Source: Prolixibacter denitrificans
GTDB lineage: Bacteria > Bacteroidota > Bacteroidia > Bacteroidales > Prolixibacteraceae
NCBI RefSeq assembly: GCF_003014495.1
Contig: NZ_PYGC01000001.1
Coordinates: forward strand, 186,001 to 250,000
DNA: 64,000 nt
Direction: 5' to 3'
This document shows positions 1 to 64,000 of this stretch, one piece after another; within the stretch, counting starts at the first letter, position 1; each line of letters starts with the position of its first letter. Below the pieces are notes generated by a model, which was not told the DNA's origin, searched no databases, and was given only the letters and a program-made list of their open reading frames with translations. The position numbers and the translations under genes were made by a program.

Positions 1-1003
1 TATTCGGCCAGTAAGGCCACGGGTTGGTGTCGGCACGTTTTTCAGGCGGCTTTGGCAAAATCTCGATTTGTGTTACCGACTCAGCCTTTTGGCGAATGGA
101 AGTTCCCACACAGTCGGAACCGGTATCACCACCTCCGATAACGAGCACTTTCTTTTCCTTCGCGGAAATGCGTTCGTCTTCAGTGAATACTTCGCCACGA
201 TTGACTTTATTCTGCTGCTTCAGAAAGTCCATAGCAAAGTGAACACCTTCCAAATCGCGTCCCTCTACAACCAAATCGCGGGGCTGCATAGCTCCCACTG
301 CCAGACAAACGGCATCGTAGTCCTTCAACAGCTGCTCCGGAGTAATATCTTTACCAACTGTTGTGTTGGTTTTGAAGTCTATTCCTTCGGTAACGAAAAG
401 CTCCAACCGCCGATCGATGACGTTCTTGTTCAGCTTGAAATCGGGAATGCCGTAACGAAGCAATCCTCCAATAGCATCGTCCTGCTCGAAAACGGTAACA
501 GAGTGACCGGCCTGATTCAATACATCAGCTGCAGACATTCCTGCAGGGCCGGAACCAATTACGGCTACTTTCTTTCCGGTGCGTACTTCCGGAACACGAG
601 CCTGCACATATCCGCGATCGAACGCCTGTTCTACTACCGAAGCCTCGTTTTCCCGAATGGTAACCGATTCTTCATGAATGGCCAACACACAGGATTTTTC
701 GCAGGGTGCCGGACAAACGCGACCGGTAAACTCAGGGAAGCTGTTGGTTGACGAAAGGATATCGTAAGCCTCTTCCCATTTCCCCAGGTAGATGGCATCC
801 TGCCACTCAGGAATTTTACTGGTTACCGGGCAAGCCCAGTGGCAAAACGGAATGCCACAATCCATACACCGGGAGGCCTGATCTTTCCTGTCCTTTTCGT
901 TCAAGGTCTGTTCAACCTCGCCAAAATCGTATATTCTTTCTTTAACGGGACGGTACCCGCTCTCTTTTTTCGGTATCTCAATAAAACCTTTTGGATTTCC
1001 CAT
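1..1003 (-). CDS. gltD: Glutamate synthase (NADPH) small subunit, 3' part cut by window edge
   Basis: Supplies electrons from NAD(P)H to the large glutamate synthase subunit in the cytoplasm. About 334 residues are visible from an ATG at 1003-1001. The rest, roughly a third judging from the usual 450-490 residues, lies to the left of the window. The N-terminal cysteine clusters CMDCGIPFCHWAC and VCPAPCEKSC are the 4Fe-4S ligands. The first dinucleotide fold shows GSGPAG and a second GGGDTG, as expected for the FAD and NAD(P)H sites. It lies 56 bases downstream of gltB on the same strand, so both are probably one transcript. The recognition is secure. Confidence 0.95.
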   Translation of the reverse strand, partial: MGNPKGFIEIPKKESGYRPVKERIYDFGEVEQTLNEKDRKDQASRCMDCGIPFCHWACPVTSKIPEWQDAIYLGKWEEAYDILSSTNSFPEFTGRVCPAPCEKSCVLAIHEESVTIRENEASVVEQAFDRGYVQARVPEVRTGKKVAVIGSGPAGMSAADVLNQAGHSVTVFEQDDAIGGLLRYGIPDFKLNKNVIDRRLELFVTEGIDFKTNTTVGKDITPEQLLKDYDAVCLAVGAMQPRDLVVEGRDLEGVHFAMDFLKQQNKVNRGEVFTEDERISAKEKKVLVIGGGDTGSDCVGTSIRQKAESVTQIEILPKPPEKRADTNPWPYWPN

Positions 1004-1059
1004 GATGAAGATTTTTTTTATTAAACGTGCTGAATTACCTTTCTCTCTTCTCTTCCGGC

Positions 1060-4000
1060 TTATTCGTGTCGAGCCGGATCATCTTCCGTTAACTGAAGTT
1101 TCTTCTTCAATTCCTTCAATTTAAGCTCTTCAAGCACTTTCTTGTATTCGAATGGGATCACCTTAACAAATTTGGGAAGGTACTCATCCCAGTTAGTCAG
1201 AATTCGCTGGGCCAGGGAACTCTGTGTATGCAGCAAGTGGTTACTAATCATCTCCTGCAGTTCCTGAATATCGGATCTGTCCTCAACAGGTGTCAGTTCA
1301 ACCAACCCTTTGTTACAGTAGTAATCGAAGTCGCCTTTCTCATCAAGCACGTAAGCGATTCCACCACTCATACCCGCTGCAAAGTTCCGCCCGGTTGTAC
1401 CCAGAACGACGGTCCGTCCACCGGTCATGTACTCGCAGCAGTGATCTCCGGTTCCTTCCACAACAGCTATCGCACCAGAGTTCCGAACGCAGAAACGCTC
1501 ACCGGCAACTCCCCGGATATACACTTCGCCACTGGTTGCACCATATAACGTTGTGTTACCCACAATGATGTTTTCTTCCGGGACGAAATTGGCTCCCTGC
1601 GGCGGAACAACCGTTATCTTTCCTCCGGAAAGTCCTTTTCCAAGGTAGTCGTTCGAGTCGCCTTCCAGGCGGAAAGTGCTGCCTTTGGTCAGGAACGCAC
1701 CGAAACTCTGGCCGGCCGAACCTCTAAAGGTACAGTTAATGGTATCTTCCGGAAGACCTTCTTCTCCGTATCGCTTGGAAACTTCACCCGAAAGCATGGC
1801 TCCGACAGTCCGCATCACATTGTTGATATCATGCGCAATCCAAACTTTTTCTCCGCTCTTGATGGCTTTATTAGCCTCGCGGATGAGGGTCCGGTCAATC
1901 ACATCGTCCAGATTCTTGGTGTTGGGCTGTACGTTGTGAAGCGGATACTGAGCAGCTTCCTTCGGTACATACAGCAACTTAGAGAAGTCAACCGTCTTCA
2001 TCTTCCAGTTCATCACGTCAGGATTCGGCTCCAGCAGATCGGCACGCCCGACGAGTTCATCGAAGGTGCGGACACCAATCTCGGCCATGTATTCGCGAAT
2101 TTCCCGGGCAATGAATTGGAAATAGTTGATAACGTATTCCGAGCGTCCAATAAAACGCTTCCGTAACTTCTTATTCTGAGTTGCAATTCCTGCCGGACAG
2201 GTATTCAGGTGACACTTACGCATCATCACACATCCCATCACAATCAGTGACGCGGTAGCGATACCAAATTCCTCAGCTCCGAGCAGTCCCATGATAACGA
2301 CATCACGACCATTTTTCAGCTGCCCGTCGGTCTGCAGCTTAACGCGACCACGCAGGTTATTCATAACCAACGTTTGCTGTGCCTCCGAGATTCCGAGTTC
2401 GGCCGGCAGTCCGGCATGCTTGATCGAACTGGCCGGAGAAGCTCCTGTCCCTCCTTCGGTTCCACTAATAATAATGATATCGGAGAATCCCTTGGCTACA
2501 CCAGCAGCTACCGTTCCTACACCGGTTTCAGAAACCAGCTTCACAGAAACTTTAGCGGCGGGATTTACATTTTTCAGGTCGTAAATCAACTGTGCCAGGT
2601 CCTCAATCGAATAAATATCGTGGTGCGGAGGTGGTGAAATCAGCGTAATCCCCGGTGTCGATTTACGGGTTTTTGCGATGATTTTGTTCACCTTATATCC
2701 CGGAAGCTGTCCACCTTCTCCGGGTTTTGCCCCCTGCGCAATTTTAATCTGTATCTCCTGAGCATTCATCAGGTAGTTATTGGTCACGCCAAAACGCCCC
2801 GATGCGATCTGCTTGATTTTGGAGTTTCTGTCAGTGCCGAACCGGTCCGGATCTTCTCCTCCTTCACCGGTATTGCTTCGTCCGCCAATGGCGTTCATAG
2901 CAATTGCCAATGCTTCGTGTGCTTCTTTCGAAATGGAACCGTAAGACATGGCTCCGGTCACGAAACGCTTCATGATATTTTCTTCCGACTCTACCTCATC
3001 GACCGGAATCGGATTCTTCTTCCACTGCAAAGCACCCCGAATGAAAGCCGGCTTCTGATTTTCCTTGTCAACCAGTTGGCTGAACTTCTTGTACACATCG
3101 TAATCGTTGGTTTTGGTTGCCCATTGCAACAACCCGATGGTTTCCGGGTTCCAGGCGTGATGCTCACCATCTTGCCGGTAATGATATTCACCGGTATTCT
3201 TCAGCATAAACTTATGTTGACCGTTGGGAGCAAATGCCTGAGCGTGGAACATCATCGTTTCACGGTAAATCTCTTCGAGACCGATACCGCTGATGCGCGA
3301 CGCTGTACCTTTGAAATATTTCTCAATCAGTTCCTGGCTTACGCCGATGGCTTCAAAAATCTGGGCGCCGTGGTACGATCGCAACGTGGAAATACCCATT
3401 TTCGACAGAATCTTCAGCAAGCCTTTGTCGATGGCTTTGATGTAGTTCTTCCGGGCATCTTTGTATTCCATTGAGATCTCGCCTTCGCGAACCTGCTTAT
3501 TCAACGCAGCAAAAGCCAGATAAGGATTTACAACACTGGCACCATATCCCAGCAGCAGCGCAAAGTGCATTACCTCTCGCGGCTCGGCTGACTCGACGAT
3601 GATACCAATCTGCATCCGCTTTTTCTTCTGGATGAGATGGTGATGAACTGCTGAAACACAAAGCAACGAAGGAATCGGAGCCTGTTCTGCAGAAATACCG
3701 CGGTCGGTTAATATGATCAAGTTCTTTTTGTCGTCAACGGCCTTTTCGGCCTGAGCCAACATATTATTGAACGATTTCTTAAATCCTTCCACCCCATCTT
3801 TTACCGGGAAAAGCATGGGAATGGTGGCATGATTGAATGCCTCGTGCTTCAAATCCTTGATTTTCCCCAAATCGGTATTGGTGATAATTGGGCTGTCGAA
3901 TTTGATCAATTTGCAGTGCTCCGGGCTCTCTTCCAACATATTTCCCGAAAGAGAACCAATGTAGTTGGTGAGAGACATCACCAGTCCTTCCCTGATGGGA

Positions 4001-5580
4001 TCGATTGCCGGGTTGGTCACCTGGGCAAACATTTGACGGAAGTAACTGAAGAACCGCTTCGGCTTTTCGGAGAAAACAGCAATGGGCGTGTCGTTACCCA
4101 TGGAACTGGTCGGCTCTGCTCCGTTTTCAGCCATCGGTTTCAACAACATGTTGATGTCTTCTTTCGAGTAACCAAATACTTTGGCGTAAGCCGGGAAATC
4201 CTCTCCCATATTCGAAGAAACGCGCTGTTTTACTACGATGTCTTCCATCAACAGGCGGTTTTCTTTCAGCCAGTTGATATACGGATTTCTGCGCGAAAGT
4301 TGTGCCTTTACTTCCTTATCGGGAATCAGGATACCTAATTTCGTATCGACCAGCAACAGTTTTCCCGGACGCAAACGGCCTTTTTCTTTAATTTCATCTG
4401 CCGGAAAAGTTTGCACTCCAACTTCCGAGCCCATCACAATCAAATCATTGTTGGTGATCACGTAACGTGACGGACGCAAACCATTCCTATCGAGTGTACC
4501 ACCGATATAACGGCCATCGGAGAAAACCATCGATGCGGGTCCGTCCCATGGCTCCATCAAGGTGGAGTTGTATTCATAAAATGCTTTCAGACTTTCCGGA
4601 ATCGGGTTCTTTTCGTTGAACGACTCGGGAATCATCATACACAATGAGTGCGGCATGTCGCGGCCTGTCATGTGCAGGAACTCGAGTACGTTGTCAAACG
4701 AGGACGAGTCTGACTTTCCGGGTTCAACCACCGGGAAGAGTTTTTCGAGCTCGTCGCCGAATAAATCGGACTGAAGCAGCGCTTCGCGGGCATGCATCCA
4801 CAGGCGGTTTCCTTTAACCGTGTTAATTTCACCGTTGTGTGCCACCATGCGAAACGGCTGCGCCAGATCCCAGGTTGGAAAAGTATTGGTACTAAAACGG
4901 GAATGAACCAGTGCAATCGCACTCTTCATCTCCGGATGAGTTAAATCTTTATAGTAGCTACGCAACTGATCCGGCGTAAGCATACCTTTATAGATAATTA
5001 CCTTCGTTGAGAAACTGGGCAGGTAAAACGATTCTTTCTCATTCAGATGAGATTCGCGAATCTCTCTCTCAGCCTGCTTTCGAACCAAATACAACTTCCG
5101 CTCCAGCGCATCCTGTTCCATGTGAGCTGTAACGAAAACCTGTTTCACGTTGGGTTCGGTCCGTCGTGCAATCTCACCTACGACAGAGCTGTCAACCGGA
5201 ACATCTCTCCATGCAATTAAACGCAATCCTTCCAGTTCGATATAACGATTCATTACCTCCTGACACACGGCGGCCTCTTCTTCGTCTACCGGAAGAAAAA
5301 CCAGGCCTGTTCCGTAATGACCTGCTGAAGGCAAATCTATTTTCTGTGAGATGAAAAAGTCGTGCGGAATCTGCAGCAATATGCCTGCCCCGTCACCGGT
5401 TTGATTGTCGGCGCTGGTCGCACCCCTGTGGTCCATGTTCCGCAAAACAGTCAGTCCTCGCTCTACTATATCATGCGACTGCTGTCCTTTGATGTGCGCA
5501 ACAAACCCAATACCACAGGCATCGTGCTCGTTTGCAGGGTCATACATTCCCTGCGGTTGTGGAAATCTTTTCTGCACCAT
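1060..5580 (-). CDS. gltB: Glutamate synthase large subunit
   Basis: Converts glutamine and 2-oxoglutarate to two glutamates. The ATG at 5580 gives 1506 residues; the frame stays open to an ATG at 5628, but the 16 extra residues look unlike the family. The N-terminal class-II amidotransferase domain starts at DACGIGF; Cys22 is the nucleophile and the residues before it would be the removable propeptide. The central and FMN-binding synthase domains follow, with GGEDPDRFG and the 3Fe-4S cysteines CHLNTC around KCHLNTCPAGIATQ. The C-terminal GXGXG beta-helix region (GSAGQSFGAF, GDHCCEYMTGG) is complete. It is the first gene of gltBD, with a promoter and a leader hairpin upstream at 5685-5745. 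Confidence 0.97.
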   Translation of the reverse strand: MVQKRFPQPQGMYDPANEHDACGIGFVAHIKGQQSHDIVERGLTVLRNMDHRGATSADNQTGDGAGILLQIPHDFFISQKIDLPSAGHYGTGLVFLPVDEEEAAVCQEVMNRYIELEGLRLIAWRDVPVDSSVVGEIARRTEPNVKQVFVTAHMEQDALERKLYLVRKQAEREIRESHLNEKESFYLPSFSTKVIIYKGMLTPDQLRSYYKDLTHPEMKSAIALVHSRFSTNTFPTWDLAQPFRMVAHNGEINTVKGNRLWMHAREALLQSDLFGDELEKLFPVVEPGKSDSSSFDNVLEFLHMTGRDMPHSLCMMIPESFNEKNPIPESLKAFYEYNSTLMEPWDGPASMVFSDGRYIGGTLDRNGLRPSRYVITNNDLIVMGSEVGVQTFPADEIKEKGRLRPGKLLLVDTKLGILIPDKEVKAQLSRRNPYINWLKENRLLMEDIVVKQRVSSNMGEDFPAYAKVFGYSKEDINMLLKPMAENGAEPTSSMGNDTPIAVFSEKPKRFFSYFRQMFAQVTNPAIDPIREGLVMSLTNYIGSLSGNMLEESPEHCKLIKFDSPIITNTDLGKIKDLKHEAFNHATIPMLFPVKDGVEGFKKSFNNMLAQAEKAVDDKKNLIILTDRGISAEQAPIPSLLCVSAVHHHLIQKKKRMQIGIIVESAEPREVMHFALLLGYGASVVNPYLAFAALNKQVREGEISMEYKDARKNYIKAIDKGLLKILSKMGISTLRSYHGAQIFEAIGVSQELIEKYFKGTASRISGIGLEEIYRETMMFHAQAFAPNGQHKFMLKNTGEYHYRQDGEHHAWNPETIGLLQWATKTNDYDVYKKFSQLVDKENQKPAFIRGALQWKKNPIPVDEVESEENIMKRFVTGAMSYGSISKEAHEALAIAMNAIGGRSNTGEGGEDPDRFGTDRNSKIKQIASGRFGVTNNYLMNAQEIQIKIAQGAKPGEGGQLPGYKVNKIIAKTRKSTPGITLISPPPHHDIYSIEDLAQLIYDLKNVNPAAKVSVKLVSETGVGTVAAGVAKGFSDIIIISGTEGGTGASPASSIKHAGLPAELGISEAQQTLVMNNLRGRVKLQTDGQLKNGRDVVIMGLLGAEEFGIATASLIVMGCVMMRKCHLNTCPAGIATQNKKLRKRFIGRSEYVINYFQFIAREIREYMAEIGVRTFDELVGRADLLEPNPDVMNWKMKTVDFSKLLYVPKEAAQYPLHNVQPNTKNLDDVIDRTLIREANKAIKSGEKVWIAHDINNVMRTVGAMLSGEVSKRYGEEGLPEDTINCTFRGSAGQSFGAFLTKGSTFRLEGDSNDYLGKGLSGGKITVVPPQGANFVPEENIIVGNTTLYGATSGEVYIRGVAGERFCVRNSGAIAVVEGTGDHCCEYMTGGRTVVLGTTGRNFAAGMSGGIAYVLDEKGDFDYYCNKGLVELTPVEDRSDIQELQEMISNHLLHTQSSLAQRILTNWDEYLPKFVKVIPFEYKKVLEELKLKELKKKLQLTEDDPARHE

Positions 5581-5684
5581 ATCTGAAAAATTTAATAGAC
5601 TAAACTCAGGAAAGTCAGGAAGTGACAACTAATACTTCCGTAAATCTTTCACAAAAAAAAGCTACCAGGCGGAAAACTGTAAGT

Positions 5685-5710
5685 AAAAAACAGTCTATTT
5701 TTTTAGACTG
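5685..5710 (-). promoter_or_regulatory. Hairpin with T-tract at the start of the gltB leader
   Basis: On the minus strand CAGTCTA and TAGACTG form a perfect 7-bp stem (5704-5710 with 5691-5697) around an A-rich loop, followed by six T residues (5690-5685). It falls where transcription from the promoter at 5715-5745 should start. It may stabilise the 5' end, act as an attenuator, or be a terminator for transcripts arriving from upstream. Confidence 0.45.
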
Positions 5711-5714
5711 AAAG

Positions 5715-5745
5715 CAAAAATAGCTTTTAAATCTTATAATTCCAA
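5715..5745 (-). promoter_or_regulatory. Bacteroidota-type promoter for gltBD
   Basis: Reading the minus strand, TTG (5745-5743) is followed after 20 bases by TATTTTTG (5722-5715). This fits the Bacteroidota -33/-7 consensus TTTG and TAnnTTTG. It lies 135 bases upstream of the chosen gltB start. Confidence 0.55.
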
Positions 5746-5906
5746 TAATGAAGACGATACCCGGGGGTACGGAATACACTGAATTGGGGGTTGTTAGCGC
5801 TACCATAAATATGCAACAGGGTGATTTATAAGCGCATAATCGAACGTATTAAGTTTTCGTTAATAGAAACACCTAATATTATTATAATATGAAGGATTAA
5901 GTGCAG
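5746..5906. other. Intergenic stretch between gltB promoter and argH terminator
   Basis: Part of the 389-base gap 5581-5969. Apart from the promoter, leader hairpin and terminator listed separately I see no gene. A 63-codon minus-strand frame at 5615-5806 has no recognisable protein character. Confidence 0.5.
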
Positions 5907-5942
5907 AAAAAAAGCCTTTCCGTTATCGAAAAGGCTTTTTTA
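5907..5942 (-). terminator. Intrinsic terminator downstream of argH
   Basis: A 12-bp stem (AAAAAAGCCTTT with AAAGGCTTTTTT) surrounds a 10-base loop, with A and T tracts on both sides, so it can work in either direction. It lies 28 bases beyond the argH stop. Confidence 0.85.
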
Positions 5943-5969
5943 AGAGCAATTTGTTCAAACCAATCATCA

Positions 5970-7304
5970 TTACTGCCCCAACAGCTTCTGAAAGGCTAGT
6001 TCAACCTTCTCAAATGAAAAGCCCTTCAGGACTTCTTCCATTTTTTGATCAATTTCATTCAGACACAAATTCCCAATACTCCCTTCATGTGTATGGTTTA
6101 CCGCCATATCGGGCTGAAATTCACCTCTGTTTATTTCCTCTCCCACTTCCCGGTAGGCATCACGAAAGGGTACTCCGGAAAGCACCCGGCGGTTTACCTC
6201 TTCCACGCTATACATATATTTATAACGTTCATCATCCAAAATGGACTGGTTCACCTCCAGGTTGGCAATTGCAAAATTGGCAATGTCCAAACAGTCATTC
6301 AACTCGGCAAAAGCCGGAATGAAGACCTCCTTCACCAGTTGCAAATCCCTGAAATAACCACTGGGCAGGTTATTCACCATTAATGTAATTTGATTCGGCA
6401 ATGCCTGTATCTTATTACAGTGCGAACGCAAAAGCTCGAAAACATCCGGATTCTTCTTGTGCGGCATAATACTGGAACCTGTCGTCAGCTCCTTCGGCAA
6501 CGACACAAAATTGAAATTCTGACTCATATACAAACATACGTCCATGGCCAGCTTTGCCAGCGTAGCCGCCACTGACGCCAACGCAAAGGCAACAACCTTT
6601 TCCGTCTTACCTCTTCCCATCTGCGCGTATACCACATTGTAATTCATGGTATCGAATCCCAATAAGTCCGTTGTCATCTGCCGGTTCAACGGAAAGGATG
6701 AACCGTAGCCCGCAGCCGAGCCCAGCGGATTCTGGTCGGCTACCCGGTATGCAGCCTGAACCAGCAACAAATCGTCAATCAAACTCTCCGCGTAAGCACC
6801 AAACCACAAACCAAACGACGAAGGCATTGCTACCTGAAAGTGCGTATATCCGGGCATCAGCACTTCTTTATATTTTTCACTTTGGGCAACAAGCGTGCGA
6901 TACAACGACTCAACCTTCTCTACTATTAATTTTAACTCATTACGAGTAAAGAGCTTCAAGTCGACCAGAACCTGGTCATTCCTGGAGCGACCGCTATGGA
7001 TTTTCTTCCCAACATCCCCCAGCCGCTGGATCAACAGCATCTCAACCTGGGAATGCACATCTTCGACGCCATCTTCAATAACGAAATCACCGTTTTTGAT
7101 CTCCTTATATATATTACGTAGTTCATTGGTCAAAACCGTGAGCTCATCTTTCTCGAGCAGATGAATAGACTCGAGCATATGAATATGTGCCAACGAACCT
7201 AGCACATCAAATTCAGCAAGCGAATAATCCATCTCCACATCTTTACCGACTGTGAATCTTTCGATTAGCGAATCGACTTTATATCCCTTGTCCCAAAGTT
7301 TCAT
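5970..7304 (-). CDS. argH: Argininosuccinate lyase
   Basis: Splits argininosuccinate into arginine and fumarate, the last step of arginine synthesis. The ATG at 7304 (MKLWDKGYKVDSL) gives 444 residues, the usual size; 16 further residues are open upstream but are not family-like. The fumarase/lyase signature GSSIMPHKKNPDVFELLRS is intact, as are GSAAGYGSSFPL and the N-terminal HSGRSRNDQV motif. It is monocistronic, closed by the terminator at 5907-5942, and lies more than 40 kb from the other arginine genes of the window. A possible -7 element is listed at 7331-7338. Confidence 0.97.
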   Translation of the reverse strand: MKLWDKGYKVDSLIERFTVGKDVEMDYSLAEFDVLGSLAHIHMLESIHLLEKDELTVLTNELRNIYKEIKNGDFVIEDGVEDVHSQVEMLLIQRLGDVGKKIHSGRSRNDQVLVDLKLFTRNELKLIVEKVESLYRTLVAQSEKYKEVLMPGYTHFQVAMPSSFGLWFGAYAESLIDDLLLVQAAYRVADQNPLGSAAGYGSSFPLNRQMTTDLLGFDTMNYNVVYAQMGRGKTEKVVAFALASVAATLAKLAMDVCLYMSQNFNFVSLPKELTTGSSIMPHKKNPDVFELLRSHCNKIQALPNQITLMVNNLPSGYFRDLQLVKEVFIPAFAELNDCLDIANFAIANLEVNQSILDDERYKYMYSVEEVNRRVLSGVPFRDAYREVGEEINRGEFQPDMAVNHTHEGSIGNLCLNEIDQKMEEVLKGFSFEKVELAFQKLLGQ

Positions 7305-7330
7305 GATATTTATTATTAGGATTTGCCAAA

Positions 7331-7338
7331 CAAAGTTA
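7331..7338 (-). promoter_or_regulatory. Possible -7 element for argH
   Basis: The minus strand reads TAACTTTG, a perfect TAnnTTTG, 27 bases upstream of the argH ATG. No TTTG lies at the usual 19-21-base distance; the nearest is 13 bases away. I see no good ARG box here. Confidence 0.3.
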
Positions 7339-7840
7339 ATTGAAGTTTGCACAAAGGACTATTCATAGCCACACATTGAGCTCTAAATACGAAAAATTTG
7401 ATAATCCCTTAATTATTCCGACCCGATTTAGTCATTATCTATAAAATTTCATCACACCCCCTCTTAGGCCACCCCACCAGCAGTAAAAAACTGTTCTTAC
7501 CAAAACAGACTTCATTCTATTCAAATAACCAATACCTTAACATTTACCCCAAGCAGAATTCATTTTACAATCATTTTGTCATAAATACCCTTTTTTACCT
7601 ACCAATTTGGGACGATCTTTTAAATTTTTGTTAATTGATGATACCACCCCTTATTTTTATGAGGTTCAAATGAAAAATAAATATACTTTTGAAATCGTTA
7701 CCCCATTTGAAAAGGGGTTGAATTTCATTTTTTATTGTTTTTTATAATTTACACCCTATAAAATTAGCACCAACACGAAAAATAAAGACAACTCAGGAAG
7801 AAAACTTAAAATGCATGTTTAACCCTAAAAATTGCTCAAA
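7339..7840. other. AT-rich divergent intergenic region between argH and the porin gene
   Basis: About 500 bases without a credible gene. It holds a candidate plus-strand -7 element, TACTTTTG at 7684-7691, about 150 bases before the porin ATG. Just after it is a small inverted repeat, ACCCC/GGGGT, near 7700-7718, in what would be the 5' leader. I see no sigma-54 type TGGC-TTGC site. Confidence 0.4.
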
Positions 7841-8503
7841 ATGAAAAAACTTGTTACTGTATTCTTCTCATCCTTACTGTTGCTTTCTGCAACTGTAACC
7901 ATGGCTCAGGATTCAAAAGGCTCCTGGAATGTTGGAGCAGACCTCTATAACCGTTACGTATGGAGGGGAACTGACTTTGGAAACTCACCTGTTGTTCAGC
8001 CCACCATTGAATACTCGGTTGGTGGTTTTGCTATTGGCGCCTGGGGTAGCTACTCGCTGAGTGCCAACACAGGCGGCACCGAAGCAGACCTCTACATGAG
8101 TTATGCTTTCGATTCCGGATTGAGCTTCACATTTACCAACTATTATTTCCCGGTTGAACCAGGAAGCAGTGGTAACTATTTTGACTTCAGCAACACGTAC
8201 CACACTTACGAAATTGGTGCGTCTCAAGCTCTGGGTAATTTCTCCCTTTCGGGATATTACTACCTGAATCAAAACAACGACCTATACTTCGAAGCTGGTT
8301 ATTCTTTCAAAAAGGTAGATCTGTTTGTAGGAGCCGGAAACGAAAGCTACACCACCGACACCAACTTCAATGTAGTCAACATTGGCCTTTCTACATCAAA
8401 AGAAATTCCGATTACCGACAAGTTCTCGCTGCCTGTTACCGGTAGTGTCATTGTCAACCCCGATAAAGATCAAATATTCTTTGTCGTAGGTATTTCTCTC
8501 TAG
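7841..8503 (+). CDS. TorF-like putative outer-membrane porin
   Basis: A 220-residue exported beta-barrel. The ATG at 7841 begins a signal peptide (MKKLVTVFFSSLLLLSATV, cut after TMAQ). The mature part starts with alternating aromatic strands (VGADLYNRYVWRGTDF) that resemble the TorF/gcw_chp family, and it ends with a short hydrophobic-aromatic strand (FFVVGISL) typical of barrel proteins. It is followed after 29 bases by the P-II gene and then Amt, so it probably serves nitrogen-compound passage across the outer membrane. The substrate is not evident. The family call is by resemblance. Confidence 0.7.
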   Translation: MKKLVTVFFSSLLLLSATVTMAQDSKGSWNVGADLYNRYVWRGTDFGNSPVVQPTIEYSVGGFAIGAWGSYSLSANTGGTEADLYMSYAFDSGLSFTFTNYYFPVEPGSSGNYFDFSNTYHTYEIGASQALGNFSLSGYYYLNQNNDLYFEAGYSFKKVDLFVGAGNESYTTDTNFNVVNIGLSTSKEIPITDKFSLPVTGSVIVNPDKDQIFFVVGISL

Positions 8504-8532
8504 TCCATCATCAAGAAAAAAATCACATACAC

Positions 8533-8889
8533 ATGAAAAAAATTGAAGCGATTATCCGAAAAACAAAATTCGATGAGGTAACAGAAGCCCTCAAAGAAGT
8601 AGGGATTGATTTCTTCTCGTACTGGGATGTCCGGGGTATCGGACAAGCCCGCCAGGAAAGAGTCTATCGTGGAGTGGTTTACGACACGAGTTCCATTGAG
8701 CGCACTAAACTATCCATCATTGTGCGTGACAAAAATCTGGACAAAACGATAAAAGCCATTCTGGAAACAGCCCGGACCGGTGAAATTGGTGACGGAAAAA
8801 TCTTCGTTGTTGATATCCAACAGTCCTACCGTATCAGGACCGGTGAGTCTGGTGATGAAGCCTTGTTTATTAAAGGTTTGGAGGAGTAA
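8533..8889 (+). CDS. glnK: P-II nitrogen regulatory protein
   Basis: Small trimeric sensor of 2-oxoglutarate and adenylate nucleotides that plugs and regulates Amt channels. It has 118 residues. The B-loop TGEIGDGKIFV and the C-loop YRIRTGE are intact. The T-loop is one residue shorter than in E. coli GlnB, but YRGVVY aligns with YRGAEY, so Tyr50 corresponds to the uridylylated Tyr51. It lies 25 bases upstream of the Amt gene, the classic glnK-amtB pairing. Whether it should be called glnB or glnK rests on this context. Confidence 0.93.
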   Translation: MKKIEAIIRKTKFDEVTEALKEVGIDFFSYWDVRGIGQARQERVYRGVVYDTSSIERTKLSIIVRDKNLDKTIKAILETARTGEIGDGKIFVVDIQQSYRIRTGESGDEALFIKGLEE

Positions 8890-8914
8890 ATCAAAACATT
8901 CAAAATATTAAATT

Positions 8915-10165
8915 ATGCAAGATACTTCGAAATTAACAGATATTGCGTCGGCGGTTAGTTCCAACGCAACCTCACTCGATACCGTCTGGGTACTTGTAGC
9001 AGCCGTTTTGGTGATGTTCATGCAGCCTGGCTTCGCAATGGTGGAAGCCGGTTTTACCCGGGCAAAAAATACAGCCAACATTCTGATGAAAAACCTGATG
9101 GACTTCAGTGTCGGTTCATTGGCTTTTTGGCTGGTTGGATTTAGTCTGATGTTTGGCAGCGACATCGGTAGTTTTATAGGTAAACCGAATCTCTTCTTTA
9201 CCGCAAGTTACGGGAATGACATTCCGGATTTAGCCATCCTGTTTTTCCAAACCGTATTTGCGGCAACTGCGGCAACAATTGTTTCCGGTGCCGTTGCTGA
9301 ACGGACTAAATTTAGTTCATACCTAATTTTCAGTGTCGTTATAACCCTTTTTATTTATCCTGTTTCAGGCCATTGGGTCTGGGGCGGAGGTTGGCTTTCG
9401 GAACTTGGCTTTCATGATTTTGCCGGCTCGACCGTTGTTCACTCTGTTGGTGCCTGGTTAGGTCTGGTAGGTGCCATTATGGTAGGACCCCGTATCGGGA
9501 AATACAACGGCAAGTCAAAGGCCATTCCGGGCCATAACCTCACCTTTGGCGCTCTTGGCGTATTTATTCTGTGGTTTGGATGGTTTGGTTTTAACCCTGG
9601 TTCACAGCTGGCAGCTGCCGGATCAGATAATTCTCATGCCATTTCATTAATATTTATTACAACTAACCTGGCAGCAGCTGCGGGGGCTTTAACCTCCATG
9701 TTTGTTTCGTGGGGACGTTATAAATTCCCGTCGCTGTCCCTGACACTGAACGGTGCTTTAGCAGGATTAGTCGCCATTACAGCTGGCTGTGACACGGTTA
9801 CTCCGGGTGGCGCAATTATCATTGGCGCTGTTGCCGGAATTATCCTGGTATTCGGAGTTGAATTTATCGACCAGAAACTGCGCATAGACGACCCAGTGGG
9901 TGCAGTATCGGTTCACGGATTGGGTGGAGCCGCCGGAACCTTGATGGTTGGTCTGTTCTCTACCAATGGTGGTTTGTTCTATGGCGGTGGAGCAAAACTC
10001 CTGGGTATTCAGGCAATCGGTGTACTGGCAGTTATGGCCTGGACTTTAGGTACTGGCTATATCCTGTTCAAGGTCTTGAAATCAACTATTGGCCTGCGTG
10101 TTTCACGCCGGATCGAAGAGGAAGGTCTGGATGTTTACGAACACGGAGAATCAGCTTACAACTAA
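8915..10165 (+). CDS. amtB: Ammonium transporter (Amt family)
   Basis: Inner-membrane ammonium channel of 416 residues with about eleven hydrophobic segments and a short periplasmic N-terminus. The twin pore histidines are present as His176 (VVHSVGAW) and His334 (SVHGLGGAAGT). The signature FMQPGFAMVEAGF near residues 35-47 marks the first helix. It is cotranscribed with the P-II gene and closed by the terminator at 10191-10221. The short cytoplasmic C-terminus (RRIEEEGLDVYEHGE) carries the conserved motif through which P-II controls gating. Confidence 0.97.
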   Translation: MQDTSKLTDIASAVSSNATSLDTVWVLVAAVLVMFMQPGFAMVEAGFTRAKNTANILMKNLMDFSVGSLAFWLVGFSLMFGSDIGSFIGKPNLFFTASYGNDIPDLAILFFQTVFAATAATIVSGAVAERTKFSSYLIFSVVITLFIYPVSGHWVWGGGWLSELGFHDFAGSTVVHSVGAWLGLVGAIMVGPRIGKYNGKSKAIPGHNLTFGALGVFILWFGWFGFNPGSQLAAAGSDNSHAISLIFITTNLAAAAGALTSMFVSWGRYKFPSLSLTLNGALAGLVAITAGCDTVTPGGAIIIGAVAGIILVFGVEFIDQKLRIDDPVGAVSVHGLGGAAGTLMVGLFSTNGGLFYGGGAKLLGIQAIGVLAVMAWTLGTGYILFKVLKSTIGLRVSRRIEEEGLDVYEHGESAYN

Positions 10166-10190
10166 CAGCCATAGGTTAGTTATAAGACGA

Positions 10191-10221
10191 GGGGGAGTTG
10201 TTCATTCAACTCCCCTTTTTG
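10191..10221 (+). terminator. Intrinsic terminator after amtB
   Basis: GGGGAGTTG (10192-10200) and CAACTCCCC (10207-10215) form a perfect 9-bp stem with a 6-base loop, followed by TTTTTG. It ends the porin-glnK-amtB unit. Confidence 0.9.
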
Positions 10222-10316
10222 CGTTCTTACATTTCGTTTTCTCTTCTAATTATACGCGGCTTGTTCCTTTTTCAGATTTCCCTAACTTAGGAAACCTGAA
10301 TCGTAAAGCAAACATA

Positions 10317-11516
10317 ATGGTAAAAGAACCTCAGCAAGTCCCTTTGCTTAAAAACCCCAACCTACATATTATTTTTTCAATTACCCTGATTGCTGTAATG
10401 GGCGTAGCCAGCATCACGCCGGCCTTTCCCGATGTGATGCATTACTTCAAAATCACTCCGGTTGAAGTCGGATATCTCATCACGGCTTTTACCTTGCCCG
10501 GAGTATTACTTACGCCTATCGCCGGGATTTTGGGCGACCGACTGGGACGCAAAAACATCCTGATTCCTTCCCTACTCCTTTTCGGAGCGGCAGGACTGGC
10601 CTGCATGTTCACCCGCTCGTTTCATATTCTGTTGGTCTTCCGCCTTCTCCAGGGAATCGGAGCAGCATCGCTAGGAAGTCTGAACATCACCTTGATCGGC
10701 GACCTCTTCTCGGGACAACGCCGGGCGGCTGCTATGGGATACAATGCCAGCGTGCTCAGTATTGGAACCGCTTCTTATCCGGCTGTTGGCGGTATGCTCG
10801 CCATGTACGGATGGCAATATCCTTTCATTTTACCCATTCTCGCGGTCCCGGTTGCCATTTGGGCTTTAACCCGCCTGAACAATCCCGAACCAGACAAACA
10901 ACCAGACTTAAAAACCTACCTGAAACGAGCGTGGAACAACATTAATCAACGCGACGTTTGGGGATTATTCGTGATAAACATCCTCATCTTCGTCATTCTC
11001 TATGGTGCTTATCTCTCCTATTTCCCGCTGCTGCTTGAAAACCGACTACGCGCCAACTCACTGCAAATAGGCCTTATGATGTCCGGTTTCTCTGTTGTCA
11101 CCGCCATCACCTCCTCACAACTAAAAAATATCAATCGCTGGTTGAAGCCTCGAACTCAATTGATTTTCAGCTTCAGCTTTTACCTGGTTACGATGGTCGT
11201 TATGTCGTTCGCTTCGTCATGGTTTGTACTTTTCATTCCGCTCATCACCTTCGGACTGGGACACGGCATGGCGATTCCAGGAATTCAGAATCTTCTGGTC
11301 GGTTTTGCTCCGATGAAGGAACGAGCCGCTTTTATGTCAATCAATAGTATGGTGTTGCGTCTGGGCCAAACAATCGGTCCCGTTTTTATCGGTTTCTTCT
11401 ACGGCCTGGGTGGAATTTCCACTGCTTTTATTGCGGGAGCCGGCGTAGCCCTCACGATGATATTGCTGGCGGTCTTTTTTATCCGGTTAAAAACAGATAC
11501 GAACGCGACCACCTAA
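10317..11516 (+). CDS. MFS transporter (DHA1-like)
   Basis: Twelve-helix inner-membrane permease of 399 residues. I chose the ATG at 10317 (MVKEPQQVPLL); the frame is open further upstream but runs back into amtB and through its terminator. The motif GDRLGRKNIL after helix 2 is the diagnostic MFS A-motif, and RLLQGIGAA in helix 4 matches the drug:H+ antiporter type with an arginine. The two halves are joined by a loop near residues 190-215. The substrate cannot be read from the sequence; an efflux role is the usual default for this group. The unit seems independent of amtB. Confidence 0.85.
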   Translation: MVKEPQQVPLLKNPNLHIIFSITLIAVMGVASITPAFPDVMHYFKITPVEVGYLITAFTLPGVLLTPIAGILGDRLGRKNILIPSLLLFGAAGLACMFTRSFHILLVFRLLQGIGAASLGSLNITLIGDLFSGQRRAAAMGYNASVLSIGTASYPAVGGMLAMYGWQYPFILPILAVPVAIWALTRLNNPEPDKQPDLKTYLKRAWNNINQRDVWGLFVINILIFVILYGAYLSYFPLLLENRLRANSLQIGLMMSGFSVVTAITSSQLKNINRWLKPRTQLIFSFSFYLVTMVVMSFASSWFVLFIPLITFGLGHGMAIPGIQNLLVGFAPMKERAAFMSINSMVLRLGQTIGPVFIGFFYGLGGISTAFIAGAGVALTMILLAVFFIRLKTDTNATT

Positions 11517-11573
11517 GGAACCTTTCATCAGCCTGATTTGTATTATTACTAACAGAAATAATTATCTCGACAT

Positions 11574-12884
11574 ATGCGCAAAGACGATATCAAACTGGGA
11601 GAAGCCGTCTCGATGGGAATTGGCGGAATGGTAGGAGGCGGAATATTTGCCGTTCTCGGACTCGCCATTTCATTGAGCAAAGGAGGAACACCGGTTGCTT
11701 TTATGCTGGCCGGAATCATTACTTTATTAACGGCATATGCCTACTCTAAGCTTTCGCTGAAATATCCAAGTAAAGGTGGAACTGTCAACTTTATTAACCA
11801 GGCATTTGGCAAAACCATCTTCAGCGGAGGTGCCAACAACCTGTTATGGATTAGCTACATCATTATGCTTTCGCTGTATTCCTCAGCTTTTGGCAGCTAC
11901 GCCGGAAACCTTTTCCATGTCGTTAGTGACCCAACGCTCAATAAGCACCTGTTCATTTCGGGAATTATCATTTTCTCGACCATATTGAATTACCTCAGTG
12001 TTCGCGTTGTGGCTGAAGCAGAATCGGTTGCCGTTTACATCAAGATGACGATTCTGACGCTGTTTATTATTATTGGCGGTTATGGGCTGTTTCATGCTAA
12101 TCATCTTACTCAGTTCGAATTCAACAACTGGACCGGTCCGGTTAAATTGTTCAGCGGCGGAATGGTTATTTTCGTGGCTTACGAAGGTTTTGAGCTGATT
12201 GCCAATGCCTCATCGGATATTGTCAACCCCAAAAAAAATATTCCACGCTCCTATTTTATCGCCATCTCCATTGTGATTTTGCTTTATGTGCTGATTTCAT
12301 TTGTAACGGTCGCGTCCCTTTCGTTCGATAAGATTCAGAAAGCCCAGGAATACGTACTGGCCGAAGCCGCCAAACCGGAACTGGGACACATCGGGTTTAC
12401 CATCATCACGCTGGCAGCCATGATTTCTACGTTCACGGCAATCAATTCAACACTTTTCGGCGGAAGCCGTGTGAACTATGAATTGGGAATCGACGACGAA
12501 CTGCCACACGAGTTCACCAAGCATTTCTGGAACCAGCCGGTGGGACTTCTTTTTACTTCGGCTTTTACGTTGCTTATCGCGAATACGCTCGATCTGGAAA
12601 GCATTTCTACATCCGGTAGCGCAGGCTTTCTCATCATTTTTGCGATTGTCAACCTGGCCAACGTCCGATTGTACAAAGAAACCGCCTCGAAACGGTACAT
12701 TTCAATTGCCGGCTTTGTGATGTGCTCTGTAGCTTTTCTCTTCCTGTTAAAGAATCAACTGACGAACAATTTCTGGGGAATGATCATTTCGTTAGGCATT
12801 ATTGCCACCTCGTTTGCCATGGAGTATATTTATAAAGCTACCGAGAAGAAGAAAAAAACCGAATCGGCCTACTCCAAAGACTGA
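11574..12884 (+). CDS. APC-family amino acid/polyamine permease
   Basis: Inner-membrane transporter of 436 residues with about twelve hydrophobic helices. The first helix carries GIGGMVGGGIFAVLG, the unwound substrate-binding segment characteristic of APC transporters. FVAYEGFELIANASSDIVNP in helix 6 is the second signature. The hydrophilic tail is lysine-rich. It starts 57 bases after the MFS gene with no terminator between, so a shared transcript is possible. Amino acids or related amines are likely substrates; the specific one is unknown. Confidence 0.85.
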   Translation: MRKDDIKLGEAVSMGIGGMVGGGIFAVLGLAISLSKGGTPVAFMLAGIITLLTAYAYSKLSLKYPSKGGTVNFINQAFGKTIFSGGANNLLWISYIIMLSLYSSAFGSYAGNLFHVVSDPTLNKHLFISGIIIFSTILNYLSVRVVAEAESVAVYIKMTILTLFIIIGGYGLFHANHLTQFEFNNWTGPVKLFSGGMVIFVAYEGFELIANASSDIVNPKKNIPRSYFIAISIVILLYVLISFVTVASLSFDKIQKAQEYVLAEAAKPELGHIGFTIITLAAMISTFTAINSTLFGGSRVNYELGIDDELPHEFTKHFWNQPVGLLFTSAFTLLIANTLDLESISTSGSAGFLIIFAIVNLANVRLYKETASKRYISIAGFVMCSVAFLFLLKNQLTNNFWGMIISLGIIATSFAMEYIYKATEKKKKTESAYSKD

Positions 12885-12973
12885 CAAAAAATTTCGTGCT
12901 TCAGATTCCGGGTAAATCAAACCTCCGGCCGTTTCGACTGTTTTATGGAGAGAATACCCTAAAACAAATCAGA

Positions 12974-13549
12974 ATGAACCTGGAGAATATTACCCAATTA
13001 ATCAAAGAGAGAAGAACGCATCCTACTCGCTTTTTTAACGACAAGGAAGTTCCGAAAGAGCTCATCAAACAATTGCTTGAAAATGGCAACTGGGCCCCTA
13101 ATCACAAGAAAACGGAACCGTGGAGGTTTGTTGTCATCAGTGGCGAAGGCAGAGAGAAATTTGTTTCGGAAGTGAAAACCGAACTGGAAGAAGCACAAAA
13201 AAACGGAGCCGACATTCCTGGCGACAAGGTCAACAAGTTTGCGCTGCACTTCCGGAAGGCACCAGTAGCTGTTGCTATTATAGCCAATCTCGATGAAGAA
13301 CACCGCCTTCCCGAATGGGAGGAAATGGCTGCCGTTTCCATGGCAGTACAAAATATCTGGTTATCAGCTACCGCTGCAGGATTGAGTGCTTTCTGGGCAA
13401 CGCCTCCGTTTATTAGCCAATTAGGTAGCTGTCTCGATTTGAAACCGAACCAAAAATCGATGGGATTTCTATTCCTGGGATATGCAAACCGACCATTCCC
13501 AGCCAATGGAAGAGAGCCCATTGAAGACAAAATTACCTGGAAGGAATAA
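12974..13549 (+). CDS. Nitroreductase-family flavoprotein
   Basis: FMN-dependent oxidoreductase of 191 residues, close to the small YdjA-like subgroup. I chose the ATG at 12974 (MNLENITQLIKERR); the open frame upstream is not family-like. The N-terminal phosphate-binding RRTHPTRFF and the APNHKKTEPWRF motif contact FMN, and a GFLFLGYA strand closes the C-terminal part. The physiological substrate is not known for most of this family. It is flanked by a permease and an RNA-binding gene, which gives no metabolic context. Confidence 0.85.
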   Translation: MNLENITQLIKERRTHPTRFFNDKEVPKELIKQLLENGNWAPNHKKTEPWRFVVISGEGREKFVSEVKTELEEAQKNGADIPGDKVNKFALHFRKAPVAVAIIANLDEEHRLPEWEEMAAVSMAVQNIWLSATAAGLSAFWATPPFISQLGSCLDLKPNQKSMGFLFLGYANRPFPANGREPIEDKITWKE

Positions 13550-13595
13550 GTCGCTAACCCGTATTTTTTAGTGTATCCAAACAAAAACCACAAGT

Positions 13596-14357
13596 ATGAC
13601 CTCTTCTGAAGAAACAAAGCTGGCTATATTGATTGACGGAGATAACGTTCCGGGCAAAATGGTCAAAGAGATGATGCTCGAAATTGCCAAGTATGGTAAT
13701 GCAACCATCAAAAGAATTTATGGCGACTGGACCCGCCCCAACCTCAACAGCTGGAAGAATGTGCTACTCGAAAATGCCATTACACCTGTGCAGCAGTACA
13801 GTTACACAACCGGGAAAAATGCTACTGACTCGGCAATGATCATCGATGCCATGGACATTCTCTATTCCAAAAAAGTCGATGGTTTTTTTCTGGTATCCAG
13901 CGACAGCGATTTTACCAGGTTGGCAACCCGTCTGCGGGAAGCAGGGATGAAAGTGTATGGCCTGGGCGAGAAGAAAACGCCCGATCCATTCATTGCCTCC
14001 TGCGATAAATTCATCTATATCGAAATCCTGCAGGAAGATTCGGACACCGATTCAAAAACGGAAGGAGCATCCGGCACGAAAGGAAAAGCCAAACGAAAAA
14101 AGACCTTTGACAGAATTACCGGAAAAGTAATTCGCTTAATCGAATCAACCATTAATGACACGGCAGATGAAGATGGCTGGGCATTCATGGGTGACGTAGG
14201 GACGCTGTTATTGAAAAAACAACCCAACTTTGACCCGCGAAATTTCGGATATCCCAAACTGACTCCGCTCATCGATTCGATTGATAAATTTGAAATTGAG
14301 CCAAGAGCCAGCCAGCGAGGAAAATCTAACCTTATTTATGTTCGAAACAAGGAATAA
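13596..14357 (+). CDS. NYN-domain protein with C-terminal OST-HTH/LOTUS domain
   Basis: A 253-residue protein of the LabA/DUF88 type. The N-terminal NYN (PIN-like nuclease) domain shows LAILIDGDNVPG, NATDSAMIIDAMD and FFLVSSDSDFTRLATRLRE, with the acidic residues that would bind metal. After a lysine-rich linker (about residues 155-170) comes an OST-HTH domain (about 171-250) with FDPRNFGYPKLTPLI, a fold that binds RNA. RNA processing or turnover is likely, but the target is unknown. This domain combination is common in bacteria. Confidence 0.85.
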   Translation: MTSSEETKLAILIDGDNVPGKMVKEMMLEIAKYGNATIKRIYGDWTRPNLNSWKNVLLENAITPVQQYSYTTGKNATDSAMIIDAMDILYSKKVDGFFLVSSDSDFTRLATRLREAGMKVYGLGEKKTPDPFIASCDKFIYIEILQEDSDTDSKTEGASGTKGKAKRKKTFDRITGKVIRLIESTINDTADEDGWAFMGDVGTLLLKKQPNFDPRNFGYPKLTPLIDSIDKFEIEPRASQRGKSNLIYVRNKE

Positions 14358-14549
14358 TACTTGTAAAAGTGATTAAAATGCTATAGCAAATCCACTTTTA
14401 ATATCTATTCCTCACAACACAACAAGTCCACACACCACTGAAATACAGATAAATACCAGACTGTTTTCGCACACGGTGAATACACGGTTTTTTATTATTT
14501 TATTAATAAAAGTCATATATTTACCCCTACGAACCATGTATTTCTCTCA
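14358..14549 (+). promoter_or_regulatory. Intergenic region with probable ECF-operon promoter
   Basis: 192 AT-rich bases. TATATTTA near 14515-14522 resembles the Bacteroidota -7 element, with A instead of the final G. No further structure stands out. Confidence 0.3.
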
Positions 14550-15137
14550 ATGACAGATGATCAGAAAATATGGAATGATTTTAAATCGAATAAAGACTAT
14601 GCTCTTTCCCATATTTATCATCACCACATTGATTTGCTCTTTCGCTATGGAAGAAAGTTCACCAGGGATGACGATCTGATTAAGGATGCCATCCAGGAAC
14701 TCTTTTTTGATTTAATCAGGAGCAGAGAAAATTTGGGTGACACAGATAATATCCGGTTCTATCTGCTCAAGTCATTAAAAAACAAACTAATCAGGATATT
14801 ACAAAAAGATCAGAAATACATTCATCAAAAGACAGAAAATAACCAGCCGGAATTTTCATCTGTCTATTCGTACGAAGAAGACCTAATTGAACGTGAAAAC
14901 AGGGAACGAAACGAACAATTACTTTTAAGAGGACTAAATGAACTCTCTCCGAGGCAACGTGAAATCCTTTTTTACCGTTTTACCTGTGAACTTGACTATC
15001 CGGAAATCTGCGACATCATGTCTATCAGGTATGACTCAGCTAGAAAAATGGTTTTCAGAGCATTGAATGCACTCAGAAAGGTAATCAGCTCAAGCGATAT
15101 TATGCTGTTTTTCCTGCAAAAATCAATTCAATGTTAA
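14550..15137 (+). CDS. ECF-type RNA polymerase sigma factor
   Basis: A 195-residue sigma-70 family member. Region 2 lies around residues 25-65 (FRYGRKFTRDDDLIKDAIQE) and region 4 around 130-175 (LSPRQREILFYRF, YDSARKMVFRALNALRKV). It is followed by a FecR-type anti-sigma factor and then an STN-containing SusC. This is the standard Bacteroidota arrangement in which the outer-membrane transporter reports ligand to FecR, which frees the sigma factor to transcribe susCD and the hydrolases. The target is therefore probably the locus up to 25441. Confidence 0.93.
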   Translation: MTDDQKIWNDFKSNKDYALSHIYHHHIDLLFRYGRKFTRDDDLIKDAIQELFFDLIRSRENLGDTDNIRFYLLKSLKNKLIRILQKDQKYIHQKTENNQPEFSSVYSYEEDLIERENRERNEQLLLRGLNELSPRQREILFYRFTCELDYPEICDIMSIRYDSARKMVFRALNALRKVISSSDIMLFFLQKSIQC

Positions 15138-15227
15138 TTTATTTTAATTTTTTCTAAAATTTTCTGTCCACAAACTGCCCCCTCGTGTCTTTACTACTTA
15201 AAAGCATAACTGTAAAGACACCAGCAA

Positions 15228-16466
15228 TTGAAAGTTAAGTACCTAAAATACACGACAGAGGAGCTGATTGACAACAAAAACTTCAGGGCCTGGATATTAC
15301 ACGGCAAAAAGAATAAACAGTGGAGTGAGTTTATCAATCTGTTTCCGGAATTTGAGGAGAAAGCACAGACAGCCCGGAAAATCATCCTCTTTTTACACGA
15401 AAACGGAACAAGTTCGCAATCCGCTACGGTACATGAACTTTGGAACGAGATTCAGGAATTTGACAAGAAGATAAACCGGCGCAAACAGTTTATTCGTTTC
15501 GGAGGATATCTGAAATACGCTGCCATCGTTGTCTTTGCTCTGCTAATTGCAGGCGTTGGATACCGGGTGATACGGAACAACGAAGGCCCTTATCAGTTTT
15601 CACAAAATCCGGTAGCCCAAGGCAACGACGATGCACGGCTGGTTCTTTCGAACGGACAGCACATTGCGCTTCGTAAAAACAAATCTTCTATTCGGGTCGA
15701 CAATACCGACGACGCAATCAAGATCGATAACGACAGTGTCATCAATATGGCTCAACTCGACGCACATAACAATGGCCAGGGATTGAATGAGGTTACAATT
15801 CCTTACGGGAAAAATAGCTATATCGAACTGACCGACGGGACCAAGGTGTGGCTGAATGCCGGGAGTAAATTCGCTTTTCCTACCCGCTTTACAGGAAAAA
15901 AACGCATTGTTTACTTAACAGGAGAAGCCTATTTTGAAGTAAAACATAACGACAAGCAGCCCTTCGAAGTGAGTGTGCAGGGAATCATCGTCAAGGACAT
16001 TGGAACCCGTTTCAATATTTCAGCTTACGATTCGGACAAAAGCATTGAAACCGTATTGCTGGATGGAGAAGTCGAATTGAAAGAAGCTGGTGGATTTAGT
16101 CTGCTGAACAAAGAGATTGTGATGAAGCCAGATCATAAAGCGTCGTTCAATAAATCGGAAAAGGTTTTCAAAGTGGTTCCGGAACCCAATGCCGACCAGT
16201 ACATCACCTGGATCAACGGGTGGTACCAATTCTCAGGGCAACGAATCGACGATGTATTCAAACGGCTGGAAAGATATTATAATGTGCAGTTTATTTATCG
16301 CCGGCCGTTCCCTTCGTCGGAGTTAGTCGCCGGCAAACTTGACTTGAAAGATTCTCTAAAACAGGTATTAACAACCTTATCCGATATTGTTCCAATTGAT
16401 TACCGGATTTCGGGCAATCAGGTAATCGTAAACCAGAGAGTAAATGAATTAAATCCGAGAAATTAA
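15228..16466 (+). CDS. FecR-family anti-sigma factor
   Basis: Inner-membrane anti-sigma factor of 412 residues. The N-terminal cytoplasmic part starts KYLKYTTEELIDNKNF, the usual sigma-binding opening of Bacteroidota FecR proteins. To include it the gene must start at the TTG at 15228, because the next in-frame ATG lies after the membrane helix. A single transmembrane helix spans about residues 93-113. The periplasmic FecR domain (VTIPYGKNSYIELTDGTKVW, AYFEVKHNDKQPFEV) and the C-terminal DUF4974 part (DVFKRLERYYNVQF) are complete. It receives the signal from the STN domain of the following SusC. Confidence 0.93.
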   Translation: MKVKYLKYTTEELIDNKNFRAWILHGKKNKQWSEFINLFPEFEEKAQTARKIILFLHENGTSSQSATVHELWNEIQEFDKKINRRKQFIRFGGYLKYAAIVVFALLIAGVGYRVIRNNEGPYQFSQNPVAQGNDDARLVLSNGQHIALRKNKSSIRVDNTDDAIKIDNDSVINMAQLDAHNNGQGLNEVTIPYGKNSYIELTDGTKVWLNAGSKFAFPTRFTGKKRIVYLTGEAYFEVKHNDKQPFEVSVQGIIVKDIGTRFNISAYDSDKSIETVLLDGEVELKEAGGFSLLNKEIVMKPDHKASFNKSEKVFKVVPEPNADQYITWINGWYQFSGQRIDDVFKRLERYYNVQFIYRRPFPSSELVAGKLDLKDSLKQVLTTLSDIVPIDYRISGNQVIVNQRVNELNPRN

Positions 16467-16473
16467 AAACAAT

Positions 16474-16505
16474 GAAGGCCAGGAGTCTGCCAACTCCCAG
16501 CCTTC
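16474..16505 (+). promoter_or_regulatory. Hairpin between fecR and susC
   Basis: GAAGGC pairs with GCCTTC and GGAGT with ACTCC, separated by a symmetrical CA/CA internal loop and a 6-base terminal loop. No T-tract follows, so it is not a typical terminator. It may separate the expression of the regulators from the abundant SusC, by RNA processing or partial termination. Confidence 0.45.
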
Positions 16506-16549
16506 TGAAAATCAATGTAACATAAGTTTCACATTAACAGTCCAAATGT

Positions 16550-19500
16550 ATGAAAAAAATTTGTAGGAAATTGTACCCTTCCTATGGGGGTGCATCTAAT
16601 CTCTTGCTCAAAATGAAGCTATTAGTTGTCTTCGTTTTCGCCGCTTTTTCAACCTACGCGGCAACAAGTTACTCACAGGAAGTGATGTTTAACTTCAACC
16701 TACGATCGGTCACTGTTAAACAAGTATTTAATCAAATCGAAAACAACAGTGATTTTATCCTGATTTACAACGAAAATGCTGTCGATTTGAACCGGACTGT
16801 ATCCGTTCGCGCGAGGAACGAATCAGTTCAGGATGTCCTCGACCAGGTTTTCAGGAATACCGGAAATACGTATAAAATTTATGACCGCCAAATCGTGGTC
16901 AAAGCTCCGGTAGAATCGCCAAAAATGCCGAAAGTATCGACTTCCGGTCAACAACAGAAAACCATTTCAGGTACGGTAACCGATGAGGATGGGACCGCGC
17001 TGCCTGGAGTTACCGTCGTTATTCCAGGTACGACAACCGGTACCGTAACCGATATCGATGGTAAGTTTTCGCTCGATATTCCGGCGGATGCCAAAAATCT
17101 TTCCTTCTCTTTCATCGGCTATTCCACCCAGGTGGTACCGATTGGAGAACTGACAACTTTCAATATCACCCTGAAGCCGGAAACTACCCAGCTGGGTGAG
17201 GTTGTGGCAGTTGGTTATGGTGTTCAGCGCAAAAGCGATCTGACCGGCGCTACCGACCGGTTAACTGTTGACGACATGAACAAGAGTGTCGCCACATCTC
17301 CTGTGGAAATGATGCAGGGACGTGTTTCCGGTGTGAACATTACCCAAAACAGCGGTGAACCGGGAACAGGAATGACGGTACGTATTCGTGGTTCCAACTC
17401 CATCCGTTCCGGACAAACTCCGTTGTATGTGGTAGATGGTGTCCCGCTGGACAACGCCAACCTTACTCCCGACGGAGGAACCGCAGCCGGTATCAACCAA
17501 AGTTCCAAGCTCAATCCTATCAGCTTCCTGAATCCTGACGACATCGAATCAATCGATATTTTGAAGGATGCATCGTCCACCGCTATTTATGGTGCCCGTG
17601 GTGCCAATGGTGTTATTATCATTACAACCAAAAGTGGTAAACAAGGAAAAGGAAGTATTACATACGACGGTTACATGGGGGTTTCTCAAATCCGTAAAAA
17701 AATGGATATTTTGAGCGCCAGCCAATTCCGCAGCTATACCAAAGCTGATGGTTCCAAACTGCTCGATTTAGGCGCAAATACCAACTGGCAGGATGAAATC
17801 TTCACGACAGCCATTACACAAAGTCATAACCTTAGCTATGGGGGTGGTACCGAAAACTTCACCTACCGCTCTTCATTCGGTTACCTAGACCAGGAAGGTA
17901 TTGTAAATGGCACAGGAATGAAGAAAATTAACGGTAGTATCAAAGTTTCGCAAAAGGCTTTCAATGGTAAACTGAAACTGGATGGAAACCTGACCATTTC
18001 TCATATTGAAGATATGCGTGCTCCGATTTCAGAAACCGGTGGTTTCGAAGGCGACTTGATTCTTACCGCCCTCAAACTGAACCCAACTTATCCAATCTAC
18101 AATCAGGACGGCACCTACTATCAGCATGCCATCGACCAACGTAACCCCGTAGCCATGATTAACCTGGTAGACGACCGGACACAAACCGATCGCATCCTGG
18201 CTAACATGTCTGCAGAATACGAACTGATCAAGAATCTGAAATACAAAATCAATATCGGTTTCGACCGGACCAATGCCGAACGTCGGGTCAATCAGAATAA
18301 AAAGCTGACTTATCTTTCAAACAAAGGTGAAGCAGATATTAACAATATCACCGCCAACAACCGCATGGTCAACAACTACCTGACTTACCTCACGAAAATT
18401 GGCGATGACCATTCGTTCAACTTCCTGTTAGGTCAGGAGTACCAATATGTGAAAGTAACCACACACAACACAAATGTAAACGGCTTCGAAGTTGAAGACA
18501 TCAAGTACACCAACAACCTTGGTTACGGTGATTTTTCGAATGCCGATGTTTCTTCTTCTGCTTACGAACGGGAACTCCAATCATTCTTCGGAAGGGTTAA
18601 CTATAATTATAAACAGAAATACCTCTTTACTTTTACCGGACGTTACGATGGTTCATCTAAATTCGGTAAGAATAAGAAATATGGTTTTTTCCCGTCCGCT
18701 GCTCTTGCCTGGAGACTTTCACAGGAAGATTTCCTGAATAGTTCGACTACAATAAGTAATCTGAAGCTTCGCTTAGGCTGGGGACGCACCGGTAACCAGG
18801 AAATTCCGGATAAAATTTCGTTGATGGCCGTAGGTACCACTGCTGACGCCAATGGATATATAAATGGTGCACTGTCTCCCGGAATTACTTTCATCAGGAC
18901 TCCGAACCCAGACATCCAATGGGAAACAACAGAGCAGACCGACCTGGGTCTCGACTTTGGATTTTGGGATAACCGCCTGTCAGGTACCCTTGACTATTTC
19001 CATAAGAAAACCTACAATGTGCTGCTTGAAATTCCTTCCAAAGCACCTGCTGCAACACAAACACAGTGGCAGAATGTTCCGGGGCTGAAAATCCTGAACG
19101 ACGGTATTGAGCTTTCGCTGAACGCTCTCCTGGTACAGAAAAAGGATTTCACCTGGGAACTGGGAGGTAACTTTTCTTACATCAAAAACGAGGTTAAAGA
19201 TCTTCCTGTTAAGTTGATTGAAACTGGTAATGCCAGCGGACAAGGTCTTTCGGATACCCGTGTGCAGATTATCACCAACGGACAGCCTATCGGAACATTC
19301 TACGGAATGGTATTTCAGGGATTCGATTCAAATGGAATCAGTATCTATAAAACCGATGGTGACGGAAATGCCTTGAAAGAATACTTGGGCTCAGCATTGC
19401 CGGATTTCACCTATAGTATGACCACCAAGGTTCAGTACAAGGGATTTGACTTTAGCATGTTCTGGTATGGTTCACATGGAAACAAAGTGTACAATAACAC

Positions 19501-19867
19501 GGCAAACGCATTATTCACGAAAGGTGCACTCGATAAAGGCTATAACGTAACAGTGAACGTACTGAACTCAGACGAAAGCCCTAACAATTCCAATGCTTAC
19601 TCATCGCGTTTCATTGAGGATGCTTCATTCTTAAGATGGTCAAATGTGACGCTTGGCTATACCTTCGACACGAAGAAAATTAGTTGGTTAGGCAGTGCGC
19701 GCGTTTATGTAACGGGTAATAACATAGCACTTATCACCAACTATTCCGGTTTCGATCCGGAAGTGAACGTGGATGCCAACCAAAATGGTGTTCCTTCGCT
19801 CGGAATCGACTACACCCAATACCCAAAACCGCGCACATTTACCTTTGGTGTTAATCTTAAGTTTTAA
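16550..19867 (+). CDS. susC: SusC/RagA-family TonB-linked outer-membrane transporter
   Basis: A 1105-residue TonB-dependent channel that works with the SusD lipoprotein to import oligosaccharides. Order of parts: signal peptide (cut near residue 43), STN signalling domain (about 45-118), carboxypeptidase-D-like beta sandwich (about 138-210, GTVTDEDGTALPGVTVVIPG), TonB-box region (EVVAVGYGVQRKSDLTGA), plug (VRIRGSNSI, YGARGANGVIIITTKSG) and 22-strand barrel ending in the aromatic tail FTFGVNLKF. The STN domain couples transport to the FecR/ECF pair upstream. The stop codon overlaps the SusD start by one base. The gene symbol is a family label only. Confidence 0.95.
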   Translation: MKKICRKLYPSYGGASNLLLKMKLLVVFVFAAFSTYAATSYSQEVMFNFNLRSVTVKQVFNQIENNSDFILIYNENAVDLNRTVSVRARNESVQDVLDQVFRNTGNTYKIYDRQIVVKAPVESPKMPKVSTSGQQQKTISGTVTDEDGTALPGVTVVIPGTTTGTVTDIDGKFSLDIPADAKNLSFSFIGYSTQVVPIGELTTFNITLKPETTQLGEVVAVGYGVQRKSDLTGATDRLTVDDMNKSVATSPVEMMQGRVSGVNITQNSGEPGTGMTVRIRGSNSIRSGQTPLYVVDGVPLDNANLTPDGGTAAGINQSSKLNPISFLNPDDIESIDILKDASSTAIYGARGANGVIIITTKSGKQGKGSITYDGYMGVSQIRKKMDILSASQFRSYTKADGSKLLDLGANTNWQDEIFTTAITQSHNLSYGGGTENFTYRSSFGYLDQEGIVNGTGMKKINGSIKVSQKAFNGKLKLDGNLTISHIEDMRAPISETGGFEGDLILTALKLNPTYPIYNQDGTYYQHAIDQRNPVAMINLVDDRTQTDRILANMSAEYELIKNLKYKINIGFDRTNAERRVNQNKKLTYLSNKGEADINNITANNRMVNNYLTYLTKIGDDHSFNFLLGQEYQYVKVTTHNTNVNGFEVEDIKYTNNLGYGDFSNADVSSSAYERELQSFFGRVNYNYKQKYLFTFTGRYDGSSKFGKNKKYGFFPSAALAWRLSQEDFLNSSTTISNLKLRLGWGRTGNQEIPDKISLMAVGTTADANGYINGALSPGITFIRTPNPDIQWETTEQTDLGLDFGFWDNRLSGTLDYFHKKTYNVLLEIPSKAPAATQTQWQNVPGLKILNDGIELSLNALLVQKKDFTWELGGNFSYIKNEVKDLPVKLIETGNASGQGLSDTRVQIITNGQPIGTFYGMVFQGFDSNGISIYKTDGDGNALKEYLGSALPDFTYSMTTKVQYKGFDFSMFWYGSHGNKVYNNTANALFTKGALDKGYNVTVNVLNSDESPNNSNAYSSRFIEDASFLRWSNVTLGYTFDTKKISWLGSARVYVTGNNIALITNYSGFDPEVNVDANQNGVPSLGIDYTQYPKPRTFTFGVNLKF

Positions 19868-21432
19868 TGCTTAAAAAGATGAAAAAAATGAAAAAGCTTA
19901 AATTAATTAAATATAGTGCAGTGCTCTTCTTACTCGGAATAATGGCCTGTACCAATCTCGAAGAAAACGTACTGGATGAACAGTTGGGGACCAACCTTGT
20001 CAATGATCCGTCCAACATCCAGGCATTGATCAACCCTCCGTATGCCAGCTTGCGTCATACCATTGAATGGTATGATTACTGGGCATTGCAGGAAGTAACC
20101 TCAGATGAAGTGATCGTTCCAACCCGTGGTTCCGACTGGTACGACAACGGCGCCTGGATCCAACTGCACTTACAAACCTGGACACCTGACCACATCCGGA
20201 TGAAGAACGTATGGAATGCTCTCAACCAAGGAGTTTCCCGTGCGAATACGGCAATTTATTACATTGGTCAGTTCGCCCAGGATGCCACTACCGAGCTGGA
20301 TATCAACGAAGCTCGTTTCTTACGGGCCTATTTTATGTATTTAATCGATGATTTGTATGGACAAGTTCCTTTCCGTCAGGCAGATGATTTGGATTTCTCC
20401 GCTACACCGGAGGTTATGAACAGAAAACAAGCTGCCGACTTCATCATTTCAGAACTGAAAGCCATCATGCCCAATCTGAAGACCAAATCAGACGTTGGCT
20501 CTGCCAGGGTTACACAAGGTGCAGCACAGGCACTTCTGGCCAAAGTTTATTTGAACTATGAAGTTTATACAGGTGAAGCTAAATGGGATAGCTGTAAATA
20601 CTACTGCGATCAGCTGATTAACAGTTCAGATTATGCAGTGGCTGACGACTACTGGTCGATGTTCCAGAAAGACGTAGCAGAACATCCGGAGTTCATTCTG
20701 CGTGTTCCGATGGACGATAACGTTACTATGGGTAGCGGTAGTGTTTGGGTCAATTTCACCCTGCATTACAGTCAGACTTTCGGAAATATCACCAGTACAT
20801 GGAACGGCCCTTCTACTACCTCAACGTTTTTCAATACATGGGATAAGCAAAATGATGTTCGCTTCTACGACGACCGCATTAAAAGCCAAACAGGTTTCAA
20901 CCAGGGATTTTTGGTTGGTCAACAATACGGACTGGACGGAACAGCTTTGGAACAACGTAATGGAGATCCTCTTGTGTTCGTTCCTGAAATTAACCTCACC
21001 AGCTCGCCTGAAAATGCTGGTATCCGAGTGGTAAAGTTTGCTCCGAACCCGGAAACGCAAAACCAATTCTCGTCTCCTAACGACGTTCCGATTATGCGTA
21101 TTTCGGATATCTACCTGATGCGTGCAGAAGCTGAACTGAGAATGGGTGATGAGCCAAGTGCTTTGGCCGATGTAAACTATCTTCGCTCAAAACGTAATGC
21201 TCCCGACCATACCTTACCTCAATATACGACACTCACGCTTGGTGATATTTTGAAAGAGCGTGGTTATGAACTGTATTGGGAAGGCTTACGTCGTCAGGAT
21301 TTGATTCGCTTTGGTAAGTTTACTGACCCGTGGCAGGAAAAACCGGCAACTGATGCCAGTAAAGAAATATTCCCAATCCCACAGTCAGCTGTCGATGTTA
21401 ACGAAAATCTGACTCAAAATCCTGGTTATTAG
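19867..21432 (+). CDS. susD: SusD/RagB-family outer-membrane glycan-binding lipoprotein
   Basis: A 521-residue surface lipoprotein that closes over the SusC channel. The signal peptide ends in GIMAC, with the acylated cysteine at residue 28. The typical N-terminal TPR-rich fold (EARFLRAYFMYLIDDLYGQVPF, AAQALLAKVYLNYE) and the C-terminal RagB motif (RISDIYLMRAEAELRMG, LKERGYELYWEGLRRQDLIRFGKF, ending IPQSAVDVNENLTQNPGY) are complete. The ATG shares one base with the SusC stop (TAATG), so the two are translationally coupled. The gene symbol is a family label only. A terminator at 21469-21498 follows. Confidence 0.95.
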   Translation: MLKKMKKMKKLKLIKYSAVLFLLGIMACTNLEENVLDEQLGTNLVNDPSNIQALINPPYASLRHTIEWYDYWALQEVTSDEVIVPTRGSDWYDNGAWIQLHLQTWTPDHIRMKNVWNALNQGVSRANTAIYYIGQFAQDATTELDINEARFLRAYFMYLIDDLYGQVPFRQADDLDFSATPEVMNRKQAADFIISELKAIMPNLKTKSDVGSARVTQGAAQALLAKVYLNYEVYTGEAKWDSCKYYCDQLINSSDYAVADDYWSMFQKDVAEHPEFILRVPMDDNVTMGSGSVWVNFTLHYSQTFGNITSTWNGPSTTSTFFNTWDKQNDVRFYDDRIKSQTGFNQGFLVGQQYGLDGTALEQRNGDPLVFVPEINLTSSPENAGIRVVKFAPNPETQNQFSSPNDVPIMRISDIYLMRAEAELRMGDEPSALADVNYLRSKRNAPDHTLPQYTTLTLGDILKERGYELYWEGLRRQDLIRFGKFTDPWQEKPATDASKEIFPIPQSAVDVNENLTQNPGY

Positions 21433-21468
21433 TCCGGGACAATTTCATAAGTGGATTAATAGAAAGAT

Positions 21469-21498
21469 GCTGCCCCGGAATGGGGCAGCTCTTGTTTT
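21469..21498 (+). terminator. Intrinsic terminator after susD
   Basis: A perfect 8-bp GC-rich stem (GCTGCCCC with GGGGCAGC), a 5-base loop, then TCTTGTTTT. In many such loci the strong terminator lowers expression of the following hydrolases relative to susCD. Confidence 0.85.
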
Positions 21499-21575
21499 AA
21501 ACTGAGCCTCAACAGGCATCCTGTGAGCATCCAAACATCATCGATCGAACATCACATAGAAATCTTACTTCCATC

Positions 21576-23630
21576 ATGAAATATGTCCTTCTGTCACTTC
21601 TCATTCTGGTAATCGGAAACAATGTATCTAGAGCATCAAACGAACAGCAGGAAGGTTGGGAAATTACAGCGACCGATACCTCCAACTATGTCGGCATATC
21701 CTTGGCCAATGGCCGAATCGGACTCCTCCCGTCTGCTGTACCCTTCAAGGTAAAATCTATCATCCTGAACAATGTATTCGATGAATACATGTACAACAAA
21801 AAGGAGCGCCTTATCACCAGCCGGGTATTATTGGGAATCAACTTTGCCAACCTGAAAATGGTGATCGACGGAGACGCAATCACTGCTCAAAATATCTCCC
21901 ACTGGAAACAGGTTCTAAACATGAAAGATGCCCGATTGACCACCTCTTTTCAGTTCAAAAACAAAGCCTCTATTTCTTACTCCATCTACGCTTTACGCGG
22001 AATGCCCTATTCCGGTATGATGGATGTAACCGTGAAGGCCCTGAAAAAGGACGTCAAAATATCGGTATCCGGACAAATCATTTGTCCGAAGGATTATAAT
22101 CATGTGGTACAAGTTTTTAAAACACCTCAGGACAATGAAATCCGGATGCCTTTACTACAAACGGTGGCGTTAAGTCCTACCGGGAAACAAAAACTGGCCA
22201 CCACAGCCACATTCGTTTTCAACAACAATGAAGAACCGAAGTTGAAAGAATCGGTTGAATCGCCATTTGAGCATTCTCTCACTTTCTCCCGGGAACTAAA
22301 AAGCGGCAAAACTTTCAATTTTGCCTGGGCCGGTGCTGTTTGTACGTCGAAAAACTTCAGTGATCCGCAAAGTGAATCGGAACGAATGGCCATTTATATC
22401 ATGCGGGGCAATAAACAGGCTGTGATTGATCAGCACACCCGCCTCTGGCATCAACTCTGGCAGGGAGATATTCAAGTGGAAGGCGATTTGGAATCGCAAC
22501 GCGATATTCGCCTGGCTCTTTACCATCTGTATGCCTTTTCACGTGATGATTCCAATCTCAGTTTATCACCGATGGGACTTTCATCGCAAGGTTACAACGG
22601 TCACGTTTTCTGGGACACCGAGATATGGATGTATCCGCCGTTACTGGTATTCAATCAGGGAATTGCCCATTCCCTCCTGAACTACCGGGCTGCTCGTCTG
22701 GACAAAGCCAAACAAAAAGCATCTGACTATGGATACAAAGGCGCAATGTTCCCCTGGGAATCGGATGATACCGGAGAAGAGGCCACACCAACTTTTGCTT
22801 TAACCGGGGCTTTCGAGCAACACATCACAGCTGATGTGGGAATTGCCTTTTGGAACTATTTCCGGGTAACCGGAAACAAAGAATGGCTGAAAGAAACCGG
22901 CTACCCGGTTATCAAAGCAACGGCCGATTTCTGGGCCAGTCGTGCGGTTAAAAACTCTGATGGCTCCTACTCCATCAACAACGTGGTGGGAGCAGATGAA
23001 TTCGCGCCCAACGTGGATGACAACGCCTTTACCAATGGCTCCGCCCAGACAGTGATGCGTTATGCAGAGAAAGCGACTGAGTTGCTCAACAAAAAACCGA
23101 ATCCCAAATGGGAAAAAGTGGCTTCCAACCTACGTTTTTACTATTTCCCGGATGGTGTCACCAAAGAACACAAAACTTACAAAGGGGAGTTCATCAAACA
23201 GGCCGATGTCAATTTGCTCGCTTATCCGCTTCAGATTGAAACCGACACCGCAGCTATTCGCCGTGACCTGGCGTACTACGAACCCAAAATGGCAAAAGAC
23301 GGACCGGCCATGGGGCACTCCATCGTGTCGATTCTCTATTCCCGTTTGGGAAATGCCGAAGAGGCTTTCCGGATGTTCAAAAAGGCTTATATGCCCAACA
23401 AGCGTCCTCCGTTTGGCGCTCTGGCCGAATCGGCTACCAGCGATAACCCCTATTTTGCTACGGGTGCCGGAGGAATGCTCCAGGCCGTCATCTTCGGCTT
23501 TGCCGGATTGGAAATCACCAGCCAGGGCATTGACCAACATACTCCGTGCCTGCCTTCGCAATGGAAAAAGCTGACTATTACAGGTGTTGGTCCCGAGAAG
23601 AAAACCTTTACCATCGTTCATCACAAATAG
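21576..23630 (+). CDS. Glycoside hydrolase family 65-like enzyme, exported
   Basis: A 684-residue protein with a cleavable signal peptide (MKYVLLSLLILVIGNNVSRA). The N-terminal beta-sandwich is followed by an (alpha/alpha)6 barrel with YNGHVFWDTEIWMYPPLL, the GH65 substrate-binding signature. VGADEFAPNVDDNAFTN places the general acid at Glu475. GH65 members act on alpha-linked diglucosides such as trehalose, kojibiose, nigerose or maltose, either by hydrolysis or by phosphorolysis. A periplasmic enzyme is more likely a hydrolase. The exact linkage cannot be read, and the neighbouring GH13 fits alpha-glucosides. Confidence 0.85.
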   Translation: MKYVLLSLLILVIGNNVSRASNEQQEGWEITATDTSNYVGISLANGRIGLLPSAVPFKVKSIILNNVFDEYMYNKKERLITSRVLLGINFANLKMVIDGDAITAQNISHWKQVLNMKDARLTTSFQFKNKASISYSIYALRGMPYSGMMDVTVKALKKDVKISVSGQIICPKDYNHVVQVFKTPQDNEIRMPLLQTVALSPTGKQKLATTATFVFNNNEEPKLKESVESPFEHSLTFSRELKSGKTFNFAWAGAVCTSKNFSDPQSESERMAIYIMRGNKQAVIDQHTRLWHQLWQGDIQVEGDLESQRDIRLALYHLYAFSRDDSNLSLSPMGLSSQGYNGHVFWDTEIWMYPPLLVFNQGIAHSLLNYRAARLDKAKQKASDYGYKGAMFPWESDDTGEEATPTFALTGAFEQHITADVGIAFWNYFRVTGNKEWLKETGYPVIKATADFWASRAVKNSDGSYSINNVVGADEFAPNVDDNAFTNGSAQTVMRYAEKATELLNKKPNPKWEKVASNLRFYYFPDGVTKEHKTYKGEFIKQADVNLLAYPLQIETDTAAIRRDLAYYEPKMAKDGPAMGHSIVSILYSRLGNAEEAFRMFKKAYMPNKRPPFGALAESATSDNPYFATGAGGMLQAVIFGFAGLEITSQGIDQHTPCLPSQWKKLTITGVGPEKKTFTIVHHK

Positions 23631-23674
23631 TTTAGCTAGCACTTGTTCTTATGTTAATTTAAATCATTTTTGTT

Positions 23675-25441
23675 ATGAAAGTCAGAAAATATTTTGCTCT
23701 GCTGACGGTGGCCATTTTAACAGCCATGGCAGCATGCCAGTCACCCACAAAAAAGGATGACCAATCCATTCCGAACCGAAAATGGTGGAAAGAAGCCGTT
23801 GTTTACCAGATTTATCCGCGAAGTTTTAAAGACAGTAACGGAGATGGAGTCGGTGACTTGAAGGGAATTATCTCCAAGCTCGACTACATTAAAAGTTTGG
23901 GCGTGAATGTCATCTGGCTGAACCCAATCTACGCCTCCCCTAATCATGATAATGGATACGATATCAGCGATTACCGGAAAATTATGAAAGAATTCGGGAC
24001 CATGGCTGATTTCGATAGCTTGCTGAATGGAATGCACCGTCGTGGTCTGAAACTGGTACTCGACCTGGTGGTCAATCACACCAGCAGCGACCATGAGTGG
24101 TTCAAACAATCACGTAGTTCGCGCACCAACCCTTACCGGCACTTCTACCACTGGTGGCCGGCCGAAAAGGGAAAACCTGCCAAACGGTACAGCTATTTCG
24201 ATGTTGACAACAATGCATGGAAATACGATTCGACGACCAATGCCTATTATCTGCACTACTTCGCTCGTTCACAACCCGATTTGAATTGGGAAAATCCTGA
24301 GGTTCGTAAGAAAATCTACAGCATGATGCGCTATTGGTTCGACAAAGGCATCGACGGTTTCCGGATGGATGTGATTCCGTTTATTTCAAAGGATACGACC
24401 TTCCCTCCACTTCCGAAAAAATACCACGGTAACTTCCTGCATTACTACGCTAACGGACCACATCTGCACCAGTATTTGCATGAAATGAACCAGAAAGTCC
24501 TGAGTCACTACGATATCATGACGGTAGCCGAAGGTGCTGGCGTCACCAGCGACGAAGCCATGAATTTCGTCGATCCGAAGCGTCAGGAGCTGAACATGCT
24601 ATACAACTTTGAAGTGATGGGACTTGGTTTAAAAGGTGGAGAGTACCGCGACCTGGATTCCAACGGAGTCAGCCTGGTACAGTTCAAAAAGATTTACACC
24701 AAATGGGACAGCGTTTACGGAGAAAGAGGCTGGGGAACTATTTTCCTGGGTAACCACGATATGCCCAGAATGGTCACCCGGTGGGGAAATGATTCACCGG
24801 AATACCGGGAGCTCTCGTCCAAAATGCTGACAACTTTCCTGTTGACAATGCATGGAACTCCTTACTACTATTTTGGTGACGAACTGGGAATGGACAACAT
24901 CAAATTCGACAGCATCAGTGATTACCGGGACATCGAAACCCTGCACATTTACGAGCACATCAAGGAAACCGGTGGTGACTTGCAGCGCTTCCTGAACAAC
25001 GAAAAGATGATTGCACGCGATAATGGCCGAACACCTTTTCAATGGGATACGACAGCCAATGCAGGTTTTACTTCCGGGACACCGTGGATAAAAGTGAACC
25101 CAAATTACAAAACGGTCAATGAAGCGGTAGAAGAAAAAGATCCCAATTCTACCCTCAACTATTTCCGCAAAATGGTTCAGTTCCGGAAAAACAACCTCAT
25201 AATGGTTTACGGAAAATATGAGTTGCTCGATCAGGACAATCCCAACGTGTATGCATACACTCGTGAACTCAACGGCCGGAAAATGTTGATTCTGCTCAAC
25301 TTCACCGATCATCAGGCTGATGCTCATCTTCCGGTTAACATGAAAAATGCCAAACAATTAATTGGCAACTATTCGAAAACAGCTGAAAAAGAAAATCCAT
25401 TATCGTTGAGACCTTACGAAGCCAAAGTTTATCAACTCTGA
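23675..25441 (+). CDS. GH13 alpha-glucosidase-type lipoprotein
   Basis: A 588-residue enzyme of the oligo-1,6-glucosidase/alpha-glucosidase type. The signal peptide ends in AMAAC, so it is lipid-anchored at Cys21. The barrel begins WWKEAVVYQIYPRSF and has the calcium-site motif DSNGDGVGDLKGI. The catalytic triad is Asp232 (GFRMDVI), Glu286 (TVAEGAG) and Asp362 (LGNHDMPRM). A C-terminal beta domain is present. With GH65 and SusCD it suggests breakdown of imported alpha-glucosides at the outer membrane or in the periplasm. A trehalose-synthase-like activity is possible but less likely. A terminator follows at 25488-25516. Confidence 0.92.
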   Translation: MKVRKYFALLTVAILTAMAACQSPTKKDDQSIPNRKWWKEAVVYQIYPRSFKDSNGDGVGDLKGIISKLDYIKSLGVNVIWLNPIYASPNHDNGYDISDYRKIMKEFGTMADFDSLLNGMHRRGLKLVLDLVVNHTSSDHEWFKQSRSSRTNPYRHFYHWWPAEKGKPAKRYSYFDVDNNAWKYDSTTNAYYLHYFARSQPDLNWENPEVRKKIYSMMRYWFDKGIDGFRMDVIPFISKDTTFPPLPKKYHGNFLHYYANGPHLHQYLHEMNQKVLSHYDIMTVAEGAGVTSDEAMNFVDPKRQELNMLYNFEVMGLGLKGGEYRDLDSNGVSLVQFKKIYTKWDSVYGERGWGTIFLGNHDMPRMVTRWGNDSPEYRELSSKMLTTFLLTMHGTPYYYFGDELGMDNIKFDSISDYRDIETLHIYEHIKETGGDLQRFLNNEKMIARDNGRTPFQWDTTANAGFTSGTPWIKVNPNYKTVNEAVEEKDPNSTLNYFRKMVQFRKNNLIMVYGKYELLDQDNPNVYAYTRELNGRKMLILLNFTDHQADAHLPVNMKNAKQLIGNYSKTAEKENPLSLRPYEAKVYQL

Positions 25442-25487
25442 TTTGAAGATTTTACCTCGACACCAAAGCTGACATGTTTTCCACCAC

Positions 25488-25516
25488 AAGGGCTCCTTTA
25501 TTGGGAGCCCTTTTTG
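25488..25516 (+). terminator. Intrinsic terminator after the GH13 gene
   Basis: AAGGGCTCC (25488-25496) pairs with GGAGCCCTT (25504-25512) around a 7-base loop, followed by T residues. It closes the first carbohydrate operon. Confidence 0.9.
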
Positions 25517-25587
25517 TTTATAATGATTCCAAAATTCAACGGAATTGAAGTGACGTGCTCGCACACCATTTTTTTTTTAATATTTTT

Positions 25588-25608
25588 ATTGTGTTGATTA
25601 AACACAAT
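25588..25608. promoter_or_regulatory. Perfect 8-bp palindrome, candidate operator
   Basis: ATTGTGTT and AACACAAT flank a 5-base centre (GATTA). The size and symmetry fit a dimeric regulator site. It lies 249 bases upstream of the first carboxylesterase gene, and no regulator gene is adjacent. Confidence 0.4.
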
Positions 25609-25856
25609 GAGAATATCATAGTCTAACAGAAAATCAACTTAGACGAATGATTATTGACTGAATTAGCCAAACGACACAAACAATATCTTTACATAAAACT
25701 CTCTAGTGAAGAAGTTTGCAAAAAACAAAACCGGAATCTGTTTACCAATATAGTCTCTCAACCTAACTTCTTCGTCGATGCTAAACCAATTTAGTTTCCC
25801 GGCGAAGAAGTGTTTTTGCTTTAGTATTTTGTTACCGAAACATAACTAAACCTGAC
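25609..25856 (+). promoter_or_regulatory. Leader region of the carboxylesterase operon with repeated GAAGAAGT
   Basis: The 415-base gap before the esterases holds no gene. GAAGAAGT occurs at 25708-25715, inverted at 25766-25773, and direct at 25804-25811. The last two belong to 12-base arms (25766-25777 and 25800-25811, one mismatch) enclosing a smaller CTAAA/TTTAG stem. Together they form a hairpin ending 45 bases before the start codon. Confidence 0.4.
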
Positions 25857-27530
25857 ATGAAGTATCTTACACGAAGAGATTTTTTTCGTCGTACTGCCTT
25901 CGGAATTCTTCCGGCACTCGCTTTGCCTCATCTTGCTCATTCGTCATTGTCTTTTTCGTCTACCGATGTAGAAGTGGAAACGTCTTATGGCAAGCTTCGT
26001 GGATTGCGAACGGAGGGTGTGAATATTTATAAAGGTGTTCCCTATGCGGGAAGTGTATCCGGCGAGCGACGTTTCTTAAAGCCGGCCGCACTAAAACCAT
26101 GGACCGGTGTCAGGGAAGCCACGCGACTGGGACCGCCTTCCATTCAGCCTCCCAATCAAACCTATGGCATCAATGAACCCGATCCGGCAGAAGATTGCCT
26201 GACGCTTAACATCTGGACGCCCGCCAACGACGATAAGAAAAGACCCGTCATGGTTTACAATCACGGTGGTGGTTTTAGAACCGGTTCGGCCGGAAGTGTA
26301 GCACAAGACGGTTCCAACCTCGCCCGGATGTATGATGTCGTGGTTGTCGCCACCAATCATCGGCTGGGTTTGCTCGGTTATCTTTACCTTGATGAAATTG
26401 CCGGCGATGAATATGCCGGCTCCGGAAACCGCGGAATTCAGGACATCGCTATCGCGTTGAAATGGGTTAATGAAAATATTTCAGCTTTCGGCGGCGATCC
26501 CGATAATGTGATGATTTTTGGCGAATCAGGTGGTGGAGCAAAAACATCCTGCCTCTATGCCATGCCCGAAGCAGCACCGTATTTTCACAAAGCCTCCATT
26601 GAAAGCGGACCGGGCGTAATGATGAAAACAGCTGATGTCGCAGCTGAAACCACCGAGTTGTTACTGAAACGACTGGGAATAGCACGTACCGACTGGAGGA
26701 AACTCCTGAAACTTCCTCCTTCGGTACTTCTCGATGCGCAAGAGCAACTGCAAAAGATGGGAGACCTTTCTCAAATCGCCGGTTTCCATGGCATTGGTGC
26801 AGCTGGCAAAGGCGGGTTCGGTCCGGTGGTCGATGGAGTTGTTCTCTCAACTCATCCGTTTGATCCGATAGCTCCCTCCCTCTCAAAAGAGAAACCGTTG
26901 CAGGTTGGGTGGAACGAAGATGAGTTCATCTTTTTTGCAATGGTTTCCGGAGACACTGAAGCCTTTCAACTAACTCAGGAGAAATTATACCAGCGAATTG
27001 AGTCCATCCTGGGAGATAAAGCTCAGTTGGTTGTCGACACGTACCGGGAAGCTTATCCCAAAGCCACACCAACCCAGCTCTTTATTGCCATCCGCTCCAT
27101 CCTGATCATGGGATTGGGCTCCATCACCATCGCCGAAAGGAAAACAAAACAGGGTGGCGCTCCGGCTTATCTCTACAACTTCGGTTACAAATCTGATTTG
27201 AAAGTTCCGGGCACCGACTATGAATTTGGCTCGATGCACGCGCTGGATATTCCATTCAAGTTTCACAACATCGATAATGTGCTGGACAAATCGGGTCACC
27301 GAAGTTCCAGTATGGCCGGCAATCGGCCTGAGCGTTTTGCTGCTTCGGACAACATGTGCCAACTGTGGACTTCCTTCGCCAGGACGAGTGTCCCTTCAGC
27401 AAAAGGACAACCAACTTGGCCGGCCTATAACCTGGACAATCGTCCCACCATGCGTATCGACTCTTCCTGTGAAGTAATTTATGACCGATACGCCACAGAA
27501 CTAAGCATGTGGCGAAAAGCATTGAGTTAA
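25857..27530 (+). CDS. Type-B carboxylesterase, exported (first of tandem pair)
   Basis: A 557-residue alpha/beta-hydrolase of the cholinesterase-like type. The N-terminus RRDFFRRTAFG followed by a hydrophobic run looks like a Tat signal. NHGGGF is the oxyanion-hole segment and FGESGGGAKT places the nucleophile at Ser224. EDCLTLNIWTP is the family signature. The C-terminal histidine is probably in GSMHALDIPFKFHN. It likely removes acyl groups from a glycoside or aromatic ester in the periplasm. The next gene, 20 bases away, is a diverged paralogue of almost the same length. Confidence 0.88.
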   Translation: MKYLTRRDFFRRTAFGILPALALPHLAHSSLSFSSTDVEVETSYGKLRGLRTEGVNIYKGVPYAGSVSGERRFLKPAALKPWTGVREATRLGPPSIQPPNQTYGINEPDPAEDCLTLNIWTPANDDKKRPVMVYNHGGGFRTGSAGSVAQDGSNLARMYDVVVVATNHRLGLLGYLYLDEIAGDEYAGSGNRGIQDIAIALKWVNENISAFGGDPDNVMIFGESGGGAKTSCLYAMPEAAPYFHKASIESGPGVMMKTADVAAETTELLLKRLGIARTDWRKLLKLPPSVLLDAQEQLQKMGDLSQIAGFHGIGAAGKGGFGPVVDGVVLSTHPFDPIAPSLSKEKPLQVGWNEDEFIFFAMVSGDTEAFQLTQEKLYQRIESILGDKAQLVVDTYREAYPKATPTQLFIAIRSILIMGLGSITIAERKTKQGGAPAYLYNFGYKSDLKVPGTDYEFGSMHALDIPFKFHNIDNVLDKSGHRSSSMAGNRPERFAASDNMCQLWTSFARTSVPSAKGQPTWPAYNLDNRPTMRIDSSCEVIYDRYATELSMWRKALS

Positions 27531-27550
27531 AGATAAAACCTAACTAAATC

Positions 27551-29221
27551 ATGAAGACAAACCGACGTAGTTTCTTTAAAACTTTGGGTGCCGGAGCAGC
27601 CGGTGCCAGCCTGGCATCTCTTCCTTTTTCAGGAATGGCAACCGAACAACCTTCAGTGAACGACGATGACCAGCAACTCTTTATTGGCGACGATATCGCG
27701 ATAGCAGAAACAGAATACGGTAAGGTTAGAGGCTTTATTCTTCGCGGAATACACCAATTTCGTGGAATTCCGTACGGAGCCGATACAGGTGGAAAGAACC
27801 GCTTTATGCCGCCACAAAAACCGGAACCATGGAAAGAAATTCTGCCTGCCGTTTGGTGGGGAAATACGGCTCCGCAAATCATGGATGGCCGGTATGCGAA
27901 CGCTTATGCTTCGTTTGTCGACCACTGGAATTACGATGATGTGAGTGAAGATTGCCTCAAGTTGAACATCTGGACTCCAGCCATCGATAAAAAGAAACGG
28001 CCGGTATTGGTTTGGTTACACGGAGGAGGTTACACCAACGGTAACGGTATTGAGCAGGATGGCTACGACGGCGAAAATTTCAGTCGCAAAGGCGATACTG
28101 TTTTTGTATCGATAAATCATCGCCTTGGTCCCATCGGTTTCTCTGATTTGTCTGGTGTAGGTGGAGAAAAATATGCCGATTCCGGTAACGTGGGGGCGCT
28201 CGATATGGTCGCTGCACTGAAATGGGTACAAAATAACATCGCCAATTTTGGCGGAGATCCGCGTAATGTAACGATCATGGGACAATCCGGCGGAGGTGCT
28301 AAAGTTTGTATTCTCACGGCGATGCCCGATGCAAAAGGTACGTTCCACAAAGCAGTTCCCCTGAGTGGCTCGACCACCGAAGCAATGGACCAAAACTATT
28401 CCAGGAAACTGGGAGAATACGTTTTGAAAGAAGCCAATCTGACATCTTCCGAGATAGACAAATTGCAGGAGATGCCCTGGAAGGAATATATTCTTTTGGC
28501 CAACAAGGCTCTCAAAAAAATGAGGGAAGATACTGGTGAAAACAGAGGATTCAGGGGTGGTTTCGCGCCCGTAGCCGATGGAAAAAATATTCCGAAAGGG
28601 AAATTTTACACCGAACCAAATGGCCTGTCTTCGGATGTGCCGATGCTTATTAGCAGTACGTTTCATGAGTGGGCCATGAGCCGGACCAATCCGGAGCTGG
28701 AAAAAATGACAGCTGATAAAGCCATCGAGATGCTGAAGAAATGGGCTGGCTTTGGCGGTGGATTGGGTGATAAAGCGCCCGAAGTTTACGCTGCATATGC
28801 CAAAGCGTTCCCGGATGCTAAACCCGTTGAATTGGCCATTATGATTAGCAGTAACCGAAAAGGCGTTGTCGAAACGGCCAATGCCAAAGCCAATCAAAAA
28901 GCGCCGGTTTATGTAGCCTGGTTTGGTTGGCAACCACCACTGTTCGACAACCGCATGCGGGCTTTCCATTGTCTCGATATCTCGTTCTGGTTCGCCAACA
29001 CCGACCTCATGCTAACGCACAGCGGAGGTGGAAAACGCCCGAGAATGTTGTCTGATAAAATGTCGGGAACACTGATTCAGTTTATGAAAACCGGTAATCC
29101 GAACGGAGGAGGTCTGCCCGAATGGCCGCAGTATACAGTAGAAAAAGGTGAAACCATGATTTTGAACGACCGCTCCAAAGTGAAAAACGACCCGGACCGG
29201 GAAGCCAGAAATCTAATCTAA
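27551..29221 (+). CDS. Type-B carboxylesterase, exported (second of tandem pair)
   Basis: A 556-residue paralogue of the preceding gene. The Tat-like start is NRRSFFKTLGAGAAG. The oxyanion segment LHGGGYTNGN, the nucleophile Ser246 in MGQSGGGAKV and EDCLKLNIWTP show an active enzyme. The candidate histidine is in RAFHCLDISFWFAN. The sequence differs enough from its neighbour (for example IHQFRGIPYGADTG against VNIYKGVPYAG) that a distinct substrate is likely. The pair shares one transcript. A long inverted repeat (ATGACCGGAA with TTCCGGTCAT, 29231-29296) follows the stop. Confidence 0.88.
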   Translation: MKTNRRSFFKTLGAGAAGASLASLPFSGMATEQPSVNDDDQQLFIGDDIAIAETEYGKVRGFILRGIHQFRGIPYGADTGGKNRFMPPQKPEPWKEILPAVWWGNTAPQIMDGRYANAYASFVDHWNYDDVSEDCLKLNIWTPAIDKKKRPVLVWLHGGGYTNGNGIEQDGYDGENFSRKGDTVFVSINHRLGPIGFSDLSGVGGEKYADSGNVGALDMVAALKWVQNNIANFGGDPRNVTIMGQSGGGAKVCILTAMPDAKGTFHKAVPLSGSTTEAMDQNYSRKLGEYVLKEANLTSSEIDKLQEMPWKEYILLANKALKKMREDTGENRGFRGGFAPVADGKNIPKGKFYTEPNGLSSDVPMLISSTFHEWAMSRTNPELEKMTADKAIEMLKKWAGFGGGLGDKAPEVYAAYAKAFPDAKPVELAIMISSNRKGVVETANAKANQKAPVYVAWFGWQPPLFDNRMRAFHCLDISFWFANTDLMLTHSGGGKRPRMLSDKMSGTLIQFMKTGNPNGGGLPEWPQYTVEKGETMILNDRSKVKNDPDREARNLI

Positions 29222-29230
29222 CGATTATAA

Positions 29231-29300
29231 ATGACCGGAAGCCACTTTTTCATTTTGATTAGTTCCAGTTAAACTCAGGCATTTTCCGGTCATTTTTCTT
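29231..29300 (+). terminator. Probable terminator after the second esterase
   Basis: ATGACCGGAA near 29231 pairs with TTCCGGTCAT near 29285-29296, followed by TTTTCTTTT. The loop is long, about 45 bases, so efficiency is uncertain. Confidence 0.5.
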
Positions 29301-29433
29301 TTATTTTCCAGAATGTTACATTATTATTGTGTCGTTCGGACGCATTGACATTTAACGCCTGATGAATTGCTAACCTATATCATATTAAAAACAACAATTA
29401 ATTGTTGTTCAACTAATCTAAACTAAAAACATC

Positions 29434-30381
29434 ATGACAACAAAACGCGAGTTTTTAAAAAAGCTTTCGCTGATTACCGTTGGAGGAGTGCTGGGCGGAA
29501 GTGCTGCTCCCGCATTCGCATCCAAAACATTGAATAAAATGGCCGGCCCGTCAAAAAAAGTTGGCCTGCAGATTTATTCGCTGGGAAAAGAACTGACCGA
29601 TGATGTTCCAAACGGAATGAAAAAGATAGCCGATATGGGCTACAGCTACATCGAGCTTGCCGGCTACCGCGACAGAAAAATGGGACAGTACGGCATGGAT
29701 GAGTATCGTAAGATTGTGGAAGATGCTGGCCTGGAAATCCGTAGTTCGCACGTTAATCCAGACACCCGCGAGTACAACAAAGGGAATGTTGCTCAGATCG
29801 CCGATTACTGGAAGAAAACCGTTGAAGACCATGTAAAACTGGGAGCCACCACGCTGGTTCAACCTGGTATGCCCAAAATCGAAAATCATGACGATGCCGC
29901 CCTGGTTTGCGACGTTTTCAACCAGGCTGGAGAAATCGCGAAAGATGCCGGTATAAAGTGGGGCTATCACAACCACCACATGGAATTCAAGCGTATTCTT
30001 ACGGAAGAAGACAAAAAGAAGAATGCTCCGTGGTGGATGCCGGTCGGCGACGTCATTTATGACCTGATGCTTAACGGGACCAACCCGGATTTAGTGTTTT
30101 ATGAGATGGATGTGTACTGGACCGTCATGGGACAAAACGATCCGCTGGAGTATTTCGAAAAATACCCGGACCGTTTCCCGGTATTACATATCAAAGATCG
30201 GGAAGTGCTGGGCCAGTCAGGGATGATGAACTTCGAAAATATCTTCAACAAGGCTTACGAAAACGGTTTGAATTCATATTACGTAGAACTGGAGCAAGTG
30301 AAAAAAGGCATGAACCAGTTTGAAGGAGTAAAACAATGCTTCGACTACCTGGCCAATGCTTCATTCGTCAGAAACAGTTAA
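29434..30381 (+). CDS. Exported sugar phosphate isomerase/epimerase-like TIM barrel
   Basis: A 315-residue AP-endonuclease-2-type barrel with a twin-arginine-like or Sec leader (TKREFLKKLSLITVGGVLGG, then PAFA). Metal-binding positions are visible in YSYIELAGY, WGYHNHHMEF, FYEMDVYWT, VLHIKDRE and YYVELEQ. Secreted members are widespread in Bacteroidota carbohydrate loci. Some characterised relatives of this fold act on 3-keto-sugars or are lyases of keto-glycosides, but most are untested. It precedes the GH3 gene by 28 bases and probably shares its transcript. No sugar-phosphate substrate would be expected outside the cytoplasm. Confidence 0.8.
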   Translation: MTTKREFLKKLSLITVGGVLGGSAAPAFASKTLNKMAGPSKKVGLQIYSLGKELTDDVPNGMKKIADMGYSYIELAGYRDRKMGQYGMDEYRKIVEDAGLEIRSSHVNPDTREYNKGNVAQIADYWKKTVEDHVKLGATTLVQPGMPKIENHDDAALVCDVFNQAGEIAKDAGIKWGYHNHHMEFKRILTEEDKKKNAPWWMPVGDVIYDLMLNGTNPDLVFYEMDVYWTVMGQNDPLEYFEKYPDRFPVLHIKDREVLGQSGMMNFENIFNKAYENGLNSYYVELEQVKKGMNQFEGVKQCFDYLANASFVRNS

Positions 30382-30409
30382 CAGCCTATAAGCAATCAAC
30401 TATAACATA

Positions 30410-32731
30410 ATGAAATCTTTCATAAAAATAATCTCGCTTTCCCTGTTTGTACTCACTATCGGTATCTCAGGGTGCGGTCCGAAATATACGACCGAAGACA
30501 AAGGTGATTTTGTGCTCGTCCACAACCAGGCTGGAGCTACCGTTGGCTATTCACCGAACACCGGAGTAAAAATTCTGACAGTCGATCGTTTGGGATTTAA
30601 AGACCTGAATAAAAATGGTCAACTCGACAAGTACGAGGACTGGCGACTTCCGGTGGATGAACGAGCGAAAGATTTGGCCAGTAAAATGTCGGTAGAACAA
30701 ATTGCGGGGCTCATGCTTTATAGCGCGCATCAGGCAATTCCCGGACGACCGGGAGGCTTTTTCACTTCAACTTACAATGGAAAATCGTTCGACGAAAGCG
30801 GTCTGAAACCGAGTGCTTTGTCTGATGAACAAAAGAAATTCCTGACAGAGGACAACCTGCGGCATGTTCTTATCACAACCGTGGAAAGTCCGGGAGTTGC
30901 GGCCCAATGGAACAACAATGCCCAGGCACTGGTCGAAGGCATTGGCATGGGAATTCCTGTAAACAATAGCTCTGACCCGCGCCACGGAACCGATTCGAAT
31001 GCGGAATACAATGCCGGCGCTGGAGGGAAAATCTCCATGTGGCCGGGAACGGTCGGCATTGCCGCTTCTTTCGATCCTGATTTGATGAAACAATTTGGCG
31101 AAATCGCTTCCGCGGAATATCGCGCGTTGGGGATTGCAACGGCTCTTTCACCTCAAATCGACCTCGGAACGGAACCTCGCTGGAGCCGCTTCGAAGGAAC
31201 CATGGGTGGCGATCCCGATTTGACGACTGATATGGCCCGGGCTTATGTCGACGGCTTCCAAACTTCCATTGGTAAAGATGAAGTTGCCAACGGATGGGGC
31301 TACAAAAGCGTGAACGCCATGGTTAAACATTGGCCGGGCGGTGGCCCGGAAGAAGGTGGCCGCGATGCGCATTTTGGTTATGGAAAATACGCTGTTTATC
31401 CGGGCAATAACCTGAAAGATCATTTGAAACCTTTCACCGAAGGGGCTTTCAAACTGAACGGAGCAACCCAAATGGCATCAGCATTAATGCCATATTATAC
31501 CATTTCCTTTAATCAGGATACAGTCAACGGGGAGAATGTAGGAAACAGCTATAGCAAATACCTGATTACGGACTTGCTTCGTGGTAAATACGGCTACGAT
31601 GGCGTGGTTTGCACCGACTGGATGATTACCAAAGACACGAAGGCCGTCGACCTGTTCCAGGGGAAATGCTGGGGAGTTGAAAATCTGAGCGAAGCACAAC
31701 GTCACTATAAAGCCATCGAAGCCGGAGTAGACCAGTTTGGCGGAAACAATGAAATGAGTCCCGTTATCGAAGCATACAAAATGGGCGTTGCCGAACATGG
31801 TGAAGAATACATGCGCAAGCGATTCGAACAGTCAGCCGTTCGTCTGCTCCGAAATATCTTCCGGGTAGGCTTGTTCGAAAATCCATACCTGGATGTAGCT
31901 GAAACTGAAAAAATCGTCGGTAATCCGGAATTCATGAAGGCAGGTTATGATGCTCAGCTTCGGTCCATTGTCCTGTTGAAAAACCAGAATCACATCCTTC
32001 CGGTGAAAAAACAGTTGAAAGTATATGTACCGATTCGTTACACACCGGCAGGTAAAAACTGGTTTGGTTTTGCGACACCCGAGAAAAAGGAATATCCGTT
32101 CAACATGGACATTGTCAATAAATATTTCGAGGTGGTTGACAATCCTGAAGAAGCAGACTTCGCGCTCGTCGGCATCGAAAGTCCCGATGGCGGAGTTGGC
32201 TACGATCGTGAGGATTTGAAAAAAGGCGGAAACGGCTACCTCCCCATCAGCTTGCAGTATGGAGAATACACGGCCGAATACGCGCGCGACCCGAGTATTG
32301 CCGGCGGCAGTCCGTTCGAGGATTTCACGAACCGCACCTACAAAGGAAAAACAGTCACCACACACAATCAATTCGATATGGGAATGGTGAACGATACCAA
32401 AGCGAAAATGGGCGTCAAGCCTGTTGTGGTTGTCATCAAAGTTTCCAAGCCGATGGTTTTCTCGGAGATTGAAAAGAATTCGAATGCCATTCTCATTCAC
32501 ATGGGTGTGCAGGATCAGGCCATTATGGATATTCTGTCCGGAGCCGCAGAGCCTTCAGCTTTGCTGCCTTTCCAAATGCCGGCCAATATGAAAACTGTGG
32601 AAGAACAAAAGGAAGATGTTCCGCGCGACATGGAATGCTATGTTGACTCGGAAGGTCACACGTACGATTTTGCCTATGGCATGAACTGGAGCGGAGTAAT
32701 CGACGACGAACGGGTAGCCAAATACAAATAA
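30410..32731 (+). CDS. Glycoside hydrolase family 3 lipoprotein
   Basis: A 773-residue beta-glycosidase with lipobox ISGCG (Cys22). Residues 65-78 (DLNKNGQLDKYEDW) form an EF-hand-like calcium motif often seen ahead of the GH3 catalytic domain. The barrel carries KHWPGGGPEEGGRDAH, and the nucleophile is Asp403 in VVCTDWMITKD. The C-terminal alpha/beta sandwich (SIVLLKNQNHILPV) and the end of the fibronectin-like region are present. It probably hydrolyses terminal beta-glucosides or xylosides in the periplasm. It is followed by a terminator and then directly by the integrated element. Confidence 0.92.
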   Translation: MKSFIKIISLSLFVLTIGISGCGPKYTTEDKGDFVLVHNQAGATVGYSPNTGVKILTVDRLGFKDLNKNGQLDKYEDWRLPVDERAKDLASKMSVEQIAGLMLYSAHQAIPGRPGGFFTSTYNGKSFDESGLKPSALSDEQKKFLTEDNLRHVLITTVESPGVAAQWNNNAQALVEGIGMGIPVNNSSDPRHGTDSNAEYNAGAGGKISMWPGTVGIAASFDPDLMKQFGEIASAEYRALGIATALSPQIDLGTEPRWSRFEGTMGGDPDLTTDMARAYVDGFQTSIGKDEVANGWGYKSVNAMVKHWPGGGPEEGGRDAHFGYGKYAVYPGNNLKDHLKPFTEGAFKLNGATQMASALMPYYTISFNQDTVNGENVGNSYSKYLITDLLRGKYGYDGVVCTDWMITKDTKAVDLFQGKCWGVENLSEAQRHYKAIEAGVDQFGGNNEMSPVIEAYKMGVAEHGEEYMRKRFEQSAVRLLRNIFRVGLFENPYLDVAETEKIVGNPEFMKAGYDAQLRSIVLLKNQNHILPVKKQLKVYVPIRYTPAGKNWFGFATPEKKEYPFNMDIVNKYFEVVDNPEEADFALVGIESPDGGVGYDREDLKKGGNGYLPISLQYGEYTAEYARDPSIAGGSPFEDFTNRTYKGKTVTTHNQFDMGMVNDTKAKMGVKPVVVVIKVSKPMVFSEIEKNSNAILIHMGVQDQAIMDILSGAAEPSALLPFQMPANMKTVEEQKEDVPRDMECYVDSEGHTYDFAYGMNWSGVIDDERVAKYK

Positions 32732-32782
32732 GCTACCGCGAACCTTGTCCCTAACCAGAAACATTTCTGATAGCTAAAAACA

Positions 32783-32818
32783 GAAAGGCCTGTAAATCTT
32801 GCGATTTACAGGCCTTTC
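32783..32818. terminator. Strong bidirectional terminator between GH3 gene and att repeat
   Basis: A perfect 16-bp stem (GAAAGGCCTGTAAATC and its complement) surrounds a 4-base loop. AAAAA lies close on its left and TTTC on its right. It serves the GH3 gene and, before the insertion, would have terminated the tRNA-Lys gene from the other side. Confidence 0.9.
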
Positions 32819-32824
32819 ATTTTC

Positions 32825-32872
32825 TGTCGGTCTGCAGGGATTCGAACCCTGGACCCGCTGATTAAGAGTCAG
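32825..32872. repeat. Distal attachment-site repeat (displaced 3' half of tRNA-Lys)
   Basis: 48 bases identical to 47090-47137. It contains only the anticodon and T-arm side of the tRNA, so it is not a functional tRNA gene. It marks the end of the element next to the integrase. Confidence 0.95.
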
Positions 32873-32986
32873 TAAATTTTGTTCTTGATTGTTTTTATTG
32901 GTGTATTGGATATCATATAAAATTTTGTTATTCAATTGCTTCTGTGTTTGTTTTGTTTTTCTTAGATTTACTTAATAATACACTTG

Positions 32987-33006
32987 TGATTTCACATTGA
33001 TTTCAC
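32987..33006 (+). repeat. Tandem TGATTTCAC pair, candidate integrase arm sites (left)
   Basis: TGATTTCAC occurs at 32987-32995 and 32998-33006, one helical turn (11 bases) apart, between the att repeat and the integrase gene. The same arrangement occurs at the right end (47021-47040). Confidence 0.6.
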
Positions 33007-33019
33007 GCAGTTATTTAGT

Positions 33020-34300
33020 ATGCAAAAAGACAAAGCATTTACAGAAATTCGAAAAGACAGAATTGAAAATGTCACATTGGCTCTCACATTGGATACCAGG
33101 CGACCAACTGACAAATTACCGGTTGCAGTAAGAGTAAATAAAGAGAGGAAGACAATCTATTACCGTACAGGTCTCAGATGTACTTTGGATGAGTGGGAGA
33201 AGATATCCAAATCTGCCAAAAGAGGGATAAACTTTGAAATAAAGAAATCCCAAATAGCAATCTATGACAAGGTAAAAGCGAACGTTGATTACCTCTTAAG
33301 GGAAAACTCATTCAACTTCGACAATTTAAAGTCAAGTTTGACTGGAGAGAAGTCATCCAACTTTTCAATATTTTGGAAGGATTTCGCGGATAGTAAAAAA
33401 GTAGGGACGCGCAAGAGTTATCTTAATGCCTTAAACTCTTTCTCATCTGCTGTTGGAACAAATATCGATTTCAGCAGTGTTTCACAATTGATGATTGAGA
33501 AGTGGAAAAGCAAGATGGAGAGAAACGGTCTAAGCAACACTACTCAGGGAATATATTTTAGGGCCTGTAGAGCCGTTGTAAATGATTGCATAAGACAAGG
33601 CCTAATAAAAAGAAATCAGTACCCATTTGGCCGGGGGAAAGTCATAATAAGGAGAGGTAGGAGTCGCAAAGATGAATTTTTAGACGTTTCCACCATTAAA
33701 AAATTAATGCGATTTGAACCTCCGGAGGAATGGTTGAAGGGATATGCTGACGCTGTGGTTGAAGCAATAAACTTCTGGATGTTCTCGTATTTAGGTAATG
33801 GCTTAAATCTCGCCGATATCGCCCAGTTGAAATATGAGAAACACTATTTCGAGTCTGGTAAAACCGAATTAAAATTCATACGTGAAAAAACAAAAGACAC
33901 GACAGATGAGGATGTCGAGATAATAATACCAATTATTCCAGAGGTGCAGAAAATACTGGACAACTACGGAGATGTTCCGGAGCCTGACAATTTTGTTTTC
34001 CCACAAATCCTGAATGGAGAAACAGATCCATTCAGGATAAAAGACATTGTAACACAACACAACTCAAATATTCGGAGTCGGATACAGGTAGCTTGCAAGA
34101 TACTTGGGATAGAGAAAAACCTAAGCATGACATGGGCGCGACATTCCTTTGCAACTAATTTAACTATTGCAGGTGTATCTGAACGATATATTAGCCAGGC
34201 AATGGGACATTCAACAAAAAAAAGCATAACACAAGGTTACATCGGCTTGTTTCCGCCTGAAAAAAGGATGAAGTTTAACAAAATGCTGTTGGAGGAATAG
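33020..34300 (+). CDS. int: Tyrosine recombinase/integrase
   Basis: Site-specific recombinase of 426 residues that would integrate and excise the element at tRNA-Lys. It has an N-terminal arm-binding domain, a SAM-like core-binding domain (about 110-200) and a C-terminal catalytic domain (about 220-420). Visible catalytic residues are Arg374 (WARHSFAT), His397 (MGHSTKK) and Tyr407 (GYIGL). The first catalytic arginine is replaced by Asn260 (SYLGNGLNLAD), and the usual His of HxxR is Thr371. Such replacements occur in other Bacteroidota integrases, including the IntDOT type at the first arginine. The start lies 148 bases inside the att repeat, as expected. Confidence 0.93.
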   Translation: MQKDKAFTEIRKDRIENVTLALTLDTRRPTDKLPVAVRVNKERKTIYYRTGLRCTLDEWEKISKSAKRGINFEIKKSQIAIYDKVKANVDYLLRENSFNFDNLKSSLTGEKSSNFSIFWKDFADSKKVGTRKSYLNALNSFSSAVGTNIDFSSVSQLMIEKWKSKMERNGLSNTTQGIYFRACRAVVNDCIRQGLIKRNQYPFGRGKVIIRRGRSRKDEFLDVSTIKKLMRFEPPEEWLKGYADAVVEAINFWMFSYLGNGLNLADIAQLKYEKHYFESGKTELKFIREKTKDTTDEDVEIIIPIIPEVQKILDNYGDVPEPDNFVFPQILNGETDPFRIKDIVTQHNSNIRSRIQVACKILGIEKNLSMTWARHSFATNLTIAGVSERYISQAMGHSTKKSITQGYIGLFPPEKRMKFNKMLLEE

Positions 34301-34302
34301 AT

Positions 34303-35079
34303 ATGAGCGATAAACCATATTTAAGACTGATTGAAATTCTCGATGGCCTATATAATCCTGATTATATTGAAAAGGAGAATGATATAGATTGGGCCGACCT
34401 GGAAATAAAGGCTACCGAAAGTATAATAGAAGAACTATTCCATTTCCAAAACGATGAACAGCGAACCGGGTTTTTAAATTTCTTTTTTAGAAGAATTTTT
34501 AATCAGGGAAAGGATTATAATTTGGGTTTGTTGAAACGTCAATATATTCCTGACAATTGGACCAAATCAGAATACGAATACATTAAAAATTGCAAACTTG
34601 TTCTTAATGGCCTGATAACTGACGTTTCGGAAGCCTGTCTGCAATATGATGGTATAGATTTTACCGAAATCATGGAAAACAATATCAAAACATCCACTGA
34701 AGAAAGACCTGATTTTGTTTGGTATGTAAAAACAAAATCTACACCTGAGACTGATATTTCAACCAGAAAACAGAGCTTATCTATACCCCAAATTGCACTT
34801 AAATATTATTACGAAGGTGAACTAATTACCAGAGACAACGGTCCAGAAATTGCAAAAAAATACGGTTTTACATCCAAAACATCAGGAGAGAAATTATATC
34901 AAAATTTCACGTTTTATTCAAAGACATCTAACAGAACTGGAGACCCTGGAACCAAAATAAAGATGAAAAATATAATAGGTCTTGTTAAATCTGTAATAGA
35001 GTTGTTGCCAGAAAACAAGAAGACAAAACCAACCGACGAGGTTAAAATACTAGAAAAGAGACTACTGAAAGAATATTAA
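34303..35079 (+). CDS. Integrase-linked accessory protein of unknown function
   Basis: A 258-residue cytoplasmic protein starting 3 bases after the integrase stop; GGAGG at the integrase end provides a ribosome site. The C-terminal third (ALKYYYEGELITRDNGPEIAKKYGF, SGEKLYQNFTFYSK, then a lysine-rich end) resembles a conserved segment that often follows integrases in Bacteroidota mobile elements. It looks like a helix-rich DNA-associated domain. The N-terminal part is acidic and unrecognised. A role in integration or excision is inferred only from position. Confidence 0.75.
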   Translation: MSDKPYLRLIEILDGLYNPDYIEKENDIDWADLEIKATESIIEELFHFQNDEQRTGFLNFFFRRIFNQGKDYNLGLLKRQYIPDNWTKSEYEYIKNCKLVLNGLITDVSEACLQYDGIDFTEIMENNIKTSTEERPDFVWYVKTKSTPETDISTRKQSLSIPQIALKYYYEGELITRDNGPEIAKKYGFTSKTSGEKLYQNFTFYSKTSNRTGDPGTKIKMKNIIGLVKSVIELLPENKKTKPTDEVKILEKRLLKEY

Positions 35080-35159
35080 TTTTTTTATAACCGGTTATAA
35101 CCGGTCACAGCTTTTTCTTCATGCGACCTTTACACAAGAAACATCAAATCTTGTGTAAA

Positions 35160-35444
35160 ATGAATAATCCTTTTGAAGTAATTGACGCTCGGCTAAGCAC
35201 AATTGAAGAACTCCTCATCGAATTAAAACACGGGCCAACAAGAGTCGAAAAAACCAATAGGCAAAAACTAAATGGCATCCGTGGAATAGCCAAATATCTT
35301 AAATGTTCCGTACGCACCGCTCAAGCACTAAAGGACAAAGGTTTATTTCCAGTGTATTGGGTCGGTAAAAATCTGTATGCTTATTCAGATGAGGTGGAAG
35401 AAGGGCTGAAAGAGAAAACCGCCAGATCAAATCACTCGAAATAA
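35160..35444 (+). CDS. Small helix-turn-helix DNA-binding protein (DUF3853-like)
   Basis: A 94-residue protein from the ATG at 35160 (MNNPFEVIDARL); an ATG 39 bases earlier is possible. The C-terminal half (GIRGIAKYLKCSVRTAQALKDKG, then a short wing LFPVYWVGKNLYAY) is an excisionase/MerR-like winged helix-turn-helix. The N-terminal helix could mediate dimerisation. Such proteins in Bacteroidota elements act as excisionases or regulators. The replication gene starts 5 bases downstream with a GTG. Confidence 0.7.
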   Translation: MNNPFEVIDARLSTIEELLIELKHGPTRVEKTNRQKLNGIRGIAKYLKCSVRTAQALKDKGLFPVYWVGKNLYAYSDEVEEGLKEKTARSNHSK

Positions 35445-35449
35445 TCCCA

Positions 35450-36220
35450 GTGATACCAGAAGGATACATATTGCAGCCTAGAGCTATCGACCAATCCGAC
35501 ATCATACATGAATCTCCAGTTGTGAGAGAGTTATGGTTTTACCTTCTCAGGAAAGTAAACCATAAAGATAATGGCAAATACAGACGGGGGGAAGGTTTTT
35601 TCAACCTATCGGGGATTGCCGAGGACCTTCACTGGTGGGTTGGATACAGGAAGAAGAAGTATTCAAAACCGCAGCTTACGAAATCTCTAGGAAGGCTACG
35701 CGAAAGAAATATGGTAGAAACAGCGAAGGCAACGCGAGGACTAATCGTAACAATCTGTAAATACGACTATTATCAAGACCCAGAAAACTACGTAGGCAAC
35801 AGCGAAGGAAATACGAAGGAAACACGAAAGAAAAGACAGGGCTCCACTAAGAACAATAACAAAGAAGAAGGGAATAATGTAAGAATAAGAGAAATCATAG
35901 ATTTCTATAACGAAACTTGCGTTTCGCTTCCTCCAGTAAAAGCTTTAACGGATAAAAGAATTCAATCCATCAATGCCCGAATTCGTGAACATGGAATAGA
36001 TAGCGTTAAATCGATGCTCACGAACGCTTCAAAATCTACATTTCTTTCCGGACAAAACGGAAGAAACTGGATAGCCGATTTTGGATGGCTGTTCAAACCT
36101 GAAAATTTCATAAAAGTATTGGAAGGAAAGTATGACTATAAGAAATCTGAATCAGAGAAAGGATTTAGGATAGGACAAAAATTACATACGAATAAATACC
36201 AAAAAAAATTAGAATGGTAA
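35450..36220 (+). CDS. Phage-type replication initiator protein
   Basis: A 256-residue protein starting with GTG. The N-terminal winged-helix domain (VRELWFYLLRKVNHKDN, FFNLSGIAEDLHWW, KPQLTKSLGRLRERNMV) resembles replisome-organiser/DnaD-like phage proteins. A charged linker (about 115-150) leads to a C-terminal domain with FYNETCVSLPPVKALTDKR and NWIADFGWLFKPENFIKVLEGKY, a signature of many phage replication proteins that load the helicase. Its last 7 bases overlap the DnaC-like gene, strong evidence for a functional pair. Confidence 0.82.
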   Translation: MIPEGYILQPRAIDQSDIIHESPVVRELWFYLLRKVNHKDNGKYRRGEGFFNLSGIAEDLHWWVGYRKKKYSKPQLTKSLGRLRERNMVETAKATRGLIVTICKYDYYQDPENYVGNSEGNTKETRKKRQGSTKNNNKEEGNNVRIREIIDFYNETCVSLPPVKALTDKRIQSINARIREHGIDSVKSMLTNASKSTFLSGQNGRNWIADFGWLFKPENFIKVLEGKYDYKKSESEKGFRIGQKLHTNKYQKKLEW

Positions 36221-36816
36221 ATGTAAATTTCAACGAGGCGCTGAAGAATCTTCAGATTGCAAAAGTGGATGTGATACGCAAAGCAACATCCTTTTCGTTT
36301 GGCACCGTTCCGGAATGCAAAAAGCTTTTTGAGGATGCATTCAAATATGTTGACCACACTGCACGGCCGTTTATCTGGCAACATGAGTATGACCATGTAG
36401 TAAATTGGATGCATGACACCAGAGGCAAAGGATTGTTCCTCACAGGCGACATGGGGCGCGGAAAGTCTGTTATCATTATGCAGGTTATTCCACTGCTTTT
36501 TCATGTGAAGTTTAGAAAAAACATTCACCCGGTTTCAGCGGAGGAAATCCCCAATAAACTAGAACAAATAGCGAACCGTCCATTTGTGTGTATTGATGAT
36601 CTAGGAACAGAGGCGGCAGTAAACAATTATGGAGAAAGGTTCGAAGGTTTTATGCGGATTGTCAACGTATGCGAAACTAATCTAAAGCCCCTTTTTGTTT
36701 CATCCAACTTGAATTCAGAGCAGATTATGAAACGCTACGACGAAAGAACTTTAGATAGAATTGCCAGGCTTTGTAAAGTCGTGAAATTTGAAGGAGTTAG
36801 CTTAAGACCGCAGTAA
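36214..36816 (+). CDS. DnaC-like helicase-loading AAA+ ATPase
   Basis: A 200-residue AAA+ protein. Walker A is GDMGRGKS (residues 78-85), Walker B is FVCIDDLGTE (Asp128-Asp129), sensor 1 lies in LFVSSNLNSEQ, and an arginine-finger region follows in YDERTLDRIARL. It lacks the long N-terminal helicase-binding part of E. coli DnaC, as phage loaders often do. It overlaps the initiator gene by 7 bases. It would load the host replicative helicase on the excised element. Confidence 0.88.
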   Translation: MVNVNFNEALKNLQIAKVDVIRKATSFSFGTVPECKKLFEDAFKYVDHTARPFIWQHEYDHVVNWMHDTRGKGLFLTGDMGRGKSVIIMQVIPLLFHVKFRKNIHPVSAEEIPNKLEQIANRPFVCIDDLGTEAAVNNYGERFEGFMRIVNVCETNLKPLFVSSNLNSEQIMKRYDERTLDRIARLCKVVKFEGVSLRPQ

Positions 36817-37013
36817 GTAGCAGCTCATTTTTAATCAGCCCCATCCCCATTAATATCACAGTTACTATATGTCCTGAAGCATAAAAAAATTGAAAAATAT
36901 TTTTTCACCACAATCATACCACACGCTGATAATCAGGCATCTAATTTTTACAGCAAAAGATAGGCATTAAAAATAGAATTCACTCTTTCCATTTTAACCT
37001 AAATGCGAAAAAT
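36817..37013 (+). promoter_or_regulatory. Gap with two palindromes ahead of the late-type genes
   Basis: 197 AT-rich bases separating replication from the structural-type genes. TGAAAAA/TTTTTCA (36891-36907) and CTGAT/ATCAG (36926-36936) are perfect palindromes of operator size. I see no clear Bacteroidota promoter pair. The position fits a regulatory switch. Confidence 0.4.
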
Positions 37014-37742
37014 ATGTCAGAAAGCACTTACCAAACAACTTTGAATGAATCGGTCCTGATGGACGTTTCAAAGATATTTTCGGCCTTTGTCGATGAATTG
37101 TCAAAGCTCATTTCATCTGTCACATTGAGCTCGACAGGTTTGGCGAAGAGTGGCATTTGGCGGTCTGTGGCGACCAAACAAAAGATTGAAACTTTAATAC
37201 ATCTACTCTCCGAATCGATGATTTTGTACGCAGAGGACGCCGCACTGAAGCATTGGAAGCGCGCGGAGCTCAAGATGAACGACAGAGCAAAAAAAGCCCT
37301 ATCATCCTCGGACAGGACTTTTAATCAGGATGAGCTGGTCCGGATATTTAACATCAACCTCAATAACCTTCCCGCATCTTCTTTTTCTGTCGATGAAGTA
37401 GAATCATTCTCATTCGACAAGCGGAAATTAAAGGCGTTTCTATCCGGCTCCTTCAATAAAGGGGTTTTATCAGTAAGGGAACGGGTAGAATCAATTACGC
37501 AGTACCTCATTGATGATATCGAATTTATTGTAAAGGAGAATATTGAGAGTGCAGGATCCATGGCAAGTATGGATTCCCATCTTCGTGAACTTATGATCTC
37601 AATGAGGTACAAACGGAACCGGGTATTTATGTCTTACCTGAATATGCTCAGTCTTTTGTCAAAGATAGCCTACATAGAGGCTATGCTGAACCGCCGCGAG
37701 ATACTCGAAACCATTATCCCAGACTATCGCTCAAAAAATTAA
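37014..37742 (+). CDS. Unknown helical protein of the satellite-like element
   Basis: A 242-residue protein I do not recognise. It reads as almost entirely alpha-helical with a serine-rich N-terminal third and charged amphipathic helices (VESITQYLIDDIEFIVKENI). It has no signal peptide, no membrane segment and no obvious catalytic motif. It is the first gene after the regulatory gap and is followed 16 bases later by another unknown, then the tape measure. A virion or assembly role is possible from position only. Confidence 0.75.
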   Translation: MSESTYQTTLNESVLMDVSKIFSAFVDELSKLISSVTLSSTGLAKSGIWRSVATKQKIETLIHLLSESMILYAEDAALKHWKRAELKMNDRAKKALSSSDRTFNQDELVRIFNINLNNLPASSFSVDEVESFSFDKRKLKAFLSGSFNKGVLSVRERVESITQYLIDDIEFIVKENIESAGSMASMDSHLRELMISMRYKRNRVFMSYLNMLSLLSKIAYIEAMLNRREILETIIPDYRSKN

Positions 37743-37758
37743 CTAAACCTACCTAATC

Positions 37759-38349
37759 ATGACAGATAAAGACCTCGATCAATACATCGAAAAGAACTAC
37801 CGAAAGTTTCTTGACTATGCCAATTTTCACGCCTCGCGTAATGGCCTGACCAATTTAGGCTCCGAGCTTCTGAATTTTGTCCTGGAGATTGTCCTGGGAG
37901 ATATGGACCGGGGGAAGGTCCTCGATTTGTTAGGGCGCAAGTACGGCAACTACAACGAGCTGCACACCTACATCCTAGGCATGATTAAAATCAACGCCTT
38001 CTCTCCCCGCTCCGACTTTCACCGGAAAGTACTCAACCGGCTCCCCATCGATGACAATGTGAATGTATCCCACCTCCTTTTAACGGATGAAACAGAGATG
38101 CAGCGGGATATCTCAGGCGATGTGGTAAGGGAAATGAACGTCTTGAGGTTATTGTCTAGTCGCGTATTGAATGACGAGGAGTTGAGGCTGTTCAATCAGA
38201 AATACATAAAGATGGACCACCTGTCTAATCTTGAGGGCAAGCAAGAGGTAATGTATAAGATAATGAACGGTGCCGATGAGAAACTAAAGGCAATGGTCAA
38301 GTTTTGCCAATTCCTTGTAAAGGATAAGGCAGCGGTAATGGAACTGTAA
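37759..38349 (+). CDS. Unknown protein with possible sigma-region-2-like helices
   Basis: A 196-residue protein not securely recognised. The N-terminal pattern (YRKFLDYANFHASRNG, then LGSELLNFVLEIVL, then HTYILGMIKINAFSPRSDFHRK) resembles the helix order of sigma-70 region 2 in small phage sigma-like proteins. The C-terminus lacks a clear region 4. It stands 12 bases ahead of the tape-measure gene. It could be a late transcription factor or an assembly protein; I cannot choose between them from the sequence. Confidence 0.7.
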   Translation: MTDKDLDQYIEKNYRKFLDYANFHASRNGLTNLGSELLNFVLEIVLGDMDRGKVLDLLGRKYGNYNELHTYILGMIKINAFSPRSDFHRKVLNRLPIDDNVNVSHLLLTDETEMQRDISGDVVREMNVLRLLSSRVLNDEELRLFNQKYIKMDHLSNLEGKQEVMYKIMNGADEKLKAMVKFCQFLVKDKAAVMEL

Positions 38350-38361
38350 AAAATAAGCATC

Positions 38362-41300
38362 ATGAGCGACACGGGAGCATTATATTTTGTTGTTGACCTT
38401 GACGTTAGGAAGCTATATGCCGATATCGAAAATGTCAATAAAAAAATCGAAAAGATGGCCGATAATTCCATTGCGCAGGGTAAGCGAATGGATGACACCT
38501 TCAGAGCTGTCGGTGGTGCCATTGCCGGGTATTTCTCTCTTCGGTCAATGGCTGAGTTTGCTAAACAAGTAGGTTCTGTACGAGGTGAGTTTGAGCAGCT
38601 GGATATCTCTTTGCAGACGATGCTCAAAAGTAAGGATAAGGCCGACAGGCTCATGCAGCAAGTGACACAGTTTGCCGCCACTACCCCATTTGAATTGAAA
38701 GATATTAGCAAAGGTACCAAGCAGCTTCTTGCATTCCAGGTAGGCGCCAATGACATTATTCCCACTCTTACAGAATTAGGTGACCTCGCATCCGGGCTGA
38801 ATACTCCACTTAGCGAGCTGATATCTGCATACGGAAAAGTGAAAGCCAAAGGTAAACTACAGGCCGAAGAGATGAACATGTTTTTGGAAAGGGGTATTCC
38901 ACTCGTTTCGGAACTGGCGAAAAAGTATGGTGTGGCCGAAAGTGCCATTTACACCATGGCCAGCCAAAGTAAAATCTCATTCCAGGACCTGCAGGATGTG
39001 CTGCATAAGCTAACGGCAGACGGCGGCATGTTTGCCGGCATGATGGAGAAGCAATCTCATTCAATCCTTGGTATGGTTTCCAACTTACAGGATAGTTGGG
39101 ATTTGATGCTGAACAACATGGGTAAAGCAAATCAAGGAATGATTTACGATACCATTGGGTTCGCCCAGACGCTGGTTGCCAACTACCAAAGCATAATTGA
39201 TATTATCAAGGTATTGATTGCTACAGCCGGAGCATATAAGGCTGCTGAAATTGTGGCCGGATTGATTGAACAGGCACAAGCTGCCGGGTCGCTGGCAAAA
39301 GCCCTGAAAGAAACAGCTATTGCACAAAAAACGCTTAACCTATTGCAGAAAGCTAGTCCTATTGGGTTAGTAGTGGGTGCATTTACAGCTCTAATTACTT
39401 CTCTTGCATTATTTGGGAAAGAAGCTGATAAAACCACTGAGAAGATTGACCAGATTAAACAGAGTGCAAAAGATGCCGCAGGTGAAGGTATCGATAAGGA
39501 GATTGCAAACATTGACGTACTTCTCGGGAAGCTGAAAAATGTAAACAATCAATCAGGAGACCGGGCGAAAGTTATCAATACCATCAATTCACAATATGGT
39601 AGTTATCTGAAGAATCTACTTACTGAAAAGACGGCCTATCAGGATATCGAGAAGGCACTGATAAACGTCAAGAATCAACTGAAAGAGAAGATTGAACTCG
39701 AAGCACTATCACAACAGGCCACTTCACTATATAAGAACGTCCGGAAATATCAGAGCCTGATTGATGAGGTATCAAAGATGAGTGTTGATAAGTTCAATAA
39801 AGAATTTGTGGGCAAGAATAAAGACCTCATAAAGGATGTTATGGGTAAATACGCTGTTGGAGGCTCGATCGTTGAAGGTGTGCAGGGAGCATTTAGGCAG
39901 CAATTCATAGATAACATCCAATACATTTTAAAGAGATTCAAAGACGAATACAACAAAATCATAAAGGACATCAATGACCGGACATCCGGGAAAGGTAACG
40001 GAGGTGGAGGTGGCGGCGGTGTACCCGGGTTCGATGAGGATAAATTCAAAGCCCAATTAAAAGCTGCGAAAAAGGATTACCAGGATTATGCAAGCCTTAT
40101 TTCAGAGGAGTCAAGAAAGCAGTATGTGGCAGATTCAAAATATGTCACTGAAGGCAAAAAGACTTTTGAAGATTACCTAAAAGACCTGTATGAGAAGGCA
40201 AAGACTATCGGGGAGAAGATCCAGATTGAAATATTTGCAGCCGGTGAAGGCATTAAACTGAACTCTTCACCCATCCCGAAAAAATTGACGCCAAAAACCG
40301 GCTCTCAATTGTCGGGTGGTTTGAGTAATACGAAACAGGGGCTCGAAACTCAGAAGTTGCTTTCTCAGGCAAACCTAAAGGTAGAAAAGCAAATCACCGA
40401 AGAGAAGAAACGTCAGCAGAAGATATTTGAAAAGAATATGCAGACGCTCGACAATATGCTTTATGCCACCGGGCATCTGGTTGCTAAATATTCTCAACAG
40501 CTTGGCCTCACAGAGGACCAGTCGAAAGTTTTACAGGATGGTCTGAACGCTATGAGCGGCATCGCCGATATCGCCCGGGGTGACGTATTGGGAGGTAGTA
40601 TCAAGATAATTGATTCAATGCTTTCACAATTCCTAAAGGCGAATGAAGCTATTTCGGTGCACTACGAGAATGTTCAGAAGAACATCGAGAAGTTGGTCAA
40701 TTCTGTCAATATTGCGAACGAAGCCCTCGCAAATATTGGCTCCAGGAATATCCGTCAAAATTTGGCCCTCATCAATAGTCAAATATCAAGCCTGACAAAA
40801 GAAGCTGCGAATCTGGCAAAACAACTCGATGGTCAATATTCAGGCAGGCGAAACTATACTGGTAACTCAGGCTCTACTGCCGTCAGTTATTATGGTATTG
40901 TACGTGATGAGGTGGCCAGCCTTGAAGAGAGTATTAAAACACTTTCAAGTAGGTTGCTTTCTGAGAGCATTTCCGACGACCAGCGCAAAGCGATTGAAGC
41001 CATTTTACAAAGCTACAACGAGCTAAAGGCGCAAATGGATTCAATGACGCAGGATATCACCGGTACCACTGTTCAGGATTTGGCCGATTCAATTGCCCAG
41101 GCTTTCATTGACGGAACGGATGCGGCTGAATCATGGGGAAAAGCTGTTGACAATATTATCCGGAAGGTCATCATTGACCAATTAACGGCAAAGTTACTTA
41201 CCAAGCCTATTCAGGATGCAATTGACCAGCTGGTGTCTGATACACAAGGTGGATTGACTACGCAGGAAGCTGATAAATTCAAACAATCGATTCAGAATAT

Positions 41301-41634
41301 TGCCGACCAGGTAGGACCAGCATTTGAACAAGCTCAACAGGCTCTTGCAGATATTGGAATCAATATCAGCTCAACTGCAGATGCTGCTTCAGGATTAGCC
41401 GGACAGGTTAGCCGGTCCATTACCGAAGATACTGCTTCTGAACTGGTAGGATTATGGAACCGGACAGCTTTAGATACCCGGGCGATACGCGACAATTCAA
41501 AGTTGGCCATCACTCATCTGGCAAAGATTGAGGCGAATACCGGTACAATTGCAAGAAACAGTGATTATCTGAAAAAGCTGGATTCTATCGATTCCAGACT
41601 AGCGAAGCTAAGCACAAGCGGAAGCAGAATATAA
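38362..41634 (+). CDS. Phage tail tape-measure protein
   Basis: A 1090-residue tape-measure protein. The N-terminal tape-measure domain (about 60-260) shows FAATTPFELKDISKGTKQLL, LGDLASGLNTPLSELISAYG and GIPLVSELAKKYGV, typical of the family. A hydrophobic stretch (about 275-355) follows, as is usual for the part that enters the cell membrane. Long coiled-coil segments, a poly-glycine linker (about 545-553) and a C-terminal helical end (ITHLAKIEANTGTIARNSDYL) complete it. In phages it fixes tail length and helps DNA entry. No tail tube, chaperone or baseplate gene accompanies it. Confidence 0.93.
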   Translation: MSDTGALYFVVDLDVRKLYADIENVNKKIEKMADNSIAQGKRMDDTFRAVGGAIAGYFSLRSMAEFAKQVGSVRGEFEQLDISLQTMLKSKDKADRLMQQVTQFAATTPFELKDISKGTKQLLAFQVGANDIIPTLTELGDLASGLNTPLSELISAYGKVKAKGKLQAEEMNMFLERGIPLVSELAKKYGVAESAIYTMASQSKISFQDLQDVLHKLTADGGMFAGMMEKQSHSILGMVSNLQDSWDLMLNNMGKANQGMIYDTIGFAQTLVANYQSIIDIIKVLIATAGAYKAAEIVAGLIEQAQAAGSLAKALKETAIAQKTLNLLQKASPIGLVVGAFTALITSLALFGKEADKTTEKIDQIKQSAKDAAGEGIDKEIANIDVLLGKLKNVNNQSGDRAKVINTINSQYGSYLKNLLTEKTAYQDIEKALINVKNQLKEKIELEALSQQATSLYKNVRKYQSLIDEVSKMSVDKFNKEFVGKNKDLIKDVMGKYAVGGSIVEGVQGAFRQQFIDNIQYILKRFKDEYNKIIKDINDRTSGKGNGGGGGGGVPGFDEDKFKAQLKAAKKDYQDYASLISEESRKQYVADSKYVTEGKKTFEDYLKDLYEKAKTIGEKIQIEIFAAGEGIKLNSSPIPKKLTPKTGSQLSGGLSNTKQGLETQKLLSQANLKVEKQITEEKKRQQKIFEKNMQTLDNMLYATGHLVAKYSQQLGLTEDQSKVLQDGLNAMSGIADIARGDVLGGSIKIIDSMLSQFLKANEAISVHYENVQKNIEKLVNSVNIANEALANIGSRNIRQNLALINSQISSLTKEAANLAKQLDGQYSGRRNYTGNSGSTAVSYYGIVRDEVASLEESIKTLSSRLLSESISDDQRKAIEAILQSYNELKAQMDSMTQDITGTTVQDLADSIAQAFIDGTDAAESWGKAVDNIIRKVIIDQLTAKLLTKPIQDAIDQLVSDTQGGLTTQEADKFKQSIQNIADQVGPAFEQAQQALADIGINISSTADAASGLAGQVSRSITEDTASELVGLWNRTALDTRAIRDNSKLAITHLAKIEANTGTIARNSDYLKKLDSIDSRLAKLSTSGSRI

Positions 41635-41644
41635 TCAGGCAGCA

Positions 41645-42313
41645 ATGCCGAAAATTGAAATAATCATGGACAGTAAACAAATCATTGAAACAGACGAAAA
41701 GTCAATCAATTTCGTATTAACAAGCATTCAATCCGACATCAACAGCCTGAATAAGGGTATAATCGGATTATTGGTTGAGGACGGTATCACTCCAACCGCT
41801 GAACTAGTAAGCCGAATCATCAACGAAGGAGTTGAGGTGATTCGAAATGTGCTACTGGAGCGGTGTGACAAAGACATTAAACGTCTGAAAATTCGCAGCA
41901 AAACGATTGAGGAATCAATGCGTAATGATGCGAGGCAACTTGCGGACCGGTATCAAACTGCCGTGTATTCCATCAATAACGCTTTTGCAAGGACATCAGG
42001 CAGTATTAACCAGATGACCGGTCAAACTTACAGCACTCAGCAGGCCTTTGCAGTTGAGAACGGGAAAGCGGTCATTTTGGAGGACTTCAGACAGCAGGTA
42101 GAGCAAGACTTCACTTATGAGGTAAAAAGCAAAAATCAGGCGGATTTATGGGAAATGCTTGGACGGTTCGCTGAATCTTACAACCAGGTAAACAAAGCGG
42201 CTGAACGTGCTGGAATTATGCCGGTAATGGTTGACGACTTCGGCTCCGGATTTCGGTTAAAGAATGATTCGGATGAAATAGAACCGGATCCTCGAGTATT
42301 GAATCTTGTTTAA
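41645..42313 (+). CDS. Unknown protein downstream of the tape measure
   Basis: A 222-residue soluble protein that I do not recognise. Helical segments with regular charged residues (RCDKDIKRLKIRSKTIEESM) suggest a coiled coil around residues 75-115. The middle has a Thr/Ser/Gln-rich stretch (SINQMTGQTYSTQQAF). It starts 10 bases after the tape-measure stop and is followed by a 71-residue gene. It lies where a tail-assembly or tail-completion protein would be in a phage, but there is no sequence proof. Confidence 0.75.
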   Translation: MPKIEIIMDSKQIIETDEKSINFVLTSIQSDINSLNKGIIGLLVEDGITPTAELVSRIINEGVEVIRNVLLERCDKDIKRLKIRSKTIEESMRNDARQLADRYQTAVYSINNAFARTSGSINQMTGQTYSTQQAFAVENGKAVILEDFRQQVEQDFTYEVKSKNQADLWEMLGRFAESYNQVNKAAERAGIMPVMVDDFGSGFRLKNDSDEIEPDPRVLNLV

Positions 42314-42331
42314 CAAAAAAATATAAGAGAT

Positions 42332-42547
42332 ATGAATATTAGTTTGATGAAAAAAATCGTCAGAGAAGTTGACAAGAATCAAATTCCCGAAAGCTTTCTA
42401 AAGGGCCGGACCATCGAATCTGAGGCCGATTTAAGCGCAGTAGTGGAATCCTACCGGGAAACCGTCGGGACTGTTAAATCGGTCAAAAGCGATGAAGATT
42501 TGAATAAAGATATTCAAGAATGGGCCGCAAAAGGTAGCGATAAATGA
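42332..42547 (+). CDS. Small unknown acidic protein
   Basis: 71 residues, without signal peptide or membrane helix, rich in Glu, Asp, Lys and Ser (TIESEADLSAVVESYRETVG). It starts 18 bases after the preceding gene and is followed by a small hairpin at 42551-42568. A regulator or chaperone-like protein is possible; nothing in the sequence decides. Confidence 0.6.
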   Translation: MNISLMKKIVREVDKNQIPESFLKGRTIESEADLSAVVESYRETVGTVKSVKSDEDLNKDIQEWAAKGSDK

Positions 42548-42550
42548 TTT

Positions 42551-42568
42551 GAAGGGGATTTCCCCTTC
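42551..42568 (+). terminator. Short hairpin between small unknown gene and MuF-like gene
   Basis: GAAGGGGA and TCCCCTTC form a perfect palindrome around TT, followed by TTCAATCT. It may be a weak terminator or a processing site inside the operon. Confidence 0.45.
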
Positions 42569-42588
42569 TTCAATCTCACATCTAACGG

Positions 42589-43752
42589 ATGAACGACTTC
42601 GAAAAAAAACACATTAACAACGCCCTCCGGAATGCTAGTTTGATTGGGCGTCTTTATGATGATTTGGTGAAAAAAATGGCCCGGTTGCTTAGTCAGTATA
42701 AGCCTACCGGGGCAAAATCAGTGTGGGATGGAAACAAGGCCCTTGAGCGGAAACTTGACCAACTCCTGCAGTCGTTTGGCGTGACACTTACCGGGCACCT
42801 GAAAGAGATGATTGAGAAAGATTGGGAGCTGGCAGAACAAAAGAACGACGAGCTGGTAAAGAATCTTCTCAAGGGTTCAACTGTTACGGTTGCCGGCGTT
42901 GTGGTTTACGATTTATTCAACCGGAAAAGGCCGGGCAAGTCGGTCCGTGTAATACTCAAGAGCATCAAAAACCTTTTCAAAAGGAAAAAATCAGATGTGA
43001 AGCTGTCGGATGTGATGGCGGCCCCCCGCCGGAGAGAAGCCCTATTGCAGTTTTTGAACAGGAAAGAGGGAGGCATGGGCCTTTCTGAGCGTGTCTGGAA
43101 GCTCACAAAGCTAAACAAGTCCATGATTGAGGAGTTGCTCCATAATAATATCATCCAGGGAGGCAGCGCGGCCCAAAATGCAACCCATCTAAAAAAGTAC
43201 CTCAATAATCCGGACATGTACTTCCGGCGGGTGAGAAATAAGAAAACAGGTAAGCTGGAATTGTCAGCCAGAGCAAAAGAATTTCACCCAGGGCGAGGTG
43301 TATACCGGTCCAGTTATCAGAACGCGTTGAGGCTGGCCCAAACCGAAACAAACATGGGTTACAGGATGGCCGACCATAACCGCTGGAAGAATAATCCTAC
43401 GGTTGTAGGCTTCGAGGTAAAAACTTCGCATAACCACCCCACAGAGGATATGTGTGATGACCTGAAGGGAGAATATCCAAAGGACTTCATTTTTACAGGC
43501 TGGCATCCAAAGTGTATTTGCTATGCGGTCCCCGTTATGCTGTCAGATAAAGAATTTGAATCGCATGAAGATGCAATTCTCACCGGTCAAGAGCCGAAAA
43601 TCAACAGCAAAAACCGTGTAAGGTCAGTGCCGGCCGGATTTAATCGATGGATAAAAAGCAAGGCTAAGGCATCAAAGGGGTGGAAAAATCAACCGTACTT
43701 CATCCGGGACAACTTCAAGGGAGGCAAGATAGAAGGAGGTTTGAGGTTATAG
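42589..43752 (+). CDS. MuF/SPP1-gp7-like phage head morphogenesis protein
   Basis: A 387-residue minor-capsid-type protein. The N-terminal half is helical and basic. The MuF-like domain (about 220-325) contains YRSSYQNALRLAQTETNMGY, RMADHNRW, then VVGFEVKTSHNHPTEDMCDD and GWHPKCICYAVPV, with the Cys/His pattern of the family. In phages such proteins sit at the portal and are made next to it, and some enter the host. Here no portal gene is present. The C-terminal tail (RSVPAGFNRWIKSKAKASKGW) is basic. I see no toxin domain fused to it. Confidence 0.85.
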   Translation: MNDFEKKHINNALRNASLIGRLYDDLVKKMARLLSQYKPTGAKSVWDGNKALERKLDQLLQSFGVTLTGHLKEMIEKDWELAEQKNDELVKNLLKGSTVTVAGVVVYDLFNRKRPGKSVRVILKSIKNLFKRKKSDVKLSDVMAAPRRREALLQFLNRKEGGMGLSERVWKLTKLNKSMIEELLHNNIIQGGSAAQNATHLKKYLNNPDMYFRRVRNKKTGKLELSARAKEFHPGRGVYRSSYQNALRLAQTETNMGYRMADHNRWKNNPTVVGFEVKTSHNHPTEDMCDDLKGEYPKDFIFTGWHPKCICYAVPVMLSDKEFESHEDAILTGQEPKINSKNRVRSVPAGFNRWIKSKAKASKGWKNQPYFIRDNFKGGKIEGGLRL

Positions 43753-43841
43753 AAATAAAAAAGCCTGTGGCCGAAACTTATCAGTGAAGACCTGATGTTG
43801 AAGCGTAACAGGATGCAATATTCACAAAAACGTTTTAACAA

Positions 43842-44591
43842 ATGGAGTTATCAAAATTAAGTAACGAGGAAAAAGGGAACCTGGCCATTGAGCTGGTTAA
43901 GTCCCTAAAATCAGATGGCGCTGACATCAGCACGCTAAAAGACGAGCTTCTCTCTGTCGATTTAAAACCGGATGACAGTGGAAGGGTAAGATCAGGAACC
44001 AACCGGATTAAGCTCGGCCAACTAGAAAACGATATTCGCAGAGCCGTTGAGTTTATTAATGGCCCCCTGCATTCGGCATTTGACAGTTTGGGCGTTGAAT
44101 TCTCATTCGAGTTGGTGAAAGATGTTTTTTCTGGCGGCAGCAAGTTCGGTGAATTATTCAACAGCAAACTACACAAGGACCTTTCTTTGATGTCTATTCC
44201 GGCATCCAGAACACTAATTGAGAATTCGGCCAGAGACGGGCTCCAGGAATTCAATAATGTTGTCAGTGATGGCAGGAGTCGGTTCGGATATAGCGTGTTC
44301 GATTTCATCACTTTTGAGGATGGATCTGCAGTGTTTTCCGATGACGGGATGAACCATCTCCAGGATGAATGCGGTATTTTCCTTTCAGACCCAGAAGAAA
44401 TCAGTCTTTATTCTGCCCATCTCAAAGCATGTGACGCACTGAACGACCTATTCGGCGGCTACGCCCGTATGGATTGGCATAAGATATTTGATTTTGAAAA
44501 GGACGGCACGTTTAAACCTTCCCCGGTGTATTATGACGTGCTGTTGAACGGTATCAAAAACGCAAAAGGCAAGAACGATGGAAAAGACTGA
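43842..44591 (+). CDS. Unknown protein after the MuF-like gene
   Basis: A 249-residue soluble protein I do not recognise. The N-terminus is helical (LSNEEKGNLAIELVKSLKSD); the middle contains LISxxx-like hydrophobic strands and FGYSVFDFITFEDGSAVFSDDG. It overlaps the next small gene by 14 bases, so the two are coupled. It starts 89 bases after the MuF-like gene. A capsid-associated role is conceivable, but it does not look like an HK97-type major capsid protein. Confidence 0.72.
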   Translation: MELSKLSNEEKGNLAIELVKSLKSDGADISTLKDELLSVDLKPDDSGRVRSGTNRIKLGQLENDIRRAVEFINGPLHSAFDSLGVEFSFELVKDVFSGGSKFGELFNSKLHKDLSLMSIPASRTLIENSARDGLQEFNNVVSDGRSRFGYSVFDFITFEDGSAVFSDDGMNHLQDECGIFLSDPEEISLYSAHLKACDALNDLFGGYARMDWHKIFDFEKDGTFKPSPVYYDVLLNGIKNAKGKNDGKD

Positions 44592-44826
44592 ATCGCAACA
44601 GATAGCGGAAATCATTGACAACGGCACCCAGAAAATAGCTGAGGCGTCCGGAAAGAAGTACAAGCCGATTGAATTCGAGCAGGAGAAACAGCCCACAGAA
44701 GAAGAGCGACAGCAGCTCAGTGATAAGGTTGTAGGGCAAATAAAGGAGGGTGAAAAAGAAGAGGAAAAAAAGATGGCCGAGCATGTGAAAATGTTTGGGG
44801 AAAAGCCGAAAAATGTTTTCTGGTAG
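44578..44826 (+). CDS. Small highly charged unknown protein
   Basis: 82 residues, dominated by Glu and Lys (EQEKQPTEEERQQLSDKVVGQ, KEGEKEEEKKMAEHVK), probably one long helix. It overlaps the preceding gene by 14 bases. Scaffold-like or chaperone-like proteins of phages share this composition, but this is compositional resemblance only. Confidence 0.65.
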   Translation: MEKTESQQIAEIIDNGTQKIAEASGKKYKPIEFEQEKQPTEEERQQLSDKVVGQIKEGEKEEEKKMAEHVKMFGEKPKNVFW

Positions 44827-44979
44827 AATCATCCCCATGGCCATAAATCCGTCAATGCGGTGCAAAAATGGGTTTAATGAAGCATTGATTTTAACCAAAC
44901 AGCAAATATTCAATCGGTTAAGGTTTTAAATAATAGTCTACACACGCCCATTTTTCAGGTCTTCATGATTATTTCAATA

Positions 44980-45020
44980 GGTAATGGCCGGCACAATCAT
45001 AATATGCCGGCCCGCTTACC
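44980..45020. repeat. GC-rich inverted repeat ahead of the small terminase gene
   Basis: GGCCGGCA (44986-44993) and TGCCGGCC (45005-45012) form a perfect 8-bp palindrome. It is extended by GGTAA (44980-44984) and TTACC (45016-45020) across small unequal spacers. No T-tract follows. In this AT-rich stretch it stands out and lies 47 bases before terS, so a packaging site, operator or origin are candidates. Confidence 0.55.
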
Positions 45021-45066
45021 GCTATCGACTCAAATCTATTTTAAGTAAACGCAAAGCTCGAACGAC

Positions 45067-45537
45067 ATGCCAGCACCGAAGGGAAATAAAAACGCAGTAG
45101 GCAACAAAGGAGGCCGAAAGACCAGCTTTAAACAGGAGTATTGCGAACAGGCTTACCAGCTTACTTTACTTGGAGCCATAGACAAGGAATTAGCTGATTT
45201 CTTTCACGTAAGCCAGAGAACTATCAACTACTGGAAAAAGACACACAAGGAGTTCGCGGAGGAAGTCCGAAGGGGTAAAGATATGGCAGATGCTAATGTG
45301 GCCGAGAGACTCTATCAGCGGGCCCTTGGATTTGAGCATGACGCGGTAGAGATAAAGGTTGTTAATGGTGAAGTTCTCAAAGTTCCAATCAGGAAGGTTT
45401 ATCCCCCGGACGTAATGGCCGCTACTTTTTGGCTCAAAAATCGTCAACCTACCAAATGGAGAGACAAGCAGGATGTCAACGTCGAGGGTGAAGGGCTGAA
45501 CCCTACCGTCATTATTTTGCCCTCAAATGACCGTTAA
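45067..45537 (+). CDS. terS: Terminase small subunit (orphan)
   Basis: A 156-residue DNA-recognition subunit of phage packaging. It begins with a basic GNKNAVGNKGGRKT stretch, followed by a helix-turn-helix (IDKELADFFHVSQRTINYWKK), an oligomerisation helix (EEVRRGKDMADANVAERLYQ) and the typical C-terminal PPDVMAATFWLKNRQPTKW ending in VEGEGLNPTVIIL. In a normal phage the large terminase gene follows directly. Here about 600 bases with no large subunit follow, and none occurs elsewhere in the element. Satellites of other phyla use their own TerS with a helper's large subunit. Confidence 0.88.
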   Translation: MPAPKGNKNAVGNKGGRKTSFKQEYCEQAYQLTLLGAIDKELADFFHVSQRTINYWKKTHKEFAEEVRRGKDMADANVAERLYQRALGFEHDAVEIKVVNGEVLKVPIRKVYPPDVMAATFWLKNRQPTKWRDKQDVNVEGEGLNPTVIILPSNDR

Positions 45538-45556
45538 TCGCTCGTCAGTGTGTAGA

Positions 45557-45596
45557 GTTTTTGCATACCTACGCACGCGCGCGAAGGTTTTTGCAT
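45557..45596 (+). repeat. Direct repeat GTTTTTGCAT flanking a GC-rich alternation
   Basis: GTTTTTGCAT occurs at 45557-45566 and 45587-45596, 30 bases apart, enclosing ACGCACGCGCGCG. TTGACATTTATTGACATTTT follows directly. The arrangement could be protein-binding iterons, an origin or a promoter region. Confidence 0.4.
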
Positions 45597-45642
45597 GTTG
45601 ACATTTATTGACATTTTAAAGCCAATAATCTAAAATCGCTGA

Positions 45643-45807
45643 CTAATCCTTTCTTAACTTATCATTCAGCAATTCGAGCTGTGTTTTTATATCTTCCAGT
45701 AATTCTACTCGTCGGTTAATTCTGTAATACCAATTCCAGAAGCCCCGTAGCAACAGATAGACTACAATTAAGATGATACTCAGTATCACAATGTCAAGTG
45801 AATCCAT
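45643..45807 (-). CDS. 54-residue single-pass membrane protein, opposite strand
   Basis: An ATG at 45807 gives 54 codons and a TAG stop. Residues 5-23 are strongly hydrophobic (DIVILSIILIVVYLLLRGF), followed by WNWYY at the membrane border. A charged coiled-coil tail (RINRRVELLEDIKTQ) continues to the end. This is a coherent small membrane protein of a type common in Bacteroidota genomes. It is the only protein gene of the element on the minus strand. In phage satellites such small membrane proteins can be interference or lysis-timing factors, but no function can be assigned here. Confidence 0.65.
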   Translation of the reverse strand: MDSLDIVILSIILIVVYLLLRGFWNWYYRINRRVELLEDIKTQLELLNDKLRKD

Positions 45808-46030
45808 GTGTAAAGTATTAGCAAATCAGTAATGATTTAATATGTTTCGGTAGGCTGCAAGGATTTAGATGCAAATTACACAAAAGGATCTCTATATCAA
45901 AATACTACAAAGACGTTTGGAATATTCAAAATAAAATTTGTAGGTTTGTTATGTCCAATAATGAAAATCGAAGTTGAATCTTTAAAAGCAAAGAGAATCC
46001 TAGAAAAATAATTTGATGTAAAATACTGGT
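45808..46030 (+). promoter_or_regulatory. Promoter region with TTTG-N21-TAGGTTTG
   Basis: TTTG (45916-45919) and TAGGTTTG (45941-45948) are separated by 21 bases and match the Bacteroidota -33/-7 consensus exactly. Transcription should start near 45955. It would then run through the structured RNA at 46031-46125 into the gene at 46144. Confidence 0.6.
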
Positions 46031-46125
46031 AGCCGGGTAGACCTGTTTGGAGTTGCTCCCGTGGACAGGAATACTACTTCCTTGAGCTTTGCTTTAGGTT
46101 TTTGTTATTGGACACCTGCCCGGTT
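46031..46125 (+). ncRNA. Candidate structured RNA (three-way junction)
   Basis: A closing stem of 10 pairs (46031-46040 with 46116-46125, including G-T pairs) encloses two hairpins. Hairpin one is CCTGT (46042-46046) with ACAGG (46065-46069), containing GGAG/CTCC. Hairpin two is CCTTGAGC with GCTTTAGG (46080-46098, one mismatch and one G-T pair). The element lies between a good promoter and the ATG at 46144, so it is either a 5' leader regulator or a separate small RNA. I do not recognise a known class. Confidence 0.5.
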
Positions 46126-46143
46126 GCCTCAATATTAAATGAT

Positions 46144-46671
46144 ATGTCCAATAACATTGCAAAAAAAGATGAAAGCGTAATGCTTGAAAACGGTTCGAAA
46201 CTCCTTATTGATACCGTAAAAATACACTGGAATAGTGTTGACATCCCAGAAACCATTAGAGCATTGAACAATGTTTTTTTCTCATGGGTAGCTGCAGCTG
46301 ATTGGGAGCACAAATACAGAAGCTCTAACTCCAGCGAATTCCACAACCTCATCGAATTTCTACTTGACATAGAGCCGGTATTGGCAGATATAGAATTGGC
46401 CGGAACCGCAAAATCAGACGTTGAGCGCAATGATGTAAATCAAACACCTTCGAAGGAGAGTGAGGATAAGGTGAGCATTGAAATTACCAAATCCGGATGG
46501 CAGATCACTGTTAACAACAACGGAAATAAGGAAACTCAGACTCATCTTGTCTCAAACGGGAAAGCCGCATTGGCTGATTCACGGTTTGATGACAAAAAGA
46601 TTGATAGAAGCATTATTGATGCCCTGCGCGGAGTTGACCTTATCAATGTTTCTGAAGCTCTTAATAATTGA
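46144..46671 (+). CDS. Unknown protein near the right end of the element
   Basis: A 175-residue soluble protein from the ATG at 46144 (MSNNIAKKDESVM); the frame is open about 110 bases further upstream but through the structured RNA. The N-terminal part is helical (WNSVDIPETIRALNNVFFSW). A central acidic linker (about 112-130) precedes a small beta-rich piece (VSIEITKSGWQITVNNNGNK). It is not recognised. It has its own promoter and structured leader, unlike the other genes of the element, which hints at independent expression in the integrated state. Confidence 0.65.
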   Translation: MSNNIAKKDESVMLENGSKLLIDTVKIHWNSVDIPETIRALNNVFFSWVAAADWEHKYRSSNSSEFHNLIEFLLDIEPVLADIELAGTAKSDVERNDVNQTPSKESEDKVSIEITKSGWQITVNNNGNKETQTHLVSNGKAALADSRFDDKKIDRSIIDALRGVDLINVSEALNN

Positions 46672-46693
46672 TGACCTTAAAATCAGATAAACC

Positions 46694-46981
46694 ATGATTA
46701 CAGCAACAGAAGCACAACTAGAAAGGATATTCCGAAGGATTTATACTCTTGGTGAGAGAAACGGAGCCGAAAAGGTACTGGTTGAGCAAGGTAAGATTCC
46801 GGATTACATCCGAAGAACCGAAGCTAAAAAGCGTATTGGACCTTCTACTTATGCAAAGTTGGTAAAAAAAGGATTCCTGCACGAGAGGAAGATGGATTCA
46901 AGTAAACCGAATAGTCCGATAGTGATTCCAAGGGATGAATTCAACTATGTCCAAATGATGGTCGATAATCCGACGTTTTGA
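46694..46981 (+). CDS. Small helix-turn-helix protein at the right end
   Basis: 95 residues. The segment YIRRTEAKKRIGPSTYAKLVKKG followed by a short wing and VIPRDEFNYV looks like an excisionase/MerR-like DNA-binding fold. It lies 22 bases after the preceding gene and ends 40 bases before the right-end repeats. A role as excisionase or as regulator of the end promoter is plausible. There is a second such protein (35160-35444) near the left end. Confidence 0.65.
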   Translation: MITATEAQLERIFRRIYTLGERNGAEKVLVEQGKIPDYIRRTEAKKRIGPSTYAKLVKKGFLHERKMDSSKPNSPIVIPRDEFNYVQMMVDNPTF

Positions 46982-47020
46982 TGGTATCAAAGTATTCTCA
47001 AATGTAATTATCATGCATTA

Positions 47021-47040
47021 TGATTTCGCCATGATTTCAC
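47021..47040 (+). repeat. Tandem TGATTTCNC pair, candidate integrase arm sites (right)
   Basis: TGATTTCGC at 47021-47029 and TGATTTCAC at 47032-47040 repeat with the same 11-base spacing and orientation as the left-end pair at 32987-33006. Confidence 0.6.
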
Positions 47041-47041
47041 C

Positions 47042-47080
47042 ACAACAAAAAGTGAGATACAAAATAAATTGCATCTCACT
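47042..47080 (-). terminator. Terminator for tRNA-Lys carried by the element
   Basis: On the minus strand AGTGAGAT (47080-47073) pairs with ATCTCACT (47058-47051) and is followed by TTTTTGTTG. It begins 12 bases after the tRNA 3' end and lies inside the element, replacing the original terminator displaced to 32783-32818. Confidence 0.7.
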
Positions 47081-47089
47081 GATTATCTG

Positions 47090-47164
<75 letters not shown>

Positions 47165-47308
47165 TTTATCCAAACCTCAAAATTACGAAATATCCGGTGC
47201 CGTTGTTCTCTGTGAGGCCGTTTAATTCAAGGTATCGTCGCTGGTTTCTTGCGGATTTATTTGTCGACGACGCAAACAATTTTCTACTTTGATGGTATGT
47301 ATGGAGTG
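47165..47308 (+). other. Short gap between tRNA-Lys and the oxidoreductase gene
   Basis: Nothing distinctive is visible. It must hold the promoters of both divergent genes, but no clear -33/-7 pair was found. Confidence 0.3.
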
Positions 47309-48394
47309 ATGAATGAAAAAGAACTAAATCTCTCACTCCGGGATATTGAATACCTGATTGTTGGCCAGGGACTGGCCGGAACCATGCTTGCATTTGAATT
47401 GCACCGACGCGGAAAAGATTTCGTGGTAGTTGATTCTCCTTCCGGTGAAAAAGCCAGTCGCATAGCTGCCGGAATCATCAATCCGGTTGTTTTTCGCCGC
47501 CTGACAAAATCGTGGTTAGTGGATGATCTTTTTCCAGTATTGAAAGAAACCTATCGGGAACTTGAGAAACTCCTCTCCTGTCAACTACTCCATCCGTTGA
47601 AGATTGACAAAATTTTAGGCAAGGAAGAAGGTTCGTTCTGGCTAACTAAATCTATTGAAAACAATTTGGAGTCCTACATTCATTCCGAACCAGATACCAC
47701 TTTTCATAAAGACGGCATAGAAGCACCTTATGGAATTGGCAAGGTCTTTAACGCCTTCCGGGCCGATTTGCCGTTGCTAATCGACCGCTTCCGGGAATTT
47801 CTGATTCAAGAGAATCGCTTCATTGGTGAAAAACTGGACACCAATGATATCATTCGGGAAACCGGAAAAGTGCAATGGAAAAACATCACGGCACAAAAAA
47901 TCATTTTCTGCCAGGGATTCCGCGCCAGCGACAATCCTTTTTTTCAGTCGGTCAAATTCAAACACACCAAAGGGCAGGTGCTGGATTTGGAGATTCCCGG
48001 GCTGAACATTACTGATATGGTCAACAAGGGAATGTTTGTGTTGCCGCTGGGTGAAAATCGTTTTCGGGCTGGCGCTACTTACCGTTGGGAGTTTCCGGAT
48101 ACAATTCCTGACCACGAAGCGACAGCTGAATTAACCGAGAAAATGGACAAGATTGTCAAAGTTCCTTATTCCATAACCGGAAAACGAGCCGGCATTCGGC
48201 CAACAACACACGACCGACGACCTGTTCTTGGTTTGCATCCAGATACTCCGGAAATCGGTATTTTTAATGGATTGGGTTCGAAAGGAGCCATGCTGGCCCC
48301 TTATTTTGCCCGTGAATTTGCCCACTTCCTTTGCGGAGAATCCGATACCATCCATCCGGAAGTCAATCTTCTCCGGTATTACCGAAAAAAATAA
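47309..48394 (+). CDS. FAD-dependent oxidoreductase (D-amino-acid-oxidase/glycine-oxidase-like)
   Basis: A 361-residue flavoprotein from the ATG at 47309 (MNEKELNLSL); ATG 47297 is an alternative. The dinucleotide fold YLIVGQGLAGTMLAFEL and the following acidic strand end FVVVDSP bind FAD. SRIAAGIINPVVFRRLT and the C-terminal GLHPDTPEIGIFNGLGSKGAML are typical of the DAO family. The substrate is unknown; related Bacteroidota genes are usually annotated only by family. It converges with the thioredoxin-fold gene, with 5 bases between their stops. Confidence 0.82.
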   Translation: MNEKELNLSLRDIEYLIVGQGLAGTMLAFELHRRGKDFVVVDSPSGEKASRIAAGIINPVVFRRLTKSWLVDDLFPVLKETYRELEKLLSCQLLHPLKIDKILGKEEGSFWLTKSIENNLESYIHSEPDTTFHKDGIEAPYGIGKVFNAFRADLPLLIDRFREFLIQENRFIGEKLDTNDIIRETGKVQWKNITAQKIIFCQGFRASDNPFFQSVKFKHTKGQVLDLEIPGLNITDMVNKGMFVLPLGENRFRAGATYRWEFPDTIPDHEATAELTEKMDKIVKVPYSITGKRAGIRPTTHDRRPVLGLHPDTPEIGIFNGLGSKGAMLAPYFAREFAHFLCGESDTIHPEVNLLRYYRKK

Positions 48395-48399
48395 CTGGC

Positions 48400-48984
48400 T
48401 TACGAACCGGTCTGAAACAGCGTCGGCGGCTTTTTCCATTTAATGCCGCACCCGGCAGAAGGTTTCTGATCTTCGGGAACCGGCTTTCCATTAAGAACTG
48501 CATCGAGCGCTGCCCGCAAATCTTTTCCGGTGATGGGCACATCGTTTTTCGGACGGGCTTCGTCCATCTGTCCGCGATATACACATTTTAAATCCTTATC
48601 GAACACGTAAAAATCAGGAGTGCAAGCTGCCATATAGGACTTGGCCACTTCCTGCGTTTCATCGTACAGATAAGGAAACGGGTAACCTTCTTTCGCGGCT
48701 GTCTCCTTCATCAATTCCGGTGCATCATCGGGATAGTTATCCACATCGTTGGAGCTGATGCCAACAAAGCTGATGCCTTTGGCTCCGTACTCGTTGGCAA
48801 TGGCTGTGATTTCGTGATTCACATGCTTTACATACGGACAGTGATTGCAAATAAACATCACAACCGTAGCTATATCTGATTTGATATCATCCAATGAAAT
48901 ATTCTTACCCGAAACAGTATCGGGCAACTCAAATGCAGGCGCCTTCTCGCCCAGCGGAAACATTCTTGAAAAAGTAAGTGACAT
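48400..48984 (-). CDS. Thioredoxin-fold AhpC/TSA-like protein
   Basis: A 194-residue peroxiredoxin-like protein from the ATG at 48984 (MSLTFSRMFPLG); 8 more residues are open upstream. FICNHCPYVKHVNHEI carries a single active-site-like cysteine with a following Pro instead of CxxC. A second cysteine lies in AGCGIKWKK at the C-terminus. No signal peptide is seen. It belongs to the subgroup usually called thioredoxin family protein. It lies 79 bases downstream of argE', so it may be read through from the arginine operon, but a functional link is not obvious. Confidence 0.8.
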   Translation of the reverse strand: MSLTFSRMFPLGEKAPAFELPDTVSGKNISLDDIKSDIATVVMFICNHCPYVKHVNHEITAIANEYGAKGISFVGISSNDVDNYPDDAPELMKETAAKEGYPFPYLYDETQEVAKSYMAACTPDFYVFDKDLKCVYRGQMDEARPKNDVPITGKDLRAALDAVLNGKPVPEDQKPSAGCGIKWKKPPTLFQTGS

Positions 48985-49063
48985 ATCGATTCTCCATCTT
49001 TCGTTCACTCCGTTTAACGAAAAGAATCCATCATGGTTTACGAAAAACAGTAGAAAGTCTGAA

Positions 49064-50137
49064 TCACATAAGTTTTAAATCTTCCAGCAACCGAATATAA
49101 ATATCGATTCCGTTCCGAATCTCTTCCTCGAGAATATATTCATCGGGCGTGTGTGAGCGTGCCGAATCGCCGGGTCCCACTTTCACGGTAGTGTAGGGAA
49201 TAACCGCCTGATCGGACGTCGTTGGAGAACCATAAGTCTCCAGTCCCAGCTCAACACCACGCTTCACCAGTGGGTGGTCGAGCGGTATGCCTGAAGAATT
49301 CAGTCGGTACGACCGGGCTTTCAGATTACTCTCCAGCAAACCAGAAAGCATATCGAAAACTTCTTCATTGGAGTAACATTCGTTGGTCCGAACATCGATG
49401 ACGAACTTACAACTATCGGGAACAACGTTATGCTGATGACCGGCTTCAATTTGAGTAACCGTTGTTTTCACCGGTCCCAGAACCGGAGATTCTTCCGGAA
49501 ATTTAAAATCCAAAAGATGTTGAATATCGTCCAGCGCTTTGTAGATGGCATTTACACCTTCGTTTCGAGCAGCATGCCCGGTTTTTCCGACCGCTTCTGC
49601 ATCGATGACCAGCAACCCTTTTTCGGCAATGGCCAGATTCATCCCGGTAGGTTCGCCCACCAGCCCCAAATCAATCGGTCCCAGTCCCTCCAAAATAGAA
49701 GCAACGCCATTGGTTCCGGAAATCTCTTCTTCCGCAGTAGCGCTCCAAATCAGGTTGAACGGCAATTCCGATAACTTGTCGAAATAGCGGAAGGCTGCTA
49801 ATTGTGCAACTACTGAAGCGCCGGCATCATTGCTGCCCAGGCCGGTCAGCTTACCATTTTGCACCACCGGAGTGAAGGGATCGTTTGTCCAACCATTGGC
49901 CGGCTTCACCGTATCGATGTGTGAATTGAACAACACAACGGGCTTCCCATCCTGCCAGTTCCTGTTCTTCAGCCAAAGATTATTTCCCTGACGGAAAGGA
50001 GAAAATCCCCACTCCTTTACCTGATTTTCCAGAAACGTAGCTACCGCATCCTCATCGCGACTTAACGACGGAATGCCAATCATATCCTGCAGCAGACGAT
50101 AGGCGTCGCTGTGAAGTTTTTCAATCGAAAGATTCAT
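49064..50137 (-). CDS. argE': M20 metallopeptidase, N-acyl-citrulline/ornithine deacylase
   Basis: A 357-residue zinc amidohydrolase. Metal ligands are visible in NSHIDTVKP (His), GSNDAGA (Asp), TAEEEISG (Glu pair) and the dimerisation lid starts after GEPTGMNLAIAEKG. Its place in an operon with the succinylornithine-type transcarbamylase suggests that it removes the acyl group from N-succinylcitrulline, rather than acetyl from acetylornithine. It is the last arginine gene of the operon, 57 bases after argB. Confidence 0.88.
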   Translation of the reverse strand: MNLSIEKLHSDAYRLLQDMIGIPSLSRDEDAVATFLENQVKEWGFSPFRQGNNLWLKNRNWQDGKPVVLFNSHIDTVKPANGWTNDPFTPVVQNGKLTGLGSNDAGASVVAQLAAFRYFDKLSELPFNLIWSATAEEEISGTNGVASILEGLGPIDLGLVGEPTGMNLAIAEKGLLVIDAEAVGKTGHAARNEGVNAIYKALDDIQHLLDFKFPEESPVLGPVKTTVTQIEAGHQHNVVPDSCKFVIDVRTNECYSNEEVFDMLSGLLESNLKARSYRLNSSGIPLDHPLVKRGVELGLETYGSPTTSDQAVIPYTTVKVGPGDSARSHTPDEYILEEEIRNGIDIYIRLLEDLKLM

Positions 50138-50194
50138 AGCATAAGTAAACAGCTGCTTCCCGGACGGAAAGCAGCATCAAATGAGTGTATTCAA

Positions 50195-50992
50195 TTATTC
50201 TTCCTCTTCTTCGTGGAAAAGTGCCAGGCGGGTTCCGCCTTTGGAACCGGAAAGGGCCGATGCGTTGGTCACGACCACCGCGTTAACTCCCTGTTTCATT
50301 GCATTGAAACCGGTCGTCAGTTTCGGAATCATGCCACCATTTACTGTTCCGGTCGATTTCATCTCTTCGAATTCGGCCATGGTAATTTCGTCAATCACCG
50401 AATCTTCATCCGATTCGTCCATCAGCACGCCGCGTTTATCGAAGCAATAAATTAGCGTGACCCGATAGCTGGAACTTAACGCAATAGCCAGTTCCGAGGC
50501 AATCGTATCGGCATTGGTATTGAATAGCTGCCCATCGCCGTCATGCGTAATGGGTGCTACCACCGGAACAGCACCATTCTCGAGCAATTCGCGGAGCATG
50601 CGATTATTCACATTCACCACATCGCCAACAAAGCCGTAATCAACCTCGGCAACGGGACGTTTTTTGGCACGGACGATATCCAAATCGGCACCAGTCAATC
50701 CAAGAGCATTGGTTCCCAAAGCCTGAAGCTTCGCAACCAGGTTTTTATTGACCAGGCCAGCATATACCATGGTAACCACTTCCAGAGTTTCTTCATCCGT
50801 AACGCGGCGACCTTCCACCATTTTCGGTTTAACGCCCAACTTTTCGCCAATGGCTGTCGCCTTGGTGCCTCCACCATGTACCAGAATCTTATTTCCGGCA
50901 ATGCGCGAAAAATCACGAAGCAGACTTTGAAGCGATTCTTCTTCCTCAACTACCTTTCCGCCCACTTTGATGATGGTCAGATGTTCGATCAT
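50195..50992 (-). CDS. argB: N-acyl-glutamate kinase
   Basis: A 265-residue amino-acid kinase that phosphorylates N-acetyl- or N-succinylglutamate. The fold starts LTIIKVGGKVVEEE; KILVHGGGTKAT is the substrate loop and a C-terminal GGMIPKLTTGFNAM follows. The start codon overlaps the stop of the transcarbamylase by 4 bases, so they are coupled. The acyl group is inferred from that neighbour to be succinyl. No arginine-sensing N-terminal extension is present, so feedback control probably acts elsewhere. Confidence 0.95.
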   Translation of the reverse strand: MIEHLTIIKVGGKVVEEEESLQSLLRDFSRIAGNKILVHGGGTKATAIGEKLGVKPKMVEGRRVTDEETLEVVTMVYAGLVNKNLVAKLQALGTNALGLTGADLDIVRAKKRPVAEVDYGFVGDVVNVNNRMLRELLENGAVPVVAPITHDGDGQLFNTNADTIASELAIALSSSYRVTLIYCFDKRGVLMDESDEDSVIDEITMAEFEEMKSTGTVNGGMIPKLTTGFNAMKQGVNAVVVTNASALSGSKGGTRLALFHEEEEE

Positions 50993-51939
50993 TTTAGTTC
51001 CTCCAGTATCATTTTTAGCACCGCCTGTGCCGATACTTCGCGGTTGGCAGCCTCCTGAATGACGATGGAATCGGGACTATCAATTACACCATCGGAGACA
51101 ATAATATTCCGGCGAACCGGCAGGCAATGCATGAATTTTGCCTGATTGGTCAGAGCCATTTTTTCCTCGTCAACCGTCCATTTTCGGTCACGGGAAAGGA
51201 CCTGTCCATAACTACTGTAAGATGCCCAATTTTTTGCATAAATAAAATCGGCATTGGAAAAAGCTTTCTTCTGATCGTATTCAACTTTCACATCGCCCAT
51301 AAATTCAGGCGCTAACTCATATCCTTCAGGATGGGTAACCACCAGCTCGTAATCAGTTTGACGCATCCATTCCACAAACGAATTGGGAACAGCCTGCGGA
51401 AGAGCCTTCGGATGTGGTGCCCAGGTAAGCACGACTTTGGGGCGTTCTTTCGTTTTAAATTCTTCGATGGTCACATGATCGGCGAACGACTGCAACGGGT
51501 GCCGCGTAGCTGCTTCCATACTCACGACCGGAACGCCGGAGTAATCGATAAACTGGTTGATGATTTTTTCCTGGTAATCATCTTCTTTGCTTTTGAACTG
51601 CGCAAACGACCGTACCCCAATGATATCGCAGTACGAACCGATGACCGGAATCGCTTCGCGAAGATGTTCGGGCTTGTCTCCATCCATGATGATCCCCAAC
51701 TCCGACTCGAGCTGCCAACCATCCTGATTGACATTTAATATCATGGTATTCATGCCCAAATTCATCGCCGCTTTTTGAGTACTGAGGCGCGTACGTAAAC
51801 TCGAGTTGAAGAAAATCAGCACCATGGTTTTGTTTTTGCCCAGATGCTGATAGGCAAACGGATTCTTTTTCATTTCGAAAGCGATTTTCAGCGCTTCGTT
51901 CAGGTCGGGTAAATCGTGTACGGATGTAAAATGCCTCAT
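50989..51939 (-). CDS. argF': N-succinylornithine carbamoyltransferase
   Basis: A 316-residue transcarbamylase. The carbamoyl-phosphate motif reads FFNSSLRTRLSTQK rather than STRT, and HCLPVRRN is the second signature. Pro90 in MDGDKPEHLREAIP aligns with Pro90 of the Bacteroides fragilis enzyme. In characterised enzymes a proline there selects N-succinylornithine, while glutamate selects N-acetylornithine. The whole protein is close to that B. fragilis sequence as I recall it. It makes N-succinylcitrulline for the deacylase two genes downstream. Confidence 0.93.
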   Translation of the reverse strand: MRHFTSVHDLPDLNEALKIAFEMKKNPFAYQHLGKNKTMVLIFFNSSLRTRLSTQKAAMNLGMNTMILNVNQDGWQLESELGIIMDGDKPEHLREAIPVIGSYCDIIGVRSFAQFKSKEDDYQEKIINQFIDYSGVPVVSMEAATRHPLQSFADHVTIEEFKTKERPKVVLTWAPHPKALPQAVPNSFVEWMRQTDYELVVTHPEGYELAPEFMGDVKVEYDQKKAFSNADFIYAKNWASYSSYGQVLSRDRKWTVDEEKMALTNQAKFMHCLPVRRNIIVSDGVIDSPDSIVIQEAANREVSAQAVLKMILEELK

Positions 51940-51985
51940 GATCTATTTTTTCAGCTCGTTATGTATTCTTAATAAGTTGATGAGA

Positions 51986-53236
51986 TTATTTCGGACGGAT
52001 TTGTCCGTCGCCTTCTATCAGCCACTTGTAGCTGGTGAGTTCTTCCAACGCCATCGGGCCGCGGGCATGCAGCTTTTGTGTGCTAATGCCGATTTCGGCA
52101 CCCAAACCAAATTGCGCTCCGTCAGTGAAAGCAGTGCTGGCATTGGTGTATACAGAAGAAGCATCGACCAGTTTGCGGAAAAGATCGAGATGCTCCTGAT
52201 TTTCGGAAATGATGGCTTCGCTGTGCTTGGAACTGTATTCGGCAATGTGATCGAGCGCCTCCTCGAAAGACGCTACGGTTTTGATGGCCATTTTATAATC
52301 GAGAAACTCGGTTCCGAAGGATTCTTCGGTCGCCGGCTTCAATAAATCTTCCGGATAATGCTCTTCCAATGCTTCCATTGCCTGTTCGTCGGCGAAAATT
52401 TCCACCTGACTTTCCGGCAGCAATTCCGCCAGGTAAGGCAAATCGCTCAGACGCGATTCATGGATGATCAGGCAATCGAGCGCGTTACAAACACTCGGAC
52501 GACGCGTTTTCGCATTGTTGATGATCTCGCGCCCTTTCTCTTCATCACCGAACTCATCGAAATACGTATGGCAAATGCCGGCACCTGTTTCGATGACCGG
52601 AATGGTTGCATTTTCACGGACGTAATTGATGAGTCCCTGACTCCCGCGGGGAATTAGCAGATCAACATAGCCCTGTGCATTGAGCAATTCCCCTGTCGCT
52701 TCCCTCCCGGGAGGAAGCAAAGTCAATATATGAGTATCCAGGTTGAACGATTCCAATACGCGGTGAATAATGGACACGATAGCTTCATTTGAATCCGCTG
52801 CATCGCTTCCGCCTTTCAGCACACAAACGTTTCCTGACTTCAGGCATAGCGAGAAAACGTCGAAGGTTACATTCGGACGGGCCTCGTAAATGATCCCGAT
52901 GACGCCAAAAGGCACACTGACTCGTTTGATTTGCAATCCATTCGGTCGCGTTGTTTCCGACAACAATTTTCCCAACGGTGAAGACATGGAAGCTACACTT
53001 CGCATATCGGATGCAATTCCTTCGATTCGTTCCGCGGTCAGCTTCAGTCGGTCATATTTCGGATCGAATGGTGCCATCCGCTGCAGATCTTTTTCGTTCT
53101 CCTTCAGGATAAAATCCATTTCCTTTACAGCTTCGTCGGCAACAGCCATCAACACCTGATTTATGGTCTCTTCCGTCACCAGATTCAGCTTCCGACTCGC
53201 CTGAAGCGCCTGTTCAAATTGTTCTCGATACTGCAT
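51986..53236 (-). CDS. proA: Gamma-glutamyl phosphate reductase
   Basis: A 416-residue NADPH-dependent reductase giving glutamate semialdehyde for proline. The aldehyde-dehydrogenase-type fold shows [18 protein letters not shown] and [10 protein letters not shown]. The catalytic cysteine segment is [14 protein letters not shown], and [16 protein letters not shown] the C-terminal signature. It lies inside the arginine operon, after proB and before the transcarbamylase, with 46 bases to the latter. Co-regulation of proline and arginine synthesis from glutamate is implied. Confidence 0.96.
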
Positions 53237-53309
53237 GTCCGGTTGGTTTTTATCTGTTTCTGTTGTTTTTGTCGTAAGGCTAAATTCTATTTCTCAACTT
53301 AGCTGAGTT

Positions 53310-54395
53310 CTATCCAAGGTAGAGGTAATCGTAGTGGATAAATGGCTTTTCGTATTTTGACCCCATTTCACGCTCAACGATTTTAGACGAAAAGCCAGCT
53401 TTCCCAAGACCGAGTAGTTTTCCACTTACATCCTTTACCCTAACGATGTCGCCGGTTTTAAACTGACCTTGCACACCGGTAATTCCGATGGTGAGCAAAC
53501 TGGTTGCTCTTTCTGAAAGCAGTGCGTCACGGGCTCCGTCGTTCACAAACACTTCGCCCCGGGCAAAATCGTCAGAATGGGCCAGCCACTTTTTTACTGT
53601 ATTCGATTTACGCTTTTCCGGCTCGAACCAGGTATGGGGTAAATCCGAGTTCGGCTCCATCAAATCAGTCAGAATATTTAAATGAACACCGTTCGCAATA
53701 TGAACCGCTACGCCTTGCCCAGCCAGTTTCGAGGCGATGGAACTTTTAGTCAGCATTCCTCCACGGCCAAAATTCGATTTCTGCGTAGAAATTAATTCTT
53801 CTGAAACCGTTTCGCCAACAGCAATGTGTCGAATCAATTCACTGCCTGATTCCCCCGGATTTCCAGTGAAAACGCCATCCACATTGGTGAGTAGAAACAG
53901 CGCCTCCACATCCATCATCGACGCAATCAAGCCGGAAAGCTCGTCGTTATCAGTAAACATCAATTCCGTAACCGAAATGGCATCGTTCTCATTGATAACC
54001 GGCACGACGCCACTTTCGAGCAACGTGTTGATGCAATTACGCATGTTCAGGTAATGCTGCCGGTCGCTGAAATTCTCTTTGGTTGTTAACACTTGGGCAC
54101 ACGTCAGTCCGTGTTCCCGAAACAGGTCGGCATACCGGTTGATAAGCTTCACCTGTCCAACAGCCGACCAAAGCTGACGCCGCGAAACCGTATCGTGCTT
54201 TTTCTGCGGCTCTACCTCGGCCCGACCTGCAGCAACTGCTCCCGAAGAAACAAGAATCACCCTGACTCCTTTCTTCTGCAACGCAGCAATTTGATCGACA
54301 AAGTGCGCCATACGGGCAACGTTCAGCATACCATCGTCGCGGGTAAGCAGATTGCTTCCAATTTTTACCACAATACTGGAGTAGCGGTTTGCCAT
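53310..54395 (-). CDS. proB: Glutamate 5-kinase with PUA domain
   Basis: A 361-residue enzyme. The amino-acid kinase domain begins SIVVKIGSNLLTR and contains VILVSSGAVAAGR and NENDAISVTEL. A C-terminal PUA domain (about 275-360) is present (GEVFVNDGARDAL, KTGDIVRVKD), as in E. coli. The kinase is normally inhibited by proline through its substrate site. proA follows 73 bases downstream. Confidence 0.96.
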   Translation of the reverse strand: MANRYSSIVVKIGSNLLTRDDGMLNVARMAHFVDQIAALQKKGVRVILVSSGAVAAGRAEVEPQKKHDTVSRRQLWSAVGQVKLINRYADLFREHGLTCAQVLTTKENFSDRQHYLNMRNCINTLLESGVVPVINENDAISVTELMFTDNDELSGLIASMMDVEALFLLTNVDGVFTGNPGESGSELIRHIAVGETVSEELISTQKSNFGRGGMLTKSSIASKLAGQGVAVHIANGVHLNILTDLMEPNSDLPHTWFEPEKRKSNTVKKWLAHSDDFARGEVFVNDGARDALLSERATSLLTIGITGVQGQFKTGDIVRVKDVSGKLLGLGKAGFSSKIVEREMGSKYEKPFIHYDYLYLG

Positions 54396-54466
54396 GAGAT
54401 AAATGCCTTTTTTCCTGAAAAGTAAATTTCAGGTGAATGGGGTTTCACATTTCCGGAGACGGATAT

Positions 54467-55261
54467 TTAACCGTTGTTAATTTTATTGTACGATACCAAC
54501 AATCCCTGAATCAATGCCGACGAAAATCCCTGATGTTCCATGGCGTTCAATCCGGAGATGGTAATTCCTTTCGGTGTGGTCACCTTGTCTATTTCCCTTT
54601 CGGGATGATGACCAGTTTGCAGAATGAGTTCGGTAGCACCTTTCACCGTTTGAGCAACAATTTCCTGTGCTACTTCAGCTCCAAAGCCAATTTCAATTCC
54701 GCCTTGTGCAGCTGCACGAATGAAACGCAGCGCAAATGCAATTCCACAGGCTCCCAAAACAGTGGCTGCGGCCATCAGTTCTTCGTTGATATAAATAACT
54801 TTCCCCAGCGTTTCGAACAGTTCCTGAATCACATCTTTTTGTTCGTCATTGCAATCGGGTGCCGAAATACAGGTCATCGACTCCTGCAGTGCAATGGCTG
54901 TGTTTGGCATCACCCGGAATGGAATAACATTGTCGGGCAACCACGATTTCAAGCTCTCAATGCTCACACCCGTCATCAGTGAAGCCACCATCTGCCCGGT
55001 AACAAGCGCGCTACTAATTCCCTGAAGGACACCTTCGGCCTGGTAAGGTTTCACCGCTACAATAACCAAATCGGCTCCTTTCACCGCAGCGGCGTTGTCT
55101 GCAGTAACACGAACACCTTGCTTTGCCAGGTCGTCGAGCAGATGCGGTCGCCGACGGGTAATCACCAGTTGCTTCGCAGGCAAACCGGCTTTCAAAAAGC
55201 CCTCGGCCATGGCCCGTCCCAGGTTTCCTCCTCCAATGATGCAAATATTCAGGTTCTTCAT
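54467..55261 (-). CDS. proC: Pyrroline-5-carboxylate reductase
   Basis: A 264-residue reductase from the ATG at 55261 (MKNLNICIIGGGNLG), the natural start at the Rossmann fold; 23 further residues are open upstream without family character. IIGGGNLGRAMAEGF binds NADPH. FRVMPNTAIALQESMT and the C-terminal TPKGITISGLNAMEHQGF are family signatures. It completes a proC-proB-proA block within the arginine operon. Confidence 0.95.
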   Translation of the reverse strand: MKNLNICIIGGGNLGRAMAEGFLKAGLPAKQLVITRRRPHLLDDLAKQGVRVTADNAAAVKGADLVIVAVKPYQAEGVLQGISSALVTGQMVASLMTGVSIESLKSWLPDNVIPFRVMPNTAIALQESMTCISAPDCNDEQKDVIQELFETLGKVIYINEELMAAATVLGACGIAFALRFIRAAAQGGIEIGFGAEVAQEIVAQTVKGATELILQTGHHPEREIDKVTTPKGITISGLNAMEHQGFSSALIQGLLVSYNKINNG

Positions 55262-55364
55262 AGCTTTTCTCATTTTTGTCCTATTCTGCGTTACCACAAA
55301 CCTAAAGCAGAACACAAATAAGACAATCAATTTAATACATTTTGACGGTATTTTTAACCAATTA

Positions 55365-56489
55365 TTAACCCAATACCCTTTTCAGCGACGATAAAAACCG
55401 CTCGGCTTGTTCACGGGTAACAGTTAACGGCGGCAATAACCGAATGGTGTGAGTTCCGGTTACACCGGTAAATATCTTTTCTTCGAAGAGCAGCTTCTTT
55501 CGAATTTCTGCGATAGGCTCATCGAACTCCAATCCGATCATCAGACCGCGGCCACGGACTTCCCTGATTTTGTCAAAGCCAGCCAGTGACGCCATCAGGT
55601 AGTTCCCAACTACTTCAGCATTTTCGATTAACTGCTCACTCTGCATAATGTCCAACACAGCGATACTGGCTGCACAAGCAAGATAGTTGCCACCGAAAGT
55701 TGTTCCCAACATTCCCTTCCGGGCTTCAAACTCCGGACTAATCAGAACACCGCCTACCGGGAAACCGTTTCCCATGCCCTTTGCTATGGTGATGAGGTCG
55801 GGTTTTACATTGGCATATTGATGCGCAAAGAATTTTCCACTTCGTCCGTAGCCCGATTGGATTTCATCCAGAATCAGAACGGTTCCGTACCGATGACATA
55901 GTTTTCCGGCTTCTTCCAAAAAAGAAGATTCCGGCACACGACAACCACCAATGCCCTGAATGCCTTCCACGATGACCGCTGCCACATCGCCTTCCATCAG
56001 TTCGTTTTCTAAGGCTTCTATATCATTCAGCGGGAGGATGATTCGGTCGACAGTATCATTCAGCGGAGCTATGATAGCCGGATTATCGGTGACAGCCACC
56101 GCTGCTGATGTCCGTCCGTGAAACGATTTCTCGAAAGAAACAATACGGGCTCTTTCCGTATGAAAGGAAGCCAGCTTCAATGCATTTTCGTTGGCTTCGG
56201 CACCCGAGTTGCACAGGAAAAGAGAATAATCTTCGTAACCGGAAAGCGCTCCCAGTTTATGAGCGAGTTCGCGCTGTAACGGATTCTGGACTGAGTTGGA
56301 ATAGAACCCCATTTTCTTCAGCTGCTCACTCAGCATCTGAACATAATAGGGATGCGAATGACCAACCGAAATCACGGCATGTCCGCCGTACAAATCGAGG
56401 TATTCAACACCATTTTTATCGGTGATGGTACACCCTTTGGCCGCCACCGGTTCTACATCGAACAGCGGATATACATCGAAAAGTTCCAT
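55365..56489 (-). CDS. argD: N-acyl-ornithine aminotransferase
   Basis: A 374-residue PLP aminotransferase, class III. FLCNSGAEANENALK and LILDEIQSGYGRSGKFFA are diagnostic, and the PLP lysine lies in LITIAKGMGNGFPVGG. It is expected to use the N-succinyl form of glutamate semialdehyde here. The distance to argC is 23 bases. It is also possible that it supports other aminotransferase steps, as argD often does. Confidence 0.94.
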   Translation of the reverse strand: MELFDVYPLFDVEPVAAKGCTITDKNGVEYLDLYGGHAVISVGHSHPYYVQMLSEQLKKMGFYSNSVQNPLQRELAHKLGALSGYEDYSLFLCNSGAEANENALKLASFHTERARIVSFEKSFHGRTSAAVAVTDNPAIIAPLNDTVDRIILPLNDIEALENELMEGDVAAVIVEGIQGIGGCRVPESSFLEEAGKLCHRYGTVLILDEIQSGYGRSGKFFAHQYANVKPDLITIAKGMGNGFPVGGVLISPEFEARKGMLGTTFGGNYLACAASIAVLDIMQSEQLIENAEVVGNYLMASLAGFDKIREVRGRGLMIGLEFDEPIAEIRKKLLFEEKIFTGVTGTHTIRLLPPLTVTREQAERFLSSLKRVLG

Positions 56490-56512
56490 ATTTTTTCGAA
56501 TTAGATTCGGGA

Positions 56513-57484
56513 TTAAAATGCGACCGGCTTCAGGTTGAGCCCGGCGGTTTCATTCAATCCGAACATCAGGTTCATATTTTGCACGGCCTGCCCTGACGCA
56601 CCTTTCAAGAGGTTATCGGTGCAGGAGAGAATAAGCAGTTTGCCATCATGTTTTTCCAGGTAAAGCAATGCCTTATTGGTATTCACGACCTGCTTCAGGT
56701 CCGGATTTCCCGGCGACAAATGCACAAACGGATGCCCTTCGTAATAGCGCTGATACAGTTCGCGGGCTTCTTCCACTGTTCCTTCAAAATCGGTGTAAAC
56801 CGAAGCAAAAATGCCACGTGTGTGGTTTCCCCTTACGGGAATAAAGTTCAGCGGCTGCTCAAACTGCCCTTGCAGCTGTGCTAAGCTTTGACGGATTTCT
56901 CCCAGGTGCTGGTGCTGAAAAGCTTTGTACACCGACACATTGCTGTTGCGCCAGCTAAAATGCGAAGTCCCGGACGGCGATTGCCCGGCTCCGGTCGAAC
57001 CGGTAATAGCATGCACATGCACTTCCTGATTCAACAAGCCCGATGATGCCAACGGCAGCAACGCCAACTGAATACCGGTAGCAAAACATCCTGGATTGGC
57101 AATGCGTTTCGCGGTGCGAATCTCTTCTCGGTTCAATTCGGGCAAACCGTACACGAAGTCGTTTCCTTCCCGCTTTAAGCGGAAATCATGACTCAGATCG
57201 ATGATTTTTACACGCTTCGGGACATCATTCTTTTCGAGGTATTCGGCTGACTTTCCATGTCCCATGCAGAGAAATATCACATCAACAGCATCAAAGTCAA
57301 TGTCTGAAAACACCAAATCGGTTTCCCCGATTAAATCTTTGTGCACCGAAGTAACCGGTTGCCCATCGTTACTGGAACTTTGTATACAGGAAACATCGGC
57401 AGCCGGATGATTTAACAGGATGCGCAAAAGCTCACCTGCCGTATAACCCGCACCGCCAACGATCCCTGTGCTTACTGTAGCCAT
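56513..57484 (-). CDS. argC: N-acyl-gamma-glutamyl-phosphate reductase
   Basis: A 323-residue NADPH-dependent reductase. The N-terminal fold reads TGIVGGAGYTAGELLRIL and the catalytic cysteine lies in ANPGCFATGIQLALLPL. GNHTRGIFASVYTDF is the C-terminal signature. It starts 10 bases after argG and would act on N-succinylglutamyl phosphate if the pathway is succinylated. Confidence 0.96.
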   Translation of the reverse strand: MATVSTGIVGGAGYTAGELLRILLNHPAADVSCIQSSSNDGQPVTSVHKDLIGETDLVFSDIDFDAVDVIFLCMGHGKSAEYLEKNDVPKRVKIIDLSHDFRLKREGNDFVYGLPELNREEIRTAKRIANPGCFATGIQLALLPLASSGLLNQEVHVHAITGSTGAGQSPSGTSHFSWRNSNVSVYKAFQHQHLGEIRQSLAQLQGQFEQPLNFIPVRGNHTRGIFASVYTDFEGTVEEARELYQRYYEGHPFVHLSPGNPDLKQVVNTNKALLYLEKHDGKLLILSCTDNLLKGASGQAVQNMNLMFGLNETAGLNLKPVAF

Positions 57485-57493
57485 TGAATGTGT

Positions 57494-58684
57494 TTATTTC
57501 TTATTGACTGAATAGAAAATCTTCAACTGGTTGCCCAGAATTTTGGTGAATCCTTTGGCATCATCTGCCGTCCATCCCTTATTCATCTCGCCGTATTCAC
57601 CGAATTCCGACTTCATCAAATCGTGCTCCGATTCAACGCCGACCAACTGGAAGGTGTACGGACGCAGTTTGATAATCACCTTTCCGGTAACATTTTCCTG
57701 CGTGCTTTCCAGAAATTTTTCGATATCGCGCATCACCGGCTCGAGGTACATCGCTTCGTGAAGAAACATCCCATACCAGTTGCCCAACTGATCTTTCCAG
57801 TACTGTTGCCACTTGGTCAGCGTATGTTTTTCCAGCATCTGATGTGCTTTAATAATGAGCATCGGAGCAGCCGCTTCGAATCCGACCCGCCCTTTGATAC
57901 CAATGATGGTATCGCCGATGTGCATGTCACGGCCAACAGCCCATGCTGCGCCAATTCCTTCGACCTCACGAATAGCATCGATGGTACTGAAATGCTTGTT
58001 GCCATTCACCCCTTTCAACTGACCTTTCACAAAATCAAGCGTCAACGTCTCCTCGCCTTCGTTGGTCAGCTGGCTCGGATACGCTTCTTCCGGCAATGTC
58101 TGATTACTGGTCAGCGTCTCCTTACCTCCGATACTGGTTCCCCAGAGTCCGGCATTAATGGAGTAAGCCATCTTCGTATAATCGGCCTGTACACCGTGAT
58201 CTTTCAGGTAGTTGATCTCAAACTCACGGGTCAGCTCCATGTCACGCGTAGGTGTAATAATTTCGATTTCCGGCGCCAACACCTGGAAAGCCAAATCAAA
58301 ACGAATCTGGTCGTTTCCGGCTCCGGTACTTCCGTGCGCCACATATTTGGCACCAATCTTTTTCGCATACTCAATAATGGCAATAGCCTGAAAAATACGC
58401 TCCGAACTGACGGAAATAGGATAGGTATTGTTCCGCAAAACATTGCCATACACCATGTATTTAATACCTTTCTGGTAATACTCTTCCGTTACGTCGAGGG
58501 TTTTATGACTCTTCACACCCAACGCGTACGCACGTTTTTCAATATCGGTCAGCTCATCGGGCGAAAATCCTCCCGTGTTGGCAATGGCCGTATGAACTTC
58601 CAGGTTCTTCTCTTTCGACAGGTAGATGGCACAATATGATGTATCCAAACCTCCGCTAAATGCCAGTACTACTTTATCACTCAT
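57494..58684 (-). CDS. argG: Argininosuccinate synthase
   Basis: A 396-residue ATP-dependent ligase joining citrulline and aspartate. The PP-loop VVLAFSGGLDTSYCAI is at the N-terminus, and AHGSTGAGNDQIRFD and EINYLKDHG follow, in agreement with the short Bacteroidota type. Its product is the substrate of the distant argH at 5970-7304. It lies 38 bases after the GNAT gene. Confidence 0.96.
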   Translation of the reverse strand: MSDKVVLAFSGGLDTSYCAIYLSKEKNLEVHTAIANTGGFSPDELTDIEKRAYALGVKSHKTLDVTEEYYQKGIKYMVYGNVLRNNTYPISVSSERIFQAIAIIEYAKKIGAKYVAHGSTGAGNDQIRFDLAFQVLAPEIEIITPTRDMELTREFEINYLKDHGVQADYTKMAYSINAGLWGTSIGGKETLTSNQTLPEEAYPSQLTNEGEETLTLDFVKGQLKGVNGNKHFSTIDAIREVEGIGAAWAVGRDMHIGDTIIGIKGRVGFEAAAPMLIIKAHQMLEKHTLTKWQQYWKDQLGNWYGMFLHEAMYLEPVMRDIEKFLESTQENVTGKVIIKLRPYTFQLVGVESEHDLMKSEFGEYGEMNKGWTADDAKGFTKILGNQLKIFYSVNKK

Positions 58685-58722
58685 AATAGTTTATGCTTTT
58701 TTCCGGTAACCGGATAAGATAA

Positions 58723-59406
58723 TTATTCTGATTTTTTCCCGTTCTTATTTTCGGCCAGTGCCTGTTTTTCTGCTTTGCGTTTATCGACCCACTCGCGAAA
58801 TACCTGGAAGGGAGTTTTTCCTTTTTTCCCGTTGCCATTTTTCCAAGCCGGATCGTAAAGCATTCCGGTACACAAGCACTTGCTTCGACTGGTTCGCTGC
58901 AGAATATCATAATTCACACAGCTCTGACAACCTTTCCAGAATTGCTCGTCATCCGTCAATTCGGAAAAGGTGACTGGCTTGTACCCCAAATCGGAGTTAA
59001 TTTTCATCACCGCCAGGCCGGTGGTCAGACCGAAAATTTTGGCTTCGGGGAATTTGCTGCGCGACAGTTCGAACGCGCGCTGCTTGATGCGGCGGGCCAA
59101 ACCATGGCCACGATATTCACGGGGAACGATCAGTCCCGAGTTGGCAACAAACTTGTTGGTGCCAAATGTTTCGATGTAACAAAAGCCGGCAAACTTATCG
59201 CCGTCGATGGCAATAATGGCTTTGCCTTCTTTTATTTTCGATTCAATGTATTCATGTGTACGGCGTGCGATACCCGTACCGCGCTCCTTCGAAGCCAGGT
59301 CGATGGCATCGTTCACCTCGTCCACATACTTGATGTGTTCCTCTCCGGCCACTACGACCTTGATGGCATCTTTTTCGTTTTTGTTATTCTTCTTTAACGG
59401 AAACAT
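58723..59406 (-). CDS. GNAT acyltransferase, candidate glutamate N-acyltransferase
   Basis: A 227-residue GNAT protein between argR and argG. The acyl-CoA motif is NSGLIVPREYRGHGLARRI. After the GNAT core come the cysteine pairs GCQSC and KCLC (about residues 160-182), which suggest a metal site, and a basic tail. No classical argA or argJ is in the window, so the position fits the first step, acylation of glutamate. From memory, an equivalent Bacteroides gene has been linked to that role. With the succinylornithine enzyme downstream, succinyl-CoA is the likely donor. Moderately sure. Confidence 0.75.
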   Translation of the reverse strand: MFPLKKNNKNEKDAIKVVVAGEEHIKYVDEVNDAIDLASKERGTGIARRTHEYIESKIKEGKAIIAIDGDKFAGFCYIETFGTNKFVANSGLIVPREYRGHGLARRIKQRAFELSRSKFPEAKIFGLTTGLAVMKINSDLGYKPVTFSELTDDEQFWKGCQSCVNYDILQRTSRSKCLCTGMLYDPAWKNGNGKKGKTPFQVFREWVDKRKAEKQALAENKNGKKSE

Positions 59407-59417
59407 GTTTTTCCTTA

Positions 59418-59906
59418 TTAATCAATTTTACCTTCCAGTTTGGGCATGGTCATGATTAACGCGTTGATAACATCATTACGGCCAACTCCCTCTCTGACAA
59501 TGAGCAGAATAGTATCGTCACCTGCCACTGTTCCTAATATTTCAAATAAATTTGCTTTGTCAATTACTGATGCAATGCTGCTGGCATACCCTGGAAGCGT
59601 TGTCACAACCCCCAGATTTCCCGAAAACTCTACTTTCAAAAAACCGTCGGCCAAAAAATTGGCATGCGAAATATCCGGAACCGACTCATCAGTATTCGCG
59701 AGATTTTCACGCAAACGGTATATATATCCATGTTGTGAATCGCTGATTTTCATCACCTGAAGCGATTTCAAATCCCGCGAAAGCGTCGCCTGTGTCACCT
59801 CGTATCCCTCTTTATTCAACAGATTCAGCAGCTCGTCCTGGCTGCGGATCCGGTCTTCGGAGATGATTTTTTTGATGGCCAACAAGCGTTGTGTCCGGTT
59901 CTTCAT
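59418..59906 (-). CDS. argR: Arginine repressor
   Basis: A 162-residue transcriptional regulator. The N-terminal winged helix contains YEVTQATLSRDLKSLQV. The C-terminal hexamerisation and arginine-binding domain contains LFEILGTVAGDDTILLIVRE. It is the first gene of the minus-strand arginine-proline operon and is divergent from carAB. ARG-box-like sites lie directly before its start and in the intergenic region, so it probably represses itself, the operon and carAB when arginine is plentiful. Confidence 0.95.
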   Translation of the reverse strand: MKNRTQRLLAIKKIISEDRIRSQDELLNLLNKEGYEVTQATLSRDLKSLQVMKISDSQHGYIYRLRENLANTDESVPDISHANFLADGFLKVEFSGNLGVVTTLPGYASSIASVIDKANLFEILGTVAGDDTILLIVREGVGRNDVINALIMTMPKLEGKID

Positions 59907-59924
59907 TATGAATATTTATTTATT
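59907..59924. promoter_or_regulatory. ARG-box-like operator next to argR
   Basis: TGAAT (59909-59913), ATTT, ATTTA match the ArgR consensus TGAATWWWWATTCA with one mismatch. It touches the argR start codon, which suits autorepression. Confidence 0.5.
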
Positions 59925-60010
59925 CTTGTTGCAATTTTATGCATTAAAATCGAATAATTATGCATTTAAATGTAAATTTATTCATAATTTTGACCCATTC
60001 TCAAAAGCGA
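59925..60010. promoter_or_regulatory. Central part of the argR-carA divergent region
   Basis: Very AT-rich, with another palindrome TGCAT/ATGTA near 59961-59974 and a TTTATTCATAA segment near 59977-59988 that resembles half an ARG box. The minus-strand promoter of argR must lie here, but no perfect -7 element is visible. Confidence 0.4.
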
Positions 60011-60028
60011 GGTGAATAATTATTAATT
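60011..60028. promoter_or_regulatory. ARG-box-like operator upstream of carA promoter
   Basis: TGAAT (60013-60017), AATT, ATTAA (60022-60026) fit the ArgR consensus with one mismatch. It lies 15 bases upstream of the carA -33 element. Confidence 0.5.
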
Positions 60029-60043
60029 ATTTTACATTGAAAT

Positions 60044-60076
60044 TTTGGACATCAAGCAGGAAATAACCTATTTTTG
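60044..60076 (+). promoter_or_regulatory. Bacteroidota-type promoter of carAB
   Basis: TTTG (60044-60047), 21 bases, then TATTTTTG (60069-60076), an exact match to the consensus. Transcription should start near 60083, about 137 bases before the carA ATG. Confidence 0.7.
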
Positions 60077-60119
60077 TGCCGTGCAACATGTCTTTAGAAT
60101 ATTAGACAGACACGCTGAG

Positions 60120-60168
60120 AAATGCGTTTTTGCTGCCGAGTACAAGGCAGTGGGAACGCATTTTTTTT
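60120..60168 (+). terminator. Intrinsic terminator within the carA leader (candidate attenuator)
   Basis: AAATGCGTT (60120-60128) pairs with AACGCATTT (60155-60163). CTGCC (60133-60137) with GGCAG (60146-60150) forms the upper stem, and eight T residues (60161-60168) follow. It lies between the promoter and carA, so full-length carAB transcription requires read-through or antitermination. Confidence 0.7.
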
Positions 60169-60219
60169 GTCCACACGTTTCGAAAAATCATATAAAATCA
60201 GCAATAAAATCAACCGGAA

Positions 60220-61305
60220 ATGCAAAACGTGCAGAAAGCAAAATTGATTCTTGAGGACGGGACCGTATTCGAAGGGAAATCTTTCGGATACGAGAAGTCG
60301 ATAGCCGGAGAAGTGGTGTTTTACACGGCAATGACGGGTTACCCCGAAAGCCTCACCGATCCTTCCTACACCGGGCAAATCCTGGTATCGACTTACCCGA
60401 TGATTGGAAACTACGGCGTTCCCAACGACGTGGAAGAAGATGGTATTTTCAGGTACTTTGAGTCGGACAAAATTCATGTGAGCGCGCTCATTATATCTGA
60501 TTATTCATTCGAGTACAGTCACTGGAACGCGATGAAAAGTCTGGGAGACTGGCTGAAGGAAAATGAAGTTCCCGGTCTGTTTGATATCGACACCCGCGCC
60601 CTGACCAAAATCCTCAGGGAAAAAGGTTCGATGCTGGGAAAAATCGTTTTCGAAGGAAACGAGATCGATTTTTATGACCCGAATGAAGAAAACCTCGTTT
60701 CCCGGGTAAGCGTCGACGATATTCAGACATACGGAAACGGCGACCACAAAGTAGTGTTGGTCGACTGCGGTGTGAAAAACAACATTATCCGGTGTTTATT
60801 GCGACGAAACACGACCGTCATCCGCGTGCCGTGGGATTACGATTTCAATACAATTGAGTGTGACGGAATTTTCCTTTCCAACGGACCGGGTGACCCGGCG
60901 ATGGTGCAGGAAACCGTTGAAAATGTCGGCAAAGCGTTGGACGATGTGAAGCCCATCATGGGTATCTGCCTGGGAAACCAGCTGCTGGGACGTGCCGCCG
61001 GAGGTGATACTTACAAACTGAAATATGGTCACCGGAGCCATAATCAGCCGGTGCTGATGACCGGCACGGACAAATGCTACATTACTTCACAAAACCACGG
61101 TTACGCCATCGACGACAAAACCCTGCCGGAAGATTGGGAACCGTTGTTCGTGAATGTGAACGACCAGACCAACGAAGGCATTCGGCACAAAACCAAGCCC
61201 TTCTTCTCTACGCAGTTCCACCCCGAGGCCTCTTCGGGTCCGGTGGATACGGAATTCCTCTTCGATGATTTCATCACCAACATCAAGAAGTACAAAAAGC
61301 AATGA
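60220..61305 (+). CDS. carA: Carbamoyl-phosphate synthase small subunit
   Basis: A 361-residue glutamine amidotransferase subunit that delivers ammonia to CarB. The N-terminal domain starts KAKLILEDGTVFEGKSFGY. The class-I amidotransferase domain has its nucleophile at Cys250 (MGICLGNQLLG) and His-Glu in TQFHPEASSGP. Carbamoyl phosphate serves both arginine and pyrimidine synthesis. It is divergent from argR and preceded by a leader with promoter and terminator-like hairpin. carB follows after 61 bases. Confidence 0.97.
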   Translation: MQNVQKAKLILEDGTVFEGKSFGYEKSIAGEVVFYTAMTGYPESLTDPSYTGQILVSTYPMIGNYGVPNDVEEDGIFRYFESDKIHVSALIISDYSFEYSHWNAMKSLGDWLKENEVPGLFDIDTRALTKILREKGSMLGKIVFEGNEIDFYDPNEENLVSRVSVDDIQTYGNGDHKVVLVDCGVKNNIIRCLLRRNTTVIRVPWDYDFNTIECDGIFLSNGPGDPAMVQETVENVGKALDDVKPIMGICLGNQLLGRAAGGDTYKLKYGHRSHNQPVLMTGTDKCYITSQNHGYAIDDKTLPEDWEPLFVNVNDQTNEGIRHKTKPFFSTQFHPEASSGPVDTEFLFDDFITNIKKYKKQ

Positions 61306-61366
61306 ACCGGCCGAATGAAACAGGCAACACAACTTGTTCATTCATCATGCAAAACGATTGAAAACC

Positions 61367-64000
61367 ATGCTCAATAAAGATATCAAGAAAGTGATTGTCC
61401 TCGGTTCGGGGGCACTGAAAATCGGAGAAGCCGGCGAATTTGACTATTCCGGTTCGCAGGCACTCAAAGCGCTGAAAGAGGAAGGCGTCGAGACCGTTCT
61501 GATTAACCCGAATATTGCCACCATCCAAACATCGGAAAACATTGCCGATAAGGTGTATTTCCTTCCGGTGACGGCAAAATTTGTGGAAGAAGTGATTAAG
61601 AAGGAGAAACCGGACGGTATTTTGCTAGCCTTTGGTGGACAGACTGCCCTCAACTGCGGGGTTGATTTGTACCGTGGCGGTATTCTCGAAAAATATAATG
61701 TACAGGTAGTAGGTACTCCGGTACAGTCCATCATCAACACCGAAGACCGGGAGATTTTTGCCGGCATTCTGGGTGAAATCAACGTGAGGACGCCGCGAAG
61801 CATCGCCTGTTCTTCCATCGAGGAAGCGAGGGCAGCAGCCGAAAAACTGGGCTTCCCGCTCATCATTCGTGCCGCCTATACCTTAGGAGGTATGGGTTCC
61901 GGCTTCAGCTCCAACATGGACGAGCTGAATAAACTGGCCGATAACGCCTTCTCCTACTCGCCTCAGATTCTGGTGGAAGAGTCGCTGAAAGGCTGGAAAG
62001 AGGTAGAGTACGAAGTAGTGCGCGACCGTTTCGACAACTGTATCACGGTGTGTAACATGGAAAACTTCGACCCGCTGGGTATTCACACCGGTGAGTCGAT
62101 TGTGGTGGCACCGTCGCAGACCCTTTCCAATGCCGAATATCACAAACTGCGGGAACTCTCCATCAAAATCATCCGCAAAATCGGTGTGGTGGGAGAATGT
62201 AATGTACAGTTCGCCCTCGACCCAAACTCCGAAGATTACCGCGTAATTGAAGTGAACGCCCGTCTGTCACGTTCCTCGGCGCTGGCATCCAAGGCTACCG
62301 GTTATCCGCTGGCTTTTGTGGCAGCCAAACTGGGACTGGGCTACGGTTTGCACCAACTAAAAAATGCGGTGACCAAAGTAACCACTGCTGCTTTCGAGCC
62401 GGCACTCGACTACGTGGTCGTGAAGATTCCGCGCTGGGACTTGACCAAATTCACCGGCGTATCAAAAAACCTCGGCTCCAGCATGAAATCGGTGGGCGAG
62501 ATTATGGCCATCGGTCGTTCGTTCGAAGAAGCCATACAGAAAGGTATTAGGATGGTTGGACTGGGCATGCACGGATTTGTGGCCAACAGCGGGCAAGCAA
62601 AAATCGACGATGTGGAAGAAGAGCTTCAGCAGCCAACCGACCGTCGTATTTTCGCTATCGCGGAAGCTTTCCATCACGGGCATTCGGTAGACAAAGTGTG
62701 GGAAATGACCCGCATCGACAAGTGGTTCCTGCAAAAGCTGAACAATATTTACATCCTGCGCAACGAGCTGGAGAAATTCAACAAGCTGGAAGATATTCCG
62801 TACGAGATGCTCCTGCTCGCGAAAAAGCAAGGTTATTCCGATTTCCAGATTGCGCGTCTGGTTCTCAAGAGCGCCGATGAAAAAATCAATGGCGACTTGA
62901 TAAAGGTGCGCGAATACCGGAAAAAACTCGGCATCGTGCCATACGTGAAGCAAATCGATACGCTGGCCGGCGAGTACCCGGCACAGACCAATTACCTCTA
63001 CATGACCTACAACGGTTCGGAGCATGATATCGACTTCCAGCACGACGACCAGTCGGTGATTGTGCTGGGCTCGGGGGCTTACCGGATTGGTTCGTCGGTT
63101 GAATTTGACTGGTGTTCGGTGAATGCTGTCAACACCATCCGGCAGGAGAAGTATCGCGCCATCATGATCAACTACAATCCGGAAACGGTTTCGACCGATT
63201 ATGATACCTGTGACCGGCTCTATTTCGACGAGCTCACCTTCGAGCGCGTGATGGACATCGTGGATTTGGAACAGCCAAAAGGAACGATTCTTTCGACTGG
63301 CGGTCAGATTCCGAACAACCTCGCCATGCGCCTGCATCGTCAACATGTCCCGATTTTGGGAACCTCGGCAGAGAAGATTGACAACGCTGAAGACCGGAAT
63401 AAATTCTCGGCCATGCTCGACCGTCTGGGAGTCGACCAGCCGCGCTGGAGCCAGCTGACGACCATTGAGGACATATACAAATTTGTGGATGAAGTCGGTT
63501 TCCCGGTTTTGATTCGTCCTTCGTATGTTCTGTCGGGAGCAGCCATGAATGTGGTTTCGAACCGCGACCAGTTGCAACATTTCCTCGAACTGGCCGCTCA
63601 CGTTTCCAAAGAGCATCCGGTGGTGGTTTCCGAATTCATCGAAAATGCCAAGGAGATTGAGATTGACGCGGTAGCCAAGAATGGCGAAGTGGTGGCTTAC
63701 GCGATTTCGGAACACGTAGAGTTTGCCGGTGTGCACTCCGGCGATGCGACCATCGTTTTCCCGCCGCAAAAGTTGTATGTGGAGACCATCCGCCGCATCA
63801 AGAAGATTTCGCGGCAGGTTGCCCAGGCACTGGAAATTACCGGTCCCTTTAACATGCAGTTCCTGGCCAAGGACAACGACATCAAGGTTATCGAGTGTAA
63901 CCTGAGGGCTTCCCGCTCCTTCCCGTTTGTTTCCAAAGTATTGAAGACAAACCTGATTGAAATCGCCACGAAGGCGATGCTGGATGTTCCCTTCGAGAAG
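61367..64000 (+). CDS. carB: Carbamoyl-phosphate synthase large subunit, 3' end cut by window edge
   Basis: 878 codons are visible from the ATG at 61367; the usual length is about 1070, so roughly the last fifth is missing. The first half starts [20 protein letters not shown] and has the ATP-grasp motif [12 protein letters not shown]. The second half repeats it ([31 protein letters not shown]). The glycine loops and [20 protein letters not shown] are intact. The allosteric C-terminal domain would lie beyond the window, so control by arginine or pyrimidine effectors cannot be judged. Confidence 0.97.

What the first reader, a model, noticed from the sequence alone, without database searches (positions are those of the whole stretch)
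38362..41634. A satellite-like element carrying its own full-length tape-measure protein
The 1090-residue tape measure is complete, from its N-terminal domain to its C-terminal helical end, yet no tail tube, tail chaperone or baseplate gene accompanies it. Tape measures set tail length and help DNA cross the host inner membrane. A satellite replacing the helper's tape measure could redirect particle length or entry specificity. This would be a different hijacking strategy from the capsid-size or TerS-based ones.
Basis: partly seen in the sequence, partly recalled or inferred. Interest (0 to 1): 0.78.

Follow-up and report, generated by a model that had tools for sequence, protein, structure and literature searches.

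The report
Satellite element carrying tape-measure and packaging genes
A 14-kb piece of parasitic DNA in a Bacteroidota chromosome carries its own versions of a few proteins that sit inside a phage particle, including a full-length tail ruler, and probably builds mixed particles by fitting them into another phage's shell and tail.

Summary
A complete 1090-aa tape measure protein (TMP, 38362-41634) lies in a 14.27-kb element integrated in tRNA-Lys (perfect 48-bp repeats at 32825 and 47090). It has integrase and replication genes; profiles of a related phage's portal, capsid, large terminase, connector, baseplate and tail genes found none there at E<0.01. So TMP is used alongside TerS, not instead of it.

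The case is not isolated. I found five further satellite-like elements with open TMP genes, two with att repeats. Satellite TMPs interleave with phage TMPs, so TMPs moved between the two several times. Two sister satellites differ in carrying TMP or a gp10-like tail-completion gene after MuF. One satellite TMP is 75-79% identical to phage TMPs at nearly equal length (1168 versus 1160 and 1164 aa), against a changed tail length there.

A 2026 Nature paper (PMC12987554) showed that Vibrio PLE satellites build chimeric tails with their own TMP, so the principle is known. New is a Bacteroidota family with siphophage-type genes carrying mainly interior proteins. Mobilisation and incorporation are inferred.

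The parts
32825..32872 (.). attL: 48-bp copy of the 3' end of tRNA-Lys
   Evidence: 100% identical to 47090-47137, spacing 14265
33020..34300 (+). tyrosine integrase
   Evidence: phrog_1 E=2.9e-27; Pfam Phage_integrase, Phage_int_SAM_5
34303..35079 (+). unknown 258 aa, directly after int
   Evidence: no PHROG or Pfam hit at E<=0.1
35121..35444 (+). small helix-turn-helix / excisionase-like protein
   Evidence: weak: HTH_17 and DUF3853 below cut-off; phrog_66 E=0.024
35450..36220 (+). DnaD-like replication initiation protein
   Evidence: phrog_10469 E=1.1e-29
36214..36816 (+). DnaC-like helicase loader
   Evidence: phrog_3277 E=1.1e-19
37014..37742 (+). second MuF-like protein (resembles the N-terminal part of MuF), 242 aa
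   Evidence: MuF profile E=1.0e-5 and 5.5e-8; as a single sequence only E=0.02
37759..38349 (+). u196: sigma-like regulator also found in prophages upstream of TerS
   Evidence: 11 hits in 30 prophage loci, some of which overlap; predicted fold resembles sigma factors, below significance in Foldseek
38362..41634 (+). tape measure protein, 1090 aa, complete
   Evidence: phrog_9959 E=3.2e-138, TMP_3; no stops, one TM-like segment
41645..42313 (+). unknown 222 aa
   Evidence: no clear family; E=0.041 to the gp08 tail/baseplate profile
42332..42547 (+). 71-aa piece of a phage scaffold protein (candidate capsid-size factor)
   Evidence: scaffold profile 22.5 bits, best of 20,000 shuffles 17.3; E=3.4e-5. 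One of three family members tested hits phrog_172 head scaffolding (E=4.4e-6), all three hit phrog_5824, unknown function
42589..43752 (+). MuF / SPP1 gp7-type minor head protein, 387 aa
   Evidence: phrog_35295 E=1.6e-83, phrog_7625 head morphogenesis E=6.3e-46
43842..44591 (+). u249: probable divergent member of a family seen in satellite-like elements
   Evidence: weak single-sequence links, best E=0.0014; placed in alignment A6 by me
44578..44826 (+). unknown 82 aa
   Evidence: no family
45067..45537 (+). terminase small subunit (TerS)
   Evidence: phrog_309 E=4.8e-50; 42.6% to RAP44 TerS
46102..46671 (+). unknown 189 aa
   Evidence: no clear family
46694..46981 (+). unknown 95 aa
   Evidence: no family
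47090..47137 (.). attR, inside tRNA-Lys(CTT) 47091-47164 (-)

Best explanation
This is a helper-dependent phage satellite of Bacteroidota. It integrates at tRNA-Lys and replicates itself with DnaD/DnaC-type proteins. After a related siphophage infects or is induced, it packages its DNA with its own TerS. It supplies its own TMP and MuF proteins in place of the helper's, so that particles have the helper's shell, tube and baseplate but the satellite's interior proteins (a chimeric virion). The likely benefit is control of assembly and DNA delivery: the satellite does not depend on the helper's TMP, which defences and exclusion systems can target. Shown: the element, the intact genes, the absence of recognisable shell, tube and baseplate genes, repeated movement of TMPs between phages and satellites, and nearly unchanged TMP length in one case. 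Inferred: mobilisation, incorporation into virions, and the benefit.
For: Perfect att repeats and intact integrase and replication genes. Six TMP-carrying satellite-like elements: the window; G041 Mariniphaga sp. (43-bp perfect repeats at tRNA-Pro, 16.2 kb); G252 (63-bp repeats, 92% identical, at tRNA-Pro, 13.4 kb apart); L121 and L147 in IMG/VR; G082. The order of TMP, MuF and TerS differs among the four that have all three. In a quick tree of 26 TMP N-terminal parts, 6 satellite TMPs need 5 label changes, at least 4 forced by starred branches; 9 satellite and 23 phage MuFs need 4, at least 3 forced. The G041 satellite's TMP groups with phages L141 and L127, its MuF with L141, L127 and G025. 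The L121 satellite's TMP and MuF both group with one 43.8-kb phage contig (L146 and L116 are pieces of it): TMP 74.6%, MuF 66.2% identical. L121 TMP versus phage TMPs: dN/dS 0.08 and 0.06, dS near saturation. Sister satellites L115 and L121 (94-95% identical in their outer parts, 86% over TerS-MuF) differ in a gp10-like gene versus TMP after MuF. Of 21 late-gene profiles against 12 elements, hits at E<1e-4 were MuF, TerS, gp20 and a scaffold piece only. In SaPI1/80alpha virions the tail completion protein caps the DNA end and binds TMP N-termini (PMC11661146 section 8), and gp44, a minor capsid protein of 80alpha, is an ejection protein that binds DNA ends (PMC7290940 abstract, discussion; that MuF is the same kind is by family knowledge). 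PLE satellites put their own TMP in virions (PMC12987554).
Against: No induction, particle or transfer data. No SPP1-type portal in six hosts (four of TMP satellites, two of uncertain elements; 0 of 6, control 2 of 14), so no co-resident helper of this phage type was found; helpers with other portals were not looked for. TAC and baseplate-hub genes, which PLEs carry with TMP, were not recognised. Of 9 distinct MuF-bearing satellites of more than 10 kb only 4 carry TMP, so TMP is optional. G082 has no TerS or MuF recognised and no att repeat found. G041, its GenBank MAG and the IMG/VR contig are 100% identical and count once. L169 joins a satellite-like front to TerS-TerL, so the border with prophages is not sharp. 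A 322-aa protein of the uncertain G037 element matches the RAP44 tail protein gp13 (329 aa) at E=0.0057, so that element may hold another tail gene.
Confidence: 0.6

Rival explanations
1. The TMP (and short TMP-like pieces) act as interference factors: they poison or titrate helper tail assembly rather than enter satellite particles.
For: In the G041 satellite an early protein (L025:3380-4339, 319 aa) begins with a 28-aa imitation of the TMP N-terminus: 29.4 bits, best of 20,000 shuffles 13.3. Among ORFs under 700 aa it is the only clear match that is not a TMP or TMP piece (longer ORFs were not listed). Satellites are known to block tails: Rta of PLE11 (PMC12987554) and Tai (PMC11364771, passages).
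Against: A poison need not be full-length, keep both ends and stay 75-79% identical to phage TMPs at nearly equal length with dN/dS of 0.06-0.08. PLE TMP is incorporated into virions.
Confidence: 0.15
2. The satellite TMP has a different length and makes tails of another length, which is the point of carrying it.
For: TMP sets tail length; PLE11 tails are 10 nm shorter than ICP1's (PMC12987554). Satellite TMPs range from 1090 to 1764 aa.
Against: Closest satellite-phage pairs: 1168 versus 1160 and 1164 aa. The window TMP (1090) is close in length to the TMP of the G025 prophage that shares its C-terminal half (1075).
Confidence: 0.08
3. A decaying prophage that kept a few genes by chance.
For: No helper of this type in the genome; several unknown genes; the uncertain element in G023 has a split integrase.
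Against: Perfect att sites, intact ORFs, gene order TMP-MuF-TerS unlike the RAP44 order, a similar small gene set in unrelated elements, replication genes of its own, and IMG/VR sisters that differ by a cassette.
Confidence: 0.07
4. A complete small phage whose capsid, tube and baseplate proteins are too divergent to recognise.
For: Ten proteins of unknown or weakly known function remain.
Against: The longest unknown ORF has 258 aa, which leaves no room for portal, TerL or baseplate; the late-gene profile search was negative; 14.3 kb is small for a siphophage.
Confidence: 0.04

Closest known systems
PLE satellites of Vibrio with chimeric tails (PMC12987554)
   Same: Integrated satellite that encodes its own TMP and leaves tube and other tail parts to the helper
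   Different: PLE carries TMP with TAC and sometimes BhuB and parasitises ICP1, which has a contractile tail. Here TMP comes with TerS and mostly MuF, or with a gp20-family (HK97 gp10-like) protein, in Bacteroidota and with siphophage-type genes; no TAC or hub recognised. Sequence homology to PLE genes was not tested
PICIs / SaPIs
   Same: Small integrated element with own TerS and a small scaffold-like protein comparable with CpmB (PMC12409344, passages)
   Different: SaPI1 virions use the 80alpha neck, tail completion protein and TMP (PMC11661146); the elements here bring TMP, MuF or a tail completion protein. Stl/AlpA-type switch not tested
cf-PICIs
   Same: Bring structural genes; some have putative tmp genes (PMC12987554, Extended Data Fig. 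10 legend)
   Different: cf-PICIs encode their own capsids (PMC12409344, passage); no MCP, portal or TerL profile hit here
RAP44-type siphophages (Riemerella phage RAP44, NC_019490)
   Same: Homologous TMP, MuF, TerS and scaffold family
   Different: Complete 49-kb phage with the order TerS-TerL-portal-MuF-scaffold-MCP-tail

Membership tests
Integrative phage satellite | small element with integrase and att repeats | tested here: met
   14,265 bp spacing, 48-bp repeats at tRNA-Lys
Integrative phage satellite | own replication module | tested here: met
   DnaD-like and DnaC-like
Integrative phage satellite | lacks genes for a complete virion | tested here: met
   no portal, TerL, MCP or connector profile hit in the window element
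Integrative phage satellite | mobilised by a helper phage | not testable with these tools
   no induction data; no resident helper with SPP1-type portal
PLE-type chimeric-tail satellite | encodes a full TMP | tested here: met
PLE-type chimeric-tail satellite | encodes TAC next to TMP | tested here: inconclusive
   profiles of the RAP44 genes upstream of TMP (gp16, gp17) hit nothing in 12 elements except a 48-aa ORF in L121 at E=0.017; TACs diverge widely
PLE-type chimeric-tail satellite | satellite TMP replaces helper TMP in virions | not testable with these tools
   needs particles
PLE-type chimeric-tail satellite | homology to PLE genes | not tested
   no PLE sequence was fetched
PICI/SaPI | own TerS for packaging | tested here: met
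   phrog_309 E=4.8e-50
PICI/SaPI | capsid-size redirector | tested here: inconclusive
   71-aa scaffold fragment by sequence only
PICI/SaPI | Stl/AlpA-type divergent control region | not tested
   -
cf-PICI | encodes its own capsid, portal and packaging set | tested here: not met
   no MCP, portal or TerL profile hit

The most novel reading that the evidence does not exclude
An inside/outside rule: this satellite class takes from phages mainly the proteins inside the particle or on the DNA line (TerS, MuF, tail completion protein, TMP, sometimes a scaffold piece) and leaves shell, tube and baseplate to helpers. Satellite particles would look like the helper outside but deliver DNA with the satellite's own ejection proteins, for example to pass exclusion or defence systems that recognise the helper's TMP. 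Hint: escape mutations of phage Bas14 from improved SNIPE lie at TMP aa 100-150 (PMC13190303), and the L121 satellite TMP departs from its two closest phages most at aa 101-200 (32 of 84 phage-conserved sites changed against 78 of 816 elsewhere; the region was chosen after seeing the profile).
Probability: 0.3. Interest if true: 0.8.

Novelty: new variant of a known kind. Interest (0 to 1): 0.6.

Why it matters
It extends satellite-encoded tape measures from Vibrio PLEs and putative cf-PICI cases to a Bacteroidota family with siphophage-type genes, shows that TMPs moved between phages and satellites several times, and gives a natural experiment: two sister satellites that differ in TMP versus a tail-completion gene. 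[quoted passage not shown] a satellite whose TMP is nearly the same length as the phage's suggests the benefit is not tail length as such.

Tried and rejected
Rejected: TMP as sole hijack gene (TerS, MuF and scaffold piece found). Rejected as unlikely: changed tail length, prophage remnant (see rivals). u196 as satellite-only marker: it is also in prophages. The aa 101-200 divergence as satellite-specific: aa 91-210 of the L121 TMP are 75.6% identical in the phage-like contig L149, so it is at most a variable, exchangeable region. u222 as a member of the u249 family: not supported (hhalign probability 0.5). Fold search of u249: no match with E <= 0.001. u196 fold search: no Foldseek match with E <= 0.001; the VIA rows shown are nearly all sigma-factor chains (5uxx_C Z 8.1, 3.4 A, 81 residues; 3vfz_A Z 7.3, 1.9 A, 58 residues), but Z of this size is common for helical models. 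Hits of the hallmark family in G114, G168, G211, G229, G259, G378, G409 and G661 were not counted; G339 (L176) has int and the hallmark but no TMP or MuF profile hit and was not counted. Set aside before counting satellites: L166, L167 (short contigs), L169 (has TerL), L027/L028 (TMP, integrase and a weak TerS-like hit, but no significant hallmark); L111/L113/L114/L117/L134 merged as one type, L122/L123 merged. PHROG or Pfam was run on chosen proteins of the window and of L022, L023, L025, L027, L028, L029, L084, L104, L113, L115, L121, L122, L139 and L175; all other loci, L145-L147 included, were read only with profiles that I built. Direct repeats were looked for and not found in L027, L028, L029, L134 and L168 apart from short internal ones; L168 has no intact forward integrase (66-aa piece).
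Full report
OBSERVATION. The ORF at 38362-41634 is a complete tape measure protein. It is one gene of an element between two perfect 48-bp repeats, 32825-32872 and 47090-47137, the second lying in tRNA-Lys(CTT). The genes listed under parts run in one direction: integrase, unknown, HTH-like, DnaD-like, DnaC-like, MuF-like u242, sigma-like u196, TMP, unknown u222, 71-aa scaffold piece, MuF, u249, unknown, TerS, two unknowns. The flanks are ordinary chromosomal genes: a GH3 glycosidase and a FAD oxidoreductase. IMG/VR holds the same element as a 14,107-base contig (L021). The TMP_3 family occurs once in the host genome. Two genomes that the genome search places in the same family as the host, G041 and G025, match contigs of Mariniphaga sp. 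(100% DNA identity) and Gaoshiqia sediminis (equal contig length and gene position); Mariniphaga is a Prolixibacteraceae, so the host is probably one too.

WHAT IS MISSING. I built profiles for 21 late genes of the RAP44 phage type, from 1 to 30 proteins each (three from RAP44 alone), and ran them without filters on ORFs of 12 elements. Hits at E<1e-4 were MuF (9 of 12 elements, plus u242), TerS in the window, gp20 in L115 and L175, the scaffold family in the window, and an 88-aa HTH-like ORF of L147 against TerS (8.1e-6). TerS of G041, L121 and L113 belongs to another family (phrog_51). Portal, MCP, gp18, gp19, gp21, gp22 and gp24 gave no hit at E<0.05. TerL, gp08 and gp17 gave hits of 0.034, 0.041 and 0.017. 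The RAP44 tail protein gp13 (329 aa) matched a 322-aa protein of the uncertain G037 element at 0.0057, which I cannot dismiss. TMP was followed with its own profile.

RELATIVES. 14 of 100 genomes, own included, have a TMP match and 7 of 100 a MuF match. G025, G083 and G088 are prophages of the RAP44 kind, but in G041 (Mariniphaga sp. LH_M28) MuF lies directly before TMP. That element has 43-bp perfect repeats at tRNA-Pro 16,197 bp apart, integrase, DnaD, DnaC, MuF, TMP (1354 aa), a u196 homologue and TerS. At order level, 28 of 393 genomes, own included, have MuF and 6 of 393 have u196. Of the 11 stretches I read around these, 8 have portal or MCP (L083, L084, L086, L087, L088, L090, L091, L092) and 3 do not (L085, L089, L093) and were not resolved. 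IMG/VR gave elements with MuF, mostly TerS, and integrase, DnaD or DnaB as far as the contig reaches, without portal, MCP or TerL: L111, L113, L114, L115, L117, L121, L122, L123, L147, L165, L168. One type is in Petrimonas sp. IBARAKI (L134). Merging near-identical ones gives 9 distinct MuF-bearing satellites of more than 10 kb (window, G041, Petrimonas type, L115, L121, L122/L123, L147, L165, L168); 4 of these 9 carry TMP (window, G041, L121, L147). Two further elements carry TMP without MuF: G252 (L175; repeats 92% identical, 13,405 bp apart, at tRNA-Pro; integrase, TerS, u200-family gene, TMP 1556 aa, gp20-family gene) and G082 (L029; integrase, DnaD, DnaC, TMP 1764 aa, no att repeat found). 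Two elements of one genus, G023 and G037, have integrase, TMP and a weak TerS-like gene but no significant hallmark and are left uncertain.

A SATELLITE FAMILY MARK. Genes u200 (L121 and Petrimonas types), u192 (G041) and, more weakly, u250 (G041), u249 (window) and u209 (G082) look like one divergent family; a profile of them finds further members in G252 (3.0e-9) and G339 (3.6e-7). Among the loci held no hit with E<0.01 was in a prophage with capsid genes, and the G041 member has no match in 50,697 phages. Its rate is low: 11 of 393 genomes at E<=0.01, including own and G082, whose genes are in the profile, and 7 weak ones; 2 of 395 across the phylum, own included. The window member is linked only weakly by single-sequence search (best E 0.0014 to G082, 0.01-0.016 to the u200 type), so its membership is likely, not proven. 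Function unknown; the predicted fold (mean pLDDT 73) has no significant match.

EVOLUTION OF THE TMPs. In a quick IQ-TREE tree (SH-aLRT only) of 26 N-terminal TMP regions, six satellite TMPs need 5 label changes against phages, at least 4 forced by starred branches; the tool warned of long branches (L112, and the G025 and L136 groups), none of them next to a satellite. For MuF (9 satellites, 23 phages) the numbers are 4 and 3. So these genes moved between phages and satellites several times; the trees do not give the direction. The G041 satellite's TMP groups with phages L141 and L127, its MuF with L141, L127 and G025. The L121 satellite's TMP and MuF both group with one 43.8-kb phage contig (L146 and L116 are pieces of it): TMP 74.6% over 1161 aligned residues, MuF 66.2%. 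The L121 TMP is 1168 aa, those of phages L145 and L146 are 1160 and 1164. dN/dS was 0.08 and 0.06, with dS 1.8 and 3.0, so the ratios are rough but clearly below 1. The window TMP has no such close partner: its first part is nearest to phage G088 and its last 400 residues to the G025 prophage, as in a recombinant.

CASSETTE. L115 and L121 are sisters: 94.7% identical over DnaD-DnaB, 93.9% over the right part, 85.8% over TerS-MuF. After MuF, L121 has TMP (9453-12959) and L115 has a 152-aa gene with Pfam HK97-gp10_like, 30.6 bits against a cut-off of 21.4. HK97 gp10 is named as an equivalent of the 80alpha tail completion protein gp51, which caps the DNA end and binds the N-termini of three TMP chains in SaPI1 particles (PMC11661146, abstract and section 8 read). 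G252 has TMP and a gene of the same gp20 family side by side (4.8e-34; for Pfam gp10 it is below cut-off).

SCAFFOLD PIECE AND OTHERS. The 71-aa protein matches columns 131-182 of the 219-column scaffold profile with 22.5 bits; 0 of 20,000 shuffles reach that (best 17.3). SaPI CpmB competes with the phage scaffold (PMC12409344, passages), so a capsid-size role is a fair guess, no more. u196 has homologues in many prophages between replication and terminase genes and a sigma-like predicted fold, so it may switch on late genes. In the G041 satellite a 319-aa early protein starts with a copy of the TMP N-terminus (28 aa, 29.4 bits, shuffles up to 13.3). This could be a factor that competes with the helper's TMP; I saw it in one satellite only.

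MECHANISM. Proven elsewhere: PLE satellites put their own TMP in otherwise helper-built tails, exclude the helper's TMP, and lose 96-99.9% of transfer without it; tmp genes are also predicted in other Vibrio satellites and cf-PICIs (PMC12987554, abstract, passages and sections 8-9 read). The family here fits the same scheme with another choice of parts: MuF where PLE has TAC and hub. The minor capsid protein gp44 of 80alpha is an ejection protein that binds and protects DNA ends (PMC7290940, abstract and discussion read; that MuF here does the same is inference). TMP serves injection across the inner membrane and is what SNIPE recognises (PMC13190303, abstract and section 8 read). Hence the bolder reading, that satellites bring their own delivery proteins to pass barriers against the helper. 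The clustering of changes at aa 101-200 of the L121 TMP (32 of 84 versus 78 of 816 phage-conserved sites, Fisher p 8.5e-11, region chosen after seeing the profile) agrees with that, but it rests on one satellite and two phages, and a phage-like contig, L149, carries a similar stretch.

NOVELTY. Searches of the held open-access library (one search listed 15 of 25 papers) returned the PLE paper, with its mention of other Vibrio satellites and cf-PICIs, and no other listed paper whose title or abstract start describes a satellite-encoded TMP or a Bacteroidota family of this kind. [quoted passage not shown] Subscription papers and preprints outside the library were not seen. Verdict: new variant of a known kind.

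Noticed in passing
L025:3380-4339 (G041 satellite): Early 319-aa protein starts with a 28-aa imitation of the TMP N-terminus fused to an unrelated part; possible TMP decoy.
   Followed up: partly
window:37014-37742: Second MuF-like protein (242 aa) upstream of TMP, similar to the N-terminal part of MuF.
   Followed up: partly
MuF hits against satellites: Prophage MuF frames are often long (up to a 1046-aa open frame, though some are about 345 aa), while satellite MuFs are 340-387 aa, i.e. the short form without a long C-terminal extension.
   Followed up: no
L169: Satellite-like front (int-DnaD-DnaB-MuF) followed by TerS and TerL at the contig end; may be a bridge to full phages.
   Followed up: no
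L027:5384-6547 against L028:13646-14809: Integrase split into two ORFs in G023 but intact in G037, in otherwise similar elements with neighbouring ORFs of similar length.
   Followed up: no
L115:7818-8049 and L121:9175-9406: A 232-bp stretch, 90.5% identical, lies next to the differing cassette in both sister satellites; could be a recombination or packaging site.
   Followed up: no
L145:2530-8584: Phage contig with TerS, a 483-aa ORF and, after one short reverse ORF, TMP: packaging and tail genes together, an order unlike RAP44.
   Followed up: no
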